A stretch of DNA of 64,000 nucleotides, taken from NCBI RefSeq assembly GCF_014201715.1, contig NZ_JACHFD010000012.1:62001-126000 (forward strand). Direction: 5' to 3'. This document shows positions 1 through 64,000 of the stretch, piece by piece. The notes beneath the pieces were generated by a model. That model worked only from the letters and a program-made list of their open reading frames with translations, did not search any database and was not told the origin of the DNA. The stretch is from Haloferula luteola (GTDB lineage: Bacteria; Verrucomicrobiota; Verrucomicrobiia; Verrucomicrobiales; Akkermansiaceae). The first letter of the stretch is position 1, and each line of letters begins with the position of its first letter. Position numbers and translations under genes: made by a program.

Positions 1-25
1 ATGGAGGGTAGCAGGGAAGTACAGC

Positions 26-793
26 TTAGACCGTAGCGCGAACGCGGAAGACGAGGCGTGAAATGGCGGCGTAGAGAAGGGCAATGCCGAGGAAGTAAGC
101 GAGGACGAGTGGGAATTCGCCGGGCTCAATGGCGCCGAGCTTGTAGCGCAATCGCTCGGTGGGATCGGCAAAGTGGTAGTGAGGGGAGGCGGCCCAGAGC
201 GTGCGGAGGAACGGGTTGCCATCGACCGAAATCAATTGTTTCACGTAGCCCACGCCATAGAGGCCGTAGAAGCTAAGGCCGGCGGTGATGACGAAGCCCG
301 ACACGGCACCAAAACGAGAAGCCACGGAGATCGCCATCATCAGAAGGGGCGCGATGACTGCGATGAATAGCACCCCATACTGAAAGTTGGTGGTGATCCA
401 CATGGCTTTCTCCTCGGCATTCGACGGGCTGGCCGCGAGCACGCACACGAGAGCGGCGGCAAGGCCCAGGGGAGCGACGTAGCTGAGGAGAGCCAGCCAG
501 ACCTCAAAAAGCTGACGGCCTGCTGAGGTGCCGAGGGTTTGGAAGTATTCTCCAAGTCCGGTTTGGGAGAGGCGCTCACCGACCTGGGAAGCGGAGTAGA
601 ATCCCCAGATCACGGCGGAGAGCCACGCCAGCGCCCACGCGGCTTGGGCGAGGGCGGGTTGGATGAGGACCGGGTTTTCCTCGGCGCTGGAAATCCGCGG
701 AAGAATGAAGGGGGCGACCAGCACCAGAAAGGCGCTGATGACCCAGGTCTTCTTGCGAAGGACGGTGAAGAGAGTAAGTCGAAAAAGACGCAT
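26..793 (-). CDS. ABC transporter permease-type membrane protein
   Basis: A 255-aa polytopic membrane protein. It has an N-terminal positively charged stretch and a first hydrophobic segment at about residues 17-32, then several more (about 50-65, 98-120, 138-160, 165-182, 228-248), giving roughly six membrane segments, typical of ABC-2 type permease subunits. It lies 9 nt downstream of an ABC ATPase gene on the same strand, so the two probably form one inner-membrane transporter. The substrate is unknown. There is no cysteine-rich or periplasmic binding domain. The call rests on topology and context rather than a strong family motif. The stop lies 25 nt from the window edge, so further operon members to the left cannot be seen. 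Confidence 0.7.
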   Translation of the reverse strand: MRLFRLTLFTVLRKKTWVISAFLVLVAPFILPRISSAEENPVLIQPALAQAAWALAWLSAVIWGFYSASQVGERLSQTGLGEYFQTLGTSAGRQLFEVWLALLSYVAPLGLAAALVCVLAASPSNAEEKAMWITTNFQYGVLFIAVIAPLLMMAISVASRFGAVSGFVITAGLSFYGLYGVGYVKQLISVDGNPFLRTLWAASPHYHFADPTERLRYKLGAIEPGEFPLVLAYFLGIALLYAAISRLVFRVRATV

Positions 794-802
794 CGGGGAC
801 AG

Positions 803-1453
803 TCAGTTCAAACGCGACTTGAGGGCTTGCCAGGTTTGTCCGGCTTGTTGGAGGTGGCGGAGGTGACCGCTTTCGATCACCAAGGCACTGGGCATGGGCA
901 TGGAATCGTAATCGGGATGGCAGCTGACGAGGCGAAGGATGTTGCCGCGGCCTTGCGTCCAGCGTTGCTCGAATTTTTCGCGAGCGAAGGCGTCGAGTCC
1001 GCTGAAGGGTTCGTCGAGGAGGAGAATCCCAGGAGTTTGCGGATCGGGGGAGAACTCGGCGACGATCAGAGAGGTTTTGCGGCGATTGCCCGTGGAGAGG
1101 TGGCCGAAGTTTTTGCGGAGATCGAGTTCGATGCTTTCGGCAAGTTCGATGGCCTCGGCGAGTCGGGGACCGGGAATGAGTGCTTTGAAAATGGTGCGCG
1201 CATTCAACTCGCCGTCGAAAGTGAGGTTCTCCGGGAGGTACTGCATGACCCCCTCGCGGATGATCTTCCCTTTCAGCGGGCGGAGGCTGCGGGCGATGGT
1301 GCGCAGGAGGGTCGTTTTGCCGCGTCCGTTCCTGGCCAATAGGAAATGAGTGCCCTTGCCGAGTTCAATGCTGGACTCGGTGGCGGCCAGGGGAGTGCGG
1401 TATCCGATCGTCAAGCCCGGACAGAGCTCTAGCTTGGGTGAAGGCAAAGCCAT
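803..1453 (-). CDS. ABC transporter ATP-binding protein with atypical P-loop
   Basis: A 216-aa ABC ATPase, short for the family (230-300 aa). Walker A is ARNGRGKTT at residues 40-48, where the first glycine of the usual GxxGxGKT is replaced by alanine. The signature is LSTGN in place of LSGGQ. Walker B with the catalytic glutamate is ILLLDEP, followed by the D-loop SGLD, and the H-loop histidine is in VSCHPD. ATP hydrolysis therefore looks possible despite the divergent loop. It sits directly upstream of the membrane protein at 26-793 and would energise it. CcmA-like and multidrug/ABC-2 ATPases are the closest matches by eye. The start ATG at 1453 is the first methionine and faces the purM promoter region divergently. 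Confidence 0.85.
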   Translation of the reverse strand: MALPSPKLELCPGLTIGYRTPLAATESSIELGKGTHFLLARNGRGKTTLLRTIARSLRPLKGKIIREGVMQYLPENLTFDGELNARTIFKALIPGPRLAEAIELAESIELDLRKNFGHLSTGNRRKTSLIVAEFSPDPQTPGILLLDEPFSGLDAFAREKFEQRWTQGRGNILRLVSCHPDYDSMPMPSALVIESGHLRHLQQAGQTWQALKSRLN

Positions 1454-1768
1454 GGGAATGGGCGGGGGGTGACCGCGCTTTTAGTTAGGTTTGCCAAAAT
1501 ATCAAGAAATTTTAGCCTCACGGATCAGGGAAAGACCGTGAAGTTTCTGAGATTGAGCGGATCGGCCGGGGGAAAGATTTTTTGAAGGTTAAAAAAATCG
1601 GAATGAGTTCGCAGGATTTTGGGTGGCGATGAGGCTGGAGATGGGTTTTTTTAAAAAGTGGCGGACGGGATGCGTGGAAGTACGCGATCCGGAGGATAAG
1701 GTGGACGGTCTTTTCTTCGTGACGGGTGCGGGGGGGGCTGTCACAACCCCGCCACCAGCAGCGAGCGC
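1454..1768. other. Divergent intergenic region before purM, with a small ORF
   Basis: This 315-bp region separates the ABC operon from the purine genes and should hold promoters for both directions. No rRNA, tRNA or clear riboswitch fold was seen. It contains AT-rich stretches around 1485-1515 and 1577-1602. A 47-codon open frame on the plus strand starts at ATG 1641 and runs through the purM start codon to a stop at 1782-1784. It could be a leader peptide or chance, and its purine-run start context gives no well-spaced ribosome binding site. Confidence 0.4.
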
Positions 1769-2764
1769 ATGGCCGGAAAATTGACTTACCAGCAAGCGGG
1801 GGTGGACACGCGGAGGGCAGCAGCCCTTGTCGGGGACATCCGGAGTCACGTGGAGCGGACCCAGCAACAGCGGAAGCTCATGGGAGCTTTCGGCTTGTTT
1901 GCCGCCGCCTACGATTTGAGTGCTTATCGCCAACCCGTCATGGTGACCGGTTGCGATGGCGTCGGGACGAAGCTTGAGTTGTTACTCGAGCACGATCTTC
2001 TTGAGATCGCCGGCAAGGACCTGGTGGCGATGAGTGTGAACGACATTCTGACCACCGGGGGAGATCCTTTGCTGTTTCTCGACTACATTGGCATTGCCGC
2101 ATTGGACGAGGATCGCATCACTCGCCTGATCGGGGGGATGGCGGACTACCTTGAGGCGTGCCAGTGCATTCTGGCGGGCGGCGAGACGGCGGAGATGCCG
2201 GGGATTGTGCCTGAGGGCGTGATTGAGCTGTCCGGATTCTGCATTGGCTGTGTGGAGAAGAGTGAGATGATCGACCCCACGACCATTGCGGTTGGGGATG
2301 TGTTGATTGGTTACGCCTCTGACAGCATTCACGCCAACGGATGGAGCTTGGTGCGGCGGGTTTTACGGGAGTTTCCGGAAGAGGTGACGGAGGAAGAACT
2401 TCATGCCTGGTTGCAGCCGACACGGCTTTATCACGACGTGGTGAACGGTCTTCGTGCGGGGCAGGTGGTGCCCAAAGCGATGGCTCACATTACGGGGGGA
2501 GGGTTGCCGGAGAATCTTGAGCGACTTTTCCGCGGCTGCGGAGCGGACTTGGAGATTCCTGCTTGGAACCTTCCAGGTATTGAGAAGCTTTATCGGCACG
2601 TGGATCCGGAAGATCGGTTCCACACCTTCAACATGGGAATAGGTTGGGTGGCGATTGTTTCGCCAGACCAAGTCGATGCCGCTCTTTCGGCCGGGCCGGG
2701 TGGAGTGGTGATCGGAACCATGGTGGAGCAAGAAGGCGTGCGCGTCCGGGTTTCCGGCGAGTGA
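1769..2764 (+). CDS. purM: Phosphoribosylformylglycinamidine cyclo-ligase (AIR synthetase)
   Basis: A 331-aa AIR synthetase. It catalyses the ATP-dependent closure of formylglycinamidine ribonucleotide to aminoimidazole ribonucleotide, the fifth step of de novo purine synthesis in the cytoplasm. The characteristic segments are present: YQQAGVD near the N terminus, CDGVGTKLE at about residues 63-71, the glycine-rich GGETAEMPG loop and the C-terminal THTFNMGIG-like segment (FHTFNMGIGW). Length matches the family (about 340-350 aa), slightly short. The gene is followed after 7 nt by purF, so two purine genes are probably co-transcribed. Confidence 0.95.
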   Translation: MAGKLTYQQAGVDTRRAAALVGDIRSHVERTQQQRKLMGAFGLFAAAYDLSAYRQPVMVTGCDGVGTKLELLLEHDLLEIAGKDLVAMSVNDILTTGGDPLLFLDYIGIAALDEDRITRLIGGMADYLEACQCILAGGETAEMPGIVPEGVIELSGFCIGCVEKSEMIDPTTIAVGDVLIGYASDSIHANGWSLVRRVLREFPEEVTEEELHAWLQPTRLYHDVVNGLRAGQVVPKAMAHITGGGLPENLERLFRGCGADLEIPAWNLPGIEKLYRHVDPEDRFHTFNMGIGWVAIVSPDQVDAALSAGPGGVVIGTMVEQEGVRVRVSGE

Positions 2765-2771
2765 TGAAGCC

Positions 2772-4697
2772 ATGAGTGATTTTCTCAAACACGAGTGCGG
2801 GATCGCTGCCGTGCGATTGCGCAAGCCGTTGGCTTACTACAAAGATCGTTACGGAACGGCTCTGTGGGGCTTCAATAAGCTGTTTCTCCTGATGGAGAAG
2901 CAGCACAACCGCGGGCAGGACGGCATCGGCATTGGTTCGAGTAAGATCGGCATGCCGCTCGGGGATCCGTATGTTTTCCGTCGACGCAGTGCGGAGAAGG
3001 ATGCTCTGGCGAATGTCTTCCGGAAGGAGATGAAGGCCTTCCATAAGATGGTACGGAAGGGCCTTCTCGATCCGGAGAATCCCGAAGATGTGAAGCGGAA
3101 GTTCGACTTCGGCGGAGAGATCCTGATTGGGCATTTGCGCTACGGAACGTCCGGGGGATTCGAGGAGGGTTCCTGCCACCCGTACTTGCGCCGCAGCAAT
3201 TGGCCCACCCGAACCTTGATGGTGATGGGCAATTTCAACATGACAAATGCCGGTCAGTTGAACCGGGTACTTATTGAACGGGGTCAGCATCCAGTTTTTG
3301 GAACCGACACTCAAACGGTGCTCGAGGAGATCGGGTTCCATCTCGATGAAGAACACACCGATCTTTATCGCGAATTGCGCGACAAAGGGGTCGATGGGTC
3401 CGACATTCCGAATTTGATTTCCGAGCGGCTCGACTTGGTCGATCTGGTACGGCGATCGGCGGGTCAGTGGGATGGAGGCTATGCCATCTGTGGAGTGGTT
3501 GGAAACGGCGACATGTTCGTCATGCGCGATCCCCATGGGATCCGCCCTTGCCACATGCTGGTGACGGACGAAGTGATTGCCTTTGCTTCGGAGCGGGTGC
3601 CGTTGATGACGGTGTTCGAAGCTTCCGAAGATCAAGTCCAGTCGTTGGAGCCGGGATCGGTGGTGACGATCAAATCGGACGGAACCAAGATTGAGGCGAG
3701 ATTCGCCGAGGAAGGGCCGATCTACCCCTGCTCATTCGAGAGGATTTATTTCTCTCGTGGCAACGATCCGGAGATCTACAAGGAGCGCAAAAAGATGGGC
3801 GCTGCCCTCGTCCCGCAGGTCGTCGATGCGATCGGTGGGGCGGTGGACAAGGCGGTTTTCTCTTTCATCCCCAACACGGCGGAGACGGCGTGGTACGGCT
3901 TGATGGATGGTCTCCGGATGTTTCGCCGGGAAGAGGTTCGAGAGGCCCTGCTCAAGGCGATGGAGGAGGGGAATCTTGACTCCTCCATGATCGACGAGCT
4001 CGTGATGCGGAATTGGCCGCGGGGAGAGAAAATCGCCCACAAGGACATCAAGATGCGCACCTTCATTGCGCAGGAGAAGGGTCGCGATCAGCTGGTTTCC
4101 CACGTTTATGACATCACCTACGGGATGGTGGAAGAGGGGGATGCTTTGGTCGCTTTGGACGACTCGATTGTTCGCGGCACGACTCTGAAGAAGTCGATTC
4201 TCAAGATTCTGGCCCGCACCCATCCTCGTAAGATCGTGGTCTGCTCGACGGCTCCACAGATTCGATATCCCGATTGCTACGGCATCGATATGTCGGAGTT
4301 GGGCAAGTTCATTGCCTTCCAGGCTGCGGTGGCTCTGCATCGAAAGGCGGGGCGGCAGTCCTTGCTCGACGAGGTGTACGATGATTGCCGTCGAGAGCTT
4401 TCGAAGCCTCCTTCTGAAATGCGCAATGCGGTGAAGAAGGTCTACGCTGCGTTTTCCGATGAGGAGATTTCGGCAGAGATCAGTCGCATGGTGACGCCTG
4501 AGGAATGCGATTGGAAGGGGGATGTCCAAGTCCTGTTCCAGACGATCGAGAACCTCCACGAGGCGATCGGCGGGCCCTGCGGGGATTGGTATTTCACAGG
4601 CAATTACCCCACTGCGGGTGGATTTGCCACCGTCAACGCCGCGTATTTGCGTTGGTATGACGGGGTAGGTGGTCGCAGTTACGACCTCCCCCTTTGA
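2772..4697 (+). CDS. purF: Amidophosphoribosyltransferase, long form
   Basis: A 641-aa glutamine PRPP amidotransferase that commits PRPP to purine synthesis. The N-terminal class II glutamine amidotransferase domain has the nucleophile Cys9 (KHECGIAAV). An eight-residue leader would have to be removed for this Cys to become N-terminal, as in Bacillus PurF. The RGQDG segment (about residues 43-47) and the RYGTSG segment follow. The C-terminal phosphoribosyltransferase domain has the PRPP loop VALDDSIVRGTT at about residues 460-471. The protein is about 130 aa longer than E. coli PurF, as in Bacteroidetes/Verrucomicrobia-type enzymes. The extra length lies in insertions within the amidotransferase half and a C-terminal tail. 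It is in an operon with purM upstream and overlaps dus downstream. Confidence 0.92.
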   Translation: MSDFLKHECGIAAVRLRKPLAYYKDRYGTALWGFNKLFLLMEKQHNRGQDGIGIGSSKIGMPLGDPYVFRRRSAEKDALANVFRKEMKAFHKMVRKGLLDPENPEDVKRKFDFGGEILIGHLRYGTSGGFEEGSCHPYLRRSNWPTRTLMVMGNFNMTNAGQLNRVLIERGQHPVFGTDTQTVLEEIGFHLDEEHTDLYRELRDKGVDGSDIPNLISERLDLVDLVRRSAGQWDGGYAICGVVGNGDMFVMRDPHGIRPCHMLVTDEVIAFASERVPLMTVFEASEDQVQSLEPGSVVTIKSDGTKIEARFAEEGPIYPCSFERIYFSRGNDPEIYKERKKMGAALVPQVVDAIGGAVDKAVFSFIPNTAETAWYGLMDGLRMFRREEVREALLKAMEEGNLDSSMIDELVMRNWPRGEKIAHKDIKMRTFIAQEKGRDQLVSHVYDITYGMVEEGDALVALDDSIVRGTTLKKSILKILARTHPRKIVVCSTAPQIRYPDCYGIDMSELGKFIAFQAAVALHRKAGRQSLLDEVYDDCRRELSKPPSEMRNAVKKVYAAFSDEEISAEISRMVTPEECDWKGDVQVLFQTIENLHEAIGGPCGDWYFTGNYPTAGGFATVNAAYLRWYDGVGGRSYDLPL

Positions 4698-5740
4698 TGA
4701 TTTCGCGGGGTTGCGCGTCGGGCTCTCGGTCCGTAGGTTCCGGCGTGCTCTCCTGGTTCGAAAACGACGCGTTTCCTCTCTACCTCGCCCCCATGGCTGG
4801 GGTCACCGATGTCGTGTTCCGGCAAATCTGCAAGGAGCTGGGTGCGGATGTGATGGTCACCGAGTTTGTTTCGGCGGAAGGGATCATGCAGGCGGACGAG
4901 CGAACGAGGAAGTATACCGAGTTCACGGATGAGCAGCGTCCCGTCGGCGTGCAGCTATTTGGAGCTGACGGCGTGCGGATGGGCGAAGCGGCGCGGAAGG
5001 TGGTGGAGTGGAAGCGCCCGGATTTCATCGATATCAATTTTGGTTGCCCGGTCAACAAGGTGGTCTCGAAGAACGGTGGGTCTTCGCTGTTGAAGGACTG
5101 CCCGTTGTTGGAGAGTGTGGCACGGGGCGTCGCCGAAGCCTGTGAGGGCGTGGTGCCGGTGACCGCAAAAATCCGGATTGGGTGGGATGAAAAGACCATC
5201 AATGCGGTGGATGTCAGTCGGCGTCTTGAAGACTGTGGGATGCAGGCGATTGCGATCCACGGGCGAACCCGGTCGCAGGGGTATGGTGGGGAGGCTTGTT
5301 GGGAAACGATTGATGCCTGCGCGAGGGCGGTCACGGTTCCGGTGATTGGCAACGGCGACATCAGCTGTGGTGAAGATGTCGCCCGGAGGCAGCGCGAAAC
5401 TGCGGTCAGCGGGGTCATGATCGGGCGGGCTGCGATGCAAAATCCATGGGTTTTTCAAGAGGCGAAGCACTTCCTCCGAACAGGGAATGCGCTCCCTGGC
5501 GTTCCTCTGGAGGAGCGTTGGCAGTTGGTGATGCGCCACTGCCGGTTGGCGGCGGAAAGCCGCCGCTATGGGACTGAGCGGCATGCCATCATGGCGATGC
5601 GGGCGCGTTTGATGGCTTATTGCAAGGGGTTTCCCGGAGCGAAGGAACTGCGACAACGATTGGCGAAGGTGGAAAGTGTCGCCCAGGTCGAGGAGATCGC
5701 CGAGTGGTCCATGTCCCACCCAGCGGGAGAAGTGGCTTAG
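4697..5740 (+). CDS. dus: tRNA-dihydrouridine synthase
   Basis: A 347-aa flavin-dependent Dus enzyme reducing uridine to dihydrouridine in the D-loop of tRNA. The TIM-barrel starts with LAPMAGVTDVVFR, where FMN-binding residues lie. The catalytic cysteine is in NFGCPVNKVV, and the conserved lysine lies in VTAKIRIGW. IAIHGRTR and the phosphate-binding VIGNGDI / GVMIGRAAMQNPW segments follow. The ATG at 4697 shares its A with the purF stop (TGATG), so translation is probably coupled. A TTG one codon upstream is an alternative. The first about 30 residues (MMISRGCASGS onward) are not conserved-looking, so a later start is possible but no better candidate is seen. Confidence 0.92.
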   Translation: MISRGCASGSRSVGSGVLSWFENDAFPLYLAPMAGVTDVVFRQICKELGADVMVTEFVSAEGIMQADERTRKYTEFTDEQRPVGVQLFGADGVRMGEAARKVVEWKRPDFIDINFGCPVNKVVSKNGGSSLLKDCPLLESVARGVAEACEGVVPVTAKIRIGWDEKTINAVDVSRRLEDCGMQAIAIHGRTRSQGYGGEACWETIDACARAVTVPVIGNGDISCGEDVARRQRETAVSGVMIGRAAMQNPWVFQEAKHFLRTGNALPGVPLEERWQLVMRHCRLAAESRRYGTERHAIMAMRARLMAYCKGFPGAKELRQRLAKVESVAQVEEIAEWSMSHPAGEVA

Positions 5741-5810
5741 CGGTCAGTTCAGGCCCTCGCTCAAGGTGCCCCCGAACTCCGCGAGTTTTCAGGGGCGATA
5801 GGCATGGGGG

Positions 5811-8800
5811 TTAGGGTTCGCTGACGCGGAGCCGGAAATACTGATGTGCGGTGTCACCGGTGGGAGCGGGGATTTCCTCAAGTTCCGGTTCTGATCCGTA
5901 GCTGTAGACATTTTCGGAAGCATCCCATGAGAGCCAGGAGCTGAGGTCGCTACTCGTCTCGATGTCGTAGATCCGAAAGGGTTGGCGGGTGAAGCGAAGT
6001 TGGCCGCTTTCCCAGACAAGCGGCGTGGATTGAACTCCAGAGAGGGGCCCGCTTCCGAGCAGGAACTCATCGTGGTTGCTGCGTCCATCGCCGTCGTCAT
6101 CCGCGTCGCGGGGGCCCGAGACTCCGTTCATCTGGGCCCAGTCGTCATAGAGGCGATCTTCTGGAAGTCCGCTCTGAATCCATTCAGTGAGGAGAGCGAT
6201 GCCTTCAGGATCGATTTCGGCGGAGGCCAGAGGTGGCATTCTAGTGAACCCATTGGTGGCTGCCGCTCTTTGGAGGATCACGCTGTGGAGGGCGTCGCCC
6301 GGAACGATGTATTTGTTCAGGCTACTGCCGATGTTTTGAACGGGCGGGACATTGATGATGCCGGTTTCCTCCAGGCTGAGTTGTTCCCGGCCGTCCCAGA
6401 ATCCACTGACGCTTCCACCTTGGTGATGGCAATAGGCGCAGTTCACATCCAGGTAGGAGCGGACGCGCTGTTCAAGGGGATATTGCGTTTCGTCTGGCCG
6501 GACGTGAAAAGCCAAGGTCGTGGAGTCGTAGGGGGTGTTGGAGAAGTAACCGCCAGCGGAGAGCAAATCGAGCTGGTTGCCGGTCATGCCGGCCATGGTG
6601 AAGGTGTGGTTCAACTGACGAGTGTAGAATGAAAGTGGGCGTCCATCGTGACAAGTGAGGCAGCTGGTTCGTCCGGGAATGGTCCAATGCTGGGTATGCG
6701 GGGTGCCGTGATCGTCGATCTCAAGATCGAATTCGGCCCCGGCGTCCTCGACGAGGTAGGCTTCGCTGCTATCGTCGTTCCAGCGGTAGCTTACGCCATA
6801 AACGCCATCGTCAGTTTTGACGAGGACTCGGGTTTCAATGCGTTTGTGGGTGGATGGATCGTCGCGAGTCAGAGCGAGGTCGAAATGTTTCACCCACACC
6901 ATCCCGCTGGGATAGGTCCAGGGGCCCTCTTCTTGCCAGGTCATTTGGCTGGTCCCATCTGGAATGCCGAACCAGCGAGTTTTCTCGGCGTAGTCGCTCC
7001 AGAATCGAAGGTTGGGCTCAACGGGGAGCATCCCCGGTGCGGGAGAAAGGTCGGAGAGATCGGCGAACAGTCCGGTTTCGCTGAGGGTTTGTGGAAAGCC
7101 GGCGGTAAGATCGCTGCCTGAAGTCAGACGCATGATTTTTCCGGTGAGGTAGGCGCAGAAGAGGATGTCCTGATTCGAGGGGTCGACTCCCATGGAGGAG
7201 AAGACTCCGTAGGCACCGGCAAGTCCGGCGATGCGGGAGGTGGAACCGGTCGTGGTGTCCATCTGCCAAACGTGGCCCGAAGTGGAATCGCAGAAGATGT
7301 AGGTGCCGTAGAGATCGGGAAAACGTGAGCCGCGATAAACCGAGCCTCCGCAAACCGAGTTGCCTTTGAAATTCGCATCTCCTCCTTCGATTGCCGTATG
7401 AACGTATTCGTAGATGGGGTCGGTGCTGGTCCAGTCGGTGGGGGCCGTTCCGAGGGAGCCATTGAAATCGTGTGCTCCTTCGCGATAGGCCCAACCGTAG
7501 TTCACTCCGCGTTCGATTTTATCGATTTCCTCGTAGGTAACTTGTCCGACATCGCCTGCCCAGAGATCTCCGGTTGCGGAGTCGAAAGACATTCGCCAAA
7601 CGTGACGCAGGCCGGTCGCCCAGAATTCGGTGCGGACGGTGCCGGTGACCGGGCTGCCATTGTAGGTGCCGTCCCAGTCACCGCCGAGATTGGTGGAGAC
7701 AAAGGGATTGTCGATGGGGACCTCGTAGGCGGCATGTCCATTGTGAAGGATGACTGCATCGTGGGCATTCGGAGGAAGGCTGTCATCGTCCGATCCCGTT
7801 CCATCGGCTTCGGTGTTGTCTTCGGCTTCGAGATCGACATCGAGGCGGAAAATGCCGCTGAAGAAATCGCCATCGATCTTCTGGCTGTTGAGCTGGCCTC
7901 GTGGGGCGTTCTCTTCGTCGCCCGCTGCGTAGTAAAGGTAGCCGTCGGGGCCAAAGTGGAGGTCGCCTCCATTGTGGTTCGCGCCCTCATCCAGTTGTTC
8001 GATGAGTACGACTTGAGAGTTGGGATCAGCGACGGTGGGATCGTCAGGATCCGCCTCAAAGCGGGCAATTCTCTGGTAGTAGGAGCCCCCGTTTTTGCGA
8101 ATGGTGTAGGCGACGAAAAAGGTACGGTTGTTGGCGTAATTTGGGTGGAAGGCGAGTCCGAGGAGCCCGTGTTCAGCATTTCCGCCACCTTCGATGGTTT
8201 CGGGTTCGGTGCCTATGGGGGCATTGGCGACGACTTGCTGGAGATCGAGGAAGAGGTTCTTCGCAGGGCTGAGTGAGCTGACGTCGTCCACCCTTTGGAT
8301 TTTCGCCATGCGCTCACAAACGTAGAGCTGGCGGGCATCGCCAGGTAGGGAGGTGAGGCATAGGGGCTCGTTGAACGTGAGTCCTGGTAGGGCATCGACG
8401 AGATCCCAGGCGGTGGATGGAGGGGATGAAGGCATCGACCATTCGGGGTTGGCGATGCGCAAGGAAGTGGTGAGGGAGATGTGGACGGTGGCGACATTGG
8501 AGGTCCCGCCCAGGTTGGCCACTGTGTAGGTGAGGACGTCGCTGGGAAATTCGGAGCCGTCATGGGTGTAGAGAATGGTGCCATCGGCGTGAACTTCGGC
8601 GGTGCCGTGCGCCGGGGCCGTGAGGATGGTGAGGGTGGTCGAGTCGGGACTCCCCGAATCGTTGGCGGTCACGGGGATTCGAACCTTTTGTCCGGGGTGG
8701 AGGGTGGATGAGTCGTCGAGCGCCACGGGAGGGTCGTATGAAGTGTCCGCACCGGCCTCTAGGGAGGCCTTGATTTCAGCGAGCGAAACGGCGCGATCGT

Positions 8801-11426
8801 AGACGCGAAGCTCATTGATTGAGAGGTGGGAGTTTTGATCCGCCGACCAGTTCGAACGACCGATCCAGTTGTTGACGTCCTCCATGTCCTGGAGGTGAAA
8901 AGCGAGATCGATCGAGCCGTAGAGCACGCCGTCGCGGAACCATTTCACCTGGCAACCTGAACTGGCGTAGGTTCCGGCGCCATCGGTGACGGTCATTATG
9001 AAGTGGTATTCTTCGCCGGTGTTGGTGATGGAAGAGAGGTCGGTATCGGATTGCGTTTCGGTGCCTCCGTCCAATTTTCCGCCGAGTCGGTGCGAGCCAA
9101 GCGTGCCGTTGTTGTTGAGGGAGAGGAAAAGGTTGTCGTTGGCGTTGAAGCCGGCGGGCGCGGTGGTGGTGTCGACAATTTCGCCCTCCTCAGCGCCCGG
9201 GCCCGAGGTGACGCTGCAGTTGCCGAAGTCCCAGACCCGCTGCCAGGTGCCGGAGCTGCGAGGAGTGATCCATGCTTCGAGGGTGAGATTGGTGAAGGAC
9301 TGGAGAAAGCCATTCGGCAGTTCCAGATAGCTGGAGATGTTGCTGGCTGTTTGGGTTCCATTGGTGGTGTCACGGTTGCCGGAGCCGTCATCACCGATCA
9401 GCAACTCGCTCCCGGTGAGCAGGCCGCCTTGTCCGTGGACGACGGCGGGTTCGCCAGTGGCCTCGTCGAGAAATAGGGTGCCCTCTGGTGCGTTGCCGGC
9501 CGCGGTATTGAAATTCCATCGGCGGACCGGGACCGGGGCGGGTGTTGGGGGCTCTTCGGGGCCGGAAGAGGGATCGGGCCCGATCAGCAAGCTCGACTGG
9601 ATTTCCTGCTGACTGAGGGCGCGTCGGTAAATGCGCAGTTCGTTCAGGGCGAGATTGGAGTTCGAGTCGCCGGTATACATGGACCGTCCGATCCAGTTGT
9701 TGACGTCTTCCATGTCGACGAGGCGAAAGGCGAAGTCGTCGGAGTTTTGCAGAACGCCATCGCGGTACCAAGTTACTCGGCAACCTGAGGAGCCGAGCTC
9801 GCCGACACCGTCTTCGACCACGAGAGCGTAGTGATACTCCTGTCCGGCGAGGGTGGTGGCTGTGGAGGTGGTGTAGACGGGTCCCAGGTCGTCGTATTCG
9901 CCCTCGAGTTGTTGGGTATTGAAGTCGTTGTTGTTGTTGAAGGTGAGGCTGAGATTGTCCCAAGCCCCAGTGAGGCCAGGTGCTGCGTTGTCATCGAGGA
10001 TTTCGCCTTCAGCGGCGCCTGTGCCGTGCGATTGGACACAGCGGCCGAAATCGAAGAGCCGTTGCCAAGTTTTGGAGGAAACCGGGGTGGCCCAGGCTTC
10101 GAAGGTTACGCTTGGGCTGGCAGAGACCACGCCATTGGAGAGATCGAGGTAGGCGGAGATGGCGGATTCGGGTTGGTTGCCGGTGGTGCTTCCGGGAAGG
10201 ATGACTTGGCGCCCATCGAGTTGACCGCCATTGCCGCGCAGGGTGATTTCCCATGAGCTTCCCATTTCATCGGTGAAGGAAATTCCGGATTCTGCAGCGG
10301 AATTGGCCTGATGAGTGAAGGTCCAGAGGTGATCGGGAGTGGGAGCGGGAGGGGGTGAGGTCGGATCGGTGGGATCGGTGCCGATCTGCTGTTCCTGGAG
10401 ATTGGAAAACCCGTCGTTGTCGGGGTCATCTTCTCCGCTGTAGAGGGCAAGCTCGGACTCGCTGGCGGTGCCGTCATGGTTGCCGAAGTACTGGTCCTCG
10501 AAGAGATCGACGAGGCCGTCGTCATCGGTATCGGGGTCGACGAGGGAATCGGGCCCTGCCGTTAGATGACCGGAGATTTCCGCGGTCGAGAGGACGTGGT
10601 CGTAGATCCGAATTTCGTCGTAAGAGGCATCTGCATTCCAATCGTCAGTCCACTGGGATCGTCCTAGCCAGTTGTTCACGTCTTCGAGGTCCTGGAGTCG
10701 AAAGGCGACATCGGCGGTGTGGACGACGGTGGCATCACGGTACCAAGTGACCCGGCCGCCACTGGCACCGTAGGTGCCGACGCCATCTTCGAAGGTCAGG
10801 ACATAGTAGTACTCGGTGCCGAGAGTGGTGACTTGGCTGGCGTCGTAGTAGAGATTGGGATTGGAGTCGTCGTCGTTGATGACGGCATCGAGCCGTTGAC
10901 CATTGGCATCGTCGCCGATGCTGAAGCTGTAGTAGATCGAGTCGTCGGAGTTGGTGGACCCTGGGGTTTGCCCTTGGCCGTTGATGGGAACGAGTTCACC
11001 TGGTTCGGCACTGGGACCGTGGGTGAGATTGGTTCTGCCGAAATCGAAGAGCCGATCATAGCCGGTGACGGAATGGGGAGTGGCCCAGATTTCGACGGAG
11101 AGGTTGGCGTGAGACGAAATGATCCCATTGGGAAGGTCGATGTAGGCAGAAAGGAATCCGAGCGAGTGATTGCCATTCGAGGTGCCGGGCAGGCGGAGGG
11201 AGGTTCCGGTGAAGCGGGCGGGAGTCTGATAGGCGCCCACCACGGTCGCGATCGCACCAGAAACCGTGTCGGTGAGCGGGGTTCCGGAGACGACATCGCC
11301 GGCAGGTTCATCCAATGACCAGCGGTGAATGAGCTCGGCAGAAACCGGGTGAATCAGGGCCGGCGCGAAAAGAAAGGCACGAAGGAAGCGTGCCTTCGCC
11401 GGGTTTTTCGAAGGTCGGGGAGACAT
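5811..11426 (-). CDS. Giant secreted protein: three LamG domains, sugar dehydrogenase-like propeller, two CxxCH motifs
   Basis: An 1871-aa extracellular protein. A signal peptide ends near residue 30 (HPVSA). Three LamG/concanavalin-like repeats occupy about 31-292, 366-616 and 634-893, recognisable from the recurring segment DVNNW(L/I)GRS and the following ELRIYDR-type strand. Between the first two lies an Asp-rich calcium-binding linker (296-352, DTDDDGLVD and DPDNDGFS). An Ig/cadherin-like domain spans about 902-987. A glucose/sorbosone dehydrogenase-like beta-propeller spans about 1008-1437, with EHGLLGLAFHP, FGPDGYLYYAAGD and GVNYGWAYREG typical of PQQ-dependent soluble sugar dehydrogenases. 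A domain with two heme-binding motifs follows (CLTCH 1589-1593, CAYCHH 1663-1668), and an Asp-rich C-terminal region closes the protein. Likely role: binding a polysaccharide and oxidising sugar, passing electrons to heme. Substrate and cofactor are inferred. Confidence 0.85.
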   Translation of the reverse strand: MSPRPSKNPAKARFLRAFLFAPALIHPVSAELIHRWSLDEPAGDVVSGTPLTDTVSGAIATVVGAYQTPARFTGTSLRLPGTSNGNHSLGFLSAYIDLPNGIISSHANLSVEIWATPHSVTGYDRLFDFGRTNLTHGPSAEPGELVPINGQGQTPGSTNSDDSIYYSFSIGDDANGQRLDAVINDDDSNPNLYYDASQVTTLGTEYYYVLTFEDGVGTYGASGGRVTWYRDATVVHTADVAFRLQDLEDVNNWLGRSQWTDDWNADASYDEIRIYDHVLSTAEISGHLTAGPDSLVDPDTDDDGLVDLFEDQYFGNHDGTASESELALYSGEDDPDNDGFSNLQEQQIGTDPTDPTSPPPAPTPDHLWTFTHQANSAAESGISFTDEMGSSWEITLRGNGGQLDGRQVILPGSTTGNQPESAISAYLDLSNGVVSASPSVTFEAWATPVSSKTWQRLFDFGRCVQSHGTGAAEGEILDDNAAPGLTGAWDNLSLTFNNNNDFNTQQLEGEYDDLGPVYTTSTATTLAGQEYHYALVVEDGVGELGSSGCRVTWYRDGVLQNSDDFAFRLVDMEDVNNWIGRSMYTGDSNSNLALNELRIYRRALSQQEIQSSLLIGPDPSSGPEEPPTPAPVPVRRWNFNTAAGNAPEGTLFLDEATGEPAVVHGQGGLLTGSELLIGDDGSGNRDTTNGTQTASNISSYLELPNGFLQSFTNLTLEAWITPRSSGTWQRVWDFGNCSVTSGPGAEEGEIVDTTTAPAGFNANDNLFLSLNNNGTLGSHRLGGKLDGGTETQSDTDLSSITNTGEEYHFIMTVTDGAGTYASSGCQVKWFRDGVLYGSIDLAFHLQDMEDVNNWIGRSNWSADQNSHLSINELRVYDRAVSLAEIKASLEAGADTSYDPPVALDDSSTLHPGQKVRIPVTANDSGSPDSTTLTILTAPAHGTAEVHADGTILYTHDGSEFPSDVLTYTVANLGGTSNVATVHISLTTSLRIANPEWSMPSSPPSTAWDLVDALPGLTFNEPLCLTSLPGDARQLYVCERMAKIQRVDDVSSLSPAKNLFLDLQQVVANAPIGTEPETIEGGGNAEHGLLGLAFHPNYANNRTFFVAYTIRKNGGSYYQRIARFEADPDDPTVADPNSQVVLIEQLDEGANHNGGDLHFGPDGYLYYAAGDEENAPRGQLNSQKIDGDFFSGIFRLDVDLEAEDNTEADGTGSDDDSLPPNAHDAVILHNGHAAYEVPIDNPFVSTNLGGDWDGTYNGSPVTGTVRTEFWATGLRHVWRMSFDSATGDLWAGDVGQVTYEEIDKIERGVNYGWAYREGAHDFNGSLGTAPTDWTSTDPIYEYVHTAIEGGDANFKGNSVCGGSVYRGSRFPDLYGTYIFCDSTSGHVWQMDTTTGSTSRIAGLAGAYGVFSSMGVDPSNQDILFCAYLTGKIMRLTSGSDLTAGFPQTLSETGLFADLSDLSPAPGMLPVEPNLRFWSDYAEKTRWFGIPDGTSQMTWQEEGPWTYPSGMVWVKHFDLALTRDDPSTHKRIETRVLVKTDDGVYGVSYRWNDDSSEAYLVEDAGAEFDLEIDDHGTPHTQHWTIPGRTSCLTCHDGRPLSFYTRQLNHTFTMAGMTGNQLDLLSAGGYFSNTPYDSTTLAFHVRPDETQYPLEQRVRSYLDVNCAYCHHQGGSVSGFWDGREQLSLEETGIINVPPVQNIGSSLNKYIVPGDALHSVILQRAAATNGFTRMPPLASAEIDPEGIALLTEWIQSGLPEDRLYDDWAQMNGVSGPRDADDDGDGRSNHDEFLLGSGPLSGVQSTPLVWESGQLRFTRQPFRIYDIETSSDLSSWLSWDASENVYSYGSEPELEEIPAPTGDTAHQYFRLRVSEP

Positions 11427-11615
11427 CAGGAGTTTTTGGGGTTTCTCATAGCCGACAAGAAAGAAGCGGTTCCTGTAAAGGTTTTAGATTGGAATGATGG
11501 AGGGCCCTGAGTGGCGATTTCGTCACATGAAGTGAGAAATGAGGTGCCGTGCCGAAAGATGATGGGACACCGGGAAATGCTTTGCTCCAGCGGGCGACCT
11601 GATAGTTTGCCGGCC

Positions 11616-12116
11616 ATGGAAAGCCACGAGGTGCTGCGCAGAGCGTTTGCCAAGACAAGTCCCAAGGCGATTGCCTCGGACCTGGGAGTCTCCCTGTCCT
11701 TGGTTTACAAATGGGCGGAAAAGCAGTCTGAAGACGGCTCAGGCAGTCGCAATCCGCTGGACCGGATCCAGAAGATTGTCGAGCTCAGCGGAGACCCGGG
11801 CATCATTGAGTGGCTTTGCCGATTGAATGGCGGGTATTTCGTGAGGAATCCGCAGAGCTTTTGTGAAAAGGGCTATGAGGTGTTGCCGGCGACGAATGAA
11901 ATCGTCGGGCAATTTTCGAGCTTGCTGCAACGCATTGCGGAAGCGGCGTCGGATGATTCGATCACTTCGGACGAGGCGAAGGACATTCGGCACTGCTGGG
12001 ATAAGCTCAAAAGTTACGCGGAAGGATTCGTGCGTTGCTGTGAAGAAGGGGACTTTGAGAAGATGCGTCGCATTCCGCCGCCATCGAAGGGACCGGAGAT
12101 TTATCGGTCGGCATGA
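11616..12116 (+). CDS. HTH DNA-binding protein resembling phage CII-type regulators
   Basis: A 166-aa protein. Residues about 5-26 look like a helix-turn-helix: AFAKTSPKAIASDLGVSLSL, then VYKWAEKQ. A segment around residues 60-75 (WLCRLNGGYFVRNP) recalls CII/Cox-like phage regulatory proteins. The C-terminal half is helical with two adjacent cysteines (FVRCCEEGD). I chose ATG 11616 because the HTH begins directly after it. An upstream in-frame ATG at 11511 would add a low-complexity, unsupported 35-residue extension. It stands alone between the giant secreted protein (divergent) and the RRM gene. No other phage genes are nearby, so this may be a domesticated regulator. The target is unknown. 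Confidence 0.6.
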   Translation: MESHEVLRRAFAKTSPKAIASDLGVSLSLVYKWAEKQSEDGSGSRNPLDRIQKIVELSGDPGIIEWLCRLNGGYFVRNPQSFCEKGYEVLPATNEIVGQFSSLLQRIAEAASDDSITSDEAKDIRHCWDKLKSYAEGFVRCCEEGDFEKMRRIPPPSKGPEIYRSA

Positions 12117-12269
12117 AAATTCCGTGTGTTTCTGTGCTTGCCACCGAGGCGAGGTCCGTGTAGCGAGCACCATAACCGGGGCGTGTTCGCCACTGGTCAG
12201 CCCCGTGTCGGTCGTGCCATGCCGCCGCCGGGCTTATCTCCACATGGCGCGTTTAAGACCAACCGACAC

Positions 12270-12776
12270 ATGGACATCTACGTGGGCAACCTGCCCTTCA
12301 CTGCCACCGAGGAAGAGGTGGCCCAGCTCTTCGCCGAATTTGGACCGGTGGAGCGGGTGAAACTGATCACGGACCGTGAAACTGGACGACCACGAGGCTT
12401 CGGCTTCGTGACGCTGGAAGACGCGGCAAAAGTCAACCTGGCAGTCGAGGCCCTGAATGGTCAGGACTTTGGCGGCCGTGCCCTGCGCATCAATGCGGCG
12501 GAAGCACGCGAACCCCGTGGGGGTGGCGAGCAACGCGGCGGTGGTGGTCGTGGCGGCTTCGGTGGAGAACGTCGTGGCGGCGGTGGCGGCTACGGTGAAC
12601 GCCGTGGTGGCGGCGGCGGCGGCGGTGGTGGCCGTGGCGGCTTCGGCGGAGATCGCCGTGGCGGCGGTGGCGGTGGCCGTGGCGGTTTCGATGACGGCGG
12701 TGGCCGGGGTCGTGGCCGTGGTGGCTACGGTGGCGGTGGAGGCGGCGGTAAGCGCAGCTTCGACGAAGAGTGGTAA
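12270..12776 (+). CDS. RRM RNA-binding protein with glycine/arginine-rich tail
   Basis: A 168-aa protein. One RNA recognition motif occupies about residues 1-78 with RNP2 (IYVGNL, residues 3-8) and RNP1 (RGFGFVTL). A low-complexity tail of RGG, GGRGGF and GGGYGERR repeats fills the remaining 85 residues. This architecture matches the bacterial glycine-rich Rbp proteins of cyanobacteria and other phyla, which bind single-stranded RNA and are often cold-induced; the cold response is family knowledge, not visible here. The start ATG 12270 places RNP2 at the N terminus. An upstream in-frame ATG at 12126 gives an unconserved extension. The gene is closed by a strong intrinsic terminator 38 nt after its stop. 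Confidence 0.9.
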
Positions 12777-12813
12777 AGCACCCTGCCGGTCTTTGATGGA
12801 CCGAATTTTCATG

Positions 12814-12845
12814 ACCCGGGGAAGTTCTGCTTCTCCGGGTTTTTT
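12814..12845 (+). terminator. Rho-independent terminator of the RRM gene
   Basis: An 11-bp stem (ACCCGGGGAAG with CTTCTCCGGGT, one G-T wobble), loop TTCTG, followed directly by six T residues. It lies 38 nt after the RRM stop and ends just before the recG stop on the opposite strand. Confidence 0.9.
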
Positions 12846-12849
12846 ATGC

Positions 12850-14895
12850 CTAGGCGCGTCCTGGGGTGGATGGGGCCGTGAGGGGGTCGCAGCGGTTGGC
12901 CAGGCTGGCATGGGGACCGTTGAGCAAGGGGTCTTCCTCGAGAACCCGTTCGGCCAATGCCCGGGCTTCACGCAGCAGTGCCACATCGGCGAGAAAATCG
13001 GGGAAGCGGAAGTCGCCGAGGCCACTTTGGAGGGTGCCGAGCACGTCTCCGGGTCCGCGCAGCCGCAAGTCCTCCTCGGCGATGACGAAGCCATCAGAGG
13101 TTTTCTCCATGACCTGAAGTTTCTCCATGGCTTCCGGGGATTTGCCGTCGGTGAGAAGGATGCAGTAGCTTTTATGCTCGCCGCGGCCGATGCGCCCCCG
13201 GAGTTGGTGGAGTTGTGCTAATCCGAAGCGCTCGGCGTGGTGAATGACCATCAGATTGGCGTTGGGGACGTCGACGCCCACTTCGATGACGGAGGTGGCG
13301 ACCAGGACCTGGATCTCCCCGTCGCGGAATCTTCGCATGATGGATTCCTTTTCTTCGGACTCAATTTTTCCATGGAGCAAGCCGACCTGATAGGCAGGAA
13401 GTCGTTTGATCCACTTGGCGTGCGCTGTGGTGGCTGACTCGATTTTCAGTTTTTCGCTCTCTTCGACGAGAGGGTAGACGAGGTAGGCTTGGCGGCCGGC
13501 GGCCAGTTGGTCTTTCACGAAGCCGTTGACGTCTGCCTGCTTGGGTTTGACTCTGAGGGCGGTGACTCGTTTGCCGCGGCCCGCGGGGCGTTCGTCGAGG
13601 ACCGAAACGTCGAGGTCGCCGTAGATGGTGAGAGTCAGTGTCCGGGGGATCGGGGTGGCGGTCATGACTAGCAGATCAGGGCAGGTGCCTTGTTCGATGA
13701 GCCGGCCGCGTTGGAGAACGCCGAATTTGTGTTGCTCGTCGATCACGATGAGCCCCAGATCGGAAAAGAGGGCGTCATCGTAGAGGAGAGCGTGGGTCCC
13801 AATGAGGATCTGGGCTTCGCCTTCGATGGGAAGGTGGTTGGATTCCTGACGATGGGCGGTGCGAAGGGCGATGCGTACGCCGAGCGGATCGAGCCATTTT
13901 CGGAAGGTGAGATAATGTTGCTCCGCCAGGATCTGGGTGGGTGCCATGAGGGCGGCTTGGGCTCCAGACTCGATGGCGAGGAGCATGGAAGCCATGGCGA
14001 CGAAGGTTTTCCCTGAGCCGACGTCTCCCTGAAGGAGGCGATTCATGGGGCGAGGCTCGCGCATGTCATGGAGGATTTCCCGGATCGAGCGCTTTTGGGC
14101 ATCGGTGAGTTCGAAGGGCAGGGCCGCATGAAATTCCGTCAGCAGGCGTGTGCTTTTCCCAAGAACACGACCGTTCGAATGGAGGATGCGCTGGCGTCGC
14201 CAAACGACCTGCAGCTGGACTTCGAAGAATTCTTCGAGAGCGAAGCGGCGTCGCGCTGCATCGGCGTGTTCGAGGGACTCTGGAAAGTGGACTTCGCGGT
14301 AGGCATCGGCTCGCGGGTAGGTGGGATCGACGTCGAAGTCACCCTGCAAGGAAACCGGGTCGATGTTTTCGAGGAGCAGGTGCTGGATTTCGCGAAGTCG
14401 GCGCTGGGGGATGCCGGAGAGATTGCGATAAATCGGGACGATGCGTTCCAAGTGAATGGAGGGTCCATTCTCGAGGCGAATGACTTCAAACTCGGGATGG
14501 TCGATGACGATCCGCCCTTGGAATTCTTTCGGTTTGCCGTGGAGGACGATTTCTTGGCCTGCGGCCAGAACCTTGGAAAGGAACGGCATGTTGAACCAGC
14601 GACAGGTCAAGGTTGCGGGACCAAGCCCCTGTCCAGCGACGTCTGCGACGACGGCCTCATAGAAGCGGGCACGGGATCCAAACCGATTTCGGGTATCGAT
14701 GACGGTGCCGCGAATGCAGATGGCAGCGCCGCCAGCGGTCGCGGGAAATGCATCGAATCGACGGCGGTCTTCATAGCGCCGGGGGAGTGCGTTGATGACC
14801 TCCCGGGCGGTTTTCAGTCCGGCCGCGGCGAGTGCCAGGACCTCCTTTGCGGGGATCAGTCCCGCGGTGGCGAGATCGGAATCGGCATCGAGCAC
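12850..14895 (-). CDS. recG: ATP-dependent DNA helicase RecG
   Basis: A 681-aa helicase for reversal and rescue of stalled replication forks and for branch migration of recombination intermediates. The N-terminal wedge/OB domain spans about residues 1-230 (PRRYEDRR is typical). The helicase core has motif I GDVGSGKT, motif II as DEQH (VIDEQHKFG), motif III VMTATPIPRTL, and motif VI HQLRGRIGRG. The C-terminal TRG-like region (ILLTDGKSPEAMEKL, then RGPGDVLGTLQSG) is intact. Length agrees with the family (about 690 aa). It starts 3 nt downstream of the end of the kinase-like gene on the same strand, suggesting co-transcription. Confidence 0.96.
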   Translation of the reverse strand: MLDADSDLATAGLIPAKEVLALAAAGLKTAREVINALPRRYEDRRRFDAFPATAGGAAICIRGTVIDTRNRFGSRARFYEAVVADVAGQGLGPATLTCRWFNMPFLSKVLAAGQEIVLHGKPKEFQGRIVIDHPEFEVIRLENGPSIHLERIVPIYRNLSGIPQRRLREIQHLLLENIDPVSLQGDFDVDPTYPRADAYREVHFPESLEHADAARRRFALEEFFEVQLQVVWRRQRILHSNGRVLGKSTRLLTEFHAALPFELTDAQKRSIREILHDMREPRPMNRLLQGDVGSGKTFVAMASMLLAIESGAQAALMAPTQILAEQHYLTFRKWLDPLGVRIALRTAHRQESNHLPIEGEAQILIGTHALLYDDALFSDLGLIVIDEQHKFGVLQRGRLIEQGTCPDLLVMTATPIPRTLTLTIYGDLDVSVLDERPAGRGKRVTALRVKPKQADVNGFVKDQLAAGRQAYLVYPLVEESEKLKIESATTAHAKWIKRLPAYQVGLLHGKIESEEKESIMRRFRDGEIQVLVATSVIEVGVDVPNANLMVIHHAERFGLAQLHQLRGRIGRGEHKSYCILLTDGKSPEAMEKLQVMEKTSDGFVIAEEDLRLRGPGDVLGTLQSGLGDFRFPDFLADVALLREARALAERVLEEDPLLNGPHASLANRCDPLTAPSTPGRA

Positions 14896-14898
14896 GGC

Positions 14899-16206
14899 TC
14901 AGGGAGGAGACAGTTGAAAGTCCGAATCCTGCTCGATCAGGAAGATTTGTTTTCGCGGGGAGGACTCGCGGAGCAGCCTTCCTTTCGCGGTGATCGATTG
15001 ATGGAGGAGAGTGTCGATGGTCTTGGGGCCGAATTGGGCGGTCTTCTCGGTACGGAATCCGATCCAATGCTGATCTCCTGAAGCGCTACGAACTAAGGCA
15101 TAGACGGTGCTCCCCGAACGGCTGGAGGTGGTTTCGACGACTTCACCTTGGATTTCATACTGTCTGCCGATGATGAAAAGAGGGGCCTGAGCCCGATCAT
15201 GGGCCATCCGGCGCGCTTTTTCGGAGATATCGTCGACCGTGGAAGGAGCTGTTGCAGGGTCTCTGGAGGGTTCATTGCGGGCTTCTTCCGCCACTTGCTC
15301 AGGGCGGATTTCCCTGGCCTCGCGGGTGGGCGCTGAGGGGGCTGCGAGTGGTTCGTGAGCCGGTGGATCCTGCTCGACGCGCTGAAGTTGGAGGAAGACC
15401 AGAACGCCAGCTGCAAGCGCGAGGGTGGCGGCGAAGACCCATGGCCAGCGTTGGCTGGGAGTCGAGGAGCGTTTTTGAAACGGACGAACGGTGGGAGCTG
15501 GCGAGGGTGGAGCCGGAGTGACGAGCGGAGGGTAGGGGGAATTGAGCGCGTGAAGGGCGGCGGTGATGGACCAGTAGTCGGGGTTTTTGCGAAGGGCATT
15601 GACCCATGCGCCCAATCCTTTTCCGGCGCCGTCGGAGACCATGTGACCAGCCCAACCGGTGATTTCCTCCGTCAGGGCGAGGAGGGGGGAGAGGTCTTGC
15701 CGCATGCGGGAGTTTCCTATCCATCGGGTGGGGCAGATCCAAAAAGTGACCCCCGGGTGACTTCCATCGTGGGCGAGGATGATCGATTCGGGAGTGGTTT
15801 CGACCCACAGGGCTTCTTCTTGGAATACCTCGGACAAGAGCAGGCTGGACTCCAAGGCAAGCTGGACGAGATGGCGTGCCGTGCCGACGGGATCCTGCAA
15901 CTGGCCTAGGCACTTCGAAAGCGGAGTTCCCTCATGCCACTCGGTCACGAGAAACGGCAGGCCGTCGACGGGATCGGTGCCCCCATCGAGCACCCTGCGC
16001 AGGGCTGGGTGCGTGACTTCAGTAAGCCGTCTCAAGGCGATGGAATACGCGGCACGCTCTTCTTCTTGAAGGCCGCCGCCAGTGGGGCCGAAAGGAAAGA
16101 ATCGGCGCACCACGACGAGTCGATGCTCCTCACGGTCCGTGGCTTGGAAAACGACTCCGTGATGGTCCTGGCTCAGGATTTCTTGGATTTCGTAACGCTC
16201 GCTCAC
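14899..16206 (-). CDS. Membrane-anchored degenerate serine/threonine kinase-like protein
   Basis: A 435-aa protein. Residues about 1-230 resemble a protein kinase fold (RYEIQEILSQDHHGVVFQAT at the glycine-rich loop), but the usual glycines are mostly lost, VAVK is replaced by VVVRR, and no HRD or DFG motif can be found where expected (ETTPESIIL and FWICPT sit there). It is therefore probably a pseudokinase. A proline-rich linker leads to one transmembrane segment at about residues 255-275 (WVFAATLALAAGVLVFLQL). The C-terminal 90 residues (about 345-435) look like a small beta-barrel domain. It is located upstream of recG with a 3-nt gap. The function, perhaps sensing or scaffolding, is inferred only. 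Confidence 0.65.
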   Translation of the reverse strand: MSERYEIQEILSQDHHGVVFQATDREEHRLVVVRRFFPFGPTGGGLQEEERAAYSIALRRLTEVTHPALRRVLDGGTDPVDGLPFLVTEWHEGTPLSKCLGQLQDPVGTARHLVQLALESSLLLSEVFQEEALWVETTPESIILAHDGSHPGVTFWICPTRWIGNSRMRQDLSPLLALTEEITGWAGHMVSDGAGKGLGAWVNALRKNPDYWSITAALHALNSPYPPLVTPAPPSPAPTVRPFQKRSSTPSQRWPWVFAATLALAAGVLVFLQLQRVEQDPPAHEPLAAPSAPTREAREIRPEQVAEEARNEPSRDPATAPSTVDDISEKARRMAHDRAQAPLFIIGRQYEIQGEVVETTSSRSGSTVYALVRSASGDQHWIGFRTEKTAQFGPKTIDTLLHQSITAKGRLLRESSPRKQIFLIEQDSDFQLSPP

Positions 16207-16361
16207 TCGCCATGGCTATCAGATCTGATCCGCAGCGGGCAATGCCCCGCTGTACCTTTTCCGGGGTGGTGGACGTCCGCCTTTCTTTTTCCGTGCTTTC
16301 GGCTAAAAGCGGGGCTTGTATCCGCCCGTCCGTCCCGCCCACGGACCTTTGCCGATCCGCT

Positions 16362-18161
<1,800 letters not shown>

Positions 18162-18380
18162 AGCGTTCCTGCTTGGAGGGGAGGGTCAGACCATGGGCTG
18201 ACTTCTCGCATGCCGGGTGAAGCGGATGGCTCGCAGAGGCAGCGTTTTCTCCTGGCGGCTTCCCGTTCGAATTCCACGGTGGTCGGTTTGAGCGACCTCG
18301 AAGAGCCGAGGGACACCAGGGGGAGATCCCTCTGCTGGATCTGAAGGGATTTGGCCGGATGAGCAATGGGTTCTCGCACC

Positions 18381-19031
18381 CTAACGGTGGCGGTCGAAGT
18401 AGCCGTCTCCGAGATAGGTTTCTACGGGGTAGTCGGGGAGGGGGCCGGCATCCGGTGGCAGTGGAATGGTGCCATAGAGCAGGTCTTCTGGAGGAGCGAC
18501 GGAGATTTCGACCGGGGTGCCGACGCGGACCTTGGCAAAAAATTTCGGCGCGAGGTTTTCGTGCATTCGGATGCAGCCATCGGTGCAGGCTTCATGTTTG
18601 ATCCAGCCGGTGTGGAAACCAAGCTTGGGAGTCCATCCGCACCAGTAAGGCAGCGGGCGGCCCACAAAGGTGGAGCCGCTGGGGAGCCGGCGGCGGGTGA
18701 CTTTTTTGGCGCTGCCCTGGCGGACGGCAAACCCTTCGGTGGTGCTGCGGCGGCGCTCTTCCTTTTCACGGATTCGAAAGGTGCCGGTGGGGGTGGGGGT
18801 GGCCTCGCTACCCACGGAAACGGGCATCACGAATAGCGGCTGATCTCCTTCCATCAGGTAGGCACGCTGACGCGAAAGCGAGACGACGACCCGGACTTGG
18901 CTCCCATCACGGGGGGATTCGATGGGGCGGTCGTAGGCTTGATAGACCTCCAAGCCGTTTGGCGGCGGCGAGGAAGAGCAGGCCGTGAGGGTTCCTGCGA
19001 CCAGAGCTGACAGCAGCAGAGAGAATTTCAT
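18381..19031 (-). CDS. L,D-transpeptidase (YkuD domain) lipoprotein
   Basis: A 216-aa predicted lipoprotein: signal with lipobox LTAC at about residues 15-18 (counting from ATG 19031), then a YkuD catalytic domain. The catalytic signature is H-x(~10)-TDGCIRMHE, where the usual S/T-HG is TDG; the nucleophilic Cys and following IRM are intact. Such enzymes form 3-3 peptidoglycan cross-links or attach proteins to peptidoglycan in the periplasm. The start at 19031 is preferred over an upstream ATG (19070) because it begins directly with the signal peptide MKFSLLLSAL. It precedes no obvious operon partner; the lipoprotein gene at 19081-19503 is upstream on the same strand. Confidence 0.85.
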   Translation of the reverse strand: MKFSLLLSALVAGTLTACSSSPPPNGLEVYQAYDRPIESPRDGSQVRVVVSLSRQRAYLMEGDQPLFVMPVSVGSEATPTPTGTFRIREKEERRRSTTEGFAVRQGSAKKVTRRRLPSGSTFVGRPLPYWCGWTPKLGFHTGWIKHEACTDGCIRMHENLAPKFFAKVRVGTPVEISVAPPEDLLYGTIPLPPDAGPLPDYPVETYLGDGYFDRHR

Positions 19032-19080
19032 GAAGGGGAGCGGGGAGGACCTAGGACCGGGATCCGTCAAGGGATGGGGA

Positions 19081-19503
19081 TCAACGAACCCGTTCCCATT
19101 GAGTCACCTTGCCGCGCTCGAACCACACGGTCGCTACCCGGGAGGGCAAGTAGGAGATTTCTGGGCCGAGATCAAAAAAGTAGCGGCGATAGCCATAGGG
19201 GTAGTAGCCATACCCGCCGTAGAGGTTGGTGGAATAGACAGGAGTGCTGCGCGCATATTCCCATACTTGGGTGGGCCTGCCGGCGTGGGAGCCTTCGAAT
19301 TCTCGGGAAGGTTTTCCCCATGCGAGGCGGACCGCGGCAGCGCTCATGCCGTCTTCTATGCGACCTTCCCGGACCAACTCCTGATGGCGGTTGCTAAGCG
19401 CCTGGAAGGTGGCGGGCGCTTTGGCAATGCGAGTTTCCGGGGTTGCGGGAACGCACGAGGCGAGAAAGAGCGCACTGGGCAGCAGGAGGAGCAACCATTT
19501 CAT
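19081..19503 (-). CDS. Small lipoprotein, outer-membrane assembly-like
   Basis: A 140-aa protein with a signal peptide and lipobox LASC (Cys17). The mature part has a segment IEDGMSAAAVRLAWGKP that resembles the SmpA/OmlA (BamE-like) fold, where GM..V...WG.P is a recurrent pattern. A tyrosine/glycine-rich stretch (YGGYGYYPYGYRRYFF) follows. A role in the envelope is inferred from the lipobox; the specific function is unknown. It lies upstream of the L,D-transpeptidase gene with a 49-nt gap, so co-expression is possible. Confidence 0.65.
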   Translation of the reverse strand: MKWLLLLLPSALFLASCVPATPETRIAKAPATFQALSNRHQELVREGRIEDGMSAAAVRLAWGKPSREFEGSHAGRPTQVWEYARSTPVYSTNLYGGYGYYPYGYRRYFFDLGPEISYLPSRVATVWFERGKVTQWERVR

Positions 19504-19617
19504 GGCAGGAAGCTAACGGGGGTGAAGAGATTCTGCAATGGTGAGGCAGGTCTGCGAAATCTTTCGCGAAAGCTGCTTGCGCTCGGCCGGCACTGCGCTG
19601 ATGGGATGGGAAGACCC

Positions 19618-19902
19618 ATGAATGACCTCCTCTCCCCCGAAGAACTTGCCGACGCTCTCAAGCATCTCCCGGATTGGGAGCACGAGGGCAAAACCCTGGT
19701 GCGAACCGTGGAGTTTGAAGATTTCAACGAGGCGATTGATTTCGTCAATGACGTGGCGGAAATCGCTGAAGAGGAAGGTCACCATCCAGACATCCTCATC
19801 CGCTATTCAAAGGTGACACTCACGCTGACCACCCATGATGTAGGAGGCCTCACCTCCTCGGATCTCGACCTGGCTCACAAGGTTGACAACCAGGTCGACT
19901 GA
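19618..19902 (+). CDS. phhB: 4a-hydroxytetrahydrobiopterin dehydratase (pterin carbinolamine dehydratase)
   Basis: A 94-aa protein with the family hallmark EEGHHPDI at about residues 52-59 (His-His-Pro in the pterin site) and the N-terminal LPDWEHEGKTLVRTVEF pattern. The enzyme recycles pterin cofactor after aromatic hydroxylation. No aromatic hydroxylase is seen in the window, so it may serve molybdopterin or other pterin chemistry. The start at 19618 has GGGAAG upstream; an in-frame ATG at 19606 is also possible. The gene converges with the membrane protein gene at 19917 (14-nt gap). Confidence 0.9.
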   Translation: MNDLLSPEELADALKHLPDWEHEGKTLVRTVEFEDFNEAIDFVNDVAEIAEEEGHHPDILIRYSKVTLTLTTHDVGGLTSSDLDLAHKVDNQVD

Positions 19903-19916
19903 TCCTGCTTCCTCAC

Positions 19917-20693
19917 TCAACGGGGGAGCATCAATTCCTCGTCGTTGAGACCGGTCACCTCGCGCAGCCCTTTCATGAGGCGCTGAAGAGTGAAGAAGAG
20001 GAAAATCAGCAAGGGCGCACCGATCACTGCGAAGCCCCAGCCGGTGAGTTTCCCGACGATGCCGTTGTATTGTTCGAGCGCGTCCGGTGCGTTCCGATCA
20101 AAGCCGTGGAAGAACCAGAGGGCGAGACCGAGGTTCAGAATGCAACTGAGGAAAAACGAACATGCAAAGAGCACGGTGGCTTGCTTTTTGACCTGCTGAT
20201 AGCCGGACTCAGCCTGCCGGATGGCGACCGCATTTTCGATTTTTGGGATATCGAAAAGGGAATCGTTAAAGAGGAAGACATTCAGCAGGGGAGTGGTTGA
20301 GCGCTGGGAAAGCAACACCCCGATCCCAAGGGCAAGGGGAATGGCCGCTTCCTTGATCCCGAAGAGCATCCCCGCGTGTTCTTTGACGGTGCCGTCCTGA
20401 TTCCAAAGGTAGAGGGTGAGCCCACCGGTCAACAGGACCGAGAAGAGCCCCAGACCCGAGAAGAAGTTGAACTTCTTGGTTTTGAAGAAATGCCAGATGC
20501 CGTAGCCGAGTGGAAGAGCGAGTGCGACGACCAGAGCCTTGAGGGGGCCGATGTGCCAGAATTTCACCTCCTTACCCAGGTGCTCCTGCAGGGCGGGATC
20601 CTTGCTGAGGTAGCTGAGGACCATGACGGGAATGAGCACGTTGACGAAGATGTTCGCGAGAGGATGCTCTTGGTGGGTTTTGGGATCGGCCAT
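19917..20693 (-). CDS. VC0807-type integral membrane protein
   Basis: A 258-aa protein with about five to six hydrophobic segments (about 14-30, 48-66, 75-97, 108-124, 170-190, 218-236). The beginning, LANIFVNVLIPVMVLSYLS, and the hydrophilic middle resemble the VC0807/septation-related membrane family. No enzymatic motif was seen. Function unknown. It diverges from opgG across 123 bp and converges with phhB. It could be functionally linked to periplasmic glucan synthesis through the shared promoter region, but that is inference. Confidence 0.6.
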   Translation of the reverse strand: MADPKTHQEHPLANIFVNVLIPVMVLSYLSKDPALQEHLGKEVKFWHIGPLKALVVALALPLGYGIWHFFKTKKFNFFSGLGLFSVLLTGGLTLYLWNQDGTVKEHAGMLFGIKEAAIPLALGIGVLLSQRSTTPLLNVFLFNDSLFDIPKIENAVAIRQAESGYQQVKKQATVLFACSFFLSCILNLGLALWFFHGFDRNAPDALEQYNGIVGKLTGWGFAVIGAPLLIFLFFTLQRLMKGLREVTGLNDEELMLPR

Positions 20694-20816
20694 GGAGATC
20701 GTGGAGATGGGTGCAGACCCAAGCAGGCTTGCGAGGGAGAGCCAGAGGAAAATCGTCGGCTACGCGCCATTCGGGTCGCTTCTTTCACATGGCATGGCGG
20801 ATGCGAAAGGGTGGGT

Positions 20817-22373
20817 GTGATTCGGACGATTCTGGCAGCTGGAACGACATGGACGGTGCTCTTTGCACCTTTCCCTGCTGTGGCGGAGGCATTCGGCATC
20901 GCCGATGTTGAAGCGAGGGCCAAGGATCTGGCGTCCCGGGACTATGAGCAGCCCGCTGCCGATCAGGCGTTGCCCCCAGCCTTACGCGAACTGACTTATG
21001 ATCAGTATCGAGCGATCGCGAACCGCCCAGAAGGCCGATTGTGGGATGAAAAGGACTCTCCCTTCCGACTCGAACTTTTTCATCCAGGATATCTTTTCAA
21101 GCGGCCGGTGGTTCTTCATGAAATTTCTTCCGATGGGGAGGAGGTAAAGCCGCTTGCTTTTGATCCGTCGCGTTATGATTACGGCTCGCTGGTGCTCGAG
21201 GACCAGGTGGATTGGTCGAAGCTTTCCGGCTATGCCGGATTCCGGATCCAGCATCCATTGAACGGAGGCCCCGAGCAGTGGGACGAGGTGGGATCGTTCG
21301 TGGGGGCTAGTTATTTCCGGATTCTCGGTCAGGATCAGCGCTATGGGATTTCGGCGCGGGCGCTGGCCTTGGATGTCTCCCAGACGGGAGTGCTCGAGGA
21401 GTTCCCGGATTTTGTCGAACATTGGTTGGTGAAACCCGCTCCGGGTGACCGGGAACTCAAGGTGTTCTCCCTTTTGGATAGCCCGAGCGCGACGGGAGCC
21501 TTTGCGTTCCGGATCGTTCCCGGTGTGAGCACGGAAGTGGACGTTCAGGCGACGTTGTTTTTCCGCAAGGAGGTGAAGTCCCTCGGTTTGGCGCCACTCA
21601 CTTCGATGTTTCTGTTTGGAGAGAACTCCAAGGAGCGTTGCTTCCGGGATTGGCGACCGGAAGTGCACGATTCGGATGGACTCCTGGTGGCTCTCTCGAC
21701 GGGAGAATGGGTTTGGAGGCCGCTGGTGAATCAAAAGATCATTCGGTATTCCGCCTTTGCGATGGGCGAGCCCCGAGGGTTTGGACTGATGCAAAGAGAC
21801 CGGGATTTTTCCAGCTATCAGGACCTCGATAATCCCTATCAGCTGACACCGAGCTATTGGGTGGAGACCCGTGAGGGATTTGGCCCCGGCAAAGTGCGCC
21901 TGGTGGAGCTGCCCACTGATTACGAGACTTTCGACAATGTGGTTTCTTTCTACGAGCCGGATTCGATGCCGGCGATCGGCCCCGAGCATCCGTTCCACTA
22001 CTCGTATGTTCTGAAGGCGAAAATGCACCTCGAAGAGTCTCTCTCTCCCGAGCGTGCGGTGGCCACCCGGGTGGGTGTCGATCCGACGTACGATGATACC
22101 CGTCGATTCACGATCGATTTCGATGGGCCCACGCTGCAGGGCCTTGACCGGCATAGTCAGGTGTTCGCGGAGATCACCTCGAGCGACAACGGATTCGTGA
22201 CCGAGAACCGCTGTTTCAAGAACGAGTTCACGGGCGGATGGCGTGTCGCTTTCAAGCTCGATACCGACGACCACAATCTCGATCCGGTCGAATTGCGCTG
22301 TTTTCTAAAGCTCATGCCCGAAGGGCAAACCCTCACTGAAACCTGGAGTTACTTATGGCATCCCGAGAAATGA
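20817..22373 (+). CDS. opgG: Periplasmic glucan biosynthesis protein G
   Basis: A 518-aa OpgG/MdoG-type protein. The start is a GTG at 20817 followed by a hydrophobic signal sequence (IRTILAAGTTWTVLFAPFPA), cleaved after VAEA; a GTG at 20811 is an alternative. The mature protein contains family segments SRDYEQPAADQALPPAL, LTYDQYRAI, FRIQHPLN, FVGASYFR and QRDRDF, characteristic of the periplasmic protein that branches or tailors osmoregulated periplasmic glucans. Length matches E. coli OpgG (about 511 aa). The stop overlaps the following small ORF by 19 nt, and opgH follows, so the three form an operon. Confidence 0.9.
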   Translation: MIRTILAAGTTWTVLFAPFPAVAEAFGIADVEARAKDLASRDYEQPAADQALPPALRELTYDQYRAIANRPEGRLWDEKDSPFRLELFHPGYLFKRPVVLHEISSDGEEVKPLAFDPSRYDYGSLVLEDQVDWSKLSGYAGFRIQHPLNGGPEQWDEVGSFVGASYFRILGQDQRYGISARALALDVSQTGVLEEFPDFVEHWLVKPAPGDRELKVFSLLDSPSATGAFAFRIVPGVSTEVDVQATLFFRKEVKSLGLAPLTSMFLFGENSKERCFRDWRPEVHDSDGLLVALSTGEWVWRPLVNQKIIRYSAFAMGEPRGFGLMQRDRDFSSYQDLDNPYQLTPSYWVETREGFGPGKVRLVELPTDYETFDNVVSFYEPDSMPAIGPEHPFHYSYVLKAKMHLEESLSPERAVATRVGVDPTYDDTRRFTIDFDGPTLQGLDRHSQVFAEITSSDNGFVTENRCFKNEFTGGWRVAFKLDTDDHNLDPVELRCFLKLMPEGQTLTETWSYLWHPEK

Positions 22374-22642
22374 CACTTGATGACCGGGCGGCAATTTACC
22401 GTCGGTTGTCCGGAACCGAAGCTGACAACGTGGAAGAAGCGATGCATCGCCTCCGCGAGCAATCTAGGCAGCATCTCAGTCCGCCCGGACAGTCCGTGGG
22501 GATGGATGCGCGACCCTTTGAGTTTGTATGGGAGAAACCCGTGGTGCGGGTCCGATCCATTCGTGAAGCTGTCGTCGTGTCCCTGCTGGCTTCCGGCGTG
22601 ATGGGAACTCTGGCGATGGCTGCCGCGATGGGGGGATTCTAA
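22355..22642 (+). CDS. Small membrane protein encoded between opgG and opgH
   Basis: A 95-aa protein. Its ATG lies 19 nt inside the opgG end, in another frame, and its stop is 12 nt before opgH. Residues 1-65 are hydrophilic, containing a helical segment rich in Glu/Arg (YRRLSGTEADNVEEAMHRLR). A single transmembrane segment lies at about 72-92 (AVVVSLLASGVMGTLAMAA). It could be an accessory subunit of the glucosyltransferase or the equivalent of the cytoplasmic N-terminal extension found in E. coli OpgH, which the following OpgH lacks. I do not recognise a named family. Confidence 0.75.
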   Translation: MASREMTLDDRAAIYRRLSGTEADNVEEAMHRLREQSRQHLSPPGQSVGMDARPFEFVWEKPVVRVRSIREAVVVSLLASGVMGTLAMAAAMGGF

Positions 22643-22654
22643 CGAGTCGTCAGA

Positions 22655-24646
22655 ATGAGCCGAATCACCACTTCGTCGGACCGTGCTGGGCTCTTTTTTG
22701 GGCTGGTTCTGGTATTGGCATCCACGGGTGCTCTGTTGTTTGCCCGCGTGCTGTCGGAAGATGGCTGGACGGTGGCGGAAGGAATGCTGTTCGTGGTGTT
22801 TCTGATCCTCTTCAGCTATCTCGCCTTCGGTTTTGCTCATGCGATCGTGGGGGCATGCCTGCGTTGGACAATGCGCCGACGAGCGTCTGCAGCGGAGATC
22901 CCCGAAGTCGCGGGAGAGGGGAAAGTGGCCATCGTCATGCCGATCTACAATGAGCCCGTTGAGCGGGTTTTCCAGGGTTTGAAAGCGACGTTCCGGTCGG
23001 TGCTGGATGGAGAAGAGGGACGCCATTTTGACCTCCACATTCTCAGCGATTCCAACCGCTCAGGAGCATGGCTGGCCGAGGAAAGAGCTTGGCTGGAATG
23101 GGTGCGCTCCGAGGGGTTGGAGGGTCGTGTCTTCTACCGCCACCGGGTGAAAAACCACGGCAAGAAGGCGGGAAATGTCGCCGATTTCTGTCGCGAGCGG
23201 GGCGGGGCTTACGACTTCATGGTCGTGTTGGATGCGGATAGCATCATGACGGGGCCGACCTTGTGGGAATTGCGTCGCCGGATGCTGGCTGCCCCTCGTG
23301 TGGCGCTTCTTCAGACGATGCCTCGATTGGTGGGAGCGCGCAGTCTTTATGCCCGGTTGCAGCAGTTCGCCAATCGACTCTACGGACCCTTGTTCATGGA
23401 TGGTCTCTCGTATTGGCAGGGGAGCGGGGGGAACTTTTGGGGTCACAACGCGATTTTGCGCATCGCTCCCTTTGTGCGCGAGTGTGCATTGCCGGAGCTT
23501 CCGGGACCTCGACCTTTTGGCGGGCCGATTCTTTCCCACGATTTTGTGGAGGCGAGCCTGTTGGTGGCGGCTGGATGGGAGGTGCGCTTGGCACCGGATC
23601 TGGAAGGGACTTATGAAGAAGGGCCCCAGTCATTGCTCGATGCCGCGACGCGTGACCGAAGGTGGTGTCAGGGCAATATGCAGCACGCTTTGTTGCTCGG
23701 CGCGCGGGGATTGCGGTGGAGATCGAAGGTCCATTTTATCAATGGCATTCTCGGCTATGCCGCATCGCCGCTGTGGTTGCTCTTGGTTGTCCTGGGCTTT
23801 CCGATTCTTGCTTCCGAGGGGAGCGCAGGTGCGTCTTCTGCGGCGAAGCTGTTGCTGCTGACTGCGCTGCTTTTGTTTGTTCCGAAGCTACTATGTGTGG
23901 TGGATTTGCTTTTTGATCGTTCCCGTCGTGAAGGATTTGGTGGGATGGGGAAGGCAGCGTTGGGAGCGGTGTTGGAAACGGCATTTTCCGCCCTTTTTGC
24001 ACCCATCAACATGGCTTTCCACAGTCGTTTTGTGGTCTGGAATCTTCTGGGGAAATCCGTGGGATGGGAGGCTCAGAATCGAGGTGCGGACGGGACCCCG
24101 CTGAGGGCTGCATGGCAAGCACACCGCTGGCAGGTGGTTATGGGGGCCCTACTGCTGGGGCTGGCATGGTTTCTCGGTGGAGCGTCGGCCCTTGTGCTCG
24201 CCTCACCGGTGATCGGCGGTCTTTTGGCGGGTCCATGGGTTTCATCCTGGACGAGTCGACCGGTTCAGGGCCTCCGGAGTTTGCTGGTGACCCCTGAGGA
24301 ACTCGATCCCCCCCAGGAACTGCGTCAGGTTTTGGAGGCTCCCATGAAGGCGTCGCCCGCCTCCGACGACATCGAGTTGTTGTTGGCGGATCCCTATTGG
24401 AATGCGGCTCATTTGGCGCTGTTAGGCGATGATCCTGGGAGAGACACTCAATCGGTGGAGCCCTATCTTCTTGGCGCGGGCCCCGCGGGTCTGACCGAGG
24501 AAGAACGCATGACTCTTATTGCGAATCCGGATGCCGTAGGTCGCCTGCATCTCGAGCTGTGGAATCGGTGGCCAGATCGCCTTTCTCCGAGCTGGCAAAG
24601 GGTGCTGGAGGGTTTGGTTTCGGGAGCTGAGAAGCGCGTGGTGTGA
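22655..24646 (+). CDS. opgH: Glucans biosynthesis glucosyltransferase H
   Basis: A 663-aa family 2 glycosyltransferase that polymerises beta-1,2-glucan from UDP-glucose across the inner membrane. The catalytic core has VIMPIYNEP, ILSDSN, the metal-binding VLDADS, LSHDFVEA and RDRRWCQGN (Q/RxxRW motif). Two transmembrane segments precede the core (about 12-30 and 40-66) and several follow (about 360-470, 500-530). E. coli OpgH is 847 aa; the missing part is mainly the N-terminal cytoplasmic extension, and a separate 95-aa membrane ORF precedes this gene. The last 131 nt overlap the ADP-ribosylglycohydrolase gene on the other strand. Confidence 0.92.
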   Translation: MSRITTSSDRAGLFFGLVLVLASTGALLFARVLSEDGWTVAEGMLFVVFLILFSYLAFGFAHAIVGACLRWTMRRRASAAEIPEVAGEGKVAIVMPIYNEPVERVFQGLKATFRSVLDGEEGRHFDLHILSDSNRSGAWLAEERAWLEWVRSEGLEGRVFYRHRVKNHGKKAGNVADFCRERGGAYDFMVVLDADSIMTGPTLWELRRRMLAAPRVALLQTMPRLVGARSLYARLQQFANRLYGPLFMDGLSYWQGSGGNFWGHNAILRIAPFVRECALPELPGPRPFGGPILSHDFVEASLLVAAGWEVRLAPDLEGTYEEGPQSLLDAATRDRRWCQGNMQHALLLGARGLRWRSKVHFINGILGYAASPLWLLLVVLGFPILASEGSAGASSAAKLLLLTALLLFVPKLLCVVDLLFDRSRREGFGGMGKAALGAVLETAFSALFAPINMAFHSRFVVWNLLGKSVGWEAQNRGADGTPLRAAWQAHRWQVVMGALLLGLAWFLGGASALVLASPVIGGLLAGPWVSSWTSRPVQGLRSLLVTPEELDPPQELRQVLEAPMKASPASDDIELLLADPYWNAAHLALLGDDPGRDTQSVEPYLLGAGPAGLTEEERMTLIANPDAVGRLHLELWNRWPDRLSPSWQRVLEGLVSGAEKRVV

Positions 24647-25691
24647 AGCGTGGGATCCAACGGATGAGCACATGACCGAGGACGATGGCCAGAAAGAGTA
24701 GATTGCGCAGGGCGACCCGTGGGGACAGGTCTCCCCGCACCCGGAGAGGATGGCCTTGGCAGATCGACTTTGCGAGTGTCGCAAAGCAAGTTGGACCCGC
24801 GGGGAATTCCAGAATGCCATGGGTCCAATTTTTCGGAACTTCGGATAAACCATGGCGGCAGCCGCAAAGCGCTCCGAGAATGGCTCCTGTGGTGTCGGTG
24901 TCTCCTCCTAGCGACCATACCTCCGGCAGGGCGACCTCAGCACGCCAGTCATGGCGGACTCCGACGTAGAGAATGGCGGCCAAGGTATGGTAGGCATAAC
25001 CACTGATTCCGCGGTGTGGATGACCTCCCCATCGAGTGATCAATGTCGCGAGGGATTCGCCCTCAATGAGGCTGCGGTGAGTGTCGTCAAGAAGCCGGCG
25101 AAATTCGGTTGAGCTGTCGGCGAACGACACCCGTTCAAACAGCTGTTCGGTGGTTGGATGGTCCTCCTCGGCAAAAAGCGCGGCGATTTCGACGATGGCT
25201 CGAGAACTCCACTCGGCTTTTGGATCGGTGTGGGTGATGCGCGTCTGGAGACGATTCCAAGCTTGGCGCTTTTCTGGTTGATGGGGAAAGGCGGGCCCTA
25301 GCAGGGCGGCGCGCATCATCGGTCCATTCCCGGCGGAGAAAACGCCTGACCGATCCGCTGAGAAACCGAACCACAGTTTGATGATGGAACGTGCCGTCGC
25401 GAAACCGACGCCCGCAGGAAGGAGAAGCATCCAATACCGAAAGCTTCGAGCGAGGTGTCTCTGGAAAACACGGGGGTCTCCATGGGAATGGTTCAGCGCT
25501 TGGGTGAGAAGGATGGTATGCTCGGTGTCATCGCTCCACATCCCCTTGGAAGCGATGAAACGTTGTTTCCATGGGGATCCCCAAGCTCGTTTGGCGATGT
25601 TTGCGGGGGATAGCCCTTCAGCAGGCAGGCCTACGGAATCTCCGATGGCGGTCCCCAAGAGAAGAGCATGAATGCGTTCTTCAGTGGTCAT
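24516..25691 (-). CDS. ADP-ribosylglycohydrolase family protein with C-terminal membrane segment
   Basis: A 391-aa protein. The ARH fold shows the two acidic metal-binding motifs: MWSDDTEHT (about residue 50-58) and GGDTDTTGAILG (about 262-273), with GAAIGDS-like start (LLGTAIGDSVGLPAEG). These bind the Mg ions that cleave ADP-ribose or related bonds. A hydrophobic helix (NLLFLAIVLGHVLIRWI) lies at about 327-345, and a Pro-rich tail follows; this extension beyond the usual ~310-aa enzyme is unusual. The last 131 nt overlap the opgH coding end in antisense. Target substrates are unknown. It precedes no operon partner on the same strand but is 18 nt downstream of the Nudix gene, so both may be co-transcribed. 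Confidence 0.8.
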   Translation of the reverse strand: MTTEERIHALLLGTAIGDSVGLPAEGLSPANIAKRAWGSPWKQRFIASKGMWSDDTEHTILLTQALNHSHGDPRVFQRHLARSFRYWMLLLPAGVGFATARSIIKLWFGFSADRSGVFSAGNGPMMRAALLGPAFPHQPEKRQAWNRLQTRITHTDPKAEWSSRAIVEIAALFAEEDHPTTEQLFERVSFADSSTEFRRLLDDTHRSLIEGESLATLITRWGGHPHRGISGYAYHTLAAILYVGVRHDWRAEVALPEVWSLGGDTDTTGAILGALCGCRHGLSEVPKNWTHGILEFPAGPTCFATLAKSICQGHPLRVRGDLSPRVALRNLLFLAIVLGHVLIRWIPRFTPRASQLPKPNPPAPFASSEKGDLATDSTARDAGDLRHPDSQ

Positions 25692-25709
25692 GCGTCGGGA
25701 GGGAAAAGG

Positions 25710-26402
25710 CTACAGCAGGGTGAGATCGGCGTCAGCTTTGGCGAGACGTTGATAGGCTTCGTGATCGAAGCGATGGAGCCGAGCGGCCCGCCGTGCGGCA
25801 TCCTGCTGGAATTCGTCCGTTTCGATGAGAATCCCGAGCTTCGAAAGTTTTTTTCGGAAATTGCGCTTATCCAGGGTGTGCCCGAGCACCCGTTCATAGA
25901 GGCTTTGCAATTCCGGGAGGGTGAACTTTTCGGGAAGCAACTCAAAGGCGGCGGGAGTGTAGCGGAGCTTGGCCGTAAGCCGGGTTCTCGCGAGCGCTAG
26001 AATGTGTTCGTGGTCGAAGGCCAAGGGGGGGACTTCGTCAAAGGGGAACCACGCGGCATCGTCGGCATCCGTGGCGGGTGTGGGGGGGTGCTCCAGTAAA
26101 TTGACCAAGGCGTAATAGGCGATCGTCACCACATGCTCCCTAGGATCCCGAGCGGGTTCGCCGAAAGTGTAAAGTTGTTCGAGAAAGACCTCACTCAAAC
26201 CGGTCTCCTCCCGCAGTTCGCGGCGCGCCCCATCGTCAGGACTTTCACCCGTACGGAGAAAGCCTCCAGGGAGCGCCCACTGGCCTCGGAAGGGTTCCAA
26301 TCCTCTCTGGATCAACAGGACTTTGATGTCGTCTTCGTCCAGTCCGAAGACCACGCAGTCGGTGGTGAGCGCTGGGCGGGCGTATGCGTAGGTGAAGGGC
26401 AT
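25710..26402 (-). CDS. Nudix hydrolase with C-terminal winged helix, NrtR-like
   Basis: A 230-aa protein. The N-terminal Nudix domain contains the Nudix box [18 protein letters not shown] then REETGL. The C-terminal about 90 residues ([19 protein letters not shown] onward) match the winged-helix-like domain of NrtR-type NAD-metabolism repressors and related sugar-phosphate regulators. The start ATG at 26402 begins the typical [19 protein letters not shown]; upstream frame extension to 26648 is unsupported. In the NrtR family, ADP-ribose acts as the effector; this is consistent with the neighbouring ADP-ribosylglycohydrolase gene 18 nt downstream, which could release ADP-ribose. A partial palindrome lies 13 nt upstream of the start (26415-26429). 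Whether the protein acts as enzyme, repressor or both is not shown. Confidence 0.85.
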
Positions 26403-26414
26403 GGCGATGTTATC

Positions 26415-26429
26415 GTGTAAAAATGACAC
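26415..26429. promoter_or_regulatory. Possible operator (GTGT-N7-ACAC) before the NrtR-like gene
   Basis: An imperfect inverted repeat, GTGT AAAAATG ACAC, 13 nt upstream of the NrtR-like start. The four-base arms are perfect and the centre is A-rich. It sits where an autoregulatory operator would lie. The arms are short, so chance is possible. Confidence 0.35.
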
Positions 26430-26528
26430 CATTGCAAGCTTGGATGGTGTGACGGAATGGCGGGGAGGTGTCGCCAACTGGAGGACCGGGGGGAGTTCCG
26501 CTGAAGGGGGCGCTGACTCGACGGACGC

Positions 26529-26560
26529 GAAAAAGCCCGGCGTGGTTGGCGCCGGGCTTG
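26529..26560 (-). terminator. Intrinsic terminator downstream of the aldolase gene
   Basis: A perfect 10-bp stem (AAGCCCGGCG and CGCCGGGCTT) with loop TGGTTGG. On the minus strand it is followed by a T-rich run. It lies about 75 nt after the fructose-bisphosphate aldolase stop and separates that gene from the Nudix gene. Confidence 0.85.
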
Positions 26561-26634
26561 AGAGGAAGGAGGCCGGTTGGAACCGGCTTGTGTTGACGGA
26601 GGCTGACCAAGCGGAGGGAATCCGCGAGGTGAGT

Positions 26635-27666
26635 TCAGACCTTGCCAAAGATGGTGTTGCCGGTCGAGCGGAGGTCGTCGGCAGCTTCCTTGAGGCGGTT
26701 GGCCAGGGAGATTTCGGCTTTTTTGAGGTAACTACGAGGATCGTAGTGCTTTTTGTTGCCGACTTCGCCGTCGATCTTGAGCACGCCTTCGATATTTTCG
26801 CAAAGGTGGGTGACGATCGGGCGGGTGAAGGCGTACTGGGTGTCGGTATCGATGTTCATCTTGACGACGCCGTAGTCGAGAGTCTCGCGGATATCGGCGA
26901 GGTCAGAGCCGGAACCGCCGTGGAAGACGAGGTCCATTTCTGCATCGGCACCGTGTTTGTCGGTGACGGCCTTTTGGCCATCGCGCAGGATGGTGGGCTT
27001 CAGTTTCACGGCGCCGGGCTTGTAGGCACCGTGGACGTTGCCGAAGGTGGCAGCGAAGAGGAAGCGTCCGATCGGGCTCAGGGCCTCGTAGACGGCGACC
27101 ATGTCTTCGGGGGTGGTGTAGAGCTTTTCGGCGGGAAGACCGGAGGTGTCGTGTCCGTCTTCTTCACCTCCGACGCAGCCGGCTTCGACTTCGAGGATGA
27201 TGTCGAGTTCGGCGCACTCTTTGAGGAGTTGTTTGGAGATTTCGAGGTTTTCGGCGAGGGGAACGACGGAACCATCGAACATGTGGCTCTGGAAAAGCGG
27301 GCCTTTGCCTTCTGCGATGCGTTTGCGGGAGGCTTGGAGAAGGGGCTTGAGGAAGGAATCGACCTTTTCGGGGTGGCAGTGGTCCGTATGGAGGGCGACC
27401 AGAATGTCGTATTTTTCGGCCAAACGATGGGTGGCTTCAGCAAGGACGATGGCGCCGAAAGCGGCATCGGAAACGCTGCTGCCGGAGGCGAATTGCCCGC
27501 CACCGGTGGAAACCTGAATGATGCCGTCGGTTTTCGCCTCGGCGAAGGCACGCAGCGCGCCGTTGATGGTCGGCAGCGAGGTGACGTTGATGGCCGGGTA
27601 GGCATATCCGCCTTGTTGGGCGGCATCGAGCATGGCGCGGTATTGCGCTGGAGTTGCAACTGGCAT
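26635..27666 (-). CDS. fba: Class II fructose-bisphosphate aldolase
   Basis: A 343-aa zinc-dependent aldolase interconverting fructose 1,6-bisphosphate with dihydroxyacetone phosphate and glyceraldehyde 3-phosphate. Zinc and substrate ligands appear in [35 protein letters not shown] and FHGGSGS; the conserved NIDTDTQ segment follows. The length fits the E. coli FbaA type (359 aa). The start ATG 27666 begins [13 protein letters not shown]; an upstream frame extension to 28119 is not conserved and overlaps the divergent ROK gene. A strong terminator lies about 75 nt downstream, and the gene diverges from a sugar kinase gene, placing it in a glycolytic neighbourhood. Confidence 0.95.
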
Positions 27667-27808
27667 GACGGAGGCGGAGTAGCGGCGATCCCGGCGGATG
27701 TCGAACCCGGAATGAGGGATGCGAATCGAAAGGCAGGAGGTGCGGGGAGGGGCAAAGCGGGGCGATTTCCGTTGGAGAATCCTGCCGGTGTGGTGTTGGG
27801 TGGGCGGC

Positions 27809-28663
27809 GTGATCTGCGGAATTGAAATGGGGGGCACCAAGACGGTGGTGGCGATTGGTCGGGAAACCGGGGAAGTCATCGAGGAGTTCCGGTATGAGAC
27901 GACGGACGGCAAGGAGACGTTTGCCCGGGCGATCGAATGGTTTTCGGAGCGGGGAAATCCCCAGACGGTGGGCGTGGCGGCGTTTGGCCCGGTGGATGTG
28001 AATCCGAGCAGCGAGGGATTTGGATCGATGTTGGCGACTCCCAAACCCGGTTGGCAGGGTTTTTCGATTCGAGGGGCGCTGGCAACGGCTTTCCCGGACG
28101 CGGCGTTTGCCTTGGACACGGACGTGAATGCGGCGGCACTGGCGGAGGCAGGAGATCTGCAGGACCTTGCTTACATCACGATTGGAACGGGGATTGGCGG
28201 AGGCATTCTATCAGGAGGCCGATTGGTCCATGGAGCCCTGCATCCTGAGTTCGGTCATTGGCGGCCGGTGCGGGCGAAGGGTGACGATTTTGAGGGGGTT
28301 TGTCCGTTTCATGGCGATTGTCTAGAAGGGTTGGCGAGTGGGCCTTCGATGGCGAAACGTTGGGGAAAGGAGGCAAAGGATCTGCCGTTGGATCACCCGG
28401 CATGGGACTTCGAGGTGCACTATTTGGCGGAGGCGGTGATGACTTTGCTGGCGACGGTTTCGACTCAGCGAGTGGTGATTGGTGGAGGCGTATCGCAGGC
28501 GGAGGGGTTCCACGCACGGGTGGAAAAGTTGGTTCGTGAGCGAGCGGCGGGATATTTTCCAGTGGCGGAAAGCGAGGAGCCATTTGTGGTGGCGCCGCGG
28601 TACGGTCAGCAGGCAGGCATTCGGGGTGCGCTGCTGTTAGCGGTGCAGGCTTTAGGAGAATAA
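27809..28663 (+). CDS. ROK family sugar kinase, fructokinase-like
   Basis: A 284-aa kinase from a GTG start at 27809 (an in-frame ATG at 27719 would add 30 unconserved residues). The N-terminal phosphate loop GIEMGGTKT (residues about 4-12) and the adenine-side GTGIGGGIL are clear. The catalytic Asp is in LDTDVNAAAL. The zinc site and signature H-x-CPFHGDCLEGLASG match the B. subtilis-type ROK fructokinase. It phosphorylates a hexose with ATP, with fructose the most likely substrate. It is divergent from the aldolase gene, which uses the derived product fructose 1,6-bisphosphate. Confidence 0.85.
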   Translation: MICGIEMGGTKTVVAIGRETGEVIEEFRYETTDGKETFARAIEWFSERGNPQTVGVAAFGPVDVNPSSEGFGSMLATPKPGWQGFSIRGALATAFPDAAFALDTDVNAAALAEAGDLQDLAYITIGTGIGGGILSGGRLVHGALHPEFGHWRPVRAKGDDFEGVCPFHGDCLEGLASGPSMAKRWGKEAKDLPLDHPAWDFEVHYLAEAVMTLLATVSTQRVVIGGGVSQAEGFHARVEKLVRERAAGYFPVAESEEPFVVAPRYGQQAGIRGALLLAVQALGE

Positions 28664-28710
28664 GCGGAAACGGAGAGAATCCGGATTGGCCAAGCGGGCG
28701 GGGGAGTTGC

Positions 28711-29151
28711 ATGCTCCGCCGCGTGAGCAAATCTACCGGCAAACCTGTGCGGCCTCGCTACGAGGGCGCCTGCCCGTGCAAAAGCGGTCGTTCGTATGAG
28801 ACCTGCTGCATGCCCTATCATCATTCGAAGGCGAAGCCTTCGACGGCGGAGATGCTGATGCGTTCGCGTTACAGTGCTTACTACTTTCGGCTCACGGGGT
28901 ATTTGGTGGAGACGACTCATCCGGATACTCGAGTGCCGGGGTTGCGCAAGGAGATCGAGAGCACCATCCACCAGGTGAATTGGGCCGGTTTGGAGATCCT
29001 TGGAACGGCCAAGGGAGAGCGGGAGGACAAGACTGGAAAGGTGGAATTCGTCGCCCACTATTTCGTGCAAGGGGAGCCGCAGGAGTTGCACGAGGTTTCG
29101 CGGTTCCGTCGCTACAAGGGGGATTGGAAGTACCTCGATTCCCGGGATTGA
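28711..29151 (+). CDS. ychJ: YchJ family protein with N-terminal SEC-C zinc motif
   Basis: A 146-aa UPF0225/YchJ-type protein. A SEC-C motif CPCKSGRSYETCC occurs at about residues 21-33 (Cys-x-Cys-x(8)-Cys-Cys), which binds zinc as in SecA C-terminal tails. The rest (MRSRYSAYYFRLTGYLVETTH, then EFVAHYF) matches the cystatin-like/NTF2-like fold of YchJ. The cellular role is unknown. It ends immediately before the stop of the oppositely oriented MFS gene, with no gap between the two stops. Confidence 0.88.
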   Translation: MLRRVSKSTGKPVRPRYEGACPCKSGRSYETCCMPYHHSKAKPSTAEMLMRSRYSAYYFRLTGYLVETTHPDTRVPGLRKEIESTIHQVNWAGLEILGTAKGEREDKTGKVEFVAHYFVQGEPQELHEVSRFRRYKGDWKYLDSRD

Positions 29152-30456
29152 TCATTCAGGGGGGCCTGAGGTGGATTCCGCCGGCAGGGGGATGATGCGG
29201 CGCCACAGGAGCAGTCCGATCAGGGCACAGACGGAGGTGCCGATGACCACGGCCTGTGGAGCTCCGAAGTGTTTGGCGAGGAAGCCGGTGAGGAGGCTGC
29301 CGACCGAGCTGAGGCCCAGGAAGGCGAGCGAGTAGAATCCCATGATGCGGCCGCGGAGATCATCTGGTGAGCGCAGTTGAGTGGAGGTATTCGCTGTGGC
29401 CAGGAAGATGATCATGAAGAAGCCGGAGAAGAGCAGCAGCCCGCAGGACAGCCATTGCACGCGAGAAAAAGCGAACAAGGAGTTGAGGATGCTGCAGCCA
29501 AAGAGGCCGGTGTAGAGGACATGTCGACGGGAAAACTTCTTTCCGAAAGTGGCGAGAGCGAGGCCACCGAGAAGGGCGCCGCCGCCGTTGAATGACATGA
29601 GAGTGCCGAAAGTCGTGGCATCTCCGCCGAGGATGTCTTTGGCGAAGACGGGCATGAGAACATTGAAGCTGATGCCAAAGAGACTGAAGGTGGAGACGAG
29701 CATCATGATGCCGCGCAGGGGGCCGTTGCCGAGGATGTAGCTGCCGGCCTCGCGCAGGGCCCGGAAGACGGGCGGGTGATCGGCACGCTTTTCAAATTTA
29801 GGAAGCCGGAGCATGCCGTAGCCAGCGATCACGGCGAGGTAGGAAAGGCCGTTGAGGAGGAAGCACCCGGCCATGCCGACGATGCCGATGAGCAGTCCGG
29901 CCACGGCCGGACCAATCACCCGCGCCAGGTTGAACATGGACGAATTGAGCGCGATGCCGTTGTCGAGGTCTTTGCGGCCGACGAGTTCGACGACAAAGGA
30001 CTGGCGTGCGGGAACATCGAAGGCATTCACGGTGCCCAGCAGGAAACCGATGGCGGCGACTTGCCAAACCTGGATGACACCTCGCCAGACGAGTAGGGCA
30101 AGGAGCAGCGCAAGCATCATGGACGCGATCTGAGTGCAAAGAAGAATGCTGCGTTTGGCGTGGCGGTCGGCCACGATGCCCCCAAACAGCGCCAGCAGAG
30201 CGAAGGGGAGCATGTTGGAGAAGCGAATGAAGCCGAGGTCGACGGAAGATCCCCGGAGCTGATAGACGAGCCAGCCTTCAGCCGTGGATTGGAGCCAAGT
30301 GCCGACAAGGGAAATGACCTGGCCGGTGAAGAAGATGCGGTAGTTCCGGTGCTGGAAGGCGGAGAATGCGTCCGGAAGGCGGATTCCCCGGGACGGCAGC
30401 CGCCGCAGGTCGGCGGTGGTGGTGTCGGGGATTTCGGGACGAGGTTTCTCCGGCAT
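29152..30456 (-). CDS. MFS exporter, EntS/MFS_3-like
   Basis: A 434-aa polytopic transporter of the type with 12 predicted membrane segments. The first helix begins NYRIFFTGQVISLVGTW; the cytosolic loop GGIVADRHAKRSIL matches the MFS G-x-x-x-D-R-x-x-R/K motif; a second copy (LGGLALATFGKKFSRRHVL) marks the second half. The N-terminal pattern (RNYRIFFTGQ...S.VGTWLQ) is typical of the Enterobactin-exporter-like MFS_3 family. Substrate is not inferable. Its stop abuts that of ychJ. Confidence 0.85.
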   Translation of the reverse strand: MPEKPRPEIPDTTTADLRRLPSRGIRLPDAFSAFQHRNYRIFFTGQVISLVGTWLQSTAEGWLVYQLRGSSVDLGFIRFSNMLPFALLALFGGIVADRHAKRSILLCTQIASMMLALLLALLVWRGVIQVWQVAAIGFLLGTVNAFDVPARQSFVVELVGRKDLDNGIALNSSMFNLARVIGPAVAGLLIGIVGMAGCFLLNGLSYLAVIAGYGMLRLPKFEKRADHPPVFRALREAGSYILGNGPLRGIMMLVSTFSLFGISFNVLMPVFAKDILGGDATTFGTLMSFNGGGALLGGLALATFGKKFSRRHVLYTGLFGCSILNSLFAFSRVQWLSCGLLLFSGFFMIIFLATANTSTQLRSPDDLRGRIMGFYSLAFLGLSSVGSLLTGFLAKHFGAPQAVVIGTSVCALIGLLLWRRIIPLPAESTSGPPE

Positions 30457-30557
30457 GATGCGGCACCAACTTCGGTGATCGTCCGCTGCCGTCCACCGAG
30501 AAATCCCGGAAGGTGAAAGGTCGTGGGTGAAGAGGGCGTTTCGAGGGTCACCCGGAA

Positions 30558-31928
30558 ATGACTCAGACTCTACTTTTTTGGATGGCGGCGAGTGGTTTGG
30601 CGCTCGCGCAGGTCAAGCCGTGCAAGGTGACGGTGATCGATGCGGAGAACGGATGGCCGGTGCCCTTGGTGGAGCTTCGGACCACGGGCAATGTGACGTT
30701 TTGGACGGACAATGCCGGGGTGGTGGCTTTTGACCTGCCGGAACACATGGGGGTGGCGACATGGTTGGAGGTGTTTTCCCATGGTTACGAAGCACCCGCG
30801 GATGGCTTTGGAAATCGCGGAGTGCGAGTGACTCCTGAGCCGGGGGGGAATGTGACGATCCGAGTTGAAAGGAAGCAGATCGCCAAGCGATTGGGCCGAT
30901 TGACTGGAGCGGGTTTGTTTGCGGAGGCGCAGAAGTGCGGGGAGTTTGGCGAGTGGCAGGAATCGGGGATCACGGGCTCGGACACGGTGCGAGTGGCGCC
31001 GTATGAGAAGGGTTTGTTCTGGTTGTGGGGAGATACGAATCTGCCGTCATATCCCTTGGGAATCTTCGAAACATCCGGGGCGATGTCGGGCGTGGGCGGT
31101 CTGATCTCGATGGAGCCACCGACAGCGATTCGTTACGATTATTTCAGGAACAAGGAAGGGACTCCGCGTGCGATCTCACCGGTGCCCGGGAAGGGACCGA
31201 CCTGGCTGTCGGCTTTGGTGGCGCTGCCGGATCGCAACGGGAGGGAGCATTTGGTGGCGACCTACGCCAAGATTCCCGAGATGTTGGCTCCTGGGGAGAT
31301 GGGCTTGATGGAGTGGAATACCTCTAAGAAGGAGTTTGAAACGGTGCTGAAGTTTTGGGAACGGAGCGAGGACCAAAAGTCACCGCCGAAGCCGTATCCC
31401 GATGGTCACGCGATTCTTGCGAAGGGACCTGATGGGAAAGATTGGCTCTACATGAATGGTCCCCCGGACTTCAAGTGCCCCCCGACTTTTGAGGCATGGA
31501 AAGATCGCTCGACCTGGCAGGAAGTGTCGCAGCCCGCTTCCTTCGAAACCGTGGGTGGCGGTGAGCCGTTGACGGTGGCGTCGGCATCCATCGCCTGGAG
31601 TGAGTATCGGAAACGTTGGATCATGATCGTCCAACAGAAGTTCGGAAAGCCCTCTGTGTTCGGGGAGGTCTGGTACTTGGAGGGAGAATCGCCCGAGGGG
31701 CCGTGGGGACCTGCGGTCAAGGTGGCCACTCATGAAAACTACACGTTTTATAACGTGATGATTGACTGGCCATTGTATGATTCCGCGGAGCCGGTTTTGT
31801 TGTTTGAGGGGACTTATACTCATACGTTTACGGACAATCCGGAGAAGACACCGAGATATGAGTACAATCAGGTGCTTTATCGCTTGGATTTGGACGATCC
31901 TGCGCTGCGGGGTGCGCAAGGAAAGTGA
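30558..31928 (+). CDS. Secreted beta-propeller-like protein of unknown function
   Basis: A 456-aa protein with a signal peptide (MTQTLLFWMAASGLALAQ, cleavage about residue 18). Residues about 19-100 form a carboxypeptidase-like/Ig-like domain (KVTVIDAENGWPVPLVEL). From about residue 130 onwards, repeated strands with WLWGDTN, SPVPGKGPTWLSALVALP and SASIAWSEYRKRWIMIVQQK suggest a five-bladed beta-propeller of the GH43/DUF4185 type. No catalytic residue set could be fixed. I do not recognise a named gene. It stands alone between the MFS and phosphofructokinase genes. Confidence 0.65.
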   Translation: MTQTLLFWMAASGLALAQVKPCKVTVIDAENGWPVPLVELRTTGNVTFWTDNAGVVAFDLPEHMGVATWLEVFSHGYEAPADGFGNRGVRVTPEPGGNVTIRVERKQIAKRLGRLTGAGLFAEAQKCGEFGEWQESGITGSDTVRVAPYEKGLFWLWGDTNLPSYPLGIFETSGAMSGVGGLISMEPPTAIRYDYFRNKEGTPRAISPVPGKGPTWLSALVALPDRNGREHLVATYAKIPEMLAPGEMGLMEWNTSKKEFETVLKFWERSEDQKSPPKPYPDGHAILAKGPDGKDWLYMNGPPDFKCPPTFEAWKDRSTWQEVSQPASFETVGGGEPLTVASASIAWSEYRKRWIMIVQQKFGKPSVFGEVWYLEGESPEGPWGPAVKVATHENYTFYNVMIDWPLYDSAEPVLLFEGTYTHTFTDNPEKTPRYEYNQVLYRLDLDDPALRGAQGK

Positions 31929-32084
31929 TGCGAGAATCGGCGAGACGTCAGGATTCGCGGGGCTTTCGGCAATCAACGGGATTCCCGTGCGGTGGGAGCG
32001 TGATAGGTTCCCGCTGACAGGTTTCCCAAGGGGCAGGACATTTGGCCTGCCGGGGGTGCCGAGCGACTTTGCAACTTTTTCACC

Positions 32085-33419
32085 ATGAGCCACTCAACAA
32101 TTTCTCTGGAAGAACTGGTCATCACCAATTTGGGCGAGAAGAAGTTTCCTTCGCCAGGTTGGCAACGGAATTTCTCAGCCGATGGAACGGGCTGGCATAC
32201 GGATGGGGATCGCATTTTGCTGTGCGATCATACGGCGGAGTTGGAGGCTTCCTTGGCGAAGGGTGAGCCCTTGCCTTCGATCGAGCTTGCGGGGCCGAGG
32301 AAGGAGATTTTTTTCAATCCGACGCAGACTTGTGTGGCGATCGTGACCTGTGGCGGTCTCTGCCCGGGCTTGAACGATGTGATTCGAACGATCGTGATGC
32401 AGTCCTACTATGCGTATGGGGTGCGGAGGATTTTGGGAATTCAATATGGCTATGAAGGATTGGATCCTGCCTATGGGCATCGGCCGCTTGAGTTGACGCC
32501 GGAAATGGTGATGAACCTGCCGTACTTCGGTGGGACGTTCTTGGGATCGTCGCGGGGCCGCAAAGATACGAAGGTGATGGTGAATCGCCTGGAAGCTTTG
32601 GGAGTGAACATTTTGTTCGTGATTGGAGGTGACGGCTCGCAACGAGGCGCGACGGATCTTTTTGAGGAATGCCAACTTCGGGGAAACGGGATTTCGATCA
32701 TTGGGGTGCCGAAGACGATCGACAATGACTTGATGTTCATGGATCGGAGTTTCGGTTATCAGACGGCATTTGCGGCTGCCTGCCATGCCGTGACCGGGGC
32801 TCACGCTGAGGCTCGGGGGGCGCGTAATGGCATTGGCCTGGTGAAGTTGATGGGACGGGATTCTGGATTCATTGCGTGTTCAGCGGCGTTGGCGACCGGA
32901 GAGGTAAACTTTGTGTTGATCCCTGAGGTCGATTTCGACCTTGAAGGGGAGCAAGGGTTATTGGCGGCGCTGGATCGGAGGCTGGAGCAACGAGGTCACG
33001 CCGTGATTGTGGTGGCTGAGGGTGCCGGGCAGGATTTGGTGCCGGCATCGCAAGCTCGTTTGGACGCATCGGGCAATAAGCTGCACGAAGACATCGGTGT
33101 TTTCCTGAGGGATCGCATCAACGGATACTTCAAGTCGCAGGACAAGGAGGTGACGTTGAAATACATCGATCCGAGTTACACCATTCGGAGTGTGCCGGCG
33201 GCTCCGGAAGACCGGGTGTTTTGCCTGAATTTGGCGAGGCACGCAGTGCATGCCGGGATGGCTGGGAAAACGGGGATGGTGGTGGCCCGCTGGCATCAGA
33301 GATTCGTCCACCTGCCGATGAAGGTGGTGACCCGAGGCCGGAGAAAAGTGGATCCCCATGGGGATCTCTGGCGCTCGGTGGTCGAAGCAACGGGTCAACC
33401 CGCGGTGATGAAGGGCTGA
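32085..33419 (+). CDS. pfkA: 6-phosphofructokinase, Gly/Lys-signature (plant/trypanosome-like) group
   Basis: A 444-aa phosphofructokinase, longer than E. coli PfkA (320 aa) with an N-terminal extension of about 90 residues. The donor-site signature is GGDGSQRG, so the residue that is Asp in PPi-dependent enzymes is Gly here, while the following loop is PKTIDNDL with Lys as in PPi enzymes. The Gly+Lys combination is known from the ATP-using plant/trypanosome-like PFKs. Substrate-binding segments MGRDSGFIA and PEVDFDLEGE follow. It feeds glycolysis together with the aldolase gene 5 kb away. A bidirectional terminator lies 22 nt beyond the stop. Confidence 0.9.
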   Translation: MSHSTISLEELVITNLGEKKFPSPGWQRNFSADGTGWHTDGDRILLCDHTAELEASLAKGEPLPSIELAGPRKEIFFNPTQTCVAIVTCGGLCPGLNDVIRTIVMQSYYAYGVRRILGIQYGYEGLDPAYGHRPLELTPEMVMNLPYFGGTFLGSSRGRKDTKVMVNRLEALGVNILFVIGGDGSQRGATDLFEECQLRGNGISIIGVPKTIDNDLMFMDRSFGYQTAFAAACHAVTGAHAEARGARNGIGLVKLMGRDSGFIACSAALATGEVNFVLIPEVDFDLEGEQGLLAALDRRLEQRGHAVIVVAEGAGQDLVPASQARLDASGNKLHEDIGVFLRDRINGYFKSQDKEVTLKYIDPSYTIRSVPAAPEDRVFCLNLARHAVHAGMAGKTGMVVARWHQRFVHLPMKVVTRGRRKVDPHGDLWRSVVEATGQPAVMKG

Positions 33420-33440
33420 GAGCGATTCCTGCAAAAGAGA

Positions 33441-33473
33441 ACGGCCCGCTTCCCGGAAGGGGAAGCGGGCCGT
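33441..33473. terminator. Bidirectional terminator between pfkA and the mannosidase operon
   Basis: A perfect 14-bp stem (ACGGCCCGCTTCCC paired with GGGAAGCGGGCCGT) and five-base loop. It lies between the stops of pfkA and the GH125 gene. On the minus strand a T-rich stretch follows (complement of GCAAAAGAGA), so it serves best as terminator for the mannosidase operon. The plus side is followed by CAGTCTTAAC, with a weaker T tract. Confidence 0.85.
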
Positions 33474-33497
33474 CAGTCTTAACAGAAGGGAAGGCCC

Positions 33498-34907
33498 TCA
33501 GGGCTGGCTCAGAACGTCCGGGTGTTGTTCCCAGGTGTGCACGATGGCTTCACCGAAGAGGGAGTTGGACCAGGCAAACCACGGGCGGGTGTAGTTGGCA
33601 CCGTCGTCTTTGTGGAAGCCTTCGTGCATGAAGCCCGTGCCGCCGGTGTTGGAGACGAGCATTTCGAGGCAACGATCGATCTCTTTCGGGTCATCGCTGG
33701 TGAGGACGCGGGAGGAGATGCCCATGGGCCAGATCAGGCCATCGCCTGCCCGAGCAAGGTGGGGGCTTCCAGTTCCTTCAGCGGCGGTGCCTTTGAAGAA
33801 GTAAGGATTGTCGGCGCTCAGAGCGAAACTCCGAGAGTTCTCGTAGACTTCGTCGTGGATGGATCCATAGCCGAGGTAAGGGATGGCAACGATGCTCGGC
33901 AGGCCGGCATCATCGATCAGCAAGGTGTTGCCGAATCCATCGACTTCGTAGGCATACATGCGGCCGTGATTGGGGTGGTTGACAATGCCGTGTTCTTTGA
34001 CGGCATTTTCGACCTCATCGGCCAAGGCCCGGGCGGTTTTGGCGAGTTCCGGTTTTTTGTCGAGGGCGTCGAGCATTTCGCCGAGGCGGCGCAGGTTGAC
34101 GACGGCCATCAGGTTTTCCGGGATGTTGAAGAGGTAGGTGGCGGCGTCGTCCGAGTTGCGGAAGGTGGAGCAGATCATGCCGGTGGGCTTGATCGGATTG
34201 CCGAAGCCTGCACCGGGAACGGTGTCGGTCTGCCACTCGGTGCGGCGCATGAAGCTGTAGGGGCCTTTGCCATCCTTGCGTTGTTGGACGATCATGGTGT
34301 CGACAGCCAACTGCATGGCGTCGAGCCAGGTGTCATCGAAAGCAGAGGTGTCGCCGGTGGCCTTCCAGTAGCGCCATGCAAGGCGGATGCAGTAGGTCAA
34401 GGAGTCGAGTTCCCATTTCCGCTCGTGGACACCGGGTTTCATGTCGGTGACGTCGCTTTTCCATTCTCCGACCTTATCCGCTTCGCGGTAGAAGGCGTTG
34501 GCGTAGGGATCGATGAGAATGTAGCGGGTCTGACGACGGATCAGGCCATTGATGAGCTTGGCGAGCTTTTCGTCGCCTTTGGCGAGGGGGATGTAGTGGT
34601 TGACCTGCGCGGAGGAGTCGCGCAGCCACATGGCATCGATATCGCCAGTGATGATGTAGGTGTCCGGGACTCCATTTTCCTCGGAGTAGAAGACGGTGGT
34701 GTCGAGGGTGTTCGGGAAGCAGTTCTCGAAAGTGCGGGCGGTTTCGCCGTCGGCGATGTCGGCTTTGACTTTTTGGATGAGGGCTTCGACGGCGTCACTG
34801 TGGAAGTGACGTTTTTCGACCGGCGGACGTGCGGTCGGCACCTCGGCAAAAGCCGGGGCGACGAGCGCAGCGGTGAGCATGGGAAGCAGGAAGGAGGAGC
34901 GAGTCAT
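33498..34907 (-). CDS. GH125 exo-alpha-1,6-mannosidase
   Basis: A 469-aa secreted enzyme. ATG 34907 begins a signal peptide (MTRSSFLLPMLTAALVAPAFA, cut before EVPTARPP); the upstream TTG at 34919 would add four residues and overlap the ROK stop. Residues 25-468 form the (alpha/alpha)6 GH125 domain with conserved segments FENCFPNTLDTTV, GDIDAMWLRDSSAQ, HERKWELDSLTYCIRL, VPGAGFGNPIKPTGM and HEGFHKDDGANYTRPWFAWS. It removes non-reducing alpha-1,6-mannose, probably in the periplasm or outside. It ends the locus with GH92, an MFS permease and a ROK kinase. Confidence 0.9.
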   Translation of the reverse strand: MTRSSFLLPMLTAALVAPAFAEVPTARPPVEKRHFHSDAVEALIQKVKADIADGETARTFENCFPNTLDTTVFYSEENGVPDTYIITGDIDAMWLRDSSAQVNHYIPLAKGDEKLAKLINGLIRRQTRYILIDPYANAFYREADKVGEWKSDVTDMKPGVHERKWELDSLTYCIRLAWRYWKATGDTSAFDDTWLDAMQLAVDTMIVQQRKDGKGPYSFMRRTEWQTDTVPGAGFGNPIKPTGMICSTFRNSDDAATYLFNIPENLMAVVNLRRLGEMLDALDKKPELAKTARALADEVENAVKEHGIVNHPNHGRMYAYEVDGFGNTLLIDDAGLPSIVAIPYLGYGSIHDEVYENSRSFALSADNPYFFKGTAAEGTGSPHLARAGDGLIWPMGISSRVLTSDDPKEIDRCLEMLVSNTGGTGFMHEGFHKDDGANYTRPWFAWSNSLFGEAIVHTWEQHPDVLSQP

Positions 34908-34915
34908 GATGGGTG

Positions 34916-36016
34916 TCAATCGAGCTGTTGGAGGGCGTAGGCGTAGGCTCCAAGGGCGACGGCTTCGCTGGTGCCGAGGCGGCTGATGCCGACGCCGACG
35001 CGTTGGAGCGGATCGTAGAGAACGGTTTGGTCGGTGCCGGGGACGGCGACTTCCTTGGACTCGCCCTTGAGGAAGGTGGCGAGTTGATCGGGGTCTTCGA
35101 GGTTGAAGGCGAGCGACGGCATGCGTCGGAAGGCCTGACCGGATGGGGAAATGAAATCGCTGTTCATTTCCTGGATCATGGCGGGGAGGAAGGCGGGCCA
35201 GGCACCGGAAACGCCGCCGCCGATGACGCCAAGGCCATCGGTGAGGGTGAGAGCGGTGGCGAGGACGTCGCCTGCGATTTCGCCGATGCTTTCGAAAGCC
35301 GCTTTGGCGGCAGCGACGTCTCCTTCGACCGCTCCGTTGGCGATGTCGAAGATGACCCGCGGTTCCGGAGTTTCCTCGAAGGAGGTGCCGGTGGCTTTGG
35401 CATAGGCGCGGCGGACGGCGCGGATGCAGGCGCCTTCTTCCGCGTTGGTTTGGGGCTCAAGTTTGTGACGCAGAGTCCAAACTTCAGCGGCGACGGAGTT
35501 GTCGCCGATGAACAGACGGCCATCGCGAACGATGCCCCCCCCGAGCCCGGTTCCGAGGGTGATGCCGAAGAGGTTGCGGTAGCGTTTGGGGCTACCGGCT
35601 TTTTCAAGTAAGGCGTTGATGTGTGGAAGGAGTCCGCCGATGGCTTCGCCGTAGGTGAAGAGGTCGCCATCGTTATTGATGAAAACCGGGATGCCAAAAC
35701 GGGCTTGGAGCATGGGCCCGAGGGGCACGCCACCGCGGAAGCCTGGCAGGTTTCCCAAGTCGCCGATGATGCCGGCAGGGTAGTCGCAGGGTCCCGGGAA
35801 AGCGAAGCTGATGGCGACGGGAGGTTCGGGGCAGCGGGCTCGGACGGTCTCAAAGCCTTCGACGAGGTTCTTGAGGCACGCGTCGAGTTGATCCGCGTTG
35901 GAGGGGAGATGGACTCCTTCAACAATGGGAACACCCCCGCGAATGGCGCCGAAGCGGAAATTGGTGCCTCCGGCGTCGAGGGTAAGAACGATGCGAGAAT
36001 CGGATTCGATGTGCAT
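34916..36016 (-). CDS. ROK family sugar kinase of the mannoside locus
   Basis: A 366-aa kinase with LTLDAGGTNFRFG at the N terminus, catalytic Asp in NNDGDLFTYGEA, and FGITLGTGLGGGIV at the second phosphate loop. Unlike many ROK proteins it lacks the Cys-rich zinc motif (no CxCGxxGC or CPxHGxC pattern after the GTGxGGG). A C-terminal region of about 60 residues ends VALGAYAYAL. The position between the permease and GH125 genes on the same strand suggests a mannose or glucose-type kinase for imported sugar. It starts 18 nt after the end of the permease gene, and its end overlaps a possible TTG start of GH125. Confidence 0.85.
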   Translation of the reverse strand: MHIESDSRIVLTLDAGGTNFRFGAIRGGVPIVEGVHLPSNADQLDACLKNLVEGFETVRARCPEPPVAISFAFPGPCDYPAGIIGDLGNLPGFRGGVPLGPMLQARFGIPVFINNDGDLFTYGEAIGGLLPHINALLEKAGSPKRYRNLFGITLGTGLGGGIVRDGRLFIGDNSVAAEVWTLRHKLEPQTNAEEGACIRAVRRAYAKATGTSFEETPEPRVIFDIANGAVEGDVAAAKAAFESIGEIAGDVLATALTLTDGLGVIGGGVSGAWPAFLPAMIQEMNSDFISPSGQAFRRMPSLAFNLEDPDQLATFLKGESKEVAVPGTDQTVLYDPLQRVGVGISRLGTSEAVALGAYAYALQQLD

Positions 36017-36034
36017 GGTCGGATGAGCTGGAGG

Positions 36035-37186
36035 TTAGGCCGCTGCGGTCTTCTTGCCGCTCTTGAGGGAGAGGATCAGGAGGTAGACGAAGCATGCAGC
36101 GGGAACCAGGAAGGAGAGGGTGTGAGCCATGCCTGAGTCGACAAGGCGGCCCATCAGCAAGGGCACCAGGGCTCCGCCGGAAATGGCCATGCACATCAGG
36201 CCGGAGAGTTCGCTGGAGGCTTCAGGTTTTTCCTCGACGGTGATGGAGAAGAGCATGGGCCAGATGTTGGCGAAGCCGAGTCCGCCCAGCACGATGCCGA
36301 CGAGAGCCAAGCCTTGGATGCCTGACATCACGCAGCCAACGCCGATCAATCCCAGAAGCGCGGAAAGCCGGAAGAAGGTGTGAGGGTTGACCTTGATCAC
36401 CCCCGCAACCAGACGGCCGACGGTCACGAATGCGAAGAACATGGTCGGACCGAAACCTGCGGCCTTTTCCTCGGAAAGGCCGAGGTTGGCGAGAGTCGGC
36501 TTCAGGAAGGTTCCCATGCAGACTTCTGCGCCGACGTAGAGGAAGATGCCGACCACGGCGAGAGCGAAGGTGGGAATGCTGAGGAGGGACAGCGAGCTGC
36601 TGATGCTCGGGGGCACTTCGGCCTTGGTCTCATCGATTTTCATCATGGCGACGAGGACGAAGGCGATGACCATCAGGGCGAAGAAGATGGGGAAGGCACC
36701 TCGCCAGCCCATGGCAGCGAGCAGGCCGATGCCCCCGATCACGTAGGGGAGAAGGGCGGAAGCGGAGCTGCCGATGCCCTTGAAGCCTTGGGCAAGAGCG
36801 AGGTTGCGGCTGTAGTCACCCGCTGCGCTGACATCCCGCATGATGGGATTGCCGGCGACCTGGAGGAAAGTGGTTCCGACGCCGAGAAGGAAGATGCAAG
36901 CGAGCAGCAGAGCATAGGGCGGCGACATGAAGGCGGGGACGGCGACGGCGATGGCGTTGAGTCCGAGGCCGAGAAGAAGGACCTTTTTCTTGCCGATGCG
37001 TGCGGCGAGAAGGCCGCCAGGGACGCTGAAGATCGCAAAGGCGATGAACACGAAGAAGGGCATCAGCGTGGCCATCACGGTCGACAGCTGAAACTGCTCT
37101 TTGACGGCGTCGGAGAGGGGTCCGATGGCGTCAGCGACTCCCATGAGAAGGAAAGCCAGCAGGATGGGCAGGGTTTTGATGTTCAT
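36035..37186 (-). CDS. MFS sugar permease, FucP-like
   Basis: A 383-aa transporter. ATG 37186 begins MNIKTLPILLAFLLMGVADAIGPLSD, the first helix. The loop GLLAARIGKKKVLLLG is the MFS signature and VPGGLLAAR precedes it. Twelve membrane segments are expected. The pattern (ADAIGP, FLQVAGNPIMRDV) is like fucose/glucose-galactose:proton symporters. It should import the monosaccharide released by GH92/GH125. The upstream in-frame region to 37360 overlaps the terminator and GH92 stop, so it is not coding. It is separated from GH92 by a terminator-like hairpin. Confidence 0.88.
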   Translation of the reverse strand: MNIKTLPILLAFLLMGVADAIGPLSDAVKEQFQLSTVMATLMPFFVFIAFAIFSVPGGLLAARIGKKKVLLLGLGLNAIAVAVPAFMSPPYALLLACIFLLGVGTTFLQVAGNPIMRDVSAAGDYSRNLALAQGFKGIGSSASALLPYVIGGIGLLAAMGWRGAFPIFFALMVIAFVLVAMMKIDETKAEVPPSISSSLSLLSIPTFALAVVGIFLYVGAEVCMGTFLKPTLANLGLSEEKAAGFGPTMFFAFVTVGRLVAGVIKVNPHTFFRLSALLGLIGVGCVMSGIQGLALVGIVLGGLGFANIWPMLFSITVEEKPEASSELSGLMCMAISGGALVPLLMGRLVDSGMAHTLSFLVPAACFVYLLILSLKSGKKTAAA

Positions 37187-37220
37187 TGGATGATGAATGG
37201 GTCGGGTTTGTAGAAAGGAG

Positions 37221-37255
37221 AAGAAAGGAAAGCGGAGCCTGTTGCCAGGCTCCGC
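37221..37255 (-). terminator. Hairpin terminator between GH92 and the permease gene
   Basis: A perfect 10-bp stem GCGGAGCCTG/CAGGCTCCGC with loop TTGC. On the minus strand a pyrimidine-rich run (TTTCCTTTCTT) follows. It would partially stop transcripts from GH92 before the downstream permease gene. Confidence 0.75.
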
Positions 37256-37265
37256 AGAGGGAGGA

Positions 37266-39557
37266 TCAGTGGTTCCGCGATTCGGAGAATGGACGGGCAT
37301 CGGGGCCTGCGGCCCAGTCCTCATTTTTGTAGGAGCCCATGCGGAAGAAGACTTCGCCACCGTTGGCGATCTCGTCGTGTTTCAGGAAGCAACGGTCGAG
37401 GGACTCGCCGTTGATTTTGGCTTCTTGAATGTAGTGGCGCATGGGGCCATTGGCCGCGGTGTTGATGGTGAAGGTTTTGCCGTTTTCGAGGTGGATGGTG
37501 GCCTTGTCGAAAAGCGGGCTGCCGATGACATATTCGGGCACGGCGGGGTTGACCGGATACATGCCAAGGGCGCTGAAGACATACCAAGCGGAGGTTTGGC
37601 CATTGTCTTCGTCACCGCAGAGGCCATCGGGCGTTGGGTGATAGAGTCGGGCCATGACTTCGCGGGCGCGGACCTGGGTTTTCCAGGGTTGGCCGGCGTA
37701 GCCATAGAGGTAGATCATGTGCTGGATCGGCTGGTTGCCGTGGGCGTATTGACCCATGTTTGCAGCGACCATTTCCGCCATTTCGTGAATCATGCCGCCG
37801 TAGGCCCCGGTGTTGACGCGAGGGTCGGCCTGGAAGACGGAGTCGAGCTTGGTGGTGAAAGCTTCGTCGCCGCCCATGAGGTCGATGAGGCCCTGAACGT
37901 CGTGGAAGACGCTCCAAGTGTAGTGCCATGAGCATCCTTCAGTGAACGGGCTGCCCCAGCGTGCCGGATCGAAGTCGGGCATCCATTCGCCATTGGAGAG
38001 GCGACCGCGCATGAAGCCGACTTCGGGATCCCAAAGTTTTTTGTAGTTTCCGGTGCGAGCACGGAAGGTCTTGGCAGCTTCGGAATTGCCGACGCCTTCG
38101 GCGACGAGTGCGGCGCAGAAGTCATTGTAGGCGTATTCGAGGGTTTTGGCTGCGGATTCGTGGGTGATGTCGTGGGCAGCGTAGCCTTTTTCCAGGTAGG
38201 AGGGAGCGCCATCGCGGCCGATGGAGGCGATGGGACCTTCGTGGGAGGAATCGTGAAGCATGGCTTCGACGGCTTTTTGGGCATCGAAGTTGCGGACTCC
38301 TTTGCCATAGGCATCGGCAAAGAGGGAGAATGCGTGGTTGCCGATCATGCAGCCGCGGTGGCCTGGGCTGGCCCAAGCCGGGAGCCAGCCGCTTTGTTCG
38401 TAGGCGGCGAGAACTCCTTGGAGGATTTCCCCGTTCATTTCGGGGAACAGGATGTTGAAGAGCGGGTGGACGCAACGGAAGGTGTCCCAGAATCCGCTGT
38501 CGGTGAACATCATGCCTTCGTGGATCTTTCCATCGTAGGGGCTAAAATAGCGGTTCTTGCCGTTTTCGTCGGGCTCGTTGAGACGGTGAGGAAAGAGGGT
38601 GGAGCGATAGAGCGCGGTGTAGAAGGTTTTGCGCTCATCGTCGGTGCCTCCTTCGATTTCGATGCGGCCGAGGGTATCGTTCCAGCGTTCGAGGGCAGCT
38701 TGTTTGACGGCGTCGAAGTCTTTGTCGCCAATTTCGCGGTCCAGATTGGTTTGGGCCTGGTCGCGATCGATGAAGGATGAGGCGATCTTGAAGGTGACGG
38801 GACCTTGGGTGGGATCGATTTGAACCCAGGCACCGACGTGTTCGTCTTCAGCTTGGAGTTCTTCGTTGGGCTCGCTGCCGGGTTTCCAAGTGCCTTGTTT
38901 TAGGAAGGGTTGATCAAACTGGACGATGAAGTAGTTGGCGAAGTTTTCGGGGACGCCACCGTTGTTATTTTTGACCCAGCCGACGATGCGATGCTGGTCC
39001 GGTTGGACTTCCACGGAGGAGCCTTTCGGGAAGCCATCGAAGATGACGTAGCCATCTTCATCGGGGGAGTAAGTAAAGCGGAAGGACGCGCAGCGTTCGG
39101 TGGGCGTCATCTCGGCGGTCACGTTCCAGGTATCGAGCTCCGCTTTGTAATAATAAGGGCGGGCGATTTCGGTATCGTGACTGAATTCGGAGGCTCGACC
39201 TTCTTCGTCGCAGACGAGCTTTCCGCTGACGGGCATGACTGCGAGGGCCGCGTAATCGGCAATCCAAGGGCTGGGCTGGTGGGTTTGACGCAGTCCGCGC
39301 AGCCGGTTTTGCTGATACTGGTAGTAGAAGGAATCCGCGACCGGCTGGGTAAAGGGCGACCAGGCGTTCATCGCGAAAGGCAGGGCGACGGCCGGGTAGG
39401 TATTGCCGTGGGAAAAGCTATGGGTGGAATCGGAGCCTTGCAGGGTGACGACCAAATCGGCGAGGGATTCTTCGGCGGAAACCGGCGCCATGGCTGCAAG
39501 CGTGAATGCTGCGGCGGCTGTGGGCCACCGCAGGAAAAGCGGGTTCGGGTCTGGCAT
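37266..39557 (-). CDS. GH92 alpha-mannosidase
   Basis: A 763-aa secreted enzyme with a signal peptide (residues about 1-28, ending APVSAEE). The family segments include NTYPAVALPFAMN, QTHQPSPWIADY, FTDSGFWDTFRCVHP, EQSGWLPAWASPGH and GDEDNGQTSAWYVFSALGMYPV, the latter forming the calcium/general acid region of GH92. GH92 are calcium-dependent exo-alpha-mannosidases that act on alpha-1,2/1,3/1,4/1,6 links or on mannosyl-phosphates; specificity cannot be read from sequence here. The gene heads a locus containing MFS permease, ROK kinase and GH125. No N-glycan endo-enzyme is in the window. Confidence 0.93.
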   Translation of the reverse strand: MPDPNPLFLRWPTAAAAFTLAAMAPVSAEESLADLVVTLQGSDSTHSFSHGNTYPAVALPFAMNAWSPFTQPVADSFYYQYQQNRLRGLRQTHQPSPWIADYAALAVMPVSGKLVCDEEGRASEFSHDTEIARPYYYKAELDTWNVTAEMTPTERCASFRFTYSPDEDGYVIFDGFPKGSSVEVQPDQHRIVGWVKNNNGGVPENFANYFIVQFDQPFLKQGTWKPGSEPNEELQAEDEHVGAWVQIDPTQGPVTFKIASSFIDRDQAQTNLDREIGDKDFDAVKQAALERWNDTLGRIEIEGGTDDERKTFYTALYRSTLFPHRLNEPDENGKNRYFSPYDGKIHEGMMFTDSGFWDTFRCVHPLFNILFPEMNGEILQGVLAAYEQSGWLPAWASPGHRGCMIGNHAFSLFADAYGKGVRNFDAQKAVEAMLHDSSHEGPIASIGRDGAPSYLEKGYAAHDITHESAAKTLEYAYNDFCAALVAEGVGNSEAAKTFRARTGNYKKLWDPEVGFMRGRLSNGEWMPDFDPARWGSPFTEGCSWHYTWSVFHDVQGLIDLMGGDEAFTTKLDSVFQADPRVNTGAYGGMIHEMAEMVAANMGQYAHGNQPIQHMIYLYGYAGQPWKTQVRAREVMARLYHPTPDGLCGDEDNGQTSAWYVFSALGMYPVNPAVPEYVIGSPLFDKATIHLENGKTFTINTAANGPMRHYIQEAKINGESLDRCFLKHDEIANGGEVFFRMGSYKNEDWAAGPDARPFSESRNH

Positions 39558-39758
39558 GATCTTGGGTTGAGTCGAAAAGCTACCTCCAAAAAGGCGAACT
39601 TCTTGCAGAGTGCTTGCCCGGAGTGTGTCAGCGGATTTCCCCTTGCTGCGAGCTTAGGAAGGTGGGGAGAGGAACAAAATGATTGAGAAACGGTTCTTCT
39701 GATGGAGTTCGGGAGGAAAGATTGCCGACGACCACGATCTGGGTGCAGGGTGGTGGAG

Positions 39759-40082
39759 ATGAAAAACCTGCGTTTTCTGCCGCTTTTGCCTCTGTTTCTT
39801 GTGCTGGCCCAATGCGCGACCTCTCCGGCTCCTGAGGTGACGCCCTCAATGGTCAAGAAGTCGTCGGTGAGTGCGGAACGTCTGGAGAATGGCCGCCAAG
39901 TGTACCGAACGAGCTGCGTGAATTGTCACGGTCGAGCGACGTTTGGGCATTCGGATGCGGCCTATTGGACGGCGGTGGTTCCGCACATGGCAGACAAGGC
40001 GGATTTGCTGCCGGCAGATCAGGCGGATGTGCTCAATTATCTGATCGCCTGTCAGTTGGAGGCAGACCGAGGCAAAGATTGA
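39759..40082 (+). CDS. Small c-type cytochrome-like lipoprotein
   Basis: A 107-aa protein. The start ATG 39759 is preceded by GTGGAG and followed by a signal peptide with a lipobox-like LAQC (Cys19, glutamine at -1 is unusual). A single heme motif CVNCH occurs at about residues 53-57, followed by HSDAAYWTAVVPHM, where a Met may be the axial ligand. An in-frame ATG at 39702 is possible but less likely. A periplasmic electron carrier is likely. No redox partner is adjacent, though the giant protein with two CxxCH motifs is in the same window. Confidence 0.75.
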   Translation: MKNLRFLPLLPLFLVLAQCATSPAPEVTPSMVKKSSVSAERLENGRQVYRTSCVNCHGRATFGHSDAAYWTAVVPHMADKADLLPADQADVLNYLIACQLEADRGKD

Positions 40083-40092
40083 GGGTGGAGCC

Positions 40093-41184
40093 TTAGCGAG
40101 CCGGAATGGGCTCGGTGGAGATGGGCTGAGATTGACCCCGAAGGTGCCGATCCAGAAAAGCCTTCACTCGGCGATTGAGTTCCGGGCTGGCGAAGCCGTG
40201 GCCCGCACCTTCGATGGCGATCAAGTGGGCCTCGATGCCGGCCGCTTTGAGCTTGGTTTCGAGTTCGGCGGATTGAGCGAAAGGGACAATGGTGTCGCGG
40301 GTGCCGTGGGCGATGAAGACGGGTGGGTCTTGGGGGGAAATCCAGGTGGTGGGGGAGGCGCGGCGTGCGTTGCGGAGGATTTCTTCGTCGCTGGTGCCCA
40401 AGAGCCGAACGGCGAGACTGGAGCGGCTGGCCTCGAGGAAATCGACATCTTCACCGTAGAAGGTTTCGAAGTTGGAGGGCCCGAAGAAATCGACGACGGC
40501 TTTGACCTTGCTGGAGGTGGTGGGGAAGGCTCCGATGGCGCCTTCTTGGGATTTTTCACCACTGGTGGTGCCGAGCAGGGTGGCGAGGTGACCGCCGGCG
40601 GAACTGCCCATGACGGCGATGCGGTCGGGGTCGATGCCGTAGGTGTCGGCATGGGCGCGGAGGAAACGGATGGCTGCCTTGCAGTCGTCGAGCTGGGCGG
40701 GCCAAAGGGCGTCTTGGATGAGGCGATAGTTGATGGACGCGACGGCGTATTGACGGGTGGCGGTAAGGATTTCGGCGACGCCTAGGCCTTCTTGTTTGGT
40801 GCCGGACATCCAACCGCCGCCATGGATGTAGACGAGGAGAGGGAGAGCTTTTTCGGCGGGTTGGTCGGGGAGGTAGAGGTCGAGAGTTTGGCGCGTGTGG
40901 CCATTTCCGACGTAGTCGATGTTCTGGAAGTCGGTGGCGTGGTTCTCGGGTTCCTGGGGGACCCATTTTTGGAGGTTGGCGGCGACGCGATCGAATTCTT
41001 CACGGGAGAGGGCGCCGTCTTGGTCGAGATCGACCATGCCGAGGAAGGGTCGCGCTTCGGCCGGCAATTCGTCGGCTTCGATGCGTCCGTTTCGATTGGT
41101 GTCGAAGTGGGAGAAGGGGTCCTGCTGGGCGAGAGCGGGAAGGGTGAGGAGGAGGGAGAGGAGGGAGAGGAGGGAACCACGCAT
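40093..41184 (-). CDS. Secreted alpha/beta-hydrolase esterase with EF-hand pair
   Basis: A 363-aa protein: signal peptide (MRGSLLSLLSLLLTLPALA), then two EF-hand-like loops at about residues 28-65 (DTNRNGRIEADE and DLDQDGALSREEF), then a BD-FAE/HSL-like esterase domain. The oxyanion hole is HGGGW, the nucleophile elbow is GSSAGGH, the catalytic Asp is likely in HGTRDTIVP, and the His in GAGHGF. The usual function is deacetylation of polysaccharide or hydrolysis of small esters outside the cell, consistent with neighbouring glycosidases. It is downstream of the aldehyde dehydrogenase-like genes on the same strand with a 71-nt gap. Confidence 0.85.
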   Translation of the reverse strand: MRGSLLSLLSLLLTLPALAQQDPFSHFDTNRNGRIEADELPAEARPFLGMVDLDQDGALSREEFDRVAANLQKWVPQEPENHATDFQNIDYVGNGHTRQTLDLYLPDQPAEKALPLLVYIHGGGWMSGTKQEGLGVAEILTATRQYAVASINYRLIQDALWPAQLDDCKAAIRFLRAHADTYGIDPDRIAVMGSSAGGHLATLLGTTSGEKSQEGAIGAFPTTSSKVKAVVDFFGPSNFETFYGEDVDFLEASRSSLAVRLLGTSDEEILRNARRASPTTWISPQDPPVFIAHGTRDTIVPFAQSAELETKLKAAGIEAHLIAIEGAGHGFASPELNRRVKAFLDRHLRGQSQPISTEPIPAR

Positions 41185-41255
41185 CGGGAGAGAGAGAGCA
41201 CGCGTTGGGTGTTTTGTCGCCGGGAAAGCGGGCGATGGCCGAAATGGCGCGGATT

Positions 41256-42101
41256 TCATGCGCCGACGGGGTGCCATACGGTTTTGGCTTCGGTGAAGTC
41301 GCGGATGGCGTAGGGGGTGTGGTGATGGGGAGAGGCCCAGTCGCAGGCCGGATCGTGGAGGACGACACGTTTGATGGATTCGGCGGCACCGGCTTGGAGT
41401 TGGGTGGCTTCTTCGGGGGAGGCCGTGGCGGCAAGCGCACGGAGGTGCTCGTGGGTGGCGAAGGTGGAAAGCATTTCGGAGCGTGGACCTGTGAGCAAAT
41501 TGACAACGCCACCTGGCAAGTCGGAAACAGCGAGCAATTCACCCAGGAGGATCGCGGGATATGGCTGGGATTCGGAGGCGAGCGCGACCACGGCATTTCC
41601 CGCGACGATGGCGGGGAGGATGAGGGTCATGAGCGCGAGCAAGGGTGAATTTTCTGGCGCGAGGATGCCGACGATGCCGACGGGTTCGGTGACGGTGAAG
41701 TTAAAATGGGAGGAGGCGACGGGATTCACGCTGCCGAGGACTTGTTCGTATTTGTCGGCCCAGCCGGCGAAGTGGACGATGCGATCGATGGTGGTGCGGA
41801 CTTCGATTTCTCCGGGGGAGTTGGGAGTGGTCAGAGCGCTGGCCATTTCGGCCGATCGGGATTCGAGCATTTCCGCGAGGCGATAGAGGATCTGGGCGCG
41901 GTTGTAGGGTGAGCGTCGGGCCCAGCCGGGACCGGCTTTGGCGGCCGCTTCGACGGCATTGCGGAGGTCTTTGCGTGAGCAGAGTGGGATGTGGGCAAGG
42001 AACTCGCCGGAGGCGCTGGAAAGGGGGTAGACGCGGCCGGATTCGGAGCGGATGAAGGCACCACCGACGTAGCATTTGGGAGTTTTGGTGATCGGGAGCA
42101 T
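41256..42101 (-). CDS. Truncated aldehyde dehydrogenase-like protein without catalytic domain
   Basis: A 281-aa protein corresponding to only the N-terminal NAD-binding part of aldehyde dehydrogenases (VGGAFIRSESGRVYPL, RAQILYRLAEML, EPVGIVGILAPENSPLL, NLLTGP). The catalytic-Cys segment (FxxxGQxC) and the LELGG glutamate are absent, so it cannot be an independent aldehyde oxidiser by the usual mechanism. It follows the full-length ALDH gene (42121-43626) after 19 nt. It might pair with that subunit, or be a decayed copy. It has no frameshift and ends cleanly at a stop. Confidence 0.75.
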   Translation of the reverse strand: MLPITKTPKCYVGGAFIRSESGRVYPLSSASGEFLAHIPLCSRKDLRNAVEAAAKAGPGWARRSPYNRAQILYRLAEMLESRSAEMASALTTPNSPGEIEVRTTIDRIVHFAGWADKYEQVLGSVNPVASSHFNFTVTEPVGIVGILAPENSPLLALMTLILPAIVAGNAVVALASESQPYPAILLGELLAVSDLPGGVVNLLTGPRSEMLSTFATHEHLRALAATASPEEATQLQAGAAESIKRVVLHDPACDWASPHHHTPYAIRDFTEAKTVWHPVGA

Positions 42102-42120
42102 GGGAAGATGGGCCGGAGGA

Positions 42121-43626
42121 TCAGAGTTCGGTGGCCAGAGGTTGAAGTTGCGCGTAGTCGAGAAGTCCGTGCTTTCCGCCTTCGCGGCCCAGGCCGGATT
42201 GTTTGTAGCCACCGAAGGGGCTTGAGGGATCGAATTGGTTGTAGGTATTGGCCCAGACGACTCCTGCTTTGAGGGCGCTGGCCATTTTGAGAATTTTGGA
42301 GCCTTTGTCTGTCCAGATGCCTGCGCTGAGGCCGAAGCAGGTGTTGTTGGCTTTTTCGATGGCTTCTTCGGGGGTGCGGAAGGTGAGGATGGAGAGGACG
42401 GGGCCGAAGATTTCTTCGCGTGCGATGCGGTGACTTTGGGCGACTCCGGTGAAGAGGGTGGGGGCGTGGTAGAAGCCTTGGGAAGGAAGGGGGCAGGAGG
42501 GCTGGTAGATTCCGGCTCCTTCATCGATGCCGCTTTGGACGAGTTCCTGAATGCGGCTGAGTTGTTCTGCGGAGTTGATGGCTCCGACGTCGGTGTTTTT
42601 GTCCAAGGGATCGCCGACGCGAAGGGTGGCGAGGCGGCGTTTCAGGCGATGAATGATTTCCTGTTCGATGCCTTCTTGGACGAGTAGGCGGGATCCGGCA
42701 CAGCAAACGTGGCCTTGGTTGAAGAAGATGCCATTGACGATGCCTTCGACGGCCTGGTCGAGGGGGGCATCTTCCATGACGATGTTGGCGGCCTTGCCAC
42801 CGAGTTCGAGGGTGAGGCGTTTGGAAGTGCCAGCGAGGGAGCGTTGGATGATTTTGCCGACTTCGGTGGACCCGGTGAAGGCGATTTTGGCGGCAGTGGA
42901 GTGGTTGACGACGGCCGCTCCGGTTTCTCCAGCGCCGGTGACGATGTTGACGACTCCGCGGGGGAGGCCGGCTTGTTCGAGGATGGTGGCGAACTTAAGG
43001 GCGGTGATGGAGGTGGTTTCCGCGGGCTTGAGGACGACGGTGTTTCCGGTAGCGAGGGCTGGAGCGATTTTCCACGCCAGCATGAGAAGGGGGAAGTTCC
43101 AGGGGATGACCTGACCGACGACGCCAAGGGGAGCGAGTCGGCAGCCGGGAGCGACGTAGTGCAGTTTATCGGCCCAGCCGGCATGGTAGAAGAAATGGGC
43201 GGCGGCCATGGGCAGGTCGAAATCGCGGGCCTCTTTGATGGGTTTTCCTCCATCGAGGGTTTCGGCGACGGCCATTTCGCGAGAGCGATCCTGCAGCAGG
43301 CGGGCGATGCGGAAGAGGTATTTGCCGCGTTCGGCTCCCGGAAGTTTGGACCAAGCGGGAAAAGCACGGGCGGCGGCCTGATAGGCAGCATCGACGTCCG
43401 CGGCATTGGCGAGGGGGATTTCGCTGAGTTTCCGGCCATCGCGGGGAGAGAGGGTATCGAAGTATTTTTTTGATCGAGGGGCAACGTGTTGGCCATCGAT
43501 GAAGAGCTTGTAGCGATCGAGAAGATGGGCCGGCGCGGATTCTGGAGCGGGATCGAATTCCCAGAGATCGCCGAAGAGGAGTTCGCGAGCTTGGGTTTTC
43601 GAACGGGATGATTTTTTCGCGGGCAT
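42121..43626 (-). CDS. Aldehyde dehydrogenase
   Basis: A 501-aa NAD(P)-dependent aldehyde dehydrogenase. Start ATG 43626 gives MPAKKSSRSKTQ. Motifs: PWNFPLLMLAWK for the cofactor fold, FTGSTEVGKII, the glutamate in LELGGKAANIV, and the nucleophile in FFNQGHVCCAGSR (Cys of the second pair). The C-terminal SPFGGYKQSGLGREGG is intact. It lies between deoC and a truncated ALDH. deoC cleaves deoxyribose 5-phosphate to acetaldehyde and glyceraldehyde 3-phosphate, so acetaldehyde is the expected substrate. An upstream in-frame extension to 43806 is not conserved. Confidence 0.9.
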   Translation of the reverse strand: MPAKKSSRSKTQARELLFGDLWEFDPAPESAPAHLLDRYKLFIDGQHVAPRSKKYFDTLSPRDGRKLSEIPLANAADVDAAYQAAARAFPAWSKLPGAERGKYLFRIARLLQDRSREMAVAETLDGGKPIKEARDFDLPMAAAHFFYHAGWADKLHYVAPGCRLAPLGVVGQVIPWNFPLLMLAWKIAPALATGNTVVLKPAETTSITALKFATILEQAGLPRGVVNIVTGAGETGAAVVNHSTAAKIAFTGSTEVGKIIQRSLAGTSKRLTLELGGKAANIVMEDAPLDQAVEGIVNGIFFNQGHVCCAGSRLLVQEGIEQEIIHRLKRRLATLRVGDPLDKNTDVGAINSAEQLSRIQELVQSGIDEGAGIYQPSCPLPSQGFYHAPTLFTGVAQSHRIAREEIFGPVLSILTFRTPEEAIEKANNTCFGLSAGIWTDKGSKILKMASALKAGVVWANTYNQFDPSSPFGGYKQSGLGREGGKHGLLDYAQLQPLATEL

Positions 43627-43673
43627 GAATGAGGGTGGGCGAGAGTTCCGGGATCGATGGTCAGGGCAGGACC

Positions 43674-44600
43674 TCAGTATCCGCTGCTGTCCTCGGTGAA
43701 GGTCCAAGGTGCCTGGTAGGCGCCGGTCCGTTGGGTTTCGAGTTGGCGCAGGAGGTCGTTGAGCAACGAGGAGGCACCGAAGCGGTAGCGGGAAGGGCGG
43801 AGCCACGCATCGCCGAGTGTTTCTTTGACGGCGACGAGGAATTGGAGTGCCTGCTTGGCGTTTTTGATGCCTCCCGCGGGCTTCATGGCGATCTCTACGC
43901 CGGTGGCGAGGAAGTGGTCGCGGATGGCGTCGAGCATGACTTGTTGGTTGCCGAGGGTGGCATTGGCCGAGGTTTTGCCGGTACTGGTTTTGATGAAGTC
44001 TCCCGGGCGGATCACCCGCATGGCGAGAAAGCTGGCCGCGCGGATGTTGTCATAGGTTTCGAGTTCGGAGGTTTCGAGAATGACTTTCAGAGTGGACTCG
44101 CCGCAGGCTTCGACAACGGCGGCAATCTCGTCCTGCATCTGGGCAAATTCGCCGGCCAGGAAAGCCCCCCGGTTGATGACCATGTCGATTTCGTCCGCTC
44201 CATCCGCAACGGCCTGGCGGACTTCCGCGAGCCGTGTTTTCAAGGGGGCTTGCCCGGAGGGAAATGCGGTGGCGACGCTGGCAATGCGGACACCGGTGCC
44301 TTGGACGTGAGGGACCGCGTGGCGCACCATGGAAGGGTAAACGCAGACAGCAGCGACGCGGGGCAGATCGCCTTCCGGATGGGGGCACAGTGCTTTGCGG
44401 CAAAGCGAGGCGATCTTGCCGGGGGTGTCTTTGCCTTCGAGAGTGGTGAGGTCGACCATCGAAACGGCGAGCTTCAACCCGAAGGTTTTGGCCTGTTTCT
44501 TGATGGAACGAGTGGGGTAGTGGGCGACGCGTTCTTCGATGCCAGTGGCGTCGACGGTGCCGATGTCATCCAGCAAACGGCGGAGGGAAGAGGCAGGCAT
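43674..44600 (-). CDS. deoC: Deoxyribose-phosphate aldolase
   Basis: A 308-aa DeoC-type aldolase. The Schiff-base lysine is in FIKTSTGK, and MKPAGGIKNAKQAL at the phosphate site is intact. TSANATLG follows the lysine loop. It cleaves 2-deoxyribose 5-phosphate to acetaldehyde and glyceraldehyde 3-phosphate in deoxynucleoside catabolism. It is the first gene of a minus-strand set with ALDH and a truncated ALDH (47 nt then 19 nt gaps). The length is longer than E. coli DeoC (259 aa), as in many bacteria. Confidence 0.92.
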   Translation of the reverse strand: MPASSLRRLLDDIGTVDATGIEERVAHYPTRSIKKQAKTFGLKLAVSMVDLTTLEGKDTPGKIASLCRKALCPHPEGDLPRVAAVCVYPSMVRHAVPHVQGTGVRIASVATAFPSGQAPLKTRLAEVRQAVADGADEIDMVINRGAFLAGEFAQMQDEIAAVVEACGESTLKVILETSELETYDNIRAASFLAMRVIRPGDFIKTSTGKTSANATLGNQQVMLDAIRDHFLATGVEIAMKPAGGIKNAKQALQFLVAVKETLGDAWLRPSRYRFGASSLLNDLLRQLETQRTGAYQAPWTFTEDSSGY

Positions 44601-44819
44601 GCGAAAGGACTATGGGCCGCAGGATGCGACAGCGCAAGAACGCGGCCATGGCCCTGAGGAAAGGGGGAGAACCTCGGCAAGCGGGTGCGCGATGGACCTC
44701 CGTTGAGGGCTAAAACCTCGACAATTTCAGGTAGGTTGATAGTTTTTCGAGTCCGCAACTTGTTGAGTGGTAATCCTTAGTTGCCGAATCAAGAAGCTGC
44801 GGGTTCAACCATTGATCCC

Positions 44820-45557
44820 ATGAAAAGACATCATTCAATGATTCATCGCATGGTCTCCCCCTGTCTCCTGCTGATGGCTCCGCTGGCAAGTGGAGCAGTC
44901 AGTTGGACGGTGACCCTCGACACGATTACAACGAGTTACAGTTCTCAGCCGGATCCGTTTTTGGGCGGGACGGACTCTGAGACGCGCCTCACGGCATCTG
45001 GAACACCGGCAAGTCCGATTGATTTCAGTGCCTTGGGGGACACGGAATTCAGCATCACCCTTCAAGCGCCTGCGGGGTCGGTGATCCAGGTCTCCTATCC
45101 TTCGGGTTGGGATTCGGCTTATTTCCGGGCGGCGATGACTTCTTCAGGTTCTTCAGGAACCGGAGCATTCATCGACAACAGTCCGGACATCATTACGATG
45201 GGATATTCCCTGATTTCTGGCACCGATTGGAGCTCCTCCTCGACCAAGAAGCTGCAGCTTCCGGGTGTGGGTGGAAATCTCTACAGTACTTATGAGAATA
45301 TGGCGGTATCGGTGGGGTCGGTGTATCAATTCGAAAGCATCACCTTCACCACCACGGTGCCGGCTAGTTACAATGAGGTTTTGAATCCGTCGGGCCCCAG
45401 CTTCTATTTGATCACCCGGGTGAGTTCGGATTCGCCCTTGGCGGATGCAGGTCCCTTGGTCTCTTTGGTGTCGGTGCCTGAGCCGGTGACCTCAGGACTG
45501 CTTGCGGCGGGAGGGCTTGTCGGGCTGCGCCGGAGGCGAAGGGTGCGACCATGCTGA
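44820..45557 (+). CDS. PEP-CTERM sorted secreted protein
   Basis: A 245-aa protein with a signal peptide (HRMVSPCLLLMAPLASGAV) and a C-terminal PEP-CTERM signal: VPEPVTSGLL, then a hydrophobic stretch and RRRRR at the end. The middle is a Ser/Thr/Gly-rich beta-strand domain (residues about 27-215) with no identified fold. Such proteins are processed by exosortase (EpsH/XrtA) and exported with exopolysaccharide. No exosortase is in the window. A hairpin follows 15 nt after the stop. Confidence 0.85.
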   Translation: MKRHHSMIHRMVSPCLLLMAPLASGAVSWTVTLDTITTSYSSQPDPFLGGTDSETRLTASGTPASPIDFSALGDTEFSITLQAPAGSVIQVSYPSGWDSAYFRAAMTSSGSSGTGAFIDNSPDIITMGYSLISGTDWSSSSTKKLQLPGVGGNLYSTYENMAVSVGSVYQFESITFTTTVPASYNEVLNPSGPSFYLITRVSSDSPLADAGPLVSLVSVPEPVTSGLLAAGGLVGLRRRRRVRPC

Positions 45558-45572
45558 TTTGAAATGAAACTC

Positions 45573-45600
45573 GGTCGCCCCGCCTCACCGCGGGGTGACC
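45573..45600 (+). terminator. Hairpin after the PEP-CTERM gene
   Basis: An 11-bp stem GGTCGCCCCGC/GCGGGGTGACC (one G-T wobble) with loop CTCACC. It is positioned 15 nt after a stop codon, as a terminator would be, but lacks a T tract, so its function is uncertain. Confidence 0.45.
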
Positions 45601-45693
45601 GCATGAGTTGGAGATGCATGCCGGAGGGAAGACGGTCGGTAAAAGGGATGGAATTCCGGAGGATGGTCGCTTGCGGGTTGGGAAAGTCGCCGG

Positions 45694-47016
45694 ATGTTAG
45701 TGGGCATGGACGAAAGCATGGGACCCCGGAGAGTTTTGGTGATTGGTGGCGGATTTGGCGGCTTGGCCTGTGCCCGGCATTTGGCGCACCACCCGGAGTT
45801 TGAAGTGACTCTGATCGATCGGGCGAATCACCACCTGTTTCAGCCATTGCTCTATCAGGTGGCGACGGCATCGCTGGCGGCACCGGATATTGCCCGGTCG
45901 CTGCGGCAGGTATTGGAGGAGGCGGAAAATGTGAGTGTGCTGATGGATGAGATCGAGACCCTCGATAGGGAGGGGCGCCAAGCGATCGGGCAATCCGGCC
46001 GCCACTACGTTTGGGATACGTTGGTATTGGCCGTGGGGGCGCAAACCTCGTTTTTTGGCAACGACGCGTGGGAGCCTCACATGATGGGGTTGAAATCCCT
46101 TGAAGACGCCCAGGGTATCCGGCGTTTGGTGCTATCCAATTTGGAGCGGGCGGAGCGCAGCGAGGATCCCGAGGAGCGGCGGAAATGGATGACGGTCGGC
46201 ATCGTAGGGGGCGGGCCGACAGGCGTGGAGTTGGCGGGGGCGTTTGCTGATTTGATTCATCGATCGATGAGGAACGAGTTCCGGAGTATCGACACTCGGC
46301 AGCTGCGCGTGGTGCTGGTCGAGGGCTCAGAACGGATCTTGGAAGCCTATGATGAGGATCAGAGCGAATATGCGCGGCGACGCTTGGAGCGGTTGGGCGT
46401 CGAGGTGAAGACGGGCACGCGGGTGGCTGACGTGACGGAAGGTGTGCTGCATTTCCAGGGCGGCGAGGTGCTTGAAGCGCGAGCGATCATTTGGGCGGCG
46501 GGTGTCGAGGCGAATCCCCTGACCCGCCAGCTCGGGGTGGAGTTGGCGGACCGGGCGGGGCGGGTGACGCCGCTGCCTGATTTGTCGTTGCCTGGAAATC
46601 CGGATGTCTTTGTGATCGGGGATTTGGTGCGGATGAGCGATTCGGAAGGGAAAGCGGTGCCCGGCGTGGCTCCGGCCGCGGTGCAGATGGGGAAGCATGT
46701 TGCCAAGGTGCTGCTCGGCGAAAGGCATCCGGGAAATCTCCCGGAGTCGCGCCCTCCTTTCCGCTATTTCGACAAGGGCCTGATGGCGATTATCGGGAAA
46801 AATGCCGCCGTTGTGAAATCGGGAGGCCTGCGCTTGAAGGGCTATTTTGCCTGGCTAGCTTGGTTGCTGGTCCACATTTTGTTCCTGATTGGATTTCGTA
46901 ACAAATTGGTGGTGTTGCTGGGATGGTCCTTTGCCTACGTCCACGACCAACCGGGAGCGCGGATCATTGTTCACCGGCCACGCGATGCCCGAAAGGAGCC
47001 GGTGGAACCCACCTGA
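45694..47016 (+). CDS. ndh: Type II NADH dehydrogenase
   Basis: A 440-aa flavoprotein. The first dinucleotide-binding motif is VIGGGFGGLACAR (about residues 16-28), the second VGIVGGGPTGVELAG (about 168-182), and NPDVFVIGDLVRM matches the FAD-binding DVFAIGD region. The C terminus carries two hydrophobic stretches (YFAWLAWLLVHILFLIGF, VVLLGWSFAYV) that anchor it at the membrane. It transfers electrons from NADH to quinone without proton pumping. ATG 45694 and ATG 45706 are both possible starts. Confidence 0.92.
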   Translation: MLVGMDESMGPRRVLVIGGGFGGLACARHLAHHPEFEVTLIDRANHHLFQPLLYQVATASLAAPDIARSLRQVLEEAENVSVLMDEIETLDREGRQAIGQSGRHYVWDTLVLAVGAQTSFFGNDAWEPHMMGLKSLEDAQGIRRLVLSNLERAERSEDPEERRKWMTVGIVGGGPTGVELAGAFADLIHRSMRNEFRSIDTRQLRVVLVEGSERILEAYDEDQSEYARRRLERLGVEVKTGTRVADVTEGVLHFQGGEVLEARAIIWAAGVEANPLTRQLGVELADRAGRVTPLPDLSLPGNPDVFVIGDLVRMSDSEGKAVPGVAPAAVQMGKHVAKVLLGERHPGNLPESRPPFRYFDKGLMAIIGKNAAVVKSGGLRLKGYFAWLAWLLVHILFLIGFRNKLVVLLGWSFAYVHDQPGARIIVHRPRDARKEPVEPT

Positions 47017-47072
47017 ATGACGGGAAAACCCCTCTTTACATCGCGCTTGGGCTCTGACAGGTTCCCGCCCCC

Positions 47073-47624
47073 ATGATTCTAGCTGCCACCAATTGGCTCG
47101 ACATCAGCATCAACCTGCTGCTGGTGATTTTCGTCGCGGTTTGCCTGCTTCTTGCCTTGGTGGTTCTGATGCAGCGTCCGAAGCAGGAGGGTCTCGGTGC
47201 GGCATTCGGATCGGGCATGACGGACCAGATGTTTGGTGCGCGGACGACCAATGTGCTGCAAAAGGCGACGGTTTACCTGGCGACCCTGTTTTTCGTTCTG
47301 ACGCTGACGCTGGCGATTCTTTATTCGAAGCGGACCTCGAGCCGCGTGACGATGAAGATGGATCCGGTCGCGGAGTCGACGGAATCGGCTCCTGAGGCAG
47401 CGCCCGAATCGACGGTGCCCTCGTTGGAGGAGTCCATCCCCGTCGAAATCGATGAGAACGCTGGTGCACCGGCCCCAGAGGGCACTCCGGCTCCCGCCAT
47501 GGAAGAACCCGCCGTCGAGGTGGAGGAAGCCCCGGTGGTGGACGAAGCCCCGGCCCCTGATGCGGCTCCGGCAGAAGAGGCTCCGGCTGCGGGTGAGGAA
47601 ACTCCCGCTGGCGACGAGCGCTGA
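47073..47624 (+). CDS. secG: Preprotein translocase subunit SecG with long acidic tail
   Basis: A 183-aa protein. The two transmembrane segments (about 12-31 and 66-86) flank the conserved cytoplasmic loop VVLMQRPKQEGLGAAFG. E. coli SecG is 110 aa; here a tail of about 85 residues follows, rich in Glu, Pro and Ala (AAPESTVPSLEE, APAPEGTPAPAME), with net negative charge. The subunit belongs to the SecYEG channel. The tail is unusual in composition and could be surface-exposed on the cytoplasmic side. It is followed by a rhomboid gene after 69 nt. Confidence 0.93.
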   Translation: MILAATNWLDISINLLLVIFVAVCLLLALVVLMQRPKQEGLGAAFGSGMTDQMFGARTTNVLQKATVYLATLFFVLTLTLAILYSKRTSSRVTMKMDPVAESTESAPEAAPESTVPSLEESIPVEIDENAGAPAPEGTPAPAMEEPAVEVEEAPVVDEAPAPDAAPAEEAPAAGEETPAGDER

Positions 47625-47693
47625 TTTTCGCGAGCGTTCGCTCACCGGGATTCTTTACGCGGAAGCGGCCGGTGTGGTCGCTTTCATGGCGCC

Positions 47694-48842
47694 ATGTCCG
47701 AACCCCATCTGCCTGCTTGGAAGCGATCTGACGCCTTTCCTCCGGCCTCTGAAGGCTGGGGCTGGGTGGATCGCAAGGGGAGACGACAGAGTTGTTCGGA
47801 TCTGGATGCTCTCGCTGCGGCTATCATTGATGACGCGGGTGCCCGGGTGGATCTGGTTTGGACGCCTGAGCATTCCCACCTCGTTTTGCCCGAGGAGATT
47901 CCCGCGTTGCTTCCGGCGTTGAAGGAAGCCCGGGTTCGGTGGGCGGAGTGGGAGATTCAGGAAGGTGCCCGCCAGATGAAGTGGTTTGGGATTCTGGCCG
48001 TGGTGTTGGCGGTGGCGACGGCCATGAAGCCGACGACCGTGGGGTTGGCGGTGATTCTCTTTCTGATGCTCGGTTTTTTCCCGTGGTATCAGGGGCGGAA
48101 GCGCTTGCGCCGGGCTAAGGCCTGGAAAGCGGAAGAAGGGGTCGGGGATCTCGAGGGGCTTCGTTTCGAAACCTGGCTGATGGCCCAGAAGGCACCCGTC
48201 ACCCACGCCATGATGGCAATCATCGGGGTGATTGCGCTCGTGCAGTGGTTGGGTCCGCAGACGCTGGAGGAACAGGTGAAGTCGGCAGGGTTGGTGAAGG
48301 TGAATGGCAGGGCTCTCGATACCTGGAGGTTGGCGACGGCCCCATTTCTGCATGGGCATCCTCTGCATCTGTTTTTCAATGCCTCGGCCTTGCTCTATCT
48401 AGGGAGGCGAATGGAGGTGTTGGCGCGCTGGCCGCACCTTTTGCTGGTGTTTGTGCTTTCCGCTTGGGTGGGCGGGGAATGCTCTGCCCGCTGGGTGGCG
48501 GCATCTTCGCTGGGAGCTTCGGGGGGACTGATGGGGATGTTGGGATTCCTCATGGTGTATGAGGCGATGCATCGTCGCTTGGTTCCGGAGAGTTCACGCC
48601 GTCGGCTGCTAGCGGGCTTATTGCTGACGATAGGAATTGGCGTGGTGGGATTTCGCTTTATCGACAATGGAGCCCACGGCGGCGGTTTGGTGTTGGGGAT
48701 GGCGTATGCCTTCGCGGTCTTTCCTTCTTCGGTTTCCGCGACCCGTCCGAAGACCACCTTGCCGGATCGCCTGGCTGGTGCTGCGGCTGCTGGGGTCTTC
48801 TTGTGGGCGGCCATTTTCACGCTGATCAAAATCAGCGCCTAA
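47694..48842 (+). CDS. Rhomboid-family intramembrane serine protease
   Basis: A 382-aa protein. About 90 N-terminal residues are soluble, then two membrane segments (about 97-130), then the rhomboid core (about 160-360). The catalytic serine lies in SLGASGGLMG and the histidine in DNGAHGGGLVLG. The HGHPLHLFFNASAL segment provides the conserved Asn. The core looks intact, so an active protease is expected. Substrates are unknown. It converges with the last gene (48848) of the minus-strand operon. Confidence 0.88.
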   Translation: MSEPHLPAWKRSDAFPPASEGWGWVDRKGRRQSCSDLDALAAAIIDDAGARVDLVWTPEHSHLVLPEEIPALLPALKEARVRWAEWEIQEGARQMKWFGILAVVLAVATAMKPTTVGLAVILFLMLGFFPWYQGRKRLRRAKAWKAEEGVGDLEGLRFETWLMAQKAPVTHAMMAIIGVIALVQWLGPQTLEEQVKSAGLVKVNGRALDTWRLATAPFLHGHPLHLFFNASALLYLGRRMEVLARWPHLLLVFVLSAWVGGECSARWVAASSLGASGGLMGMLGFLMVYEAMHRRLVPESSRRRLLAGLLLTIGIGVVGFRFIDNGAHGGGLVLGMAYAFAVFPSSVSATRPKTTLPDRLAGAAAAGVFLWAAIFTLIKISA

Positions 48843-48847
48843 AGCCT

Positions 48848-49057
48848 TCATGCATCGTGCTGGAAGGCGAACAGCACTAGCAATGCGATCCCGATCACCC
48901 ACAACAGGATGACGTTGAAAATGAAATAGGGGTAGGCCATGAGGGCGAGGCCGATCACCTTGGGCTTCCAGCGGTCGAGGGCCTTGCCGTATCTCCAGAC
49001 GCCCCAACCGATGGTTCCGAAGATAAAGCCGGCAAGCAATTGGAAGGGATGGAACAT
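48848..49057 (-). CDS. Small two-segment membrane protein, last gene of the coupled operon
   Basis: A 69-aa protein with two hydrophobic stretches (about 7-22 and 38-64, FNVILLWVIGIALLVLFAF). It starts 8 nt after the stop of the upstream gene. The family is common in Verrucomicrobia-like genomes by memory of the pattern, but I do not know a function. Its place at the end of the operon suggests it shares the job of the other six products. Confidence 0.7.
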   Translation of the reverse strand: MFHPFQLLAGFIFGTIGWGVWRYGKALDRWKPKVIGLALMAYPYFIFNVILLWVIGIALLVLFAFQHDA

Positions 49058-49065
49058 GGCAGGAA

Positions 49066-50430
49066 TCAGCGATGGTACCAGGCGGGGCTCTGGTACAGAT
49101 TGAACTGGATCGACGAGAATACGCTGAAATCAAATTGGGCAGTGCCAAAAGTCTGTGACGACCCACGCAATGTGCCGTTTTCGAGGGCTTCCAGTTTGAA
49201 GGTCACACAGCCTCCGTCGGCGAAGTAGGCCCGAATGTCGCCATTGCGGCGGATGGGACGCCAAAATTTTTCGGGATCCCGCGCGTCCTCTTCGGTGCGC
49301 AGGGGAAAGGCACGAAGCCGGTCGACAGGGAGTTGGAAATCTCTGAGATCCGCATCGATGGATGCGAGTCCATCTTGGATGCGGGTAATGCCGCCGTCGA
49401 TGGTGTCGCCATTGCGAAGTTGAATTTCTCCTTGGCGGGGTTTTTCGGGGAGATTTGGGGCGGGTTCTTGTCGGCCGAATCCCTGGCGGGCTTGGAAGCC
49501 TCCTTCAAGGACGCCATCCCAACTTTCGATCTGAATCCGGGTAATGCGGATCCCGGCGGATTGTTGGCTGACGAATTCGAGCATGGGCCCGGGGTCCTGC
49601 TTGAGGGGATCGTTGTCTCGCCAGTCGGTGACGATCTGGTCGCCGACGATCAGCCGGAACAATCCGTTCTCGATGTCTTGAAGCATTTCGATGTGCACCG
49701 ATCCGGTGGAGCCAAGATCTTCGACGGCGCCGGCGCTGCCGATCGGTTGAATTTGACCTCGATTGTTGCCCCTCACCAAGCGTTTGCGGAAGGAGACGTA
49801 CTGATTCTGGCAGGCGAGTTCGTAGTAGCTTTCGAGTTCTCCCTGGGCGCTCGCCTGCCCGTGGGTGCGGATGCTGAGATCAGTGCGATCGTTCCAATCG
49901 ACGTCGATGCCGATGCGGATTTTGGGGTGCACGCCGATCTCCCGCCGGATTTCTCCCGCCCCTTGGCAAACGAGGGAGCCTTGGTCGATTTGCCACGTAT
50001 CGTCCTCTTGCGTCCATCCGGTGAGATCGGAGGGACCACGGTAGAGGATGGCGGCGCGGTCGCGGACATCAAGGCTGGCGACCATGTCGCGGCGAAGGGT
50101 GAGGATGCCTGCATAGTGCGTCTTCAGAACCACGGATTCGGCAGTGAGGTCGAGAAGTACCCCGCGCAGCGAATCGCCATTGCTAAGGGTGACGCGAGCG
50201 GTGTGTTTCCCTTCGGGTAGTTCGGATTCACGGGCCGAGGGAATGCGAATTTCCTGAAGATCCTTGAGACGGAGTGGGGCGGGGTGAGTGAGCAGGGGGG
50301 ATGACCAAGCCAGTTGATCTCCGGTAACAGCATCAAGGTGTCCATGGAGGATGTCACCATTGGCAAACTCGGCGGTCATCGAACTGGCGGCGGAGCCTGC
50401 CAGCAGCGCGGTGAGGAGGCAGGCAATCAT
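49066..50430 (-). CDS. Secreted paralog 3 of the tandem NGD/jelly-roll family
   Basis: A 454-aa exported protein (signal peptide MIACLLTALLAGSAASSMTA). The architecture is shared with the two upstream genes. Two short barrel-like repeats at the N terminus have NGD..HG and NGDSLRG patterns followed by a strand ending in L.L..L. A middle domain of about 150 residues (WTQEDDTWQIDQGSLVCQG onward, ending GIRITRIQIESWDG) resembles a LamG/3-keto-disaccharide hydrolase jelly-roll. A third barrel-like repeat (IQLRNGDTIDGGI) lies near residues 340-385. No catalytic site was recognised. The start overlaps the upstream stop by 4 nt. Function unknown. Confidence 0.75.
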   Translation of the reverse strand: MIACLLTALLAGSAASSMTAEFANGDILHGHLDAVTGDQLAWSSPLLTHPAPLRLKDLQEIRIPSARESELPEGKHTARVTLSNGDSLRGVLLDLTAESVVLKTHYAGILTLRRDMVASLDVRDRAAILYRGPSDLTGWTQEDDTWQIDQGSLVCQGAGEIRREIGVHPKIRIGIDVDWNDRTDLSIRTHGQASAQGELESYYELACQNQYVSFRKRLVRGNNRGQIQPIGSAGAVEDLGSTGSVHIEMLQDIENGLFRLIVGDQIVTDWRDNDPLKQDPGPMLEFVSQQSAGIRITRIQIESWDGVLEGGFQARQGFGRQEPAPNLPEKPRQGEIQLRNGDTIDGGITRIQDGLASIDADLRDFQLPVDRLRAFPLRTEEDARDPEKFWRPIRRNGDIRAYFADGGCVTFKLEALENGTLRGSSQTFGTAQFDFSVFSSIQFNLYQSPAWYHR

Positions 50431-51740
50431 GGTTCTTCAGGAGGAAGCTGGCGGCGAGCGAGGGCACGCAGCGCCTCGCGGCGGAACGTGAGTTCTCCGA
50501 GCAAGGGATGGAGAATACGGGCTTGCTGATTTTCGAAATGGCAGGACTCGGCGCTGATGAGTCCAGTATCGGGAAGGCCGATCAACAGGGGAGAGCGCCC
50601 GGTGGCCTCGTCGGAATGGCAGAAAAACAGGGTGGAAACACGGTCCATGGGGACGTGAAGCGGACTCGGGGAGAAGTCGGTTTGAATTTCGACCGAGTTC
50701 GATGGAGAGTCCGCTTGAGATCCGAGAATCTTTCCACCGAAGCGTTGCCCATCGATGTCGATGAGAGCATCGACGGTGGGATCGCCCCGTTCTTCATTGG
50801 GATGGCGGTCGCGGATGGGATTCCAAGCACGGAGGAGAATCGGGCCCACGGACATCGCTTCGGGTTCGTTGATCAAGGAATTGAACACGATCTTCGAACC
50901 TTCGGGGATGCCTTGGCGATCGACGGCGTCGAGGAGCACCTCCGCATCGTCGAGCTGAATTTTCAGATGGTGGCGATCGCGGTCGACTCGGATCTCCAGT
51001 TGAAAAGTGGACTGCGGGAAATCGGCAGGATTGAGGGGCACCTCGCCGAGGGTATCGAAAGTGTTTTGGCGCGAGCTCTGGCGATCGAGTCGCAGCCGGT
51101 GATTGCGGATTTGCAGTCGATAGCGGTCCTCTTTCTGGGGGCCAGGGGATTCGCTGGCGGAGCAGAAGTAAACCTCAAGATTGGTGGTGCGGGCCCACTT
51201 GAGCTGGAACTGAAGAGAGAAGGAGGAGGAAATCGAGCCCGGGTCAAAGGCGCTGGGACCCCGGCCGAGAGAAATCAGCGCACCGTTCTCGACCCTCCAT
51301 GCACTGGGGCCGCTCCATTCCTCGCCCGCTTGAGGACCGTCATAGAGAATTCGCCGTGGTTGCAAGCCGACTTGCAAGGAGCGGATAAGGCGACGCGGGA
51401 CATCGAGCGGAGACGAATAGGCGGTGTTGACGGTGATGGTCTCGTCGCCAATCGCCTTGAGTTCGCAAGGGAAGACATCGCCATTGATCAAGACCACTCG
51501 GGCGCTTTGATCGGCCCATTCCTCGGGGGGGGGAGGGAAGTTGACCTCTCGCACACCCTCCAGTTTCAGCCCCAGATCCTCTTGGGCCAATGGGGTCCGC
51601 AATGAGAGCTGCTCACGATCCAAGGTGACGACTTCGCCGGTGAGCCGCGAGCCATCGGTCAGCAGGATTTGGTCTGCCGAGGCGGTGATGGCGACGAGGC
51701 CCATGAGCGCCGAAGTGAGGCTGGAAAACTTTGGAGTCAT
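50427..51740 (-). CDS. Secreted paralog 2 of the tandem NGD/jelly-roll family
   Basis: A 437-aa exported protein (signal peptide about residues 1-22, MTPKFSSLTSALMGLVAITA). It shares the layout of its neighbours: barrel repeats LTDGSRLTGEVV and LINGDVFPCELK, a jelly-roll-like middle (WRVENGALISLGRGPSA, FSLQFQLKWARTTNLEVYF) and a third repeat (ALIDIDGQRFGGKIL) near residue 330. It has 4-nt overlaps with both neighbours. Sequence identity with the other two is low enough to suggest old duplication. Function unknown. Confidence 0.75.
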   Translation of the reverse strand: MTPKFSSLTSALMGLVAITASADQILLTDGSRLTGEVVTLDREQLSLRTPLAQEDLGLKLEGVREVNFPPPPEEWADQSARVVLINGDVFPCELKAIGDETITVNTAYSSPLDVPRRLIRSLQVGLQPRRILYDGPQAGEEWSGPSAWRVENGALISLGRGPSAFDPGSISSSFSLQFQLKWARTTNLEVYFCSASESPGPQKEDRYRLQIRNHRLRLDRQSSRQNTFDTLGEVPLNPADFPQSTFQLEIRVDRDRHHLKIQLDDAEVLLDAVDRQGIPEGSKIVFNSLINEPEAMSVGPILLRAWNPIRDRHPNEERGDPTVDALIDIDGQRFGGKILGSQADSPSNSVEIQTDFSPSPLHVPMDRVSTLFFCHSDEATGRSPLLIGLPDTGLISAESCHFENQQARILHPLLGELTFRREALRALARRQLPPEEP

Positions 51741-53170
51741 GGCTCGTCCCAGGGGTTGAGGAATTGCCCTGCGGGTTGGTATTCCAACAGGCTGGCGGCG
51801 CGGAGGTCGAGGCGGACTTGATTCAAGAGAGGGGAATCCAGCACGGCATGGTCGGGACCCGCTTCGCGGATCTTTCCGGTGATGCGCCCAACGGGTTGGA
51901 AAAAGACAGCGAGACTGCCATTTCCGATCGATTCCGGAGGCTCGACCTGATGGCCGGCGAGGTGGACTTCCGCGACTTCATGAAGGGGGATCGTGAGGTC
52001 GGCGTAGGGACCGGAGAGGGTGATGCGACGATCCTGAATGGAAACGATTTCTCCGGAAAACCGGTCGGTTCCATTGGTGAGGAGAATAAGGTCACGATCG
52101 GCGTGATCGAAGCTACGGGCGGCGTCCGGCATGCCGTTCCATTCGGCGACCAGAAGGTTGGAGATTCGCAGCGAGTCGTGGTTACCAGGGACACCGAAGC
52201 CAATGCCGCCGCCGAGGGGTTGAAAGTTCTCTTCTTCCTCCAGATTCCAATGGATCATGTAGGATCCGTCGACATAGAGGGTCACCGTGCCTTCATCGAG
52301 GTCAGTTCGGATTTCCAGTTCGGCTTCGTCGCGTTTCCGAAACTGGACGGTCGAGGCGTCGGTTCGGATCATTCGGGAAAACGGGCGGCCGTCTTTTTCA
52401 TAACCGCAGCGTTGCAGAGAAACATAGTTTCCACGGACGTTGAGAATGAGGGAATTGCCGAAAGATGCGGTGGTGAAGTCCGGACGCGGCGCGGCCTGCT
52501 GAGCCTCTTCGTCACCCTCAAGGGGAGGCGGAGCCATGAAGTCACTGTAGAATCCGATCATTACGGGGGGCATGGCCCGCCAGTCGAGATGCATGCGAAA
52601 GACCGATTGCCTCGGCATCGATAGGGCGCGTCGCAGAATCTCGGGTCCCCCGTGGTAGTACCAATCTCCGCCAGAGTGCTGCCAGGCTGGGGTCTTGGAT
52701 TCTTGAGCCTCCGGGGTGGGATCGGTCGAAGCGGGGAGGGTGATTTCCCAGGCTTCGGCATCGAAGGGACCGGCATAGATCAAGCGTCCCCCGAAAGGGT
52801 TGGGAGCGAGGGAGGCGATGGCCGATATCGGAATCGTCAGTTGCCCCGCAACGGCCGATTCCATGACCAGTTGGTCACGATCCATGGAAACGATGGTGCC
52901 GGGGAGGCAATCTCCATTGGTGAGGAAAACATGGGAGAGTTCACCCGTGACCCCTTGGGGTTGGGCACCGCGCAGGGCGACGTGCTGGATCCGATCGAGA
53001 TTGAAGCTAAGACCGTTGTCTGCGTCGTCTCGCAACCACAGGAGCTTGCCCTCGGGCGTAATGCCACCAAAATGACCTTCCAGGCTTCCGTCGCTGAGTC
53101 GCAGCAAATCCGGAGGCTCGGCGGAGGCCATGCCCAGGATCAAGGGAAGCAGCAGGAGGAGGCGAATCAT
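51737..53170 (-). CDS. Secreted paralog 1 of the tandem NGD/jelly-roll family
   Basis: A 477-aa exported protein beginning with signal peptide MIRLLLLLPLILGMASA at ATG 53170 (an extended frame to 53260 overlaps the upstream coding end). Repeats LSDGSLEGHFGG and LTNGDCLPGTIV, then GRLIYAGPFDAEAWEI and a middle with WYYHGGPEILRR and VFRMHLDWRAM typical of the jelly-roll part, then a third repeat LTNGTDRFSGEIVS. It is the first of three tandem copies. The start overlaps the stop of the toroid protein gene by 4 nt. Function unknown. Confidence 0.75.
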   Translation of the reverse strand: MIRLLLLLPLILGMASAEPPDLLRLSDGSLEGHFGGITPEGKLLWLRDDADNGLSFNLDRIQHVALRGAQPQGVTGELSHVFLTNGDCLPGTIVSMDRDQLVMESAVAGQLTIPISAIASLAPNPFGGRLIYAGPFDAEAWEITLPASTDPTPEAQESKTPAWQHSGGDWYYHGGPEILRRALSMPRQSVFRMHLDWRAMPPVMIGFYSDFMAPPPLEGDEEAQQAAPRPDFTTASFGNSLILNVRGNYVSLQRCGYEKDGRPFSRMIRTDASTVQFRKRDEAELEIRTDLDEGTVTLYVDGSYMIHWNLEEEENFQPLGGGIGFGVPGNHDSLRISNLLVAEWNGMPDAARSFDHADRDLILLTNGTDRFSGEIVSIQDRRITLSGPYADLTIPLHEVAEVHLAGHQVEPPESIGNGSLAVFFQPVGRITGKIREAGPDHAVLDSPLLNQVRLDLRAASLLEYQPAGQFLNPWDEP

Positions 53171-54159
53171 TTTTCGTAGATAGGGAGGTAGCGGTAATTG
53201 AGGGCGATGGAGAGAAGGGCACCTGCGGTGCTGAAGGCCTCTCCCTTGTCTCCAGGCCATGATCCATCGGGCTGTTGAAGCACCCCAAGATAGCGAAGGT
53301 TTTTCTCATTCCATTCGGCCCACAATTGGTCGTTGGATTGGAAAAGCGCCTGCGACATATAGTATTCGTAGTAGTAGGGGTAATGCTGGTCGCGGTAGTC
53401 GAGATTCTCCGCAAGGTAGTCGACACTCTTGGCAAAACCTTTCCCCTCCCGTTGTTTAGCAAGGCCGAGGCAGGTGACGCCAATGGCTGTCAGTGTGGGC
53501 TTACCTCCGCCGGAGGAAGTGTAGCCGTAGGAGCCGTCTTCCGCGCGACACCGGGCCATGAACGCGAGACCTTTTTGGATGGCTTCCTGTGGGACGCCGA
53601 TGCCGGCATTGCGGGCCCCCAGCAAGGCGACAAGTTGGCAACCGGAGACCGTGGTGTCGGCATCTCGGCTTTCCGGTGAATAACGCCAAGCGCTCGCGGG
53701 GTTGCGTTCTTGGGCATTGAGAATGAGATCGACCGCTTTTTTAAGGGCGGGAGCGAGCTTGGGCTCATCGACCATGCCGTAAGCCTCGGCAAGGGCGAGG
53801 GTACAGAAGCCATGGTTGTACATCGAGTTGCCGATGTATCCATTGCGGTCTTTTTGATTCTCTAGGATGTATCGAACGCAGCGATGAATGGCTTCGGCGT
53901 AGGGGCCGTGATTGGCGTCGTCTCCGTGGGCGAGAAAGGCTTTGAGGCAGAGGCCGACCACGGCAGGTTCGCCGCCCATGGTATCGTTCCAGGAGCCCCC
54001 TTCGTTTTGAGTGCGGACGAGGTAGGCAAGACCGCGTTCATACATCGATTCCACTTGGGCGGGGATCGGATCAGTAGGGCGGTTTGGAAGTACTTGGGCA
54101 GACAGGCCGGAGTTTCCTGCAACGATGATCCAGGTGAGAGTGACGATGCGAGGGATCAT
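53167..54159 (-). CDS. Secreted toroid (terpene cyclase/prenyltransferase-like) protein
   Basis: A 330-aa exported protein (signal peptide about residues 1-22). It has four or more QW-like repeats (TQNEGGSWND, QKDRNGYIGN, RAEDGSYGYT, QQPDGSWPGD) that build an (alpha/alpha) barrel as in squalene-hopene cyclase and alpha-macroglobulin/complement TED domains. The catalytic DxDD motif of cyclases is absent, so an enzymatic cyclase role is unlikely. Binding or scaffolding of another secreted protein is more plausible. It overlaps neighbours by 4 nt at both ends. Confidence 0.8.
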   Translation of the reverse strand: MIPRIVTLTWIIVAGNSGLSAQVLPNRPTDPIPAQVESMYERGLAYLVRTQNEGGSWNDTMGGEPAVVGLCLKAFLAHGDDANHGPYAEAIHRCVRYILENQKDRNGYIGNSMYNHGFCTLALAEAYGMVDEPKLAPALKKAVDLILNAQERNPASAWRYSPESRDADTTVSGCQLVALLGARNAGIGVPQEAIQKGLAFMARCRAEDGSYGYTSSGGGKPTLTAIGVTCLGLAKQREGKGFAKSVDYLAENLDYRDQHYPYYYEYYMSQALFQSNDQLWAEWNEKNLRYLGVLQQPDGSWPGDKGEAFSTAGALLSIALNYRYLPIYEK

Positions 54160-54782
54160 GGTTCTAGGCGCCGCAGCCCTCGGTTGTAGGCTTTCAGAGC
54201 CTCGCTGAATTCATCGGGCAGGGATTTTCCGGCCACACCGGCGCCCTTGGGCACACGTCGGGTTTCGGAAGCGCCGCTGGCGGTTCCCTGGACGTTCTGA
54301 TTGGCGAGGTCGGAGTCACCGGTCATGCCTTCGCCGTCTCCTTGCTGGGAGGGTTGCTTGCCCTGTTGCGGTTTTCCGGTTTCGCCATCGATGCCGAGCA
54401 TGCGTTCCAACATTTTCATCATGGCACCCGATTCGGGTGAGCCTTCGCCAGACTGTTGCTGACGTTTTTTGGCGGCTTGATAGATCTTCTCGATGACATC
54501 GGTTTGGGCCGCGAGGGTTTCGCCACCGGTTTCATGTTCCCAAAGTCGCTCGCTGGCTTCGTCCATGGCGTCTTCCACTTCGCGGAACAGGAGGATCACT
54601 TCCTCCGCAGTTTGCTCGATGGTCAATTGCTGCACATCTGCGGCCAGTTCGTCCTGTTGGTCCGAGAGCCGTTGCGAACTCTCTTGGTGGCGCAGCGTGG
54701 CGTCCTCGTGAGAGGGGGAGGGGACCGGTTCGGCGAAGGCCCAGGTGGTGGTGAGGGCCAGAATCCAATAGATGCATCTCAT
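54156..54782 (-). CDS. Small secreted helical protein of the coupled operon
   Basis: A 208-aa protein with a signal peptide (MRCIYWILALTTTWAFA). Residues about 30-115 are predicted helical and acidic/Gln-rich (QQDELAADVQQLTIEQTAEE), and residues about 115-165 are Gly/Gln/Ser-rich and look disordered. It ends in a conserved-looking helix (EFSEALKAYNRGLRRLEP). The 4-nt overlap with the large coiled-coil gene upstream implies co-production. I recognise no family. Confidence 0.7.
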   Translation of the reverse strand: MRCIYWILALTTTWAFAEPVPSPSHEDATLRHQESSQRLSDQQDELAADVQQLTIEQTAEEVILLFREVEDAMDEASERLWEHETGGETLAAQTDVIEKIYQAAKKRQQQSGEGSPESGAMMKMLERMLGIDGETGKPQQGKQPSQQGDGEGMTGDSDLANQNVQGTASGASETRRVPKGAGVAGKSLPDEFSEALKAYNRGLRRLEP

Positions 54783-57388
54783 GGGTTTTCCTCCTTCGCT
54801 CGCCGCAGTGTTTCCAGAGCTCGGGTCCTTGCCCGCAGGTCTTGCTCTTCCTGCACCATGCGCATGACCCGCAGCATGAACTCGAAATCTTCGTCTTCGT
54901 CAGATCCGCCGCCACCACCACCGCCTCCTCCACCCCCGGCCTCGTTGGAGGCGCCTTCCAACATTTTGGCCCATTCGCGCAGTTGATCGGACCATTGGTG
55001 AGACGACGAAGCGGCGAGGTAACCTTGGTTGCGCTCGATTTGTTGGCGGATGTTCTCCAGTTCGATCTGAATCCCTGAGTCCTGCATGGCTTCGAAGACT
55101 TTGCCGTAGTCAGGATTGGCGGTTCGGGTGAAAAAATGGCCGAGGTCTTCCTGAATCCAGCGGATCTCTGAGCCGGTAGCCGACTGTAGGCGGACGAGAT
55201 CATCGCGTTCTCCAAGTTCAGCGGGGTCGAGTTCGTCGGGTCGCAGGCCGAAGCGTTCGAAGCCGGCGAGGGAGGTGCGGGTGATGCCCTCTTGGTCGCC
55301 AGCGGCTTTCTTCAGTCGGCTCACGAAGGTGCTGGCCTCGAAGCGTTGATTGGCTTCGTTGGCCTCTTCGATGGTTTTGCGAATTTTCTCAAGGGCCTCC
55401 TTCTGGCGTTCGACGGCGTCGCTCATGTCGCGTTCGGACTTTTCATCAGAGTTCTTGGCGTCACCTGCTTCGCCGAGTTTGCCGCTGACACCGGGGAGGT
55501 CTTGGTTGCCGAGTTCTCGCAGCGATTCCATCATCTCACTCATCCGACGGAGAGTTTCCGGATCGATGGTGTCATTGCGTGCGCTGTCTTTCAGAAGCTC
55601 TTCGACTCGATCTCCGAGTTCTTTGAGGGCCTCGGCTTGGCGATCTTCCAATTGCTGCTGTGATTGGAGACGCAGGAGGTTTTCAGGGGTCCGGAGTTCA
55701 GTCGCGTCGAGCCGTTCGATGCGCTGATTTTCCTCGTAGAGACTGCGTTCCTTGCGGGCGAGGTCTTCCAGTTCACCCACGGTGCGGTCGAGGCGATTTT
55801 TGAGCATCTGAGCATGCTCGGCAGGTGTCAAAATATAGAGCGTCAGCGGCTGGGAATAGGTGCGTGTGCGACCAGGAAGATAGTCCGTGGACCAGGCCCG
55901 GAGGGTGAGCTTTTGCGGGGCGATGCCGAGGGTGTCTGGGGAAAAGGCTACGGGAAGTCCTGCTCGTGTGAGATCGGGTGACCCTTGTTGCAGGGTGAGT
56001 TCGCCCGAGGCGGATTCGGCGTCTCCGGGACGGGTGGGTTCTCCTTGCCACTCCAGTCCGATGGATTGGAGGCCGAAATCATCGGCTGCGGAAACGGTGA
56101 AATCGATCGTTTCGGAAGGCAGCATCGCACGGTTTCCGGAGAGGCCTTCGATGTAGACGATAGGGGCTTCGTCAGGAACCGCTTCGATTCGCAGTTCGAA
56201 CCCAGGTGCCCCATCGAGACCGAGGGTATCCGTCCATTGCAATGGGATCTTCAAAGAGGTGGCGCCGACCTCGATCGACGGTGCGGTGGCCTTTGCCCCA
56301 TCGAGTGTCATCGGTTGAGAGGGCGTGAGTTCAGGAGCTTCTCCAGAGCCGGCCTGAAGGGCGGAAATCGGGCCGGCGGAGGCTCGCACCAAGGCCCGGT
56401 CGGCCTCAACAGAAAGTTGCACGTTGGCCCCCTCGACGGCCCGGACGGTGCCGGTGGTGAGAACCTGGGATTCTTGTTCGCGCCGGAGATAGGTGGGAAA
56501 TTCAATCACCGCCTGGCTGCGAATCAGCGAGGGGCGAAGGGATGGGGTGACGAAGATCTTATGGATGGCATCGCCGACCTCGAGGCGCAGAAATCCGGGC
56601 TGAAGTTGGCCGGGGAATTCGAAGTGGTAACGCTGGCCGTGGAGGGACGTTTCCAGCGGATCTTGGGAGGCAAAGCGAGCACGAGCCGTCGGGGGCTGCC
56701 AGCGGCTGCCCGAGGCCAAATGGAGTTCAAGGGAGAAGGCTTCGCCTACGGGAACCGCAAGTTCACTCGGCAGGGCTTCAAGCTGGGTGAATGTGTATCG
56801 AGGGGTTTCAGAGAGGGGGAACAGCCATCGCTTGAGGGAATTCAATCCTGCTTCCGGAACCGCGATCAGGGCGATGCCGGCGATTAGAAACAACAGGATG
56901 ACCGCCAGCGACCAGCGCTTGTGACGGGAGAGCGGGAGCAGGTCGTCGAGTTTGCGGCGCTGGGTTTCTGCCGCTACTGCCTCCATGGCGGCGGCGCGCA
57001 GGCGCGGGGAAAGGGAGTCGTCGGACTCAATCTGATTGGCTAAGTCAATGACACCCAGAAGACGATCGCCCAGTCCGGAATGCTTTTTGGCAATGAGGCG
57101 GGCGAGTTGGTCATGATCGCGATGGCGCCAGACCCAGCGGTGCAGCCAAATGGGTGCGAAAATCGCGGACAGCGAGGTGCCGGCGAGAAGAATGATCAAG
57201 CGACCCATAGGAGGGGTGGCCGAAAAGCGATCGATGGCGAAGACGATCAGAAACGACAGCAAAAGCCCGAAGATTCCTGCAAACACGGCCTCGGCGATCT
57301 TCGTGCGCCAGAGCTGCCGACGGTATTCCTCCAGCTGCACACGGAGGGACTCCGGCAGTGGGGAGCGTGTCGGTTTCGGCTCAAGCAT
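54779..57388 (-). CDS. Large membrane-anchored coiled-coil protein, DUF4175-like, first gene of the coupled operon
   Basis: An 869-aa protein. Membrane segments lie at about 33-52, 62-82 and 160-178. A periplasmic region of about 300 residues with beta-rich strands follows (about 190-540). A long helical coiled-coil region spans about 540-720 (RLDRTVGELEDLARKER, then LYEENQRIERLDATELR). The C terminus has a polyglycine run and an acidic end (SDEDEDFEFML). The layout resembles DUF4175-type proteins of Planctomycetes/Verrucomicrobia, whose role is not known to me. It heads the operon; a 170-bp divergent promoter region separates it from the small membrane gene at 57559. Confidence 0.75.
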   Translation of the reverse strand: MLEPKPTRSPLPESLRVQLEEYRRQLWRTKIAEAVFAGIFGLLLSFLIVFAIDRFSATPPMGRLIILLAGTSLSAIFAPIWLHRWVWRHRDHDQLARLIAKKHSGLGDRLLGVIDLANQIESDDSLSPRLRAAAMEAVAAETQRRKLDDLLPLSRHKRWSLAVILLFLIAGIALIAVPEAGLNSLKRWLFPLSETPRYTFTQLEALPSELAVPVGEAFSLELHLASGSRWQPPTARARFASQDPLETSLHGQRYHFEFPGQLQPGFLRLEVGDAIHKIFVTPSLRPSLIRSQAVIEFPTYLRREQESQVLTTGTVRAVEGANVQLSVEADRALVRASAGPISALQAGSGEAPELTPSQPMTLDGAKATAPSIEVGATSLKIPLQWTDTLGLDGAPGFELRIEAVPDEAPIVYIEGLSGNRAMLPSETIDFTVSAADDFGLQSIGLEWQGEPTRPGDAESASGELTLQQGSPDLTRAGLPVAFSPDTLGIAPQKLTLRAWSTDYLPGRTRTYSQPLTLYILTPAEHAQMLKNRLDRTVGELEDLARKERSLYEENQRIERLDATELRTPENLLRLQSQQQLEDRQAEALKELGDRVEELLKDSARNDTIDPETLRRMSEMMESLRELGNQDLPGVSGKLGEAGDAKNSDEKSERDMSDAVERQKEALEKIRKTIEEANEANQRFEASTFVSRLKKAAGDQEGITRTSLAGFERFGLRPDELDPAELGERDDLVRLQSATGSEIRWIQEDLGHFFTRTANPDYGKVFEAMQDSGIQIELENIRQQIERNQGYLAASSSHQWSDQLREWAKMLEGASNEAGGGGGGGGGGGSDEDEDFEFMLRVMRMVQEEQDLRARTRALETLRRAKEENP

Positions 57389-57558
57389 GGGCAGGTGAAA
57401 GTCGGGTCAACCGGGTGTGCGGCAAACTCCCAGAGGAGTGGTCAGTTTGCCAGCGGAAATGAGATGGCGTGATTTTCAGGAGATTGAAGATGCAGAACGG
57501 GGGTTGACCGGGTAAAAGAAAGAAAGCGGAAGGTTCCGGCTGTCCCTTCGAGATTTCC

Positions 57559-57894
57559 ATGAACCCCTACGAAGCGTCTCGAGAAAGCATTTCGCAGACC
57601 GTGCTGGGCAAAGAGCTGCCGCCGAAGAGCCAACGGATGCTGCATTCCGTCAGGCTAGGATTGTTGATCGGGCAAGTTTTGCTCTCCTTTGTGGGGGGCT
57701 ATGGGGTTGCCAAGGGCCGGGGGGATGCCCTCCTGGCGGTGGCGATGGTGGGGGTATTCCTGATGCAAGTGCTGTTGGTTTGGATTCCTGGAAGAAAGGC
57801 TGTGGAGGGTTGGCAGATGTTAAGGTGGGCGACGGCGGTCTTTTTCATCACCTTTCTGGGTTGGGGAGCCGTGTCACCGCTCGGCATGGGGTGA
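57559..57894 (+). CDS. Small membrane protein upstream of the molybdenum hydroxylase genes
   Basis: A 111-aa protein with three hydrophobic stretches (about 33-52, 56-75, 85-106). It has no recognisable family motif. It diverges from the coupled operon and precedes iorA by 74 nt on the same strand, so either transcription unit may include it. The role is unknown. Confidence 0.65.
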
Positions 57895-57968
57895 ATTTTG
57901 TTCTCCTGAGGATTTCCGTTGAGCTTTCTCTGATCGATAGCAGGCTGCGGGGACCCTGGGAAAAGCAG

Positions 57969-58427
57969 ATGAAAACCTATGAGCTGAAGATCAACGGCGG
58001 GGTGCATAAGGCCGAAGTGGAGGAGGACACACCCATGCTGTGGGTGTTGCGGGACGCACTCGGGCTGATGGGCACGAAGTTCGGCTGTGGAGTCGGCCAA
58101 TGTGGGGCTTGCACCATTCACCTGAATGGCCAAGCGGTGCGTTCCTGTACGCTGCCGGTGGAATCCGTGGGGAATGCAGAGGTGACGACCATTGAAGGTT
58201 TGGCGGAGGAGGGTGAGCTGACGCCTCTGCAGGCGGCTTGGTGTGAGCACGATGTGGCTCAATGTGGATACTGTCAGGCCGGGCAGATCATGAGTGCGGC
58301 CGCGCTTCTCAAGGCCCATCCTCATCCTGAGGATTCCCAAATTGACGAGGCCATGGCGGGGAATTTCTGCCGTTGCGCCACCTATGCTCGCATTCGTGAA
58401 GCCATTCATACTGCTGCCGCTCGATGA
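57969..58427 (+). CDS. iorA: Isoquinoline 1-oxidoreductase-like alpha subunit, 2Fe-2S
   Basis: A 152-aa iron-sulfur subunit of a molybdenum hydroxylase. The plant-type cluster motif is [10 protein letters not shown] (first three cysteines) with the fourth in RSC, and the second cluster uses QCGYCQAG and NFCRCATY. Start ATG 57969 is preceded by a purine-rich stretch. It passes electrons from the molybdenum subunit to an acceptor. The start of iorB overlaps the stop by 4 nt (ATGA). Confidence 0.95.
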
Positions 58428-60571
58428 ACACGCTGGATCGTAGAAGCTTTTTCAAAGTGTCGGCTTTGGCCGGAGGTGGATTTTTTTTGGTGAGTGGGCT
58501 GCGGGCGGAAACCGAGCCGGAGCTTCGTGACTTCTCGCCTAGCGCCTTCATTCGCCTCACTCCGGATGGCCGGGTCACCATCATGGCTCACAAGCCCGAA
58601 ATCGGGCAGGGGGTAAAGACCTCGCTGCCCATGATCGTGGCCGAGGAGATGGAGGTGCCGTGGGAAATGGTGACGGTGGAGCAGGCCCCCATCAATCCGG
58701 CTTACGGCGGGCAAACGGCGGGAGGGAGCACCTCGGTTCCGAGTAGCTACGAGCGCCTTCGGAAACTAGGGGCGGTCGCCAAAACGATGTTGATTGCGGC
58801 TGCCGCGGAGGCGTGGAAAGTTTCTCCTACGGAGTGCCACGCGGAGGCGGGAGAGGTGGTGCACGGTGCGAGTGGTCGCAAACGATCGTATGGTGAGTTG
58901 GCACTTTCAGCCGCCCGCCAACCTGTCCCTGCTGAGGATTCAGTGGTGCTGAAAGATCCGAAGGATTTCAAGATCCTGGGTCGCCGCATCGGCGGTGTCG
59001 ACAATCGGGCGATCGTGACGGGGCAACCCCTGTTCGGCCTCGATCAAGTGCAGCCCGGAATGCTCCACGCATGTTTCCTGCGCTGCCCCGTATCGGGCGG
59101 GAAGGTGAAATCCGCCAATCTGGCAGAGGTGGCGGCCCTGCCGGGAGTTCACAAAGTATTCGAAGTCGAAGGCTCGGGGGACCGCTATGGACTTTATCCG
59201 GGAATCGCAGTGGTGGCCGATTCGACCTGGAGGGCGATCAAGGCCCTGCGGGCCTTGAAAGTGGAGTGGGACGATGGTGGCCATGGCGAAGAAAGCTCCG
59301 CTGCGCATGCCGCTAGGGCAACTGAGCTGATGAAAGGAGCTGGTGCCGCGCGACTCTCCGAGCGAGGTCAACCGGAGTTTTCCGAGGGGTCTCTGGATGT
59401 GGTCTATTCGTATCCGCATTTGGCCCACAACACGTTGGAGCCCCAGAATTGCACCGCGGTGTTTCGAAATGGGGAGTTCGAGTTCTGGGCGCCCACTCAA
59501 AATGGGGGAAGCGCCATCGATGCAGTGGCCCGGCAGTTCGGCGTGCCCAAGGAAAATGTGAAGATCCATCTGACTCGCATCGGGGGTGGTTTTGGACGGC
59601 GCTTGATGGTTGATTCGATGGTCGAATGCGCAGCGATCGCTCGGCAAATCGAAGGGATTCCCGTGAAGTTGACGTGGACTCGCGAGCAAGATCTGGCCCA
59701 GGATTACTACCGGCCGGGAGCTTGGCATCGGTTCCGTGGAGCCGTGGATGTCGAGGGCAAGCTATCGTCGTGGGCCGATCATTTTGTGACCTTCGGGCTC
59801 CATAGTGACCAGCGGCCGGGCAATGGTGCCGGGATCGGAGGCGATGAATTTCCGGCCCATTTCGTGCCGAATTTTCAACTCGAACAAACCGTGATGCCCA
59901 GCAACCTGCCTCTTGGTTGGTGGCGGGCCCCAGGTTCCTGCGGACTCGCGTTTGCCATCCAAGGATTCTTGGACGAGATGGCCCATGCGGCCGGAAAAGA
60001 TCCCTTGGATTTCAAGCTCGAGCTTTTGGGCGATCAGGAGGAAGTCCACGGGTATCACGTGCTGAGGATGAAAGGTGCGTTGCGCGCAGCAGCGGAAAAG
60101 GCAGGCTGGGGGAGATCACTCCCGAAGGGGAGCGGTCAGGGCATTGCCTTCCACTACAGTCATCGGGGATACGTGGCCGTGGTTGCCGAGGTGACGGTGA
60201 GCCCGGATGGTAAACTCTCGGTGGATCGACTGATTGCGGGGGTCGATGTCGGGCCCGTACTCAATCCGAGTGGAGCGGAGAATCAGGTGCATGGATCGAT
60301 GCTGGATGGCCTCAGTGCGGCGTGGTTTCAGCAGGTGAAGATCGAGGCCGGCTCGGTCGCGAATGCCTCCTTTGCGGCCTACCCAGTATTGCGCATGCCG
60401 GATGCGGCGCGGGTGGAATCCGTTTTCGTGAACTCCCCGTTTTCGCCAACCGGACTCGGCGAGCCTGCATTGCCTCCTACTGCCCCGGCGGTGTGCAATG
60501 CGATCTTTGCCGCGACGGGGAAACGCGTTCGTGATCTTCCCTTGCAGGGGCAGGATCTTCGCTGGTCTTGA
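58424..60571 (+). CDS. iorB: Isoquinoline 1-oxidoreductase-like beta subunit, molybdopterin
   Basis: A 715-aa molybdopterin-binding subunit. The N terminus has a Tat-like signal ([17 protein letters not shown]) for export. Conserved pieces include [42 protein letters not shown] and the catalytic-glutamate region [18 protein letters not shown]. The enzyme probably hydroxylates an aldehyde or N-heterocycle in the periplasm; the substrate is not inferable. Translation is coupled with iorA (4-nt overlap). Confidence 0.94.
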
Positions 60572-60598
60572 GGAGCCCCTCGGTGTTTGCGCTTCGTC

Positions 60599-61534
60599 AT
60601 GAACCACGATTGGACTCTCCTCAGCGCCTTTATCCGAAGGCATGCTCACGAGCCTCTGGCGATGGTGACGTTGGTGTCTCGGGAGGGAGCCAGCTATCGT
60701 CAGCCGGGTGCTCGGATGTTGGTTTCAGCAAGGGGCGAAAGAGTGGGTTCGTTGAGTGGTGGATGCTTGGAGGAAGGTCTTGCCGAAGTTGCCCTACGGG
60801 TTCTGTTAACGGGAGAAGTGCGGAAGGAACGCATCGACACCCGGCCGCACTTTGGCTGTCCAGGGGTACTCGAATTCCTGCTAGAGCGCGTTGAGCCCCG
60901 GGGGCTTTTCGAGTGCGTGTTGCGGAAGTTGCAGCATCGGGAAACATTTGAGGTCACCACGGGTCCCCGAGGAACGGTGGTGGGGCGCGCGGCGGGTTTC
61001 GTTGAAAAAGTCGGGCCTGCGCCGCGTTTGTTGGTGGTCGGTTGGACCTCGGATCAGGAACCCCTTTTTCAACTGGCTGCTGTGTTAGGGTGGGAATGTC
61101 ATCGATTGATCCGCGATGCCCGGATGGAAGTGCCATTGGTCGCAGAAGAGCACGTGAGGGTCGGAGTTGCGGACGAGTTGATCCGTCATTTTCCACCGGA
61201 TTCGATGACGGCGGTGCTGGTGATGAGTCATCATTTGGCAACGGATCTCGGCTATTTGCGGGCGGCATTTGGGGCAGGCTATGGTTATGTGGGTTTGCTG
61301 GGTTCGAGGCGTCGACGTGAAAGTCTTCTGGCTGAGCTGGGAGAATCGGGGGCTTTGGACGACGAACGGGCAATCGAGCGATTTCATGCTCCGGCCGGTC
61401 TTGATCTTGGTGCGGGGCACCCGGCGACGATCGCACTTGCGATCCTCGCCGAAGTGCAGGCGGTTTTTGCCGGCCACGATGGCGGGTTTTTGAGAGATCG
61501 CATGGGCTCAATTCATCGGGTGGTGGGAGCATGA
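60599..61534 (+). CDS. xdhC: XdhC/CoxI-type molybdenum cofactor insertion protein
   Basis: A 311-aa accessory protein. ATG 60599 is chosen; a TTG at 60587 lies upstream. The XdhC N-terminal domain shows REGASYRQPGARMLVSA and GSLSGGCLEEGL. The C-terminal Rossmann domain contains RLLVVGWTSDQE and YVGLLGSRRRR. XdhC proteins bind molybdopterin cofactor and help insert it into xanthine-dehydrogenase-type enzymes; this one would serve iorAB. It overlaps the following mocA-like start by 4 nt. Confidence 0.92.
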   Translation: MNHDWTLLSAFIRRHAHEPLAMVTLVSREGASYRQPGARMLVSARGERVGSLSGGCLEEGLAEVALRVLLTGEVRKERIDTRPHFGCPGVLEFLLERVEPRGLFECVLRKLQHRETFEVTTGPRGTVVGRAAGFVEKVGPAPRLLVVGWTSDQEPLFQLAAVLGWECHRLIRDARMEVPLVAEEHVRVGVADELIRHFPPDSMTAVLVMSHHLATDLGYLRAAFGAGYGYVGLLGSRRRRESLLAELGESGALDDERAIERFHAPAGLDLGAGHPATIALAILAEVQAVFAGHDGGFLRDRMGSIHRVVGA

Positions 61535-62160
61535 GAATCGGTGCGATGGTTCTGGCTGCAGGTGCTTCCCGACGGTTTGGCCAGCCAAAGCCGTTGCTCA
61601 TGTTGGATGGTGAAAACCTGGCTCAGAGGACATGCCGAGTGGCTCTTGAGGCGGATGGTTCGCCGGTCGTCTTGATGCTGGGAGCTCGTGCCGAGGAGGT
61701 GCTCCAGGCTGGCACGCCGAGCGGCGTTCGAGTGCATGTTCACTCCGGTTGGGCCGAAGGGATGGGAGGGACCATCGCCGCGGGCATGGACGGCCTCACG
61801 ACCGATCCCCTCGACGCAGTGATGCTCCTTTTGGCGGATCAGCCAGCGATCGATGCATCCTGTTTGCGTCGGTTGGTGTTGGCTTACGAAAGGGGGGCAT
61901 CGATTGTCATCAGCGACTCAGGCAGATCCTGGGGGCCGCCGGCATTGTTTGCTCGTCGACATTTTCGAGCCCTGCGGGCATTGAAGGGAGATCAAGGTGC
62001 CAAGGCGATCGTGCAAGAGAATCCCACCGATCGTGCCGTGCTTGCCATGCCTGAAGCGGCCTGGGACGTGGATGAACCTGACCGGTGGCAGGCGTTCCTC
62101 GTTTCACGGGGCATGGGGTGGGGGAATCGTCCCTGCGAGTCGATGGGAGTCGAACCTTAG
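61531..62160 (+). CDS. mocA: MobA/MocA-like molybdenum cofactor nucleotidyltransferase
   Basis: A 209-aa nucleotidyltransferase. The start LAAGASRRFGQPK is the nucleotide-binding loop, and LLLADQPAI is the metal/nucleotide site of MobA/MocA proteins. MocA attaches CMP (MobA attaches GMP) to molybdopterin. The placement with xdhC and iorAB suggests formation of the cytosine dinucleotide form, typical of xanthine-oxidase-family enzymes. It overlaps the end of xdhC by 4 nt (ATGA). Confidence 0.9.
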   Translation: MRIGAMVLAAGASRRFGQPKPLLMLDGENLAQRTCRVALEADGSPVVLMLGARAEEVLQAGTPSGVRVHVHSGWAEGMGGTIAAGMDGLTTDPLDAVMLLLADQPAIDASCLRRLVLAYERGASIVISDSGRSWGPPALFARRHFRALRALKGDQGAKAIVQENPTDRAVLAMPEAAWDVDEPDRWQAFLVSRGMGWGNRPCESMGVEP

Positions 62161-62325
62161 CCGGCCATCAAGTATGGCGCCTGGCCTGCCATTTTCATAA
62201 AAGCACCATGGCAATCCATGCGCAGAGGAGGCTGCCCGCGATCCGCCATGAATGTTCTTCGTTGGGGAGCTAAGCGGAGTCAGATGAATTTCTGGGACGT
62301 TCGGGAATCGGAGTGCGGAGCAATA

Positions 62326-62350
62326 GAGTATTTCAAATAAACCCGTAGCC
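62326..62350. repeat. Left terminal inverted repeat of the IS630 element
   Basis: Starts GAGTATTTC and ends CCCGTAGCC. It pairs with the right repeat at 19 of 25 positions, with the inner CCGTAGCC block perfect in both. Confidence 0.85.
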
Positions 62351-63264
62351 ACAATAGGCAAACCCATGGGCGGCGTCCTTGGCGGTAACACGGGACAGGG
62401 CTTTCTCGATCTCCAGCAGCAACTGGTCGTTGTCTAGGGCCTCAGCTCCACGGAGCAGGTTCTTCACTTTGCTCCACATCAACTCGATCGGATTGAGGTC
62501 GGGAGAATACGGCGGCAGGAAACGCACCTCCACATCGCGGGCGGCGAGCATTTCAAGCGCGCGTGAATCCTTTTGTGCGCTGAGGTTGTCCATCACCAGG
62601 ATGTCGCCGGGTTTGAGGGACGGCAGCAGGACCTCCTTCACGTAGGCTCGAAACACCTCGGCGTTGGTAGCGCCTGTCATGCAGGCGGTGCTGCCGTCGA
62701 TACACACCGCGCCGATCATCGTGGTGGTCCGCCAGCGGCCGCAAGGCGCGCTGGCGTGGAGCCGCCTGCCGCGCGCGCAGCGGCCGCGCAAACGGGTCAT
62801 GTTCGTTTTTGCCGCCGATTCGTCGAGGAAGACGAGCCGCCCGGGTTCGAGACCGCCCTGCGCTCTTTTCCACCTGCGGCGGTCTCGAGCGACATCCTCG
62901 CGGTCCTGTTCGGCAGCGCGGAGCGTCTTTTTTTATATGTCAGTCCCATGCCGGAGAGCGTGTAGTGGATTGCCAGCACGCTGCATTCCAGACCCGCCGC
63001 GGCGCGGATCTCCTCGAGTGTCAGGTCCGGATTCTCGACGAGTAGCGCCTTCATCATGCGGCGGTGCGAAGCCTCGATCTTCGGCTTGCGCCCGCTGCGG
63101 TGGTGCTGCGGCGCGATGTCTCCGGTATGGCGCCTTTGCTGGAGGAGCTTCTTGACCATTCCAAGCGAAACTTCGAAACGCTGGGCCACTTGGTCGCGCG
63201 TGACATCCCCGCGGTCGTAGGCCTTGAGGATTCTTTCGCGCAGGTCGATCGAGAGCGTTGCCAA
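62333..63264 (-). CDS. tnpA: IS630 transposase in two frames, -1 frameshift
   Basis: Two overlapping frames. Frame A (63264-62797, 155 aa) carries the N-terminal HTH (ATLSIDLRERILKAYDRGDV) and a DNA-binding part with RSGRKPKI. Frame B supplies the catalytic domain: VFLDES contains the first acidic residue, DILVMDNLSAQK the second and FLPPYSPDLNPIELMWSKVK the conserved terminal motif. Switching frames at the A7G run (62934-62927) gives a 310-aa fused protein, the usual size for IS630 transposases. Without the shift, frame A reads off into an unconserved SSSSTNRRQKRT end. The stop lies within the left terminal repeat. Confidence 0.88.
62927..62934 (-). promoter_or_regulatory. Candidate -1 frameshift site (A7G) in the transposase
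   Basis: On the minus strand, seven A residues followed by G, read as TAT AAA AAA AGA in frame A. A one-base slip back gives AAG ACG CTC, entering the frame that encodes LRAAEQDRE and then the catalytic DES. Poly-A slippery runs of this kind are typical of split IS630 transposases. Confidence 0.65.
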
Positions 63265-63294
63265 ACCTAGAGTGTATCAGAACGTATCTCACAC

Positions 63295-63319
63295 GGCTAC
63301 GGTAATAGTTAAAATGCTC
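63295..63319. repeat. Right terminal inverted repeat of the IS630 element
   Basis: Read from the outer end on the minus strand it begins GAGCATTTT and ends CCGTAGCC. It is 31 nt upstream of the transposase start, a typical spacing. Confidence 0.85.
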
Positions 63320-63593
63320 TAGGCGAATTTTTGCGAGGGGGTGGTCAAAAACTCTGCTACCTCGGAAGCACCCACATGGAGTCGTCCAATGTCGCTCTTG
63401 CCCGAGGTTACGACGGGTTCATTTTTCCGGGCCTCGTCACCATCGAAAACGTCCGCCTTGAGCCGATCGGATGGGGCGAGTTCAGGAGCATCGTGAGCCC
63501 TTATCGCGCCGTGTCGTTTGCAAAGACGCCGGAATGGAGCTTCCTTCTCCGATGGGGTTTCCGCCGGTTGGTGATCGCTTGCGAAATTCCGAA

Positions 63594-64000
63594 CTACGAG
63601 GGGGCTCGTACGACTCCGTTGCTCTGCCGTTCCAAGCCGATGGTGGTGGCGCCCCCGTGTCCGGGAAGCACCCGGGTATTCTCAGGAAGCGGGTAGAGTT
63701 TTTCTGTGATGCCGCGGCACAAGACTTCCATATCTCCTCCGGGTAGATCCCCCCGTCCGGTCGAGCCATGAAATAGAGTGTCGCCTGCAAACATCAGGTG
63801 GTGAGAAGGGAGGTGGAAGACGACGCTGTCCGTCGAGTGTCCGGGAACATGAAGGAGATCGAAGTTTAGCCCCTCCAGTTCAAGCGTGGTCTGACCTTCA
63901 AGGGGGTGGTCCACGGTATATGGGGTGACGTCGAAAGGCATGCCCCACTGGCGCACGACTTCCTCTAAGGTCAGCTCTCGAGCAAAGGGGTTCCATGCGT
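63594..64000 (-). CDS. Metallo-beta-lactamase-fold hydrolase, glyoxalase II-like (partial)
   Basis: The 5' part lies beyond the window end; the visible 135 codons continue the frame without a stop to position 64000. Visible motifs are HVPGHSTDS (metal ligand His), FAGDTLFHGSTGR (the Asp that bridges the two metals) and VLPGHGGATTIG (a later metal-binding His). The HxHxDH motif that normally starts the family would be outside the window. The fold is that of MBL hydrolases such as hydroxyacylglutathione hydrolase; the substrate is unknown. Its 3' end overlaps the frame of the IS-interrupted ORF by about 100 bases in antisense. Confidence 0.85.
   Translation of the reverse strand, partial: AWNPFARELTLEEVVRQWGMPFDVTPYTVDHPLEGQTTLELEGLNFDLLHVPGHSTDSVVFHLPSHHLMFAGDTLFHGSTGRGDLPGGDMEVLCRGITEKLYPLPENTRVLPGHGGATTIGLERQSNGVVRAPS

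Follow-up and report, generated by a model that had tools for sequence, protein, structure and literature searches.

The analysed window, a 64,000-nucleotide stretch of the Haloferula luteola genome (contig NZ_JACHFD010000012.1), contains seven minus-strand open reading frames at positions 48848-57388, termed here A to G. The ORF list and the sequence bear out the run described in an earlier, sequence-only reading: seven genes, five 4-nt overlaps and an 8-nt gap upstream of gene G. The mechanical ORF list places the start of gene D 30 codons upstream, at 53260; the start at 53170 yields a 4-nt overlap and a signal peptide recognised by eye. The run is flanked by a molybdo-enzyme cluster and a rhomboid gene. 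Rfam returned nothing at gathering score within 44000-62000, a promoter scan found 0 sigma-70-like sites (1.7 expected) and a terminator scan 8 terminator-like sites (9.7 expected).

Gene A (54779..57388) encodes an 869-residue protein with three transmembrane segments, about three Ig-like domains (residues 200-520) and long helices (residues 522-866). Hydrophobic segments lie at residues 34-52, 64-82 and 159-177, which corrects the N-terminal membrane anchor described earlier to three segments; the topology is deduced from hydropathy. The AlphaFold2 model has a mean pLDDT of 85.8 and a pTM of 0.54. Matches to A were found in 30 of 38 genomes, including that of the window.

Residues 83-158 of protein A (56915..57142, minus strand) form a predicted cytosolic loop. 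Counting positions invariant in at least 26 of 27 aligned rows, the loop has 17 in 76, the Ig-like part 32 in 321 and the helical part 23 in 291. Residues 178-199 are equally rich in such positions (6 of 22). Of the 794 stretches of the same length in protein A, 48 have a higher mean conservation than the loop.

Gene B (54156..54782) encodes 208 residues with a signal peptide recognised by eye. The gene is real; as a correction to the earlier reading, the B profile matches the final ~170 residues of longer A proteins. The match covers residues 885-1049 of the A protein in locus L185 (114 bits) and reaches 30-54 bits with A proteins of MoxR-linked loci. Judged from these matches, B is the detached C-terminus of A, and the two go back to one ancestral protein. 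DUF4175 was absent among the Pfam families listed for A at E <= 1, which leaves room for a remoter kinship. A fold search with A listed complement/A2M structures at Z about 8, a value that is common in such searches. The thioester motif of alpha-2-macroglobulin/complement-like toroids is C-x-E-Q. A split alpha-2-macroglobulin made up of the Ig-like part of A and the product of gene C was rejected, since this motif occurs in 0 of 27 C proteins.

Gene C (53167..54159) encodes 330 residues with a signal peptide recognised by eye. The earlier description of the product as a toroid was borne out by a match to Pfam SQHop_cyclase_C (9.4e-11), which places it with the alpha/alpha toroids of the squalene-cyclase/prenyltransferase kind. 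It differs from these enzymes in being a single 330-residue unit without DxDD, the catalytic motif of squalene-hopene cyclase; the motif was found in 0 of 27 C proteins. The same 27-row alignment has an invariant L-P-I-Y close to the C-terminus.

Genes D (51737..53170, 477 residues, signal peptide by eye), E (50427..51740, 437 residues) and F (49066..50430, 454 residues) were read before as three tandem paralogs, and HHalign agrees, with a probability of 100 for all three pairs (D-E 1.1e-40, D-F 2.2e-40, E-F 3.7e-46). For most copies in the loci of other families, F is the best-matching profile among the three. None of the three proteins scored above the cut-off of any Pfam family. Membership in the 3-keto-disaccharide hydrolase family is not supported: E reaches 17.4 bits with 3keto-disac_hyd, below the cut-off of 26.8, and the family is not listed for D and F.

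In the AlphaFold2 model of F (mean pLDDT 90.3), four small beta-barrels appear to surround a lectin-like jelly roll. Residues 126-307 align with 1oq1_B (Z 17.9, rmsd 2.4, 172 residues aligned), and this central domain also matches CBM66 (Z about 16), 9fbe (Z 15.0), galectins and L-type lectins by fold. It resembles concanavalin-like lectins, CBM66 and 3-keto-glycoside enzymes, from which F differs by the flanking small barrels. Three of the barrels, F1, F2 and F3, are internal repeats by HHalign (probability 91-96); F4 reaches at most 32. The profile hits that would speak for Sm/SH3-like barrels were weak and came from D and E, and the fold-search rows were filled by the lectin-like domain. 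Giant F-type proteins occur at six loci of the window's order; Redoxin was found in three of the three tested and PPIC rotamase in one of them. The suggestion that the toroid and the paralogs are binding parts thereby gains, for F, a modelled fold of binding type. The proposed envelope location is favoured by the signal peptides seen by eye and the transmembrane segments of A.

The gene-order comparison put forward in the sequence-only reading, also as its own refutation test, showed that the order is conserved. Genes A-B-C-D-E-F are complete, in the same order and on one strand, in 57 of 80 related loci, these being the best 80 of 555 confirmed matches of a scan with C whose cut-off falls in a small gap between 338 and 330 bits. 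Start codons allowing a 4-nt overlap are available in relatives at 37 of 45 A/B, 24 of 50 B/C, 50 of 77 C/D, 5 of 70 D/E and 46 of 70 E/F junctions, counted with the start closest to the upstream stop, a choice that favours tight junctions. Gene G (48848..49057) encodes a hydrophobic protein of 69 residues close to F. Apart from the window's own copies, its best tblastn E-value among the related loci was 0.52, and in nine relatives no small hydrophobic ORF was listed within 900 nt after F. Since no relative of G was found, we take the conserved unit to be the six genes A-F, and G was not counted in the system; the seven-gene unit described before stands in this reduced form. C-D-E-F is separate from A-B in eight loci, perhaps ten. 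In all eight genomes whose C-D-E-F locus has no adjoining A or B, A is encoded at another place; in one of these genomes it contains an in-frame TGA.

The sequence-only reading could name no known system with this gene set. In four families of the phylum other than the window's, genes of the A, C and D/E/F types form the distal part of MoxR-DUF58-BatA-vWA operons. The order MoxR-DUF58-BatA-vWA-A-C is complete in ten loci (L186, L187, L190 and L192-L198); one family accounts for six of these. In eight of the ten, C is followed by a gene resembling F or D; L196 and L197 have no F-type gene there, and its scores in L193-L195 are low, at 28-77 bits. In L187, AAA_3, DUF58 and BatA were confirmed by Pfam, and the only matches of the fifth protein, to vWA and amidotransferase, stay below threshold. 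MoxR-DUF58-BatA-vWA-A is also present in L211-L213, which belong to the window's order.

No MoxR/Bat genes lie beside A-F, and none of the nine DUF58 matches of the genome is on the window's contig (C12). The genome has a MoxR-DUF58-BatA-vWA run, a matching proximal part, on another contig (G000:C14, locus L205), where Walker- and MIDAS-like motifs can be recognised by eye. In the DUF58 tree, read without supports, L205 sits among A-linked operons. In the MoxR, BatA and vWA trees it falls in the A-linked clade, with no unlinked paralog inside; the support of this clade is 0.995, 0.881 and, at the midpoint root, 0.19, respectively. These trees left out some paralogs of the window's own genome. 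Among the 38 genomes, 29 have both the vWA ortholog and A, seven have neither and two are discordant: G001 (90% complete) has vWA without A, and G011 (72% complete) has A without vWA. In a phylum sample of 194 genomes the two occur in the same 29, these being raw genome counts that ignore kinship. Where both are present, vWA and A are adjacent in 15 genomes, apart in 12 and undecidable in two. The kinship of A-F with MoxR/Bat-type operons is well supported.

We think it probable that the MoxR/Bat envelope system exists in a Verrucomicrobiota version split into two operons, of which A-F form the distal half. Other families carry a single operon for the AAA+ ATPase MoxR, a DUF58 protein that contains a VWA domain, BatA, another membrane protein of the vWA type, A with B fused to it, C and usually at least one F-type protein. 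In the window's family this operon would have come apart into two pieces, with B detached from A and the F type present as D, E and F; the direction of the split is our inference. MoxR and DUF58 may act with ATP on an inner-membrane platform of BatA, vWA and A. Their action would perhaps be passed on by way of A's conserved cytosolic loop, a candidate MoxR/DUF58 docking site and thereby a concrete candidate spot for ATPase action to reach the periplasm. On the periplasmic side, the Ig-like and coiled-coil regions of A and B might hold or pass on clients, and the toroid C and the lectin/small-barrel proteins D-F could be secreted modules for recognition or scaffolding. The system may serve to assemble envelope proteins or glycans or to control their quality. 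We infer joint action, physical assembly, ATP coupling and purpose of the two halves from the data above. More specifically, the two operons, kept together despite lost linkage, might encode one ATP-powered trans-envelope machine, in which cytosolic MoxR/DUF58 drives the BatA, vWA and A/B platform to load or assemble the secreted toroid and lectin/small-barrel modules; this picture is tentative, and we hold it rather doubtful. The split halves with their co-occurrence point to specific proteins as candidate partners, and the natural split makes each half separately removable or expressible.

It is unlikely that A-F gained independence after the split, as a secreted assembly that binds glycans or sits at the surface and no longer works with MoxR. 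Such independence would agree with the unlinked halves in the window's family, the lectin- and CBM66-like fold of F, the C-D-E-F loci away from A-B, and a second copy of A in each of two genomes (L199, L200), near which neither C nor MoxR genes were recognised; against it, A and the vWA gene are together in 29 of 29 genomes of the phylum sample having either, 12 times unlinked. Still less likely is a conserved operon whose envelope proteins share expression and remain separate, forming no complex. It would fit evidence that consists of genomic context, and a study on the Leptospira bat cluster reports that deleting bat genes left downstream transcripts detectable, and hypothesises independent promoters. 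Against separate proteins, the two halves are retained in genomes where they are unlinked, and so are A and C-F; B and A are one polypeptide in other families. Despite the Pfam match of C, a working terpenoid or prenyl enzyme in a lipid pathway with accessory proteins is highly improbable, as DxDD is absent, C (330 residues against 640 model positions) scores 37.2 bits with the hopene-cyclase equivalog model, whose cut-off is 431.1, and the other six proteins match no lipid-synthesis family.

The linked loci share MoxR AAA_3, DUF58, the BatA N-terminal domain and a second vWA-type membrane protein with Bat (Bacteroides aerotolerance) and other MoxR-BatA/vWA operons. Compared with what is known of the classical Bat operon, the Verrucomicrobiota version adds several secreted or anchored parts: A/B (transmembrane, Ig-like and coiled-coil), the toroid C and F-type lectin/small-barrel proteins; the window's family differs further in having the system in two pieces. 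The Rhizobium leguminosarum RL3499-RL3502 operon, four genes judged by name, likewise has an MRP-type MoxR and is not known to include a toroid or lectin-type gene. RL3499 is described in PMC3893208 as important for membrane integrity and cell morphology; the original study is cited by title in the reference list of PMC5118466. For an MRP MoxR, PMC11432383 reports ATP-dependent chaperone activity in vitro. For Bat proteins, a 2012 Leptospira study states at the start of its abstract that a specific function had not been demonstrated up to then.

By title and abstract start, no paper among the literature matches listed deals with the A-F gene set, and neither a 2013 fosmid paper on Akkermansia salt tolerance nor a paper on Pseudomonas antagonism describes it in the parts consulted. 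The proposed two-operon Verrucomicrobiota machine is not described among these matches. A role in anti-phage defence was rejected: PADLOC gave two matches for A-G, both with A and at E 0.07-0.08. The MoxR-vWA ternary conflict systems follow a similar MoxR plus vWA logic, and the available part of PMC7159879 reports a beta-propeller subsystem from verrucomicrobia and planctomycetes, among others. Unlike in those systems, signal peptides and membrane segments dominate in A-F.

The seven minus-strand open reading frames claimed in the sequence-only reading, A (54779-57388), B (54156-54782), C (53167-54159), D (51737-53170), E (50427-51740), F (49066-50430) and G (48848-49057), are present in the sequence with their five 4-nt overlaps, on contig C12 of the genome (G000). 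A was matched in 30 of 38 genomes, including the window's own, and the predicted conservation of gene order held around these matches: A-B-C-D-E-F is kept within the genus. In a wider set, the best 80 of 555 confirmed loci from a C-based scan of named genomes, all six genes stood in order on one strand in 57 cases. Named genera among the relatives of C included Haloferula, Luteolibacter, Roseibacillus and Rubritalea (Verrucomicrobiales, of the Akkermansiaceae/Verrucomicrobiaceae kind). The tight junctions are conserved as well, D/E being the loosest. Many of the 23 incomplete loci appear to be cut by a contig end. Eight carried C-D-E-F without adjoining A/B (one of them, L122, with just 1 kb upstream of C), three lacked D (L136, L138 and L100, in the last of which A was also unseen), two (L098, L125) were without A/B despite several kb of upstream sequence, and in the remaining ten A or 3' genes were missing. 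A search covering the eight C-D-E-F genomes located A elsewhere in all eight, once with an in-frame TGA. In L136 and L138 C is followed by two paralogs only, E and F. G had no relative among the fetched loci (best E 0.52, window's own copies excluded); the conserved unit is therefore A-F, and the proposal of G as a seventh operon member was dropped.

Twenty regions were fetched around A or C in a phylum sample. The run MoxR-DUF58-BatA-vWA-A-C was complete in ten of them (L186, L187, L190, L192-L198), which represent four families, with six loci from one family; three (L188, L189, L191) were truncated by contig ends. An F- or D-type gene followed C in eight of the ten complete loci, scoring just 28-77 bits in L193-L195, and none was seen after C in L196 and L197. 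F-type copy number differs between families. At L187 AAA_3, DUF58 and BatA were confirmed by Pfam; the vWA and amidotransferase matches of the fifth protein were both sub-threshold, so that the name vWA rests on likeness to the other loci. At four loci of genus g3 (L183-L185, L202) A and C are present and MoxR genes are not, and L201 contains a sister MoxR operon that includes a C-like toroid. Second A copies were seen at L199:9531-13046 and L200:8502-11861; no C and no MoxR genes were recognised near them. Within the window's order, L211-L213 carry MoxR-DUF58-BatA-vWA-A, vWA and A share a contig in opposite directions in G027, and in six genomes (G024, G028, G031, G032, G033, G035) they lie on separate contigs or 330 kb apart.

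In the MoxR-linked loci the open frame of A extends to about 1030-1470 aa. The B profile matched the last ~170 residues of these proteins with 30-54 bits; its strongest match (114 bits) was to residues 885-1049 of A at L185, which is not MoxR-linked. A and B are thus parts of one protein elsewhere. HHalign comparison of the genus' B with A alignments gave no match, as expected for two different parts.

The window's genome has nine DUF58 matches, none of them on C12. One, on contig C14, sits in a four-gene MoxR-DUF58-BatA-vWA run (L205) followed by an ABC-transporter ATPase gene; neither A nor C was seen in 20 kb at this locus. Motifs for ATP binding and MIDAS were recognised there by eye. In a DUF58 tree, which was midpoint-rooted and read without supports, and for which the own-genome loci L208 and L210 fell below the score cut, L205 was placed among A-linked operons. 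The MoxR, BatA and vWA trees, built without six of the genome's own loci (L203, L204, L207-L210), had no unlinked paralog inside the clade of linked loci and L205; support for this clade was 0.995 for MoxR, 0.881 for BatA and 0.19 for vWA (at midpoint root). A second MoxR-DUF58-BatA-vWA operon of this genome, L206 on contig C7, encodes an A-like protein of distant kinship, together with a gene resembling the DUF4159 protein of L042. A-like proteins are encoded in paralogous MoxR operons at several loci.

With the C14 protein as vWA query, orthologs scored at least 430 bits and paralogs at most 210 in relatives; in the phylum sample orthologs began at 411 bits and paralogs reached 198. As raw genome counts, relatedness being ignored, A and vWA were both found in 29 of 38 genomes, neither in seven, and only one in two (G001, 90% complete; G011, 72% complete). 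Fisher and combinatorial values for this co-occurrence were set aside, as they take no account of relatedness. Among the 194 genomes of the phylum sample A (at least 333 bits, next at most 62) and vWA occurred in the same 29. Strong C matches (at least 338 bits) fell in these 29 genomes too, with a less clear cut, the next genomes being G203 (330 bits) and G133 (319 bits). Across the 29 with both A and vWA, the two genes lie side by side in 15 and are separated in 12; in two, contig ends leave the matter undecided. Genus g3 belongs to the same family, and of its 17 sampled genomes ten have both genes and seven neither; groups g4 and g5 (where G020 is just 69% complete), g13 and g14 are also without them.

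A has three hydrophobic segments. Its model (mean pLDDT 85.8) shows long helices and about three Ig-like domains, and a pTM of 0.54 makes the domain arrangement uncertain. Of the 76 positions in the loop that joins the second and third segments (residues 83-158), 17 are invariant, a density roughly double that in the Ig part and close to threefold that in the helical part. Residues 178-199 match the loop in density, and mean conservation is higher in 48 of 794 windows as long as the loop. C is a toroid (Pfam) with an invariant L-P-I-Y near its C-terminus; DxDD and the thioester motif are both absent from all 27 C proteins. D, E and F are paralogs of each other. The F model (mean pLDDT 90.3) has a lectin-like domain at 126-307 (best row 1oq1_B, Z 17.9, rmsd 2.4, 172 aligned), with two small barrels either side according to the strand pattern. 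Three of six giant F-type proteins from other loci of the order were scanned: all had a C-terminal Redoxin domain and one a PPIC rotamase, which is consistent with, and no proof of, a folding or quality-control setting. L032:11683-15456 encodes a 1257-aa giant F-type protein with C-terminal PPIC rotamase and Redoxin.

The core is of the known MoxR/Bat kind; what is new lies in the extra components, in a B detached from A, and in split halves that occur jointly. Nothing on the A-F gene set appeared among the literature matches listed, as judged by title or abstract start. MoxR proteins are regarded as chaperone-like, working with VWA partners, and the MRP-type MoxR RL3499 is reported as important for membrane integrity and cell morphology (PMC3893208). 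An MRP-type MoxR protected its client from aggregation only with ATP, its authors speculating that it acts without a VWA partner (PMC11432383). From this literature the products are inferred to form an ATP-driven machine for envelope assembly or quality control; A/B would act as its bridge, and C-F would serve as secreted modules. What speaks against such a machine is the statement in the abstract of PMC3557215 that, as of 2012, Bat proteins had no demonstrated specific function. The paper also reports transcripts downstream of deleted bat genes.

Upstream of A, within 57559-64000, a molybdo-hydroxylase cluster (2Fe-2S protein, MoCo-binding protein, XdhC, MobA-like) separates it from an MBL-fold hydrolase gene whose coordinates run from 63594 past the end of the window. 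In six loci (L050, L053-L055, L057, L064) the gene immediately upstream of A is a relative of this hydrolase, and an insertion or rearrangement is likely. On the other side, a rhomboid-family gene (47694-48842) is convergent with G and ends 5 nt from it. Further off are a small protein with a PEP-CTERM-like C-terminus, recognised by eye (44781-45557), and a very long ORF on the minus strand (5811-11426; 1871 aa).
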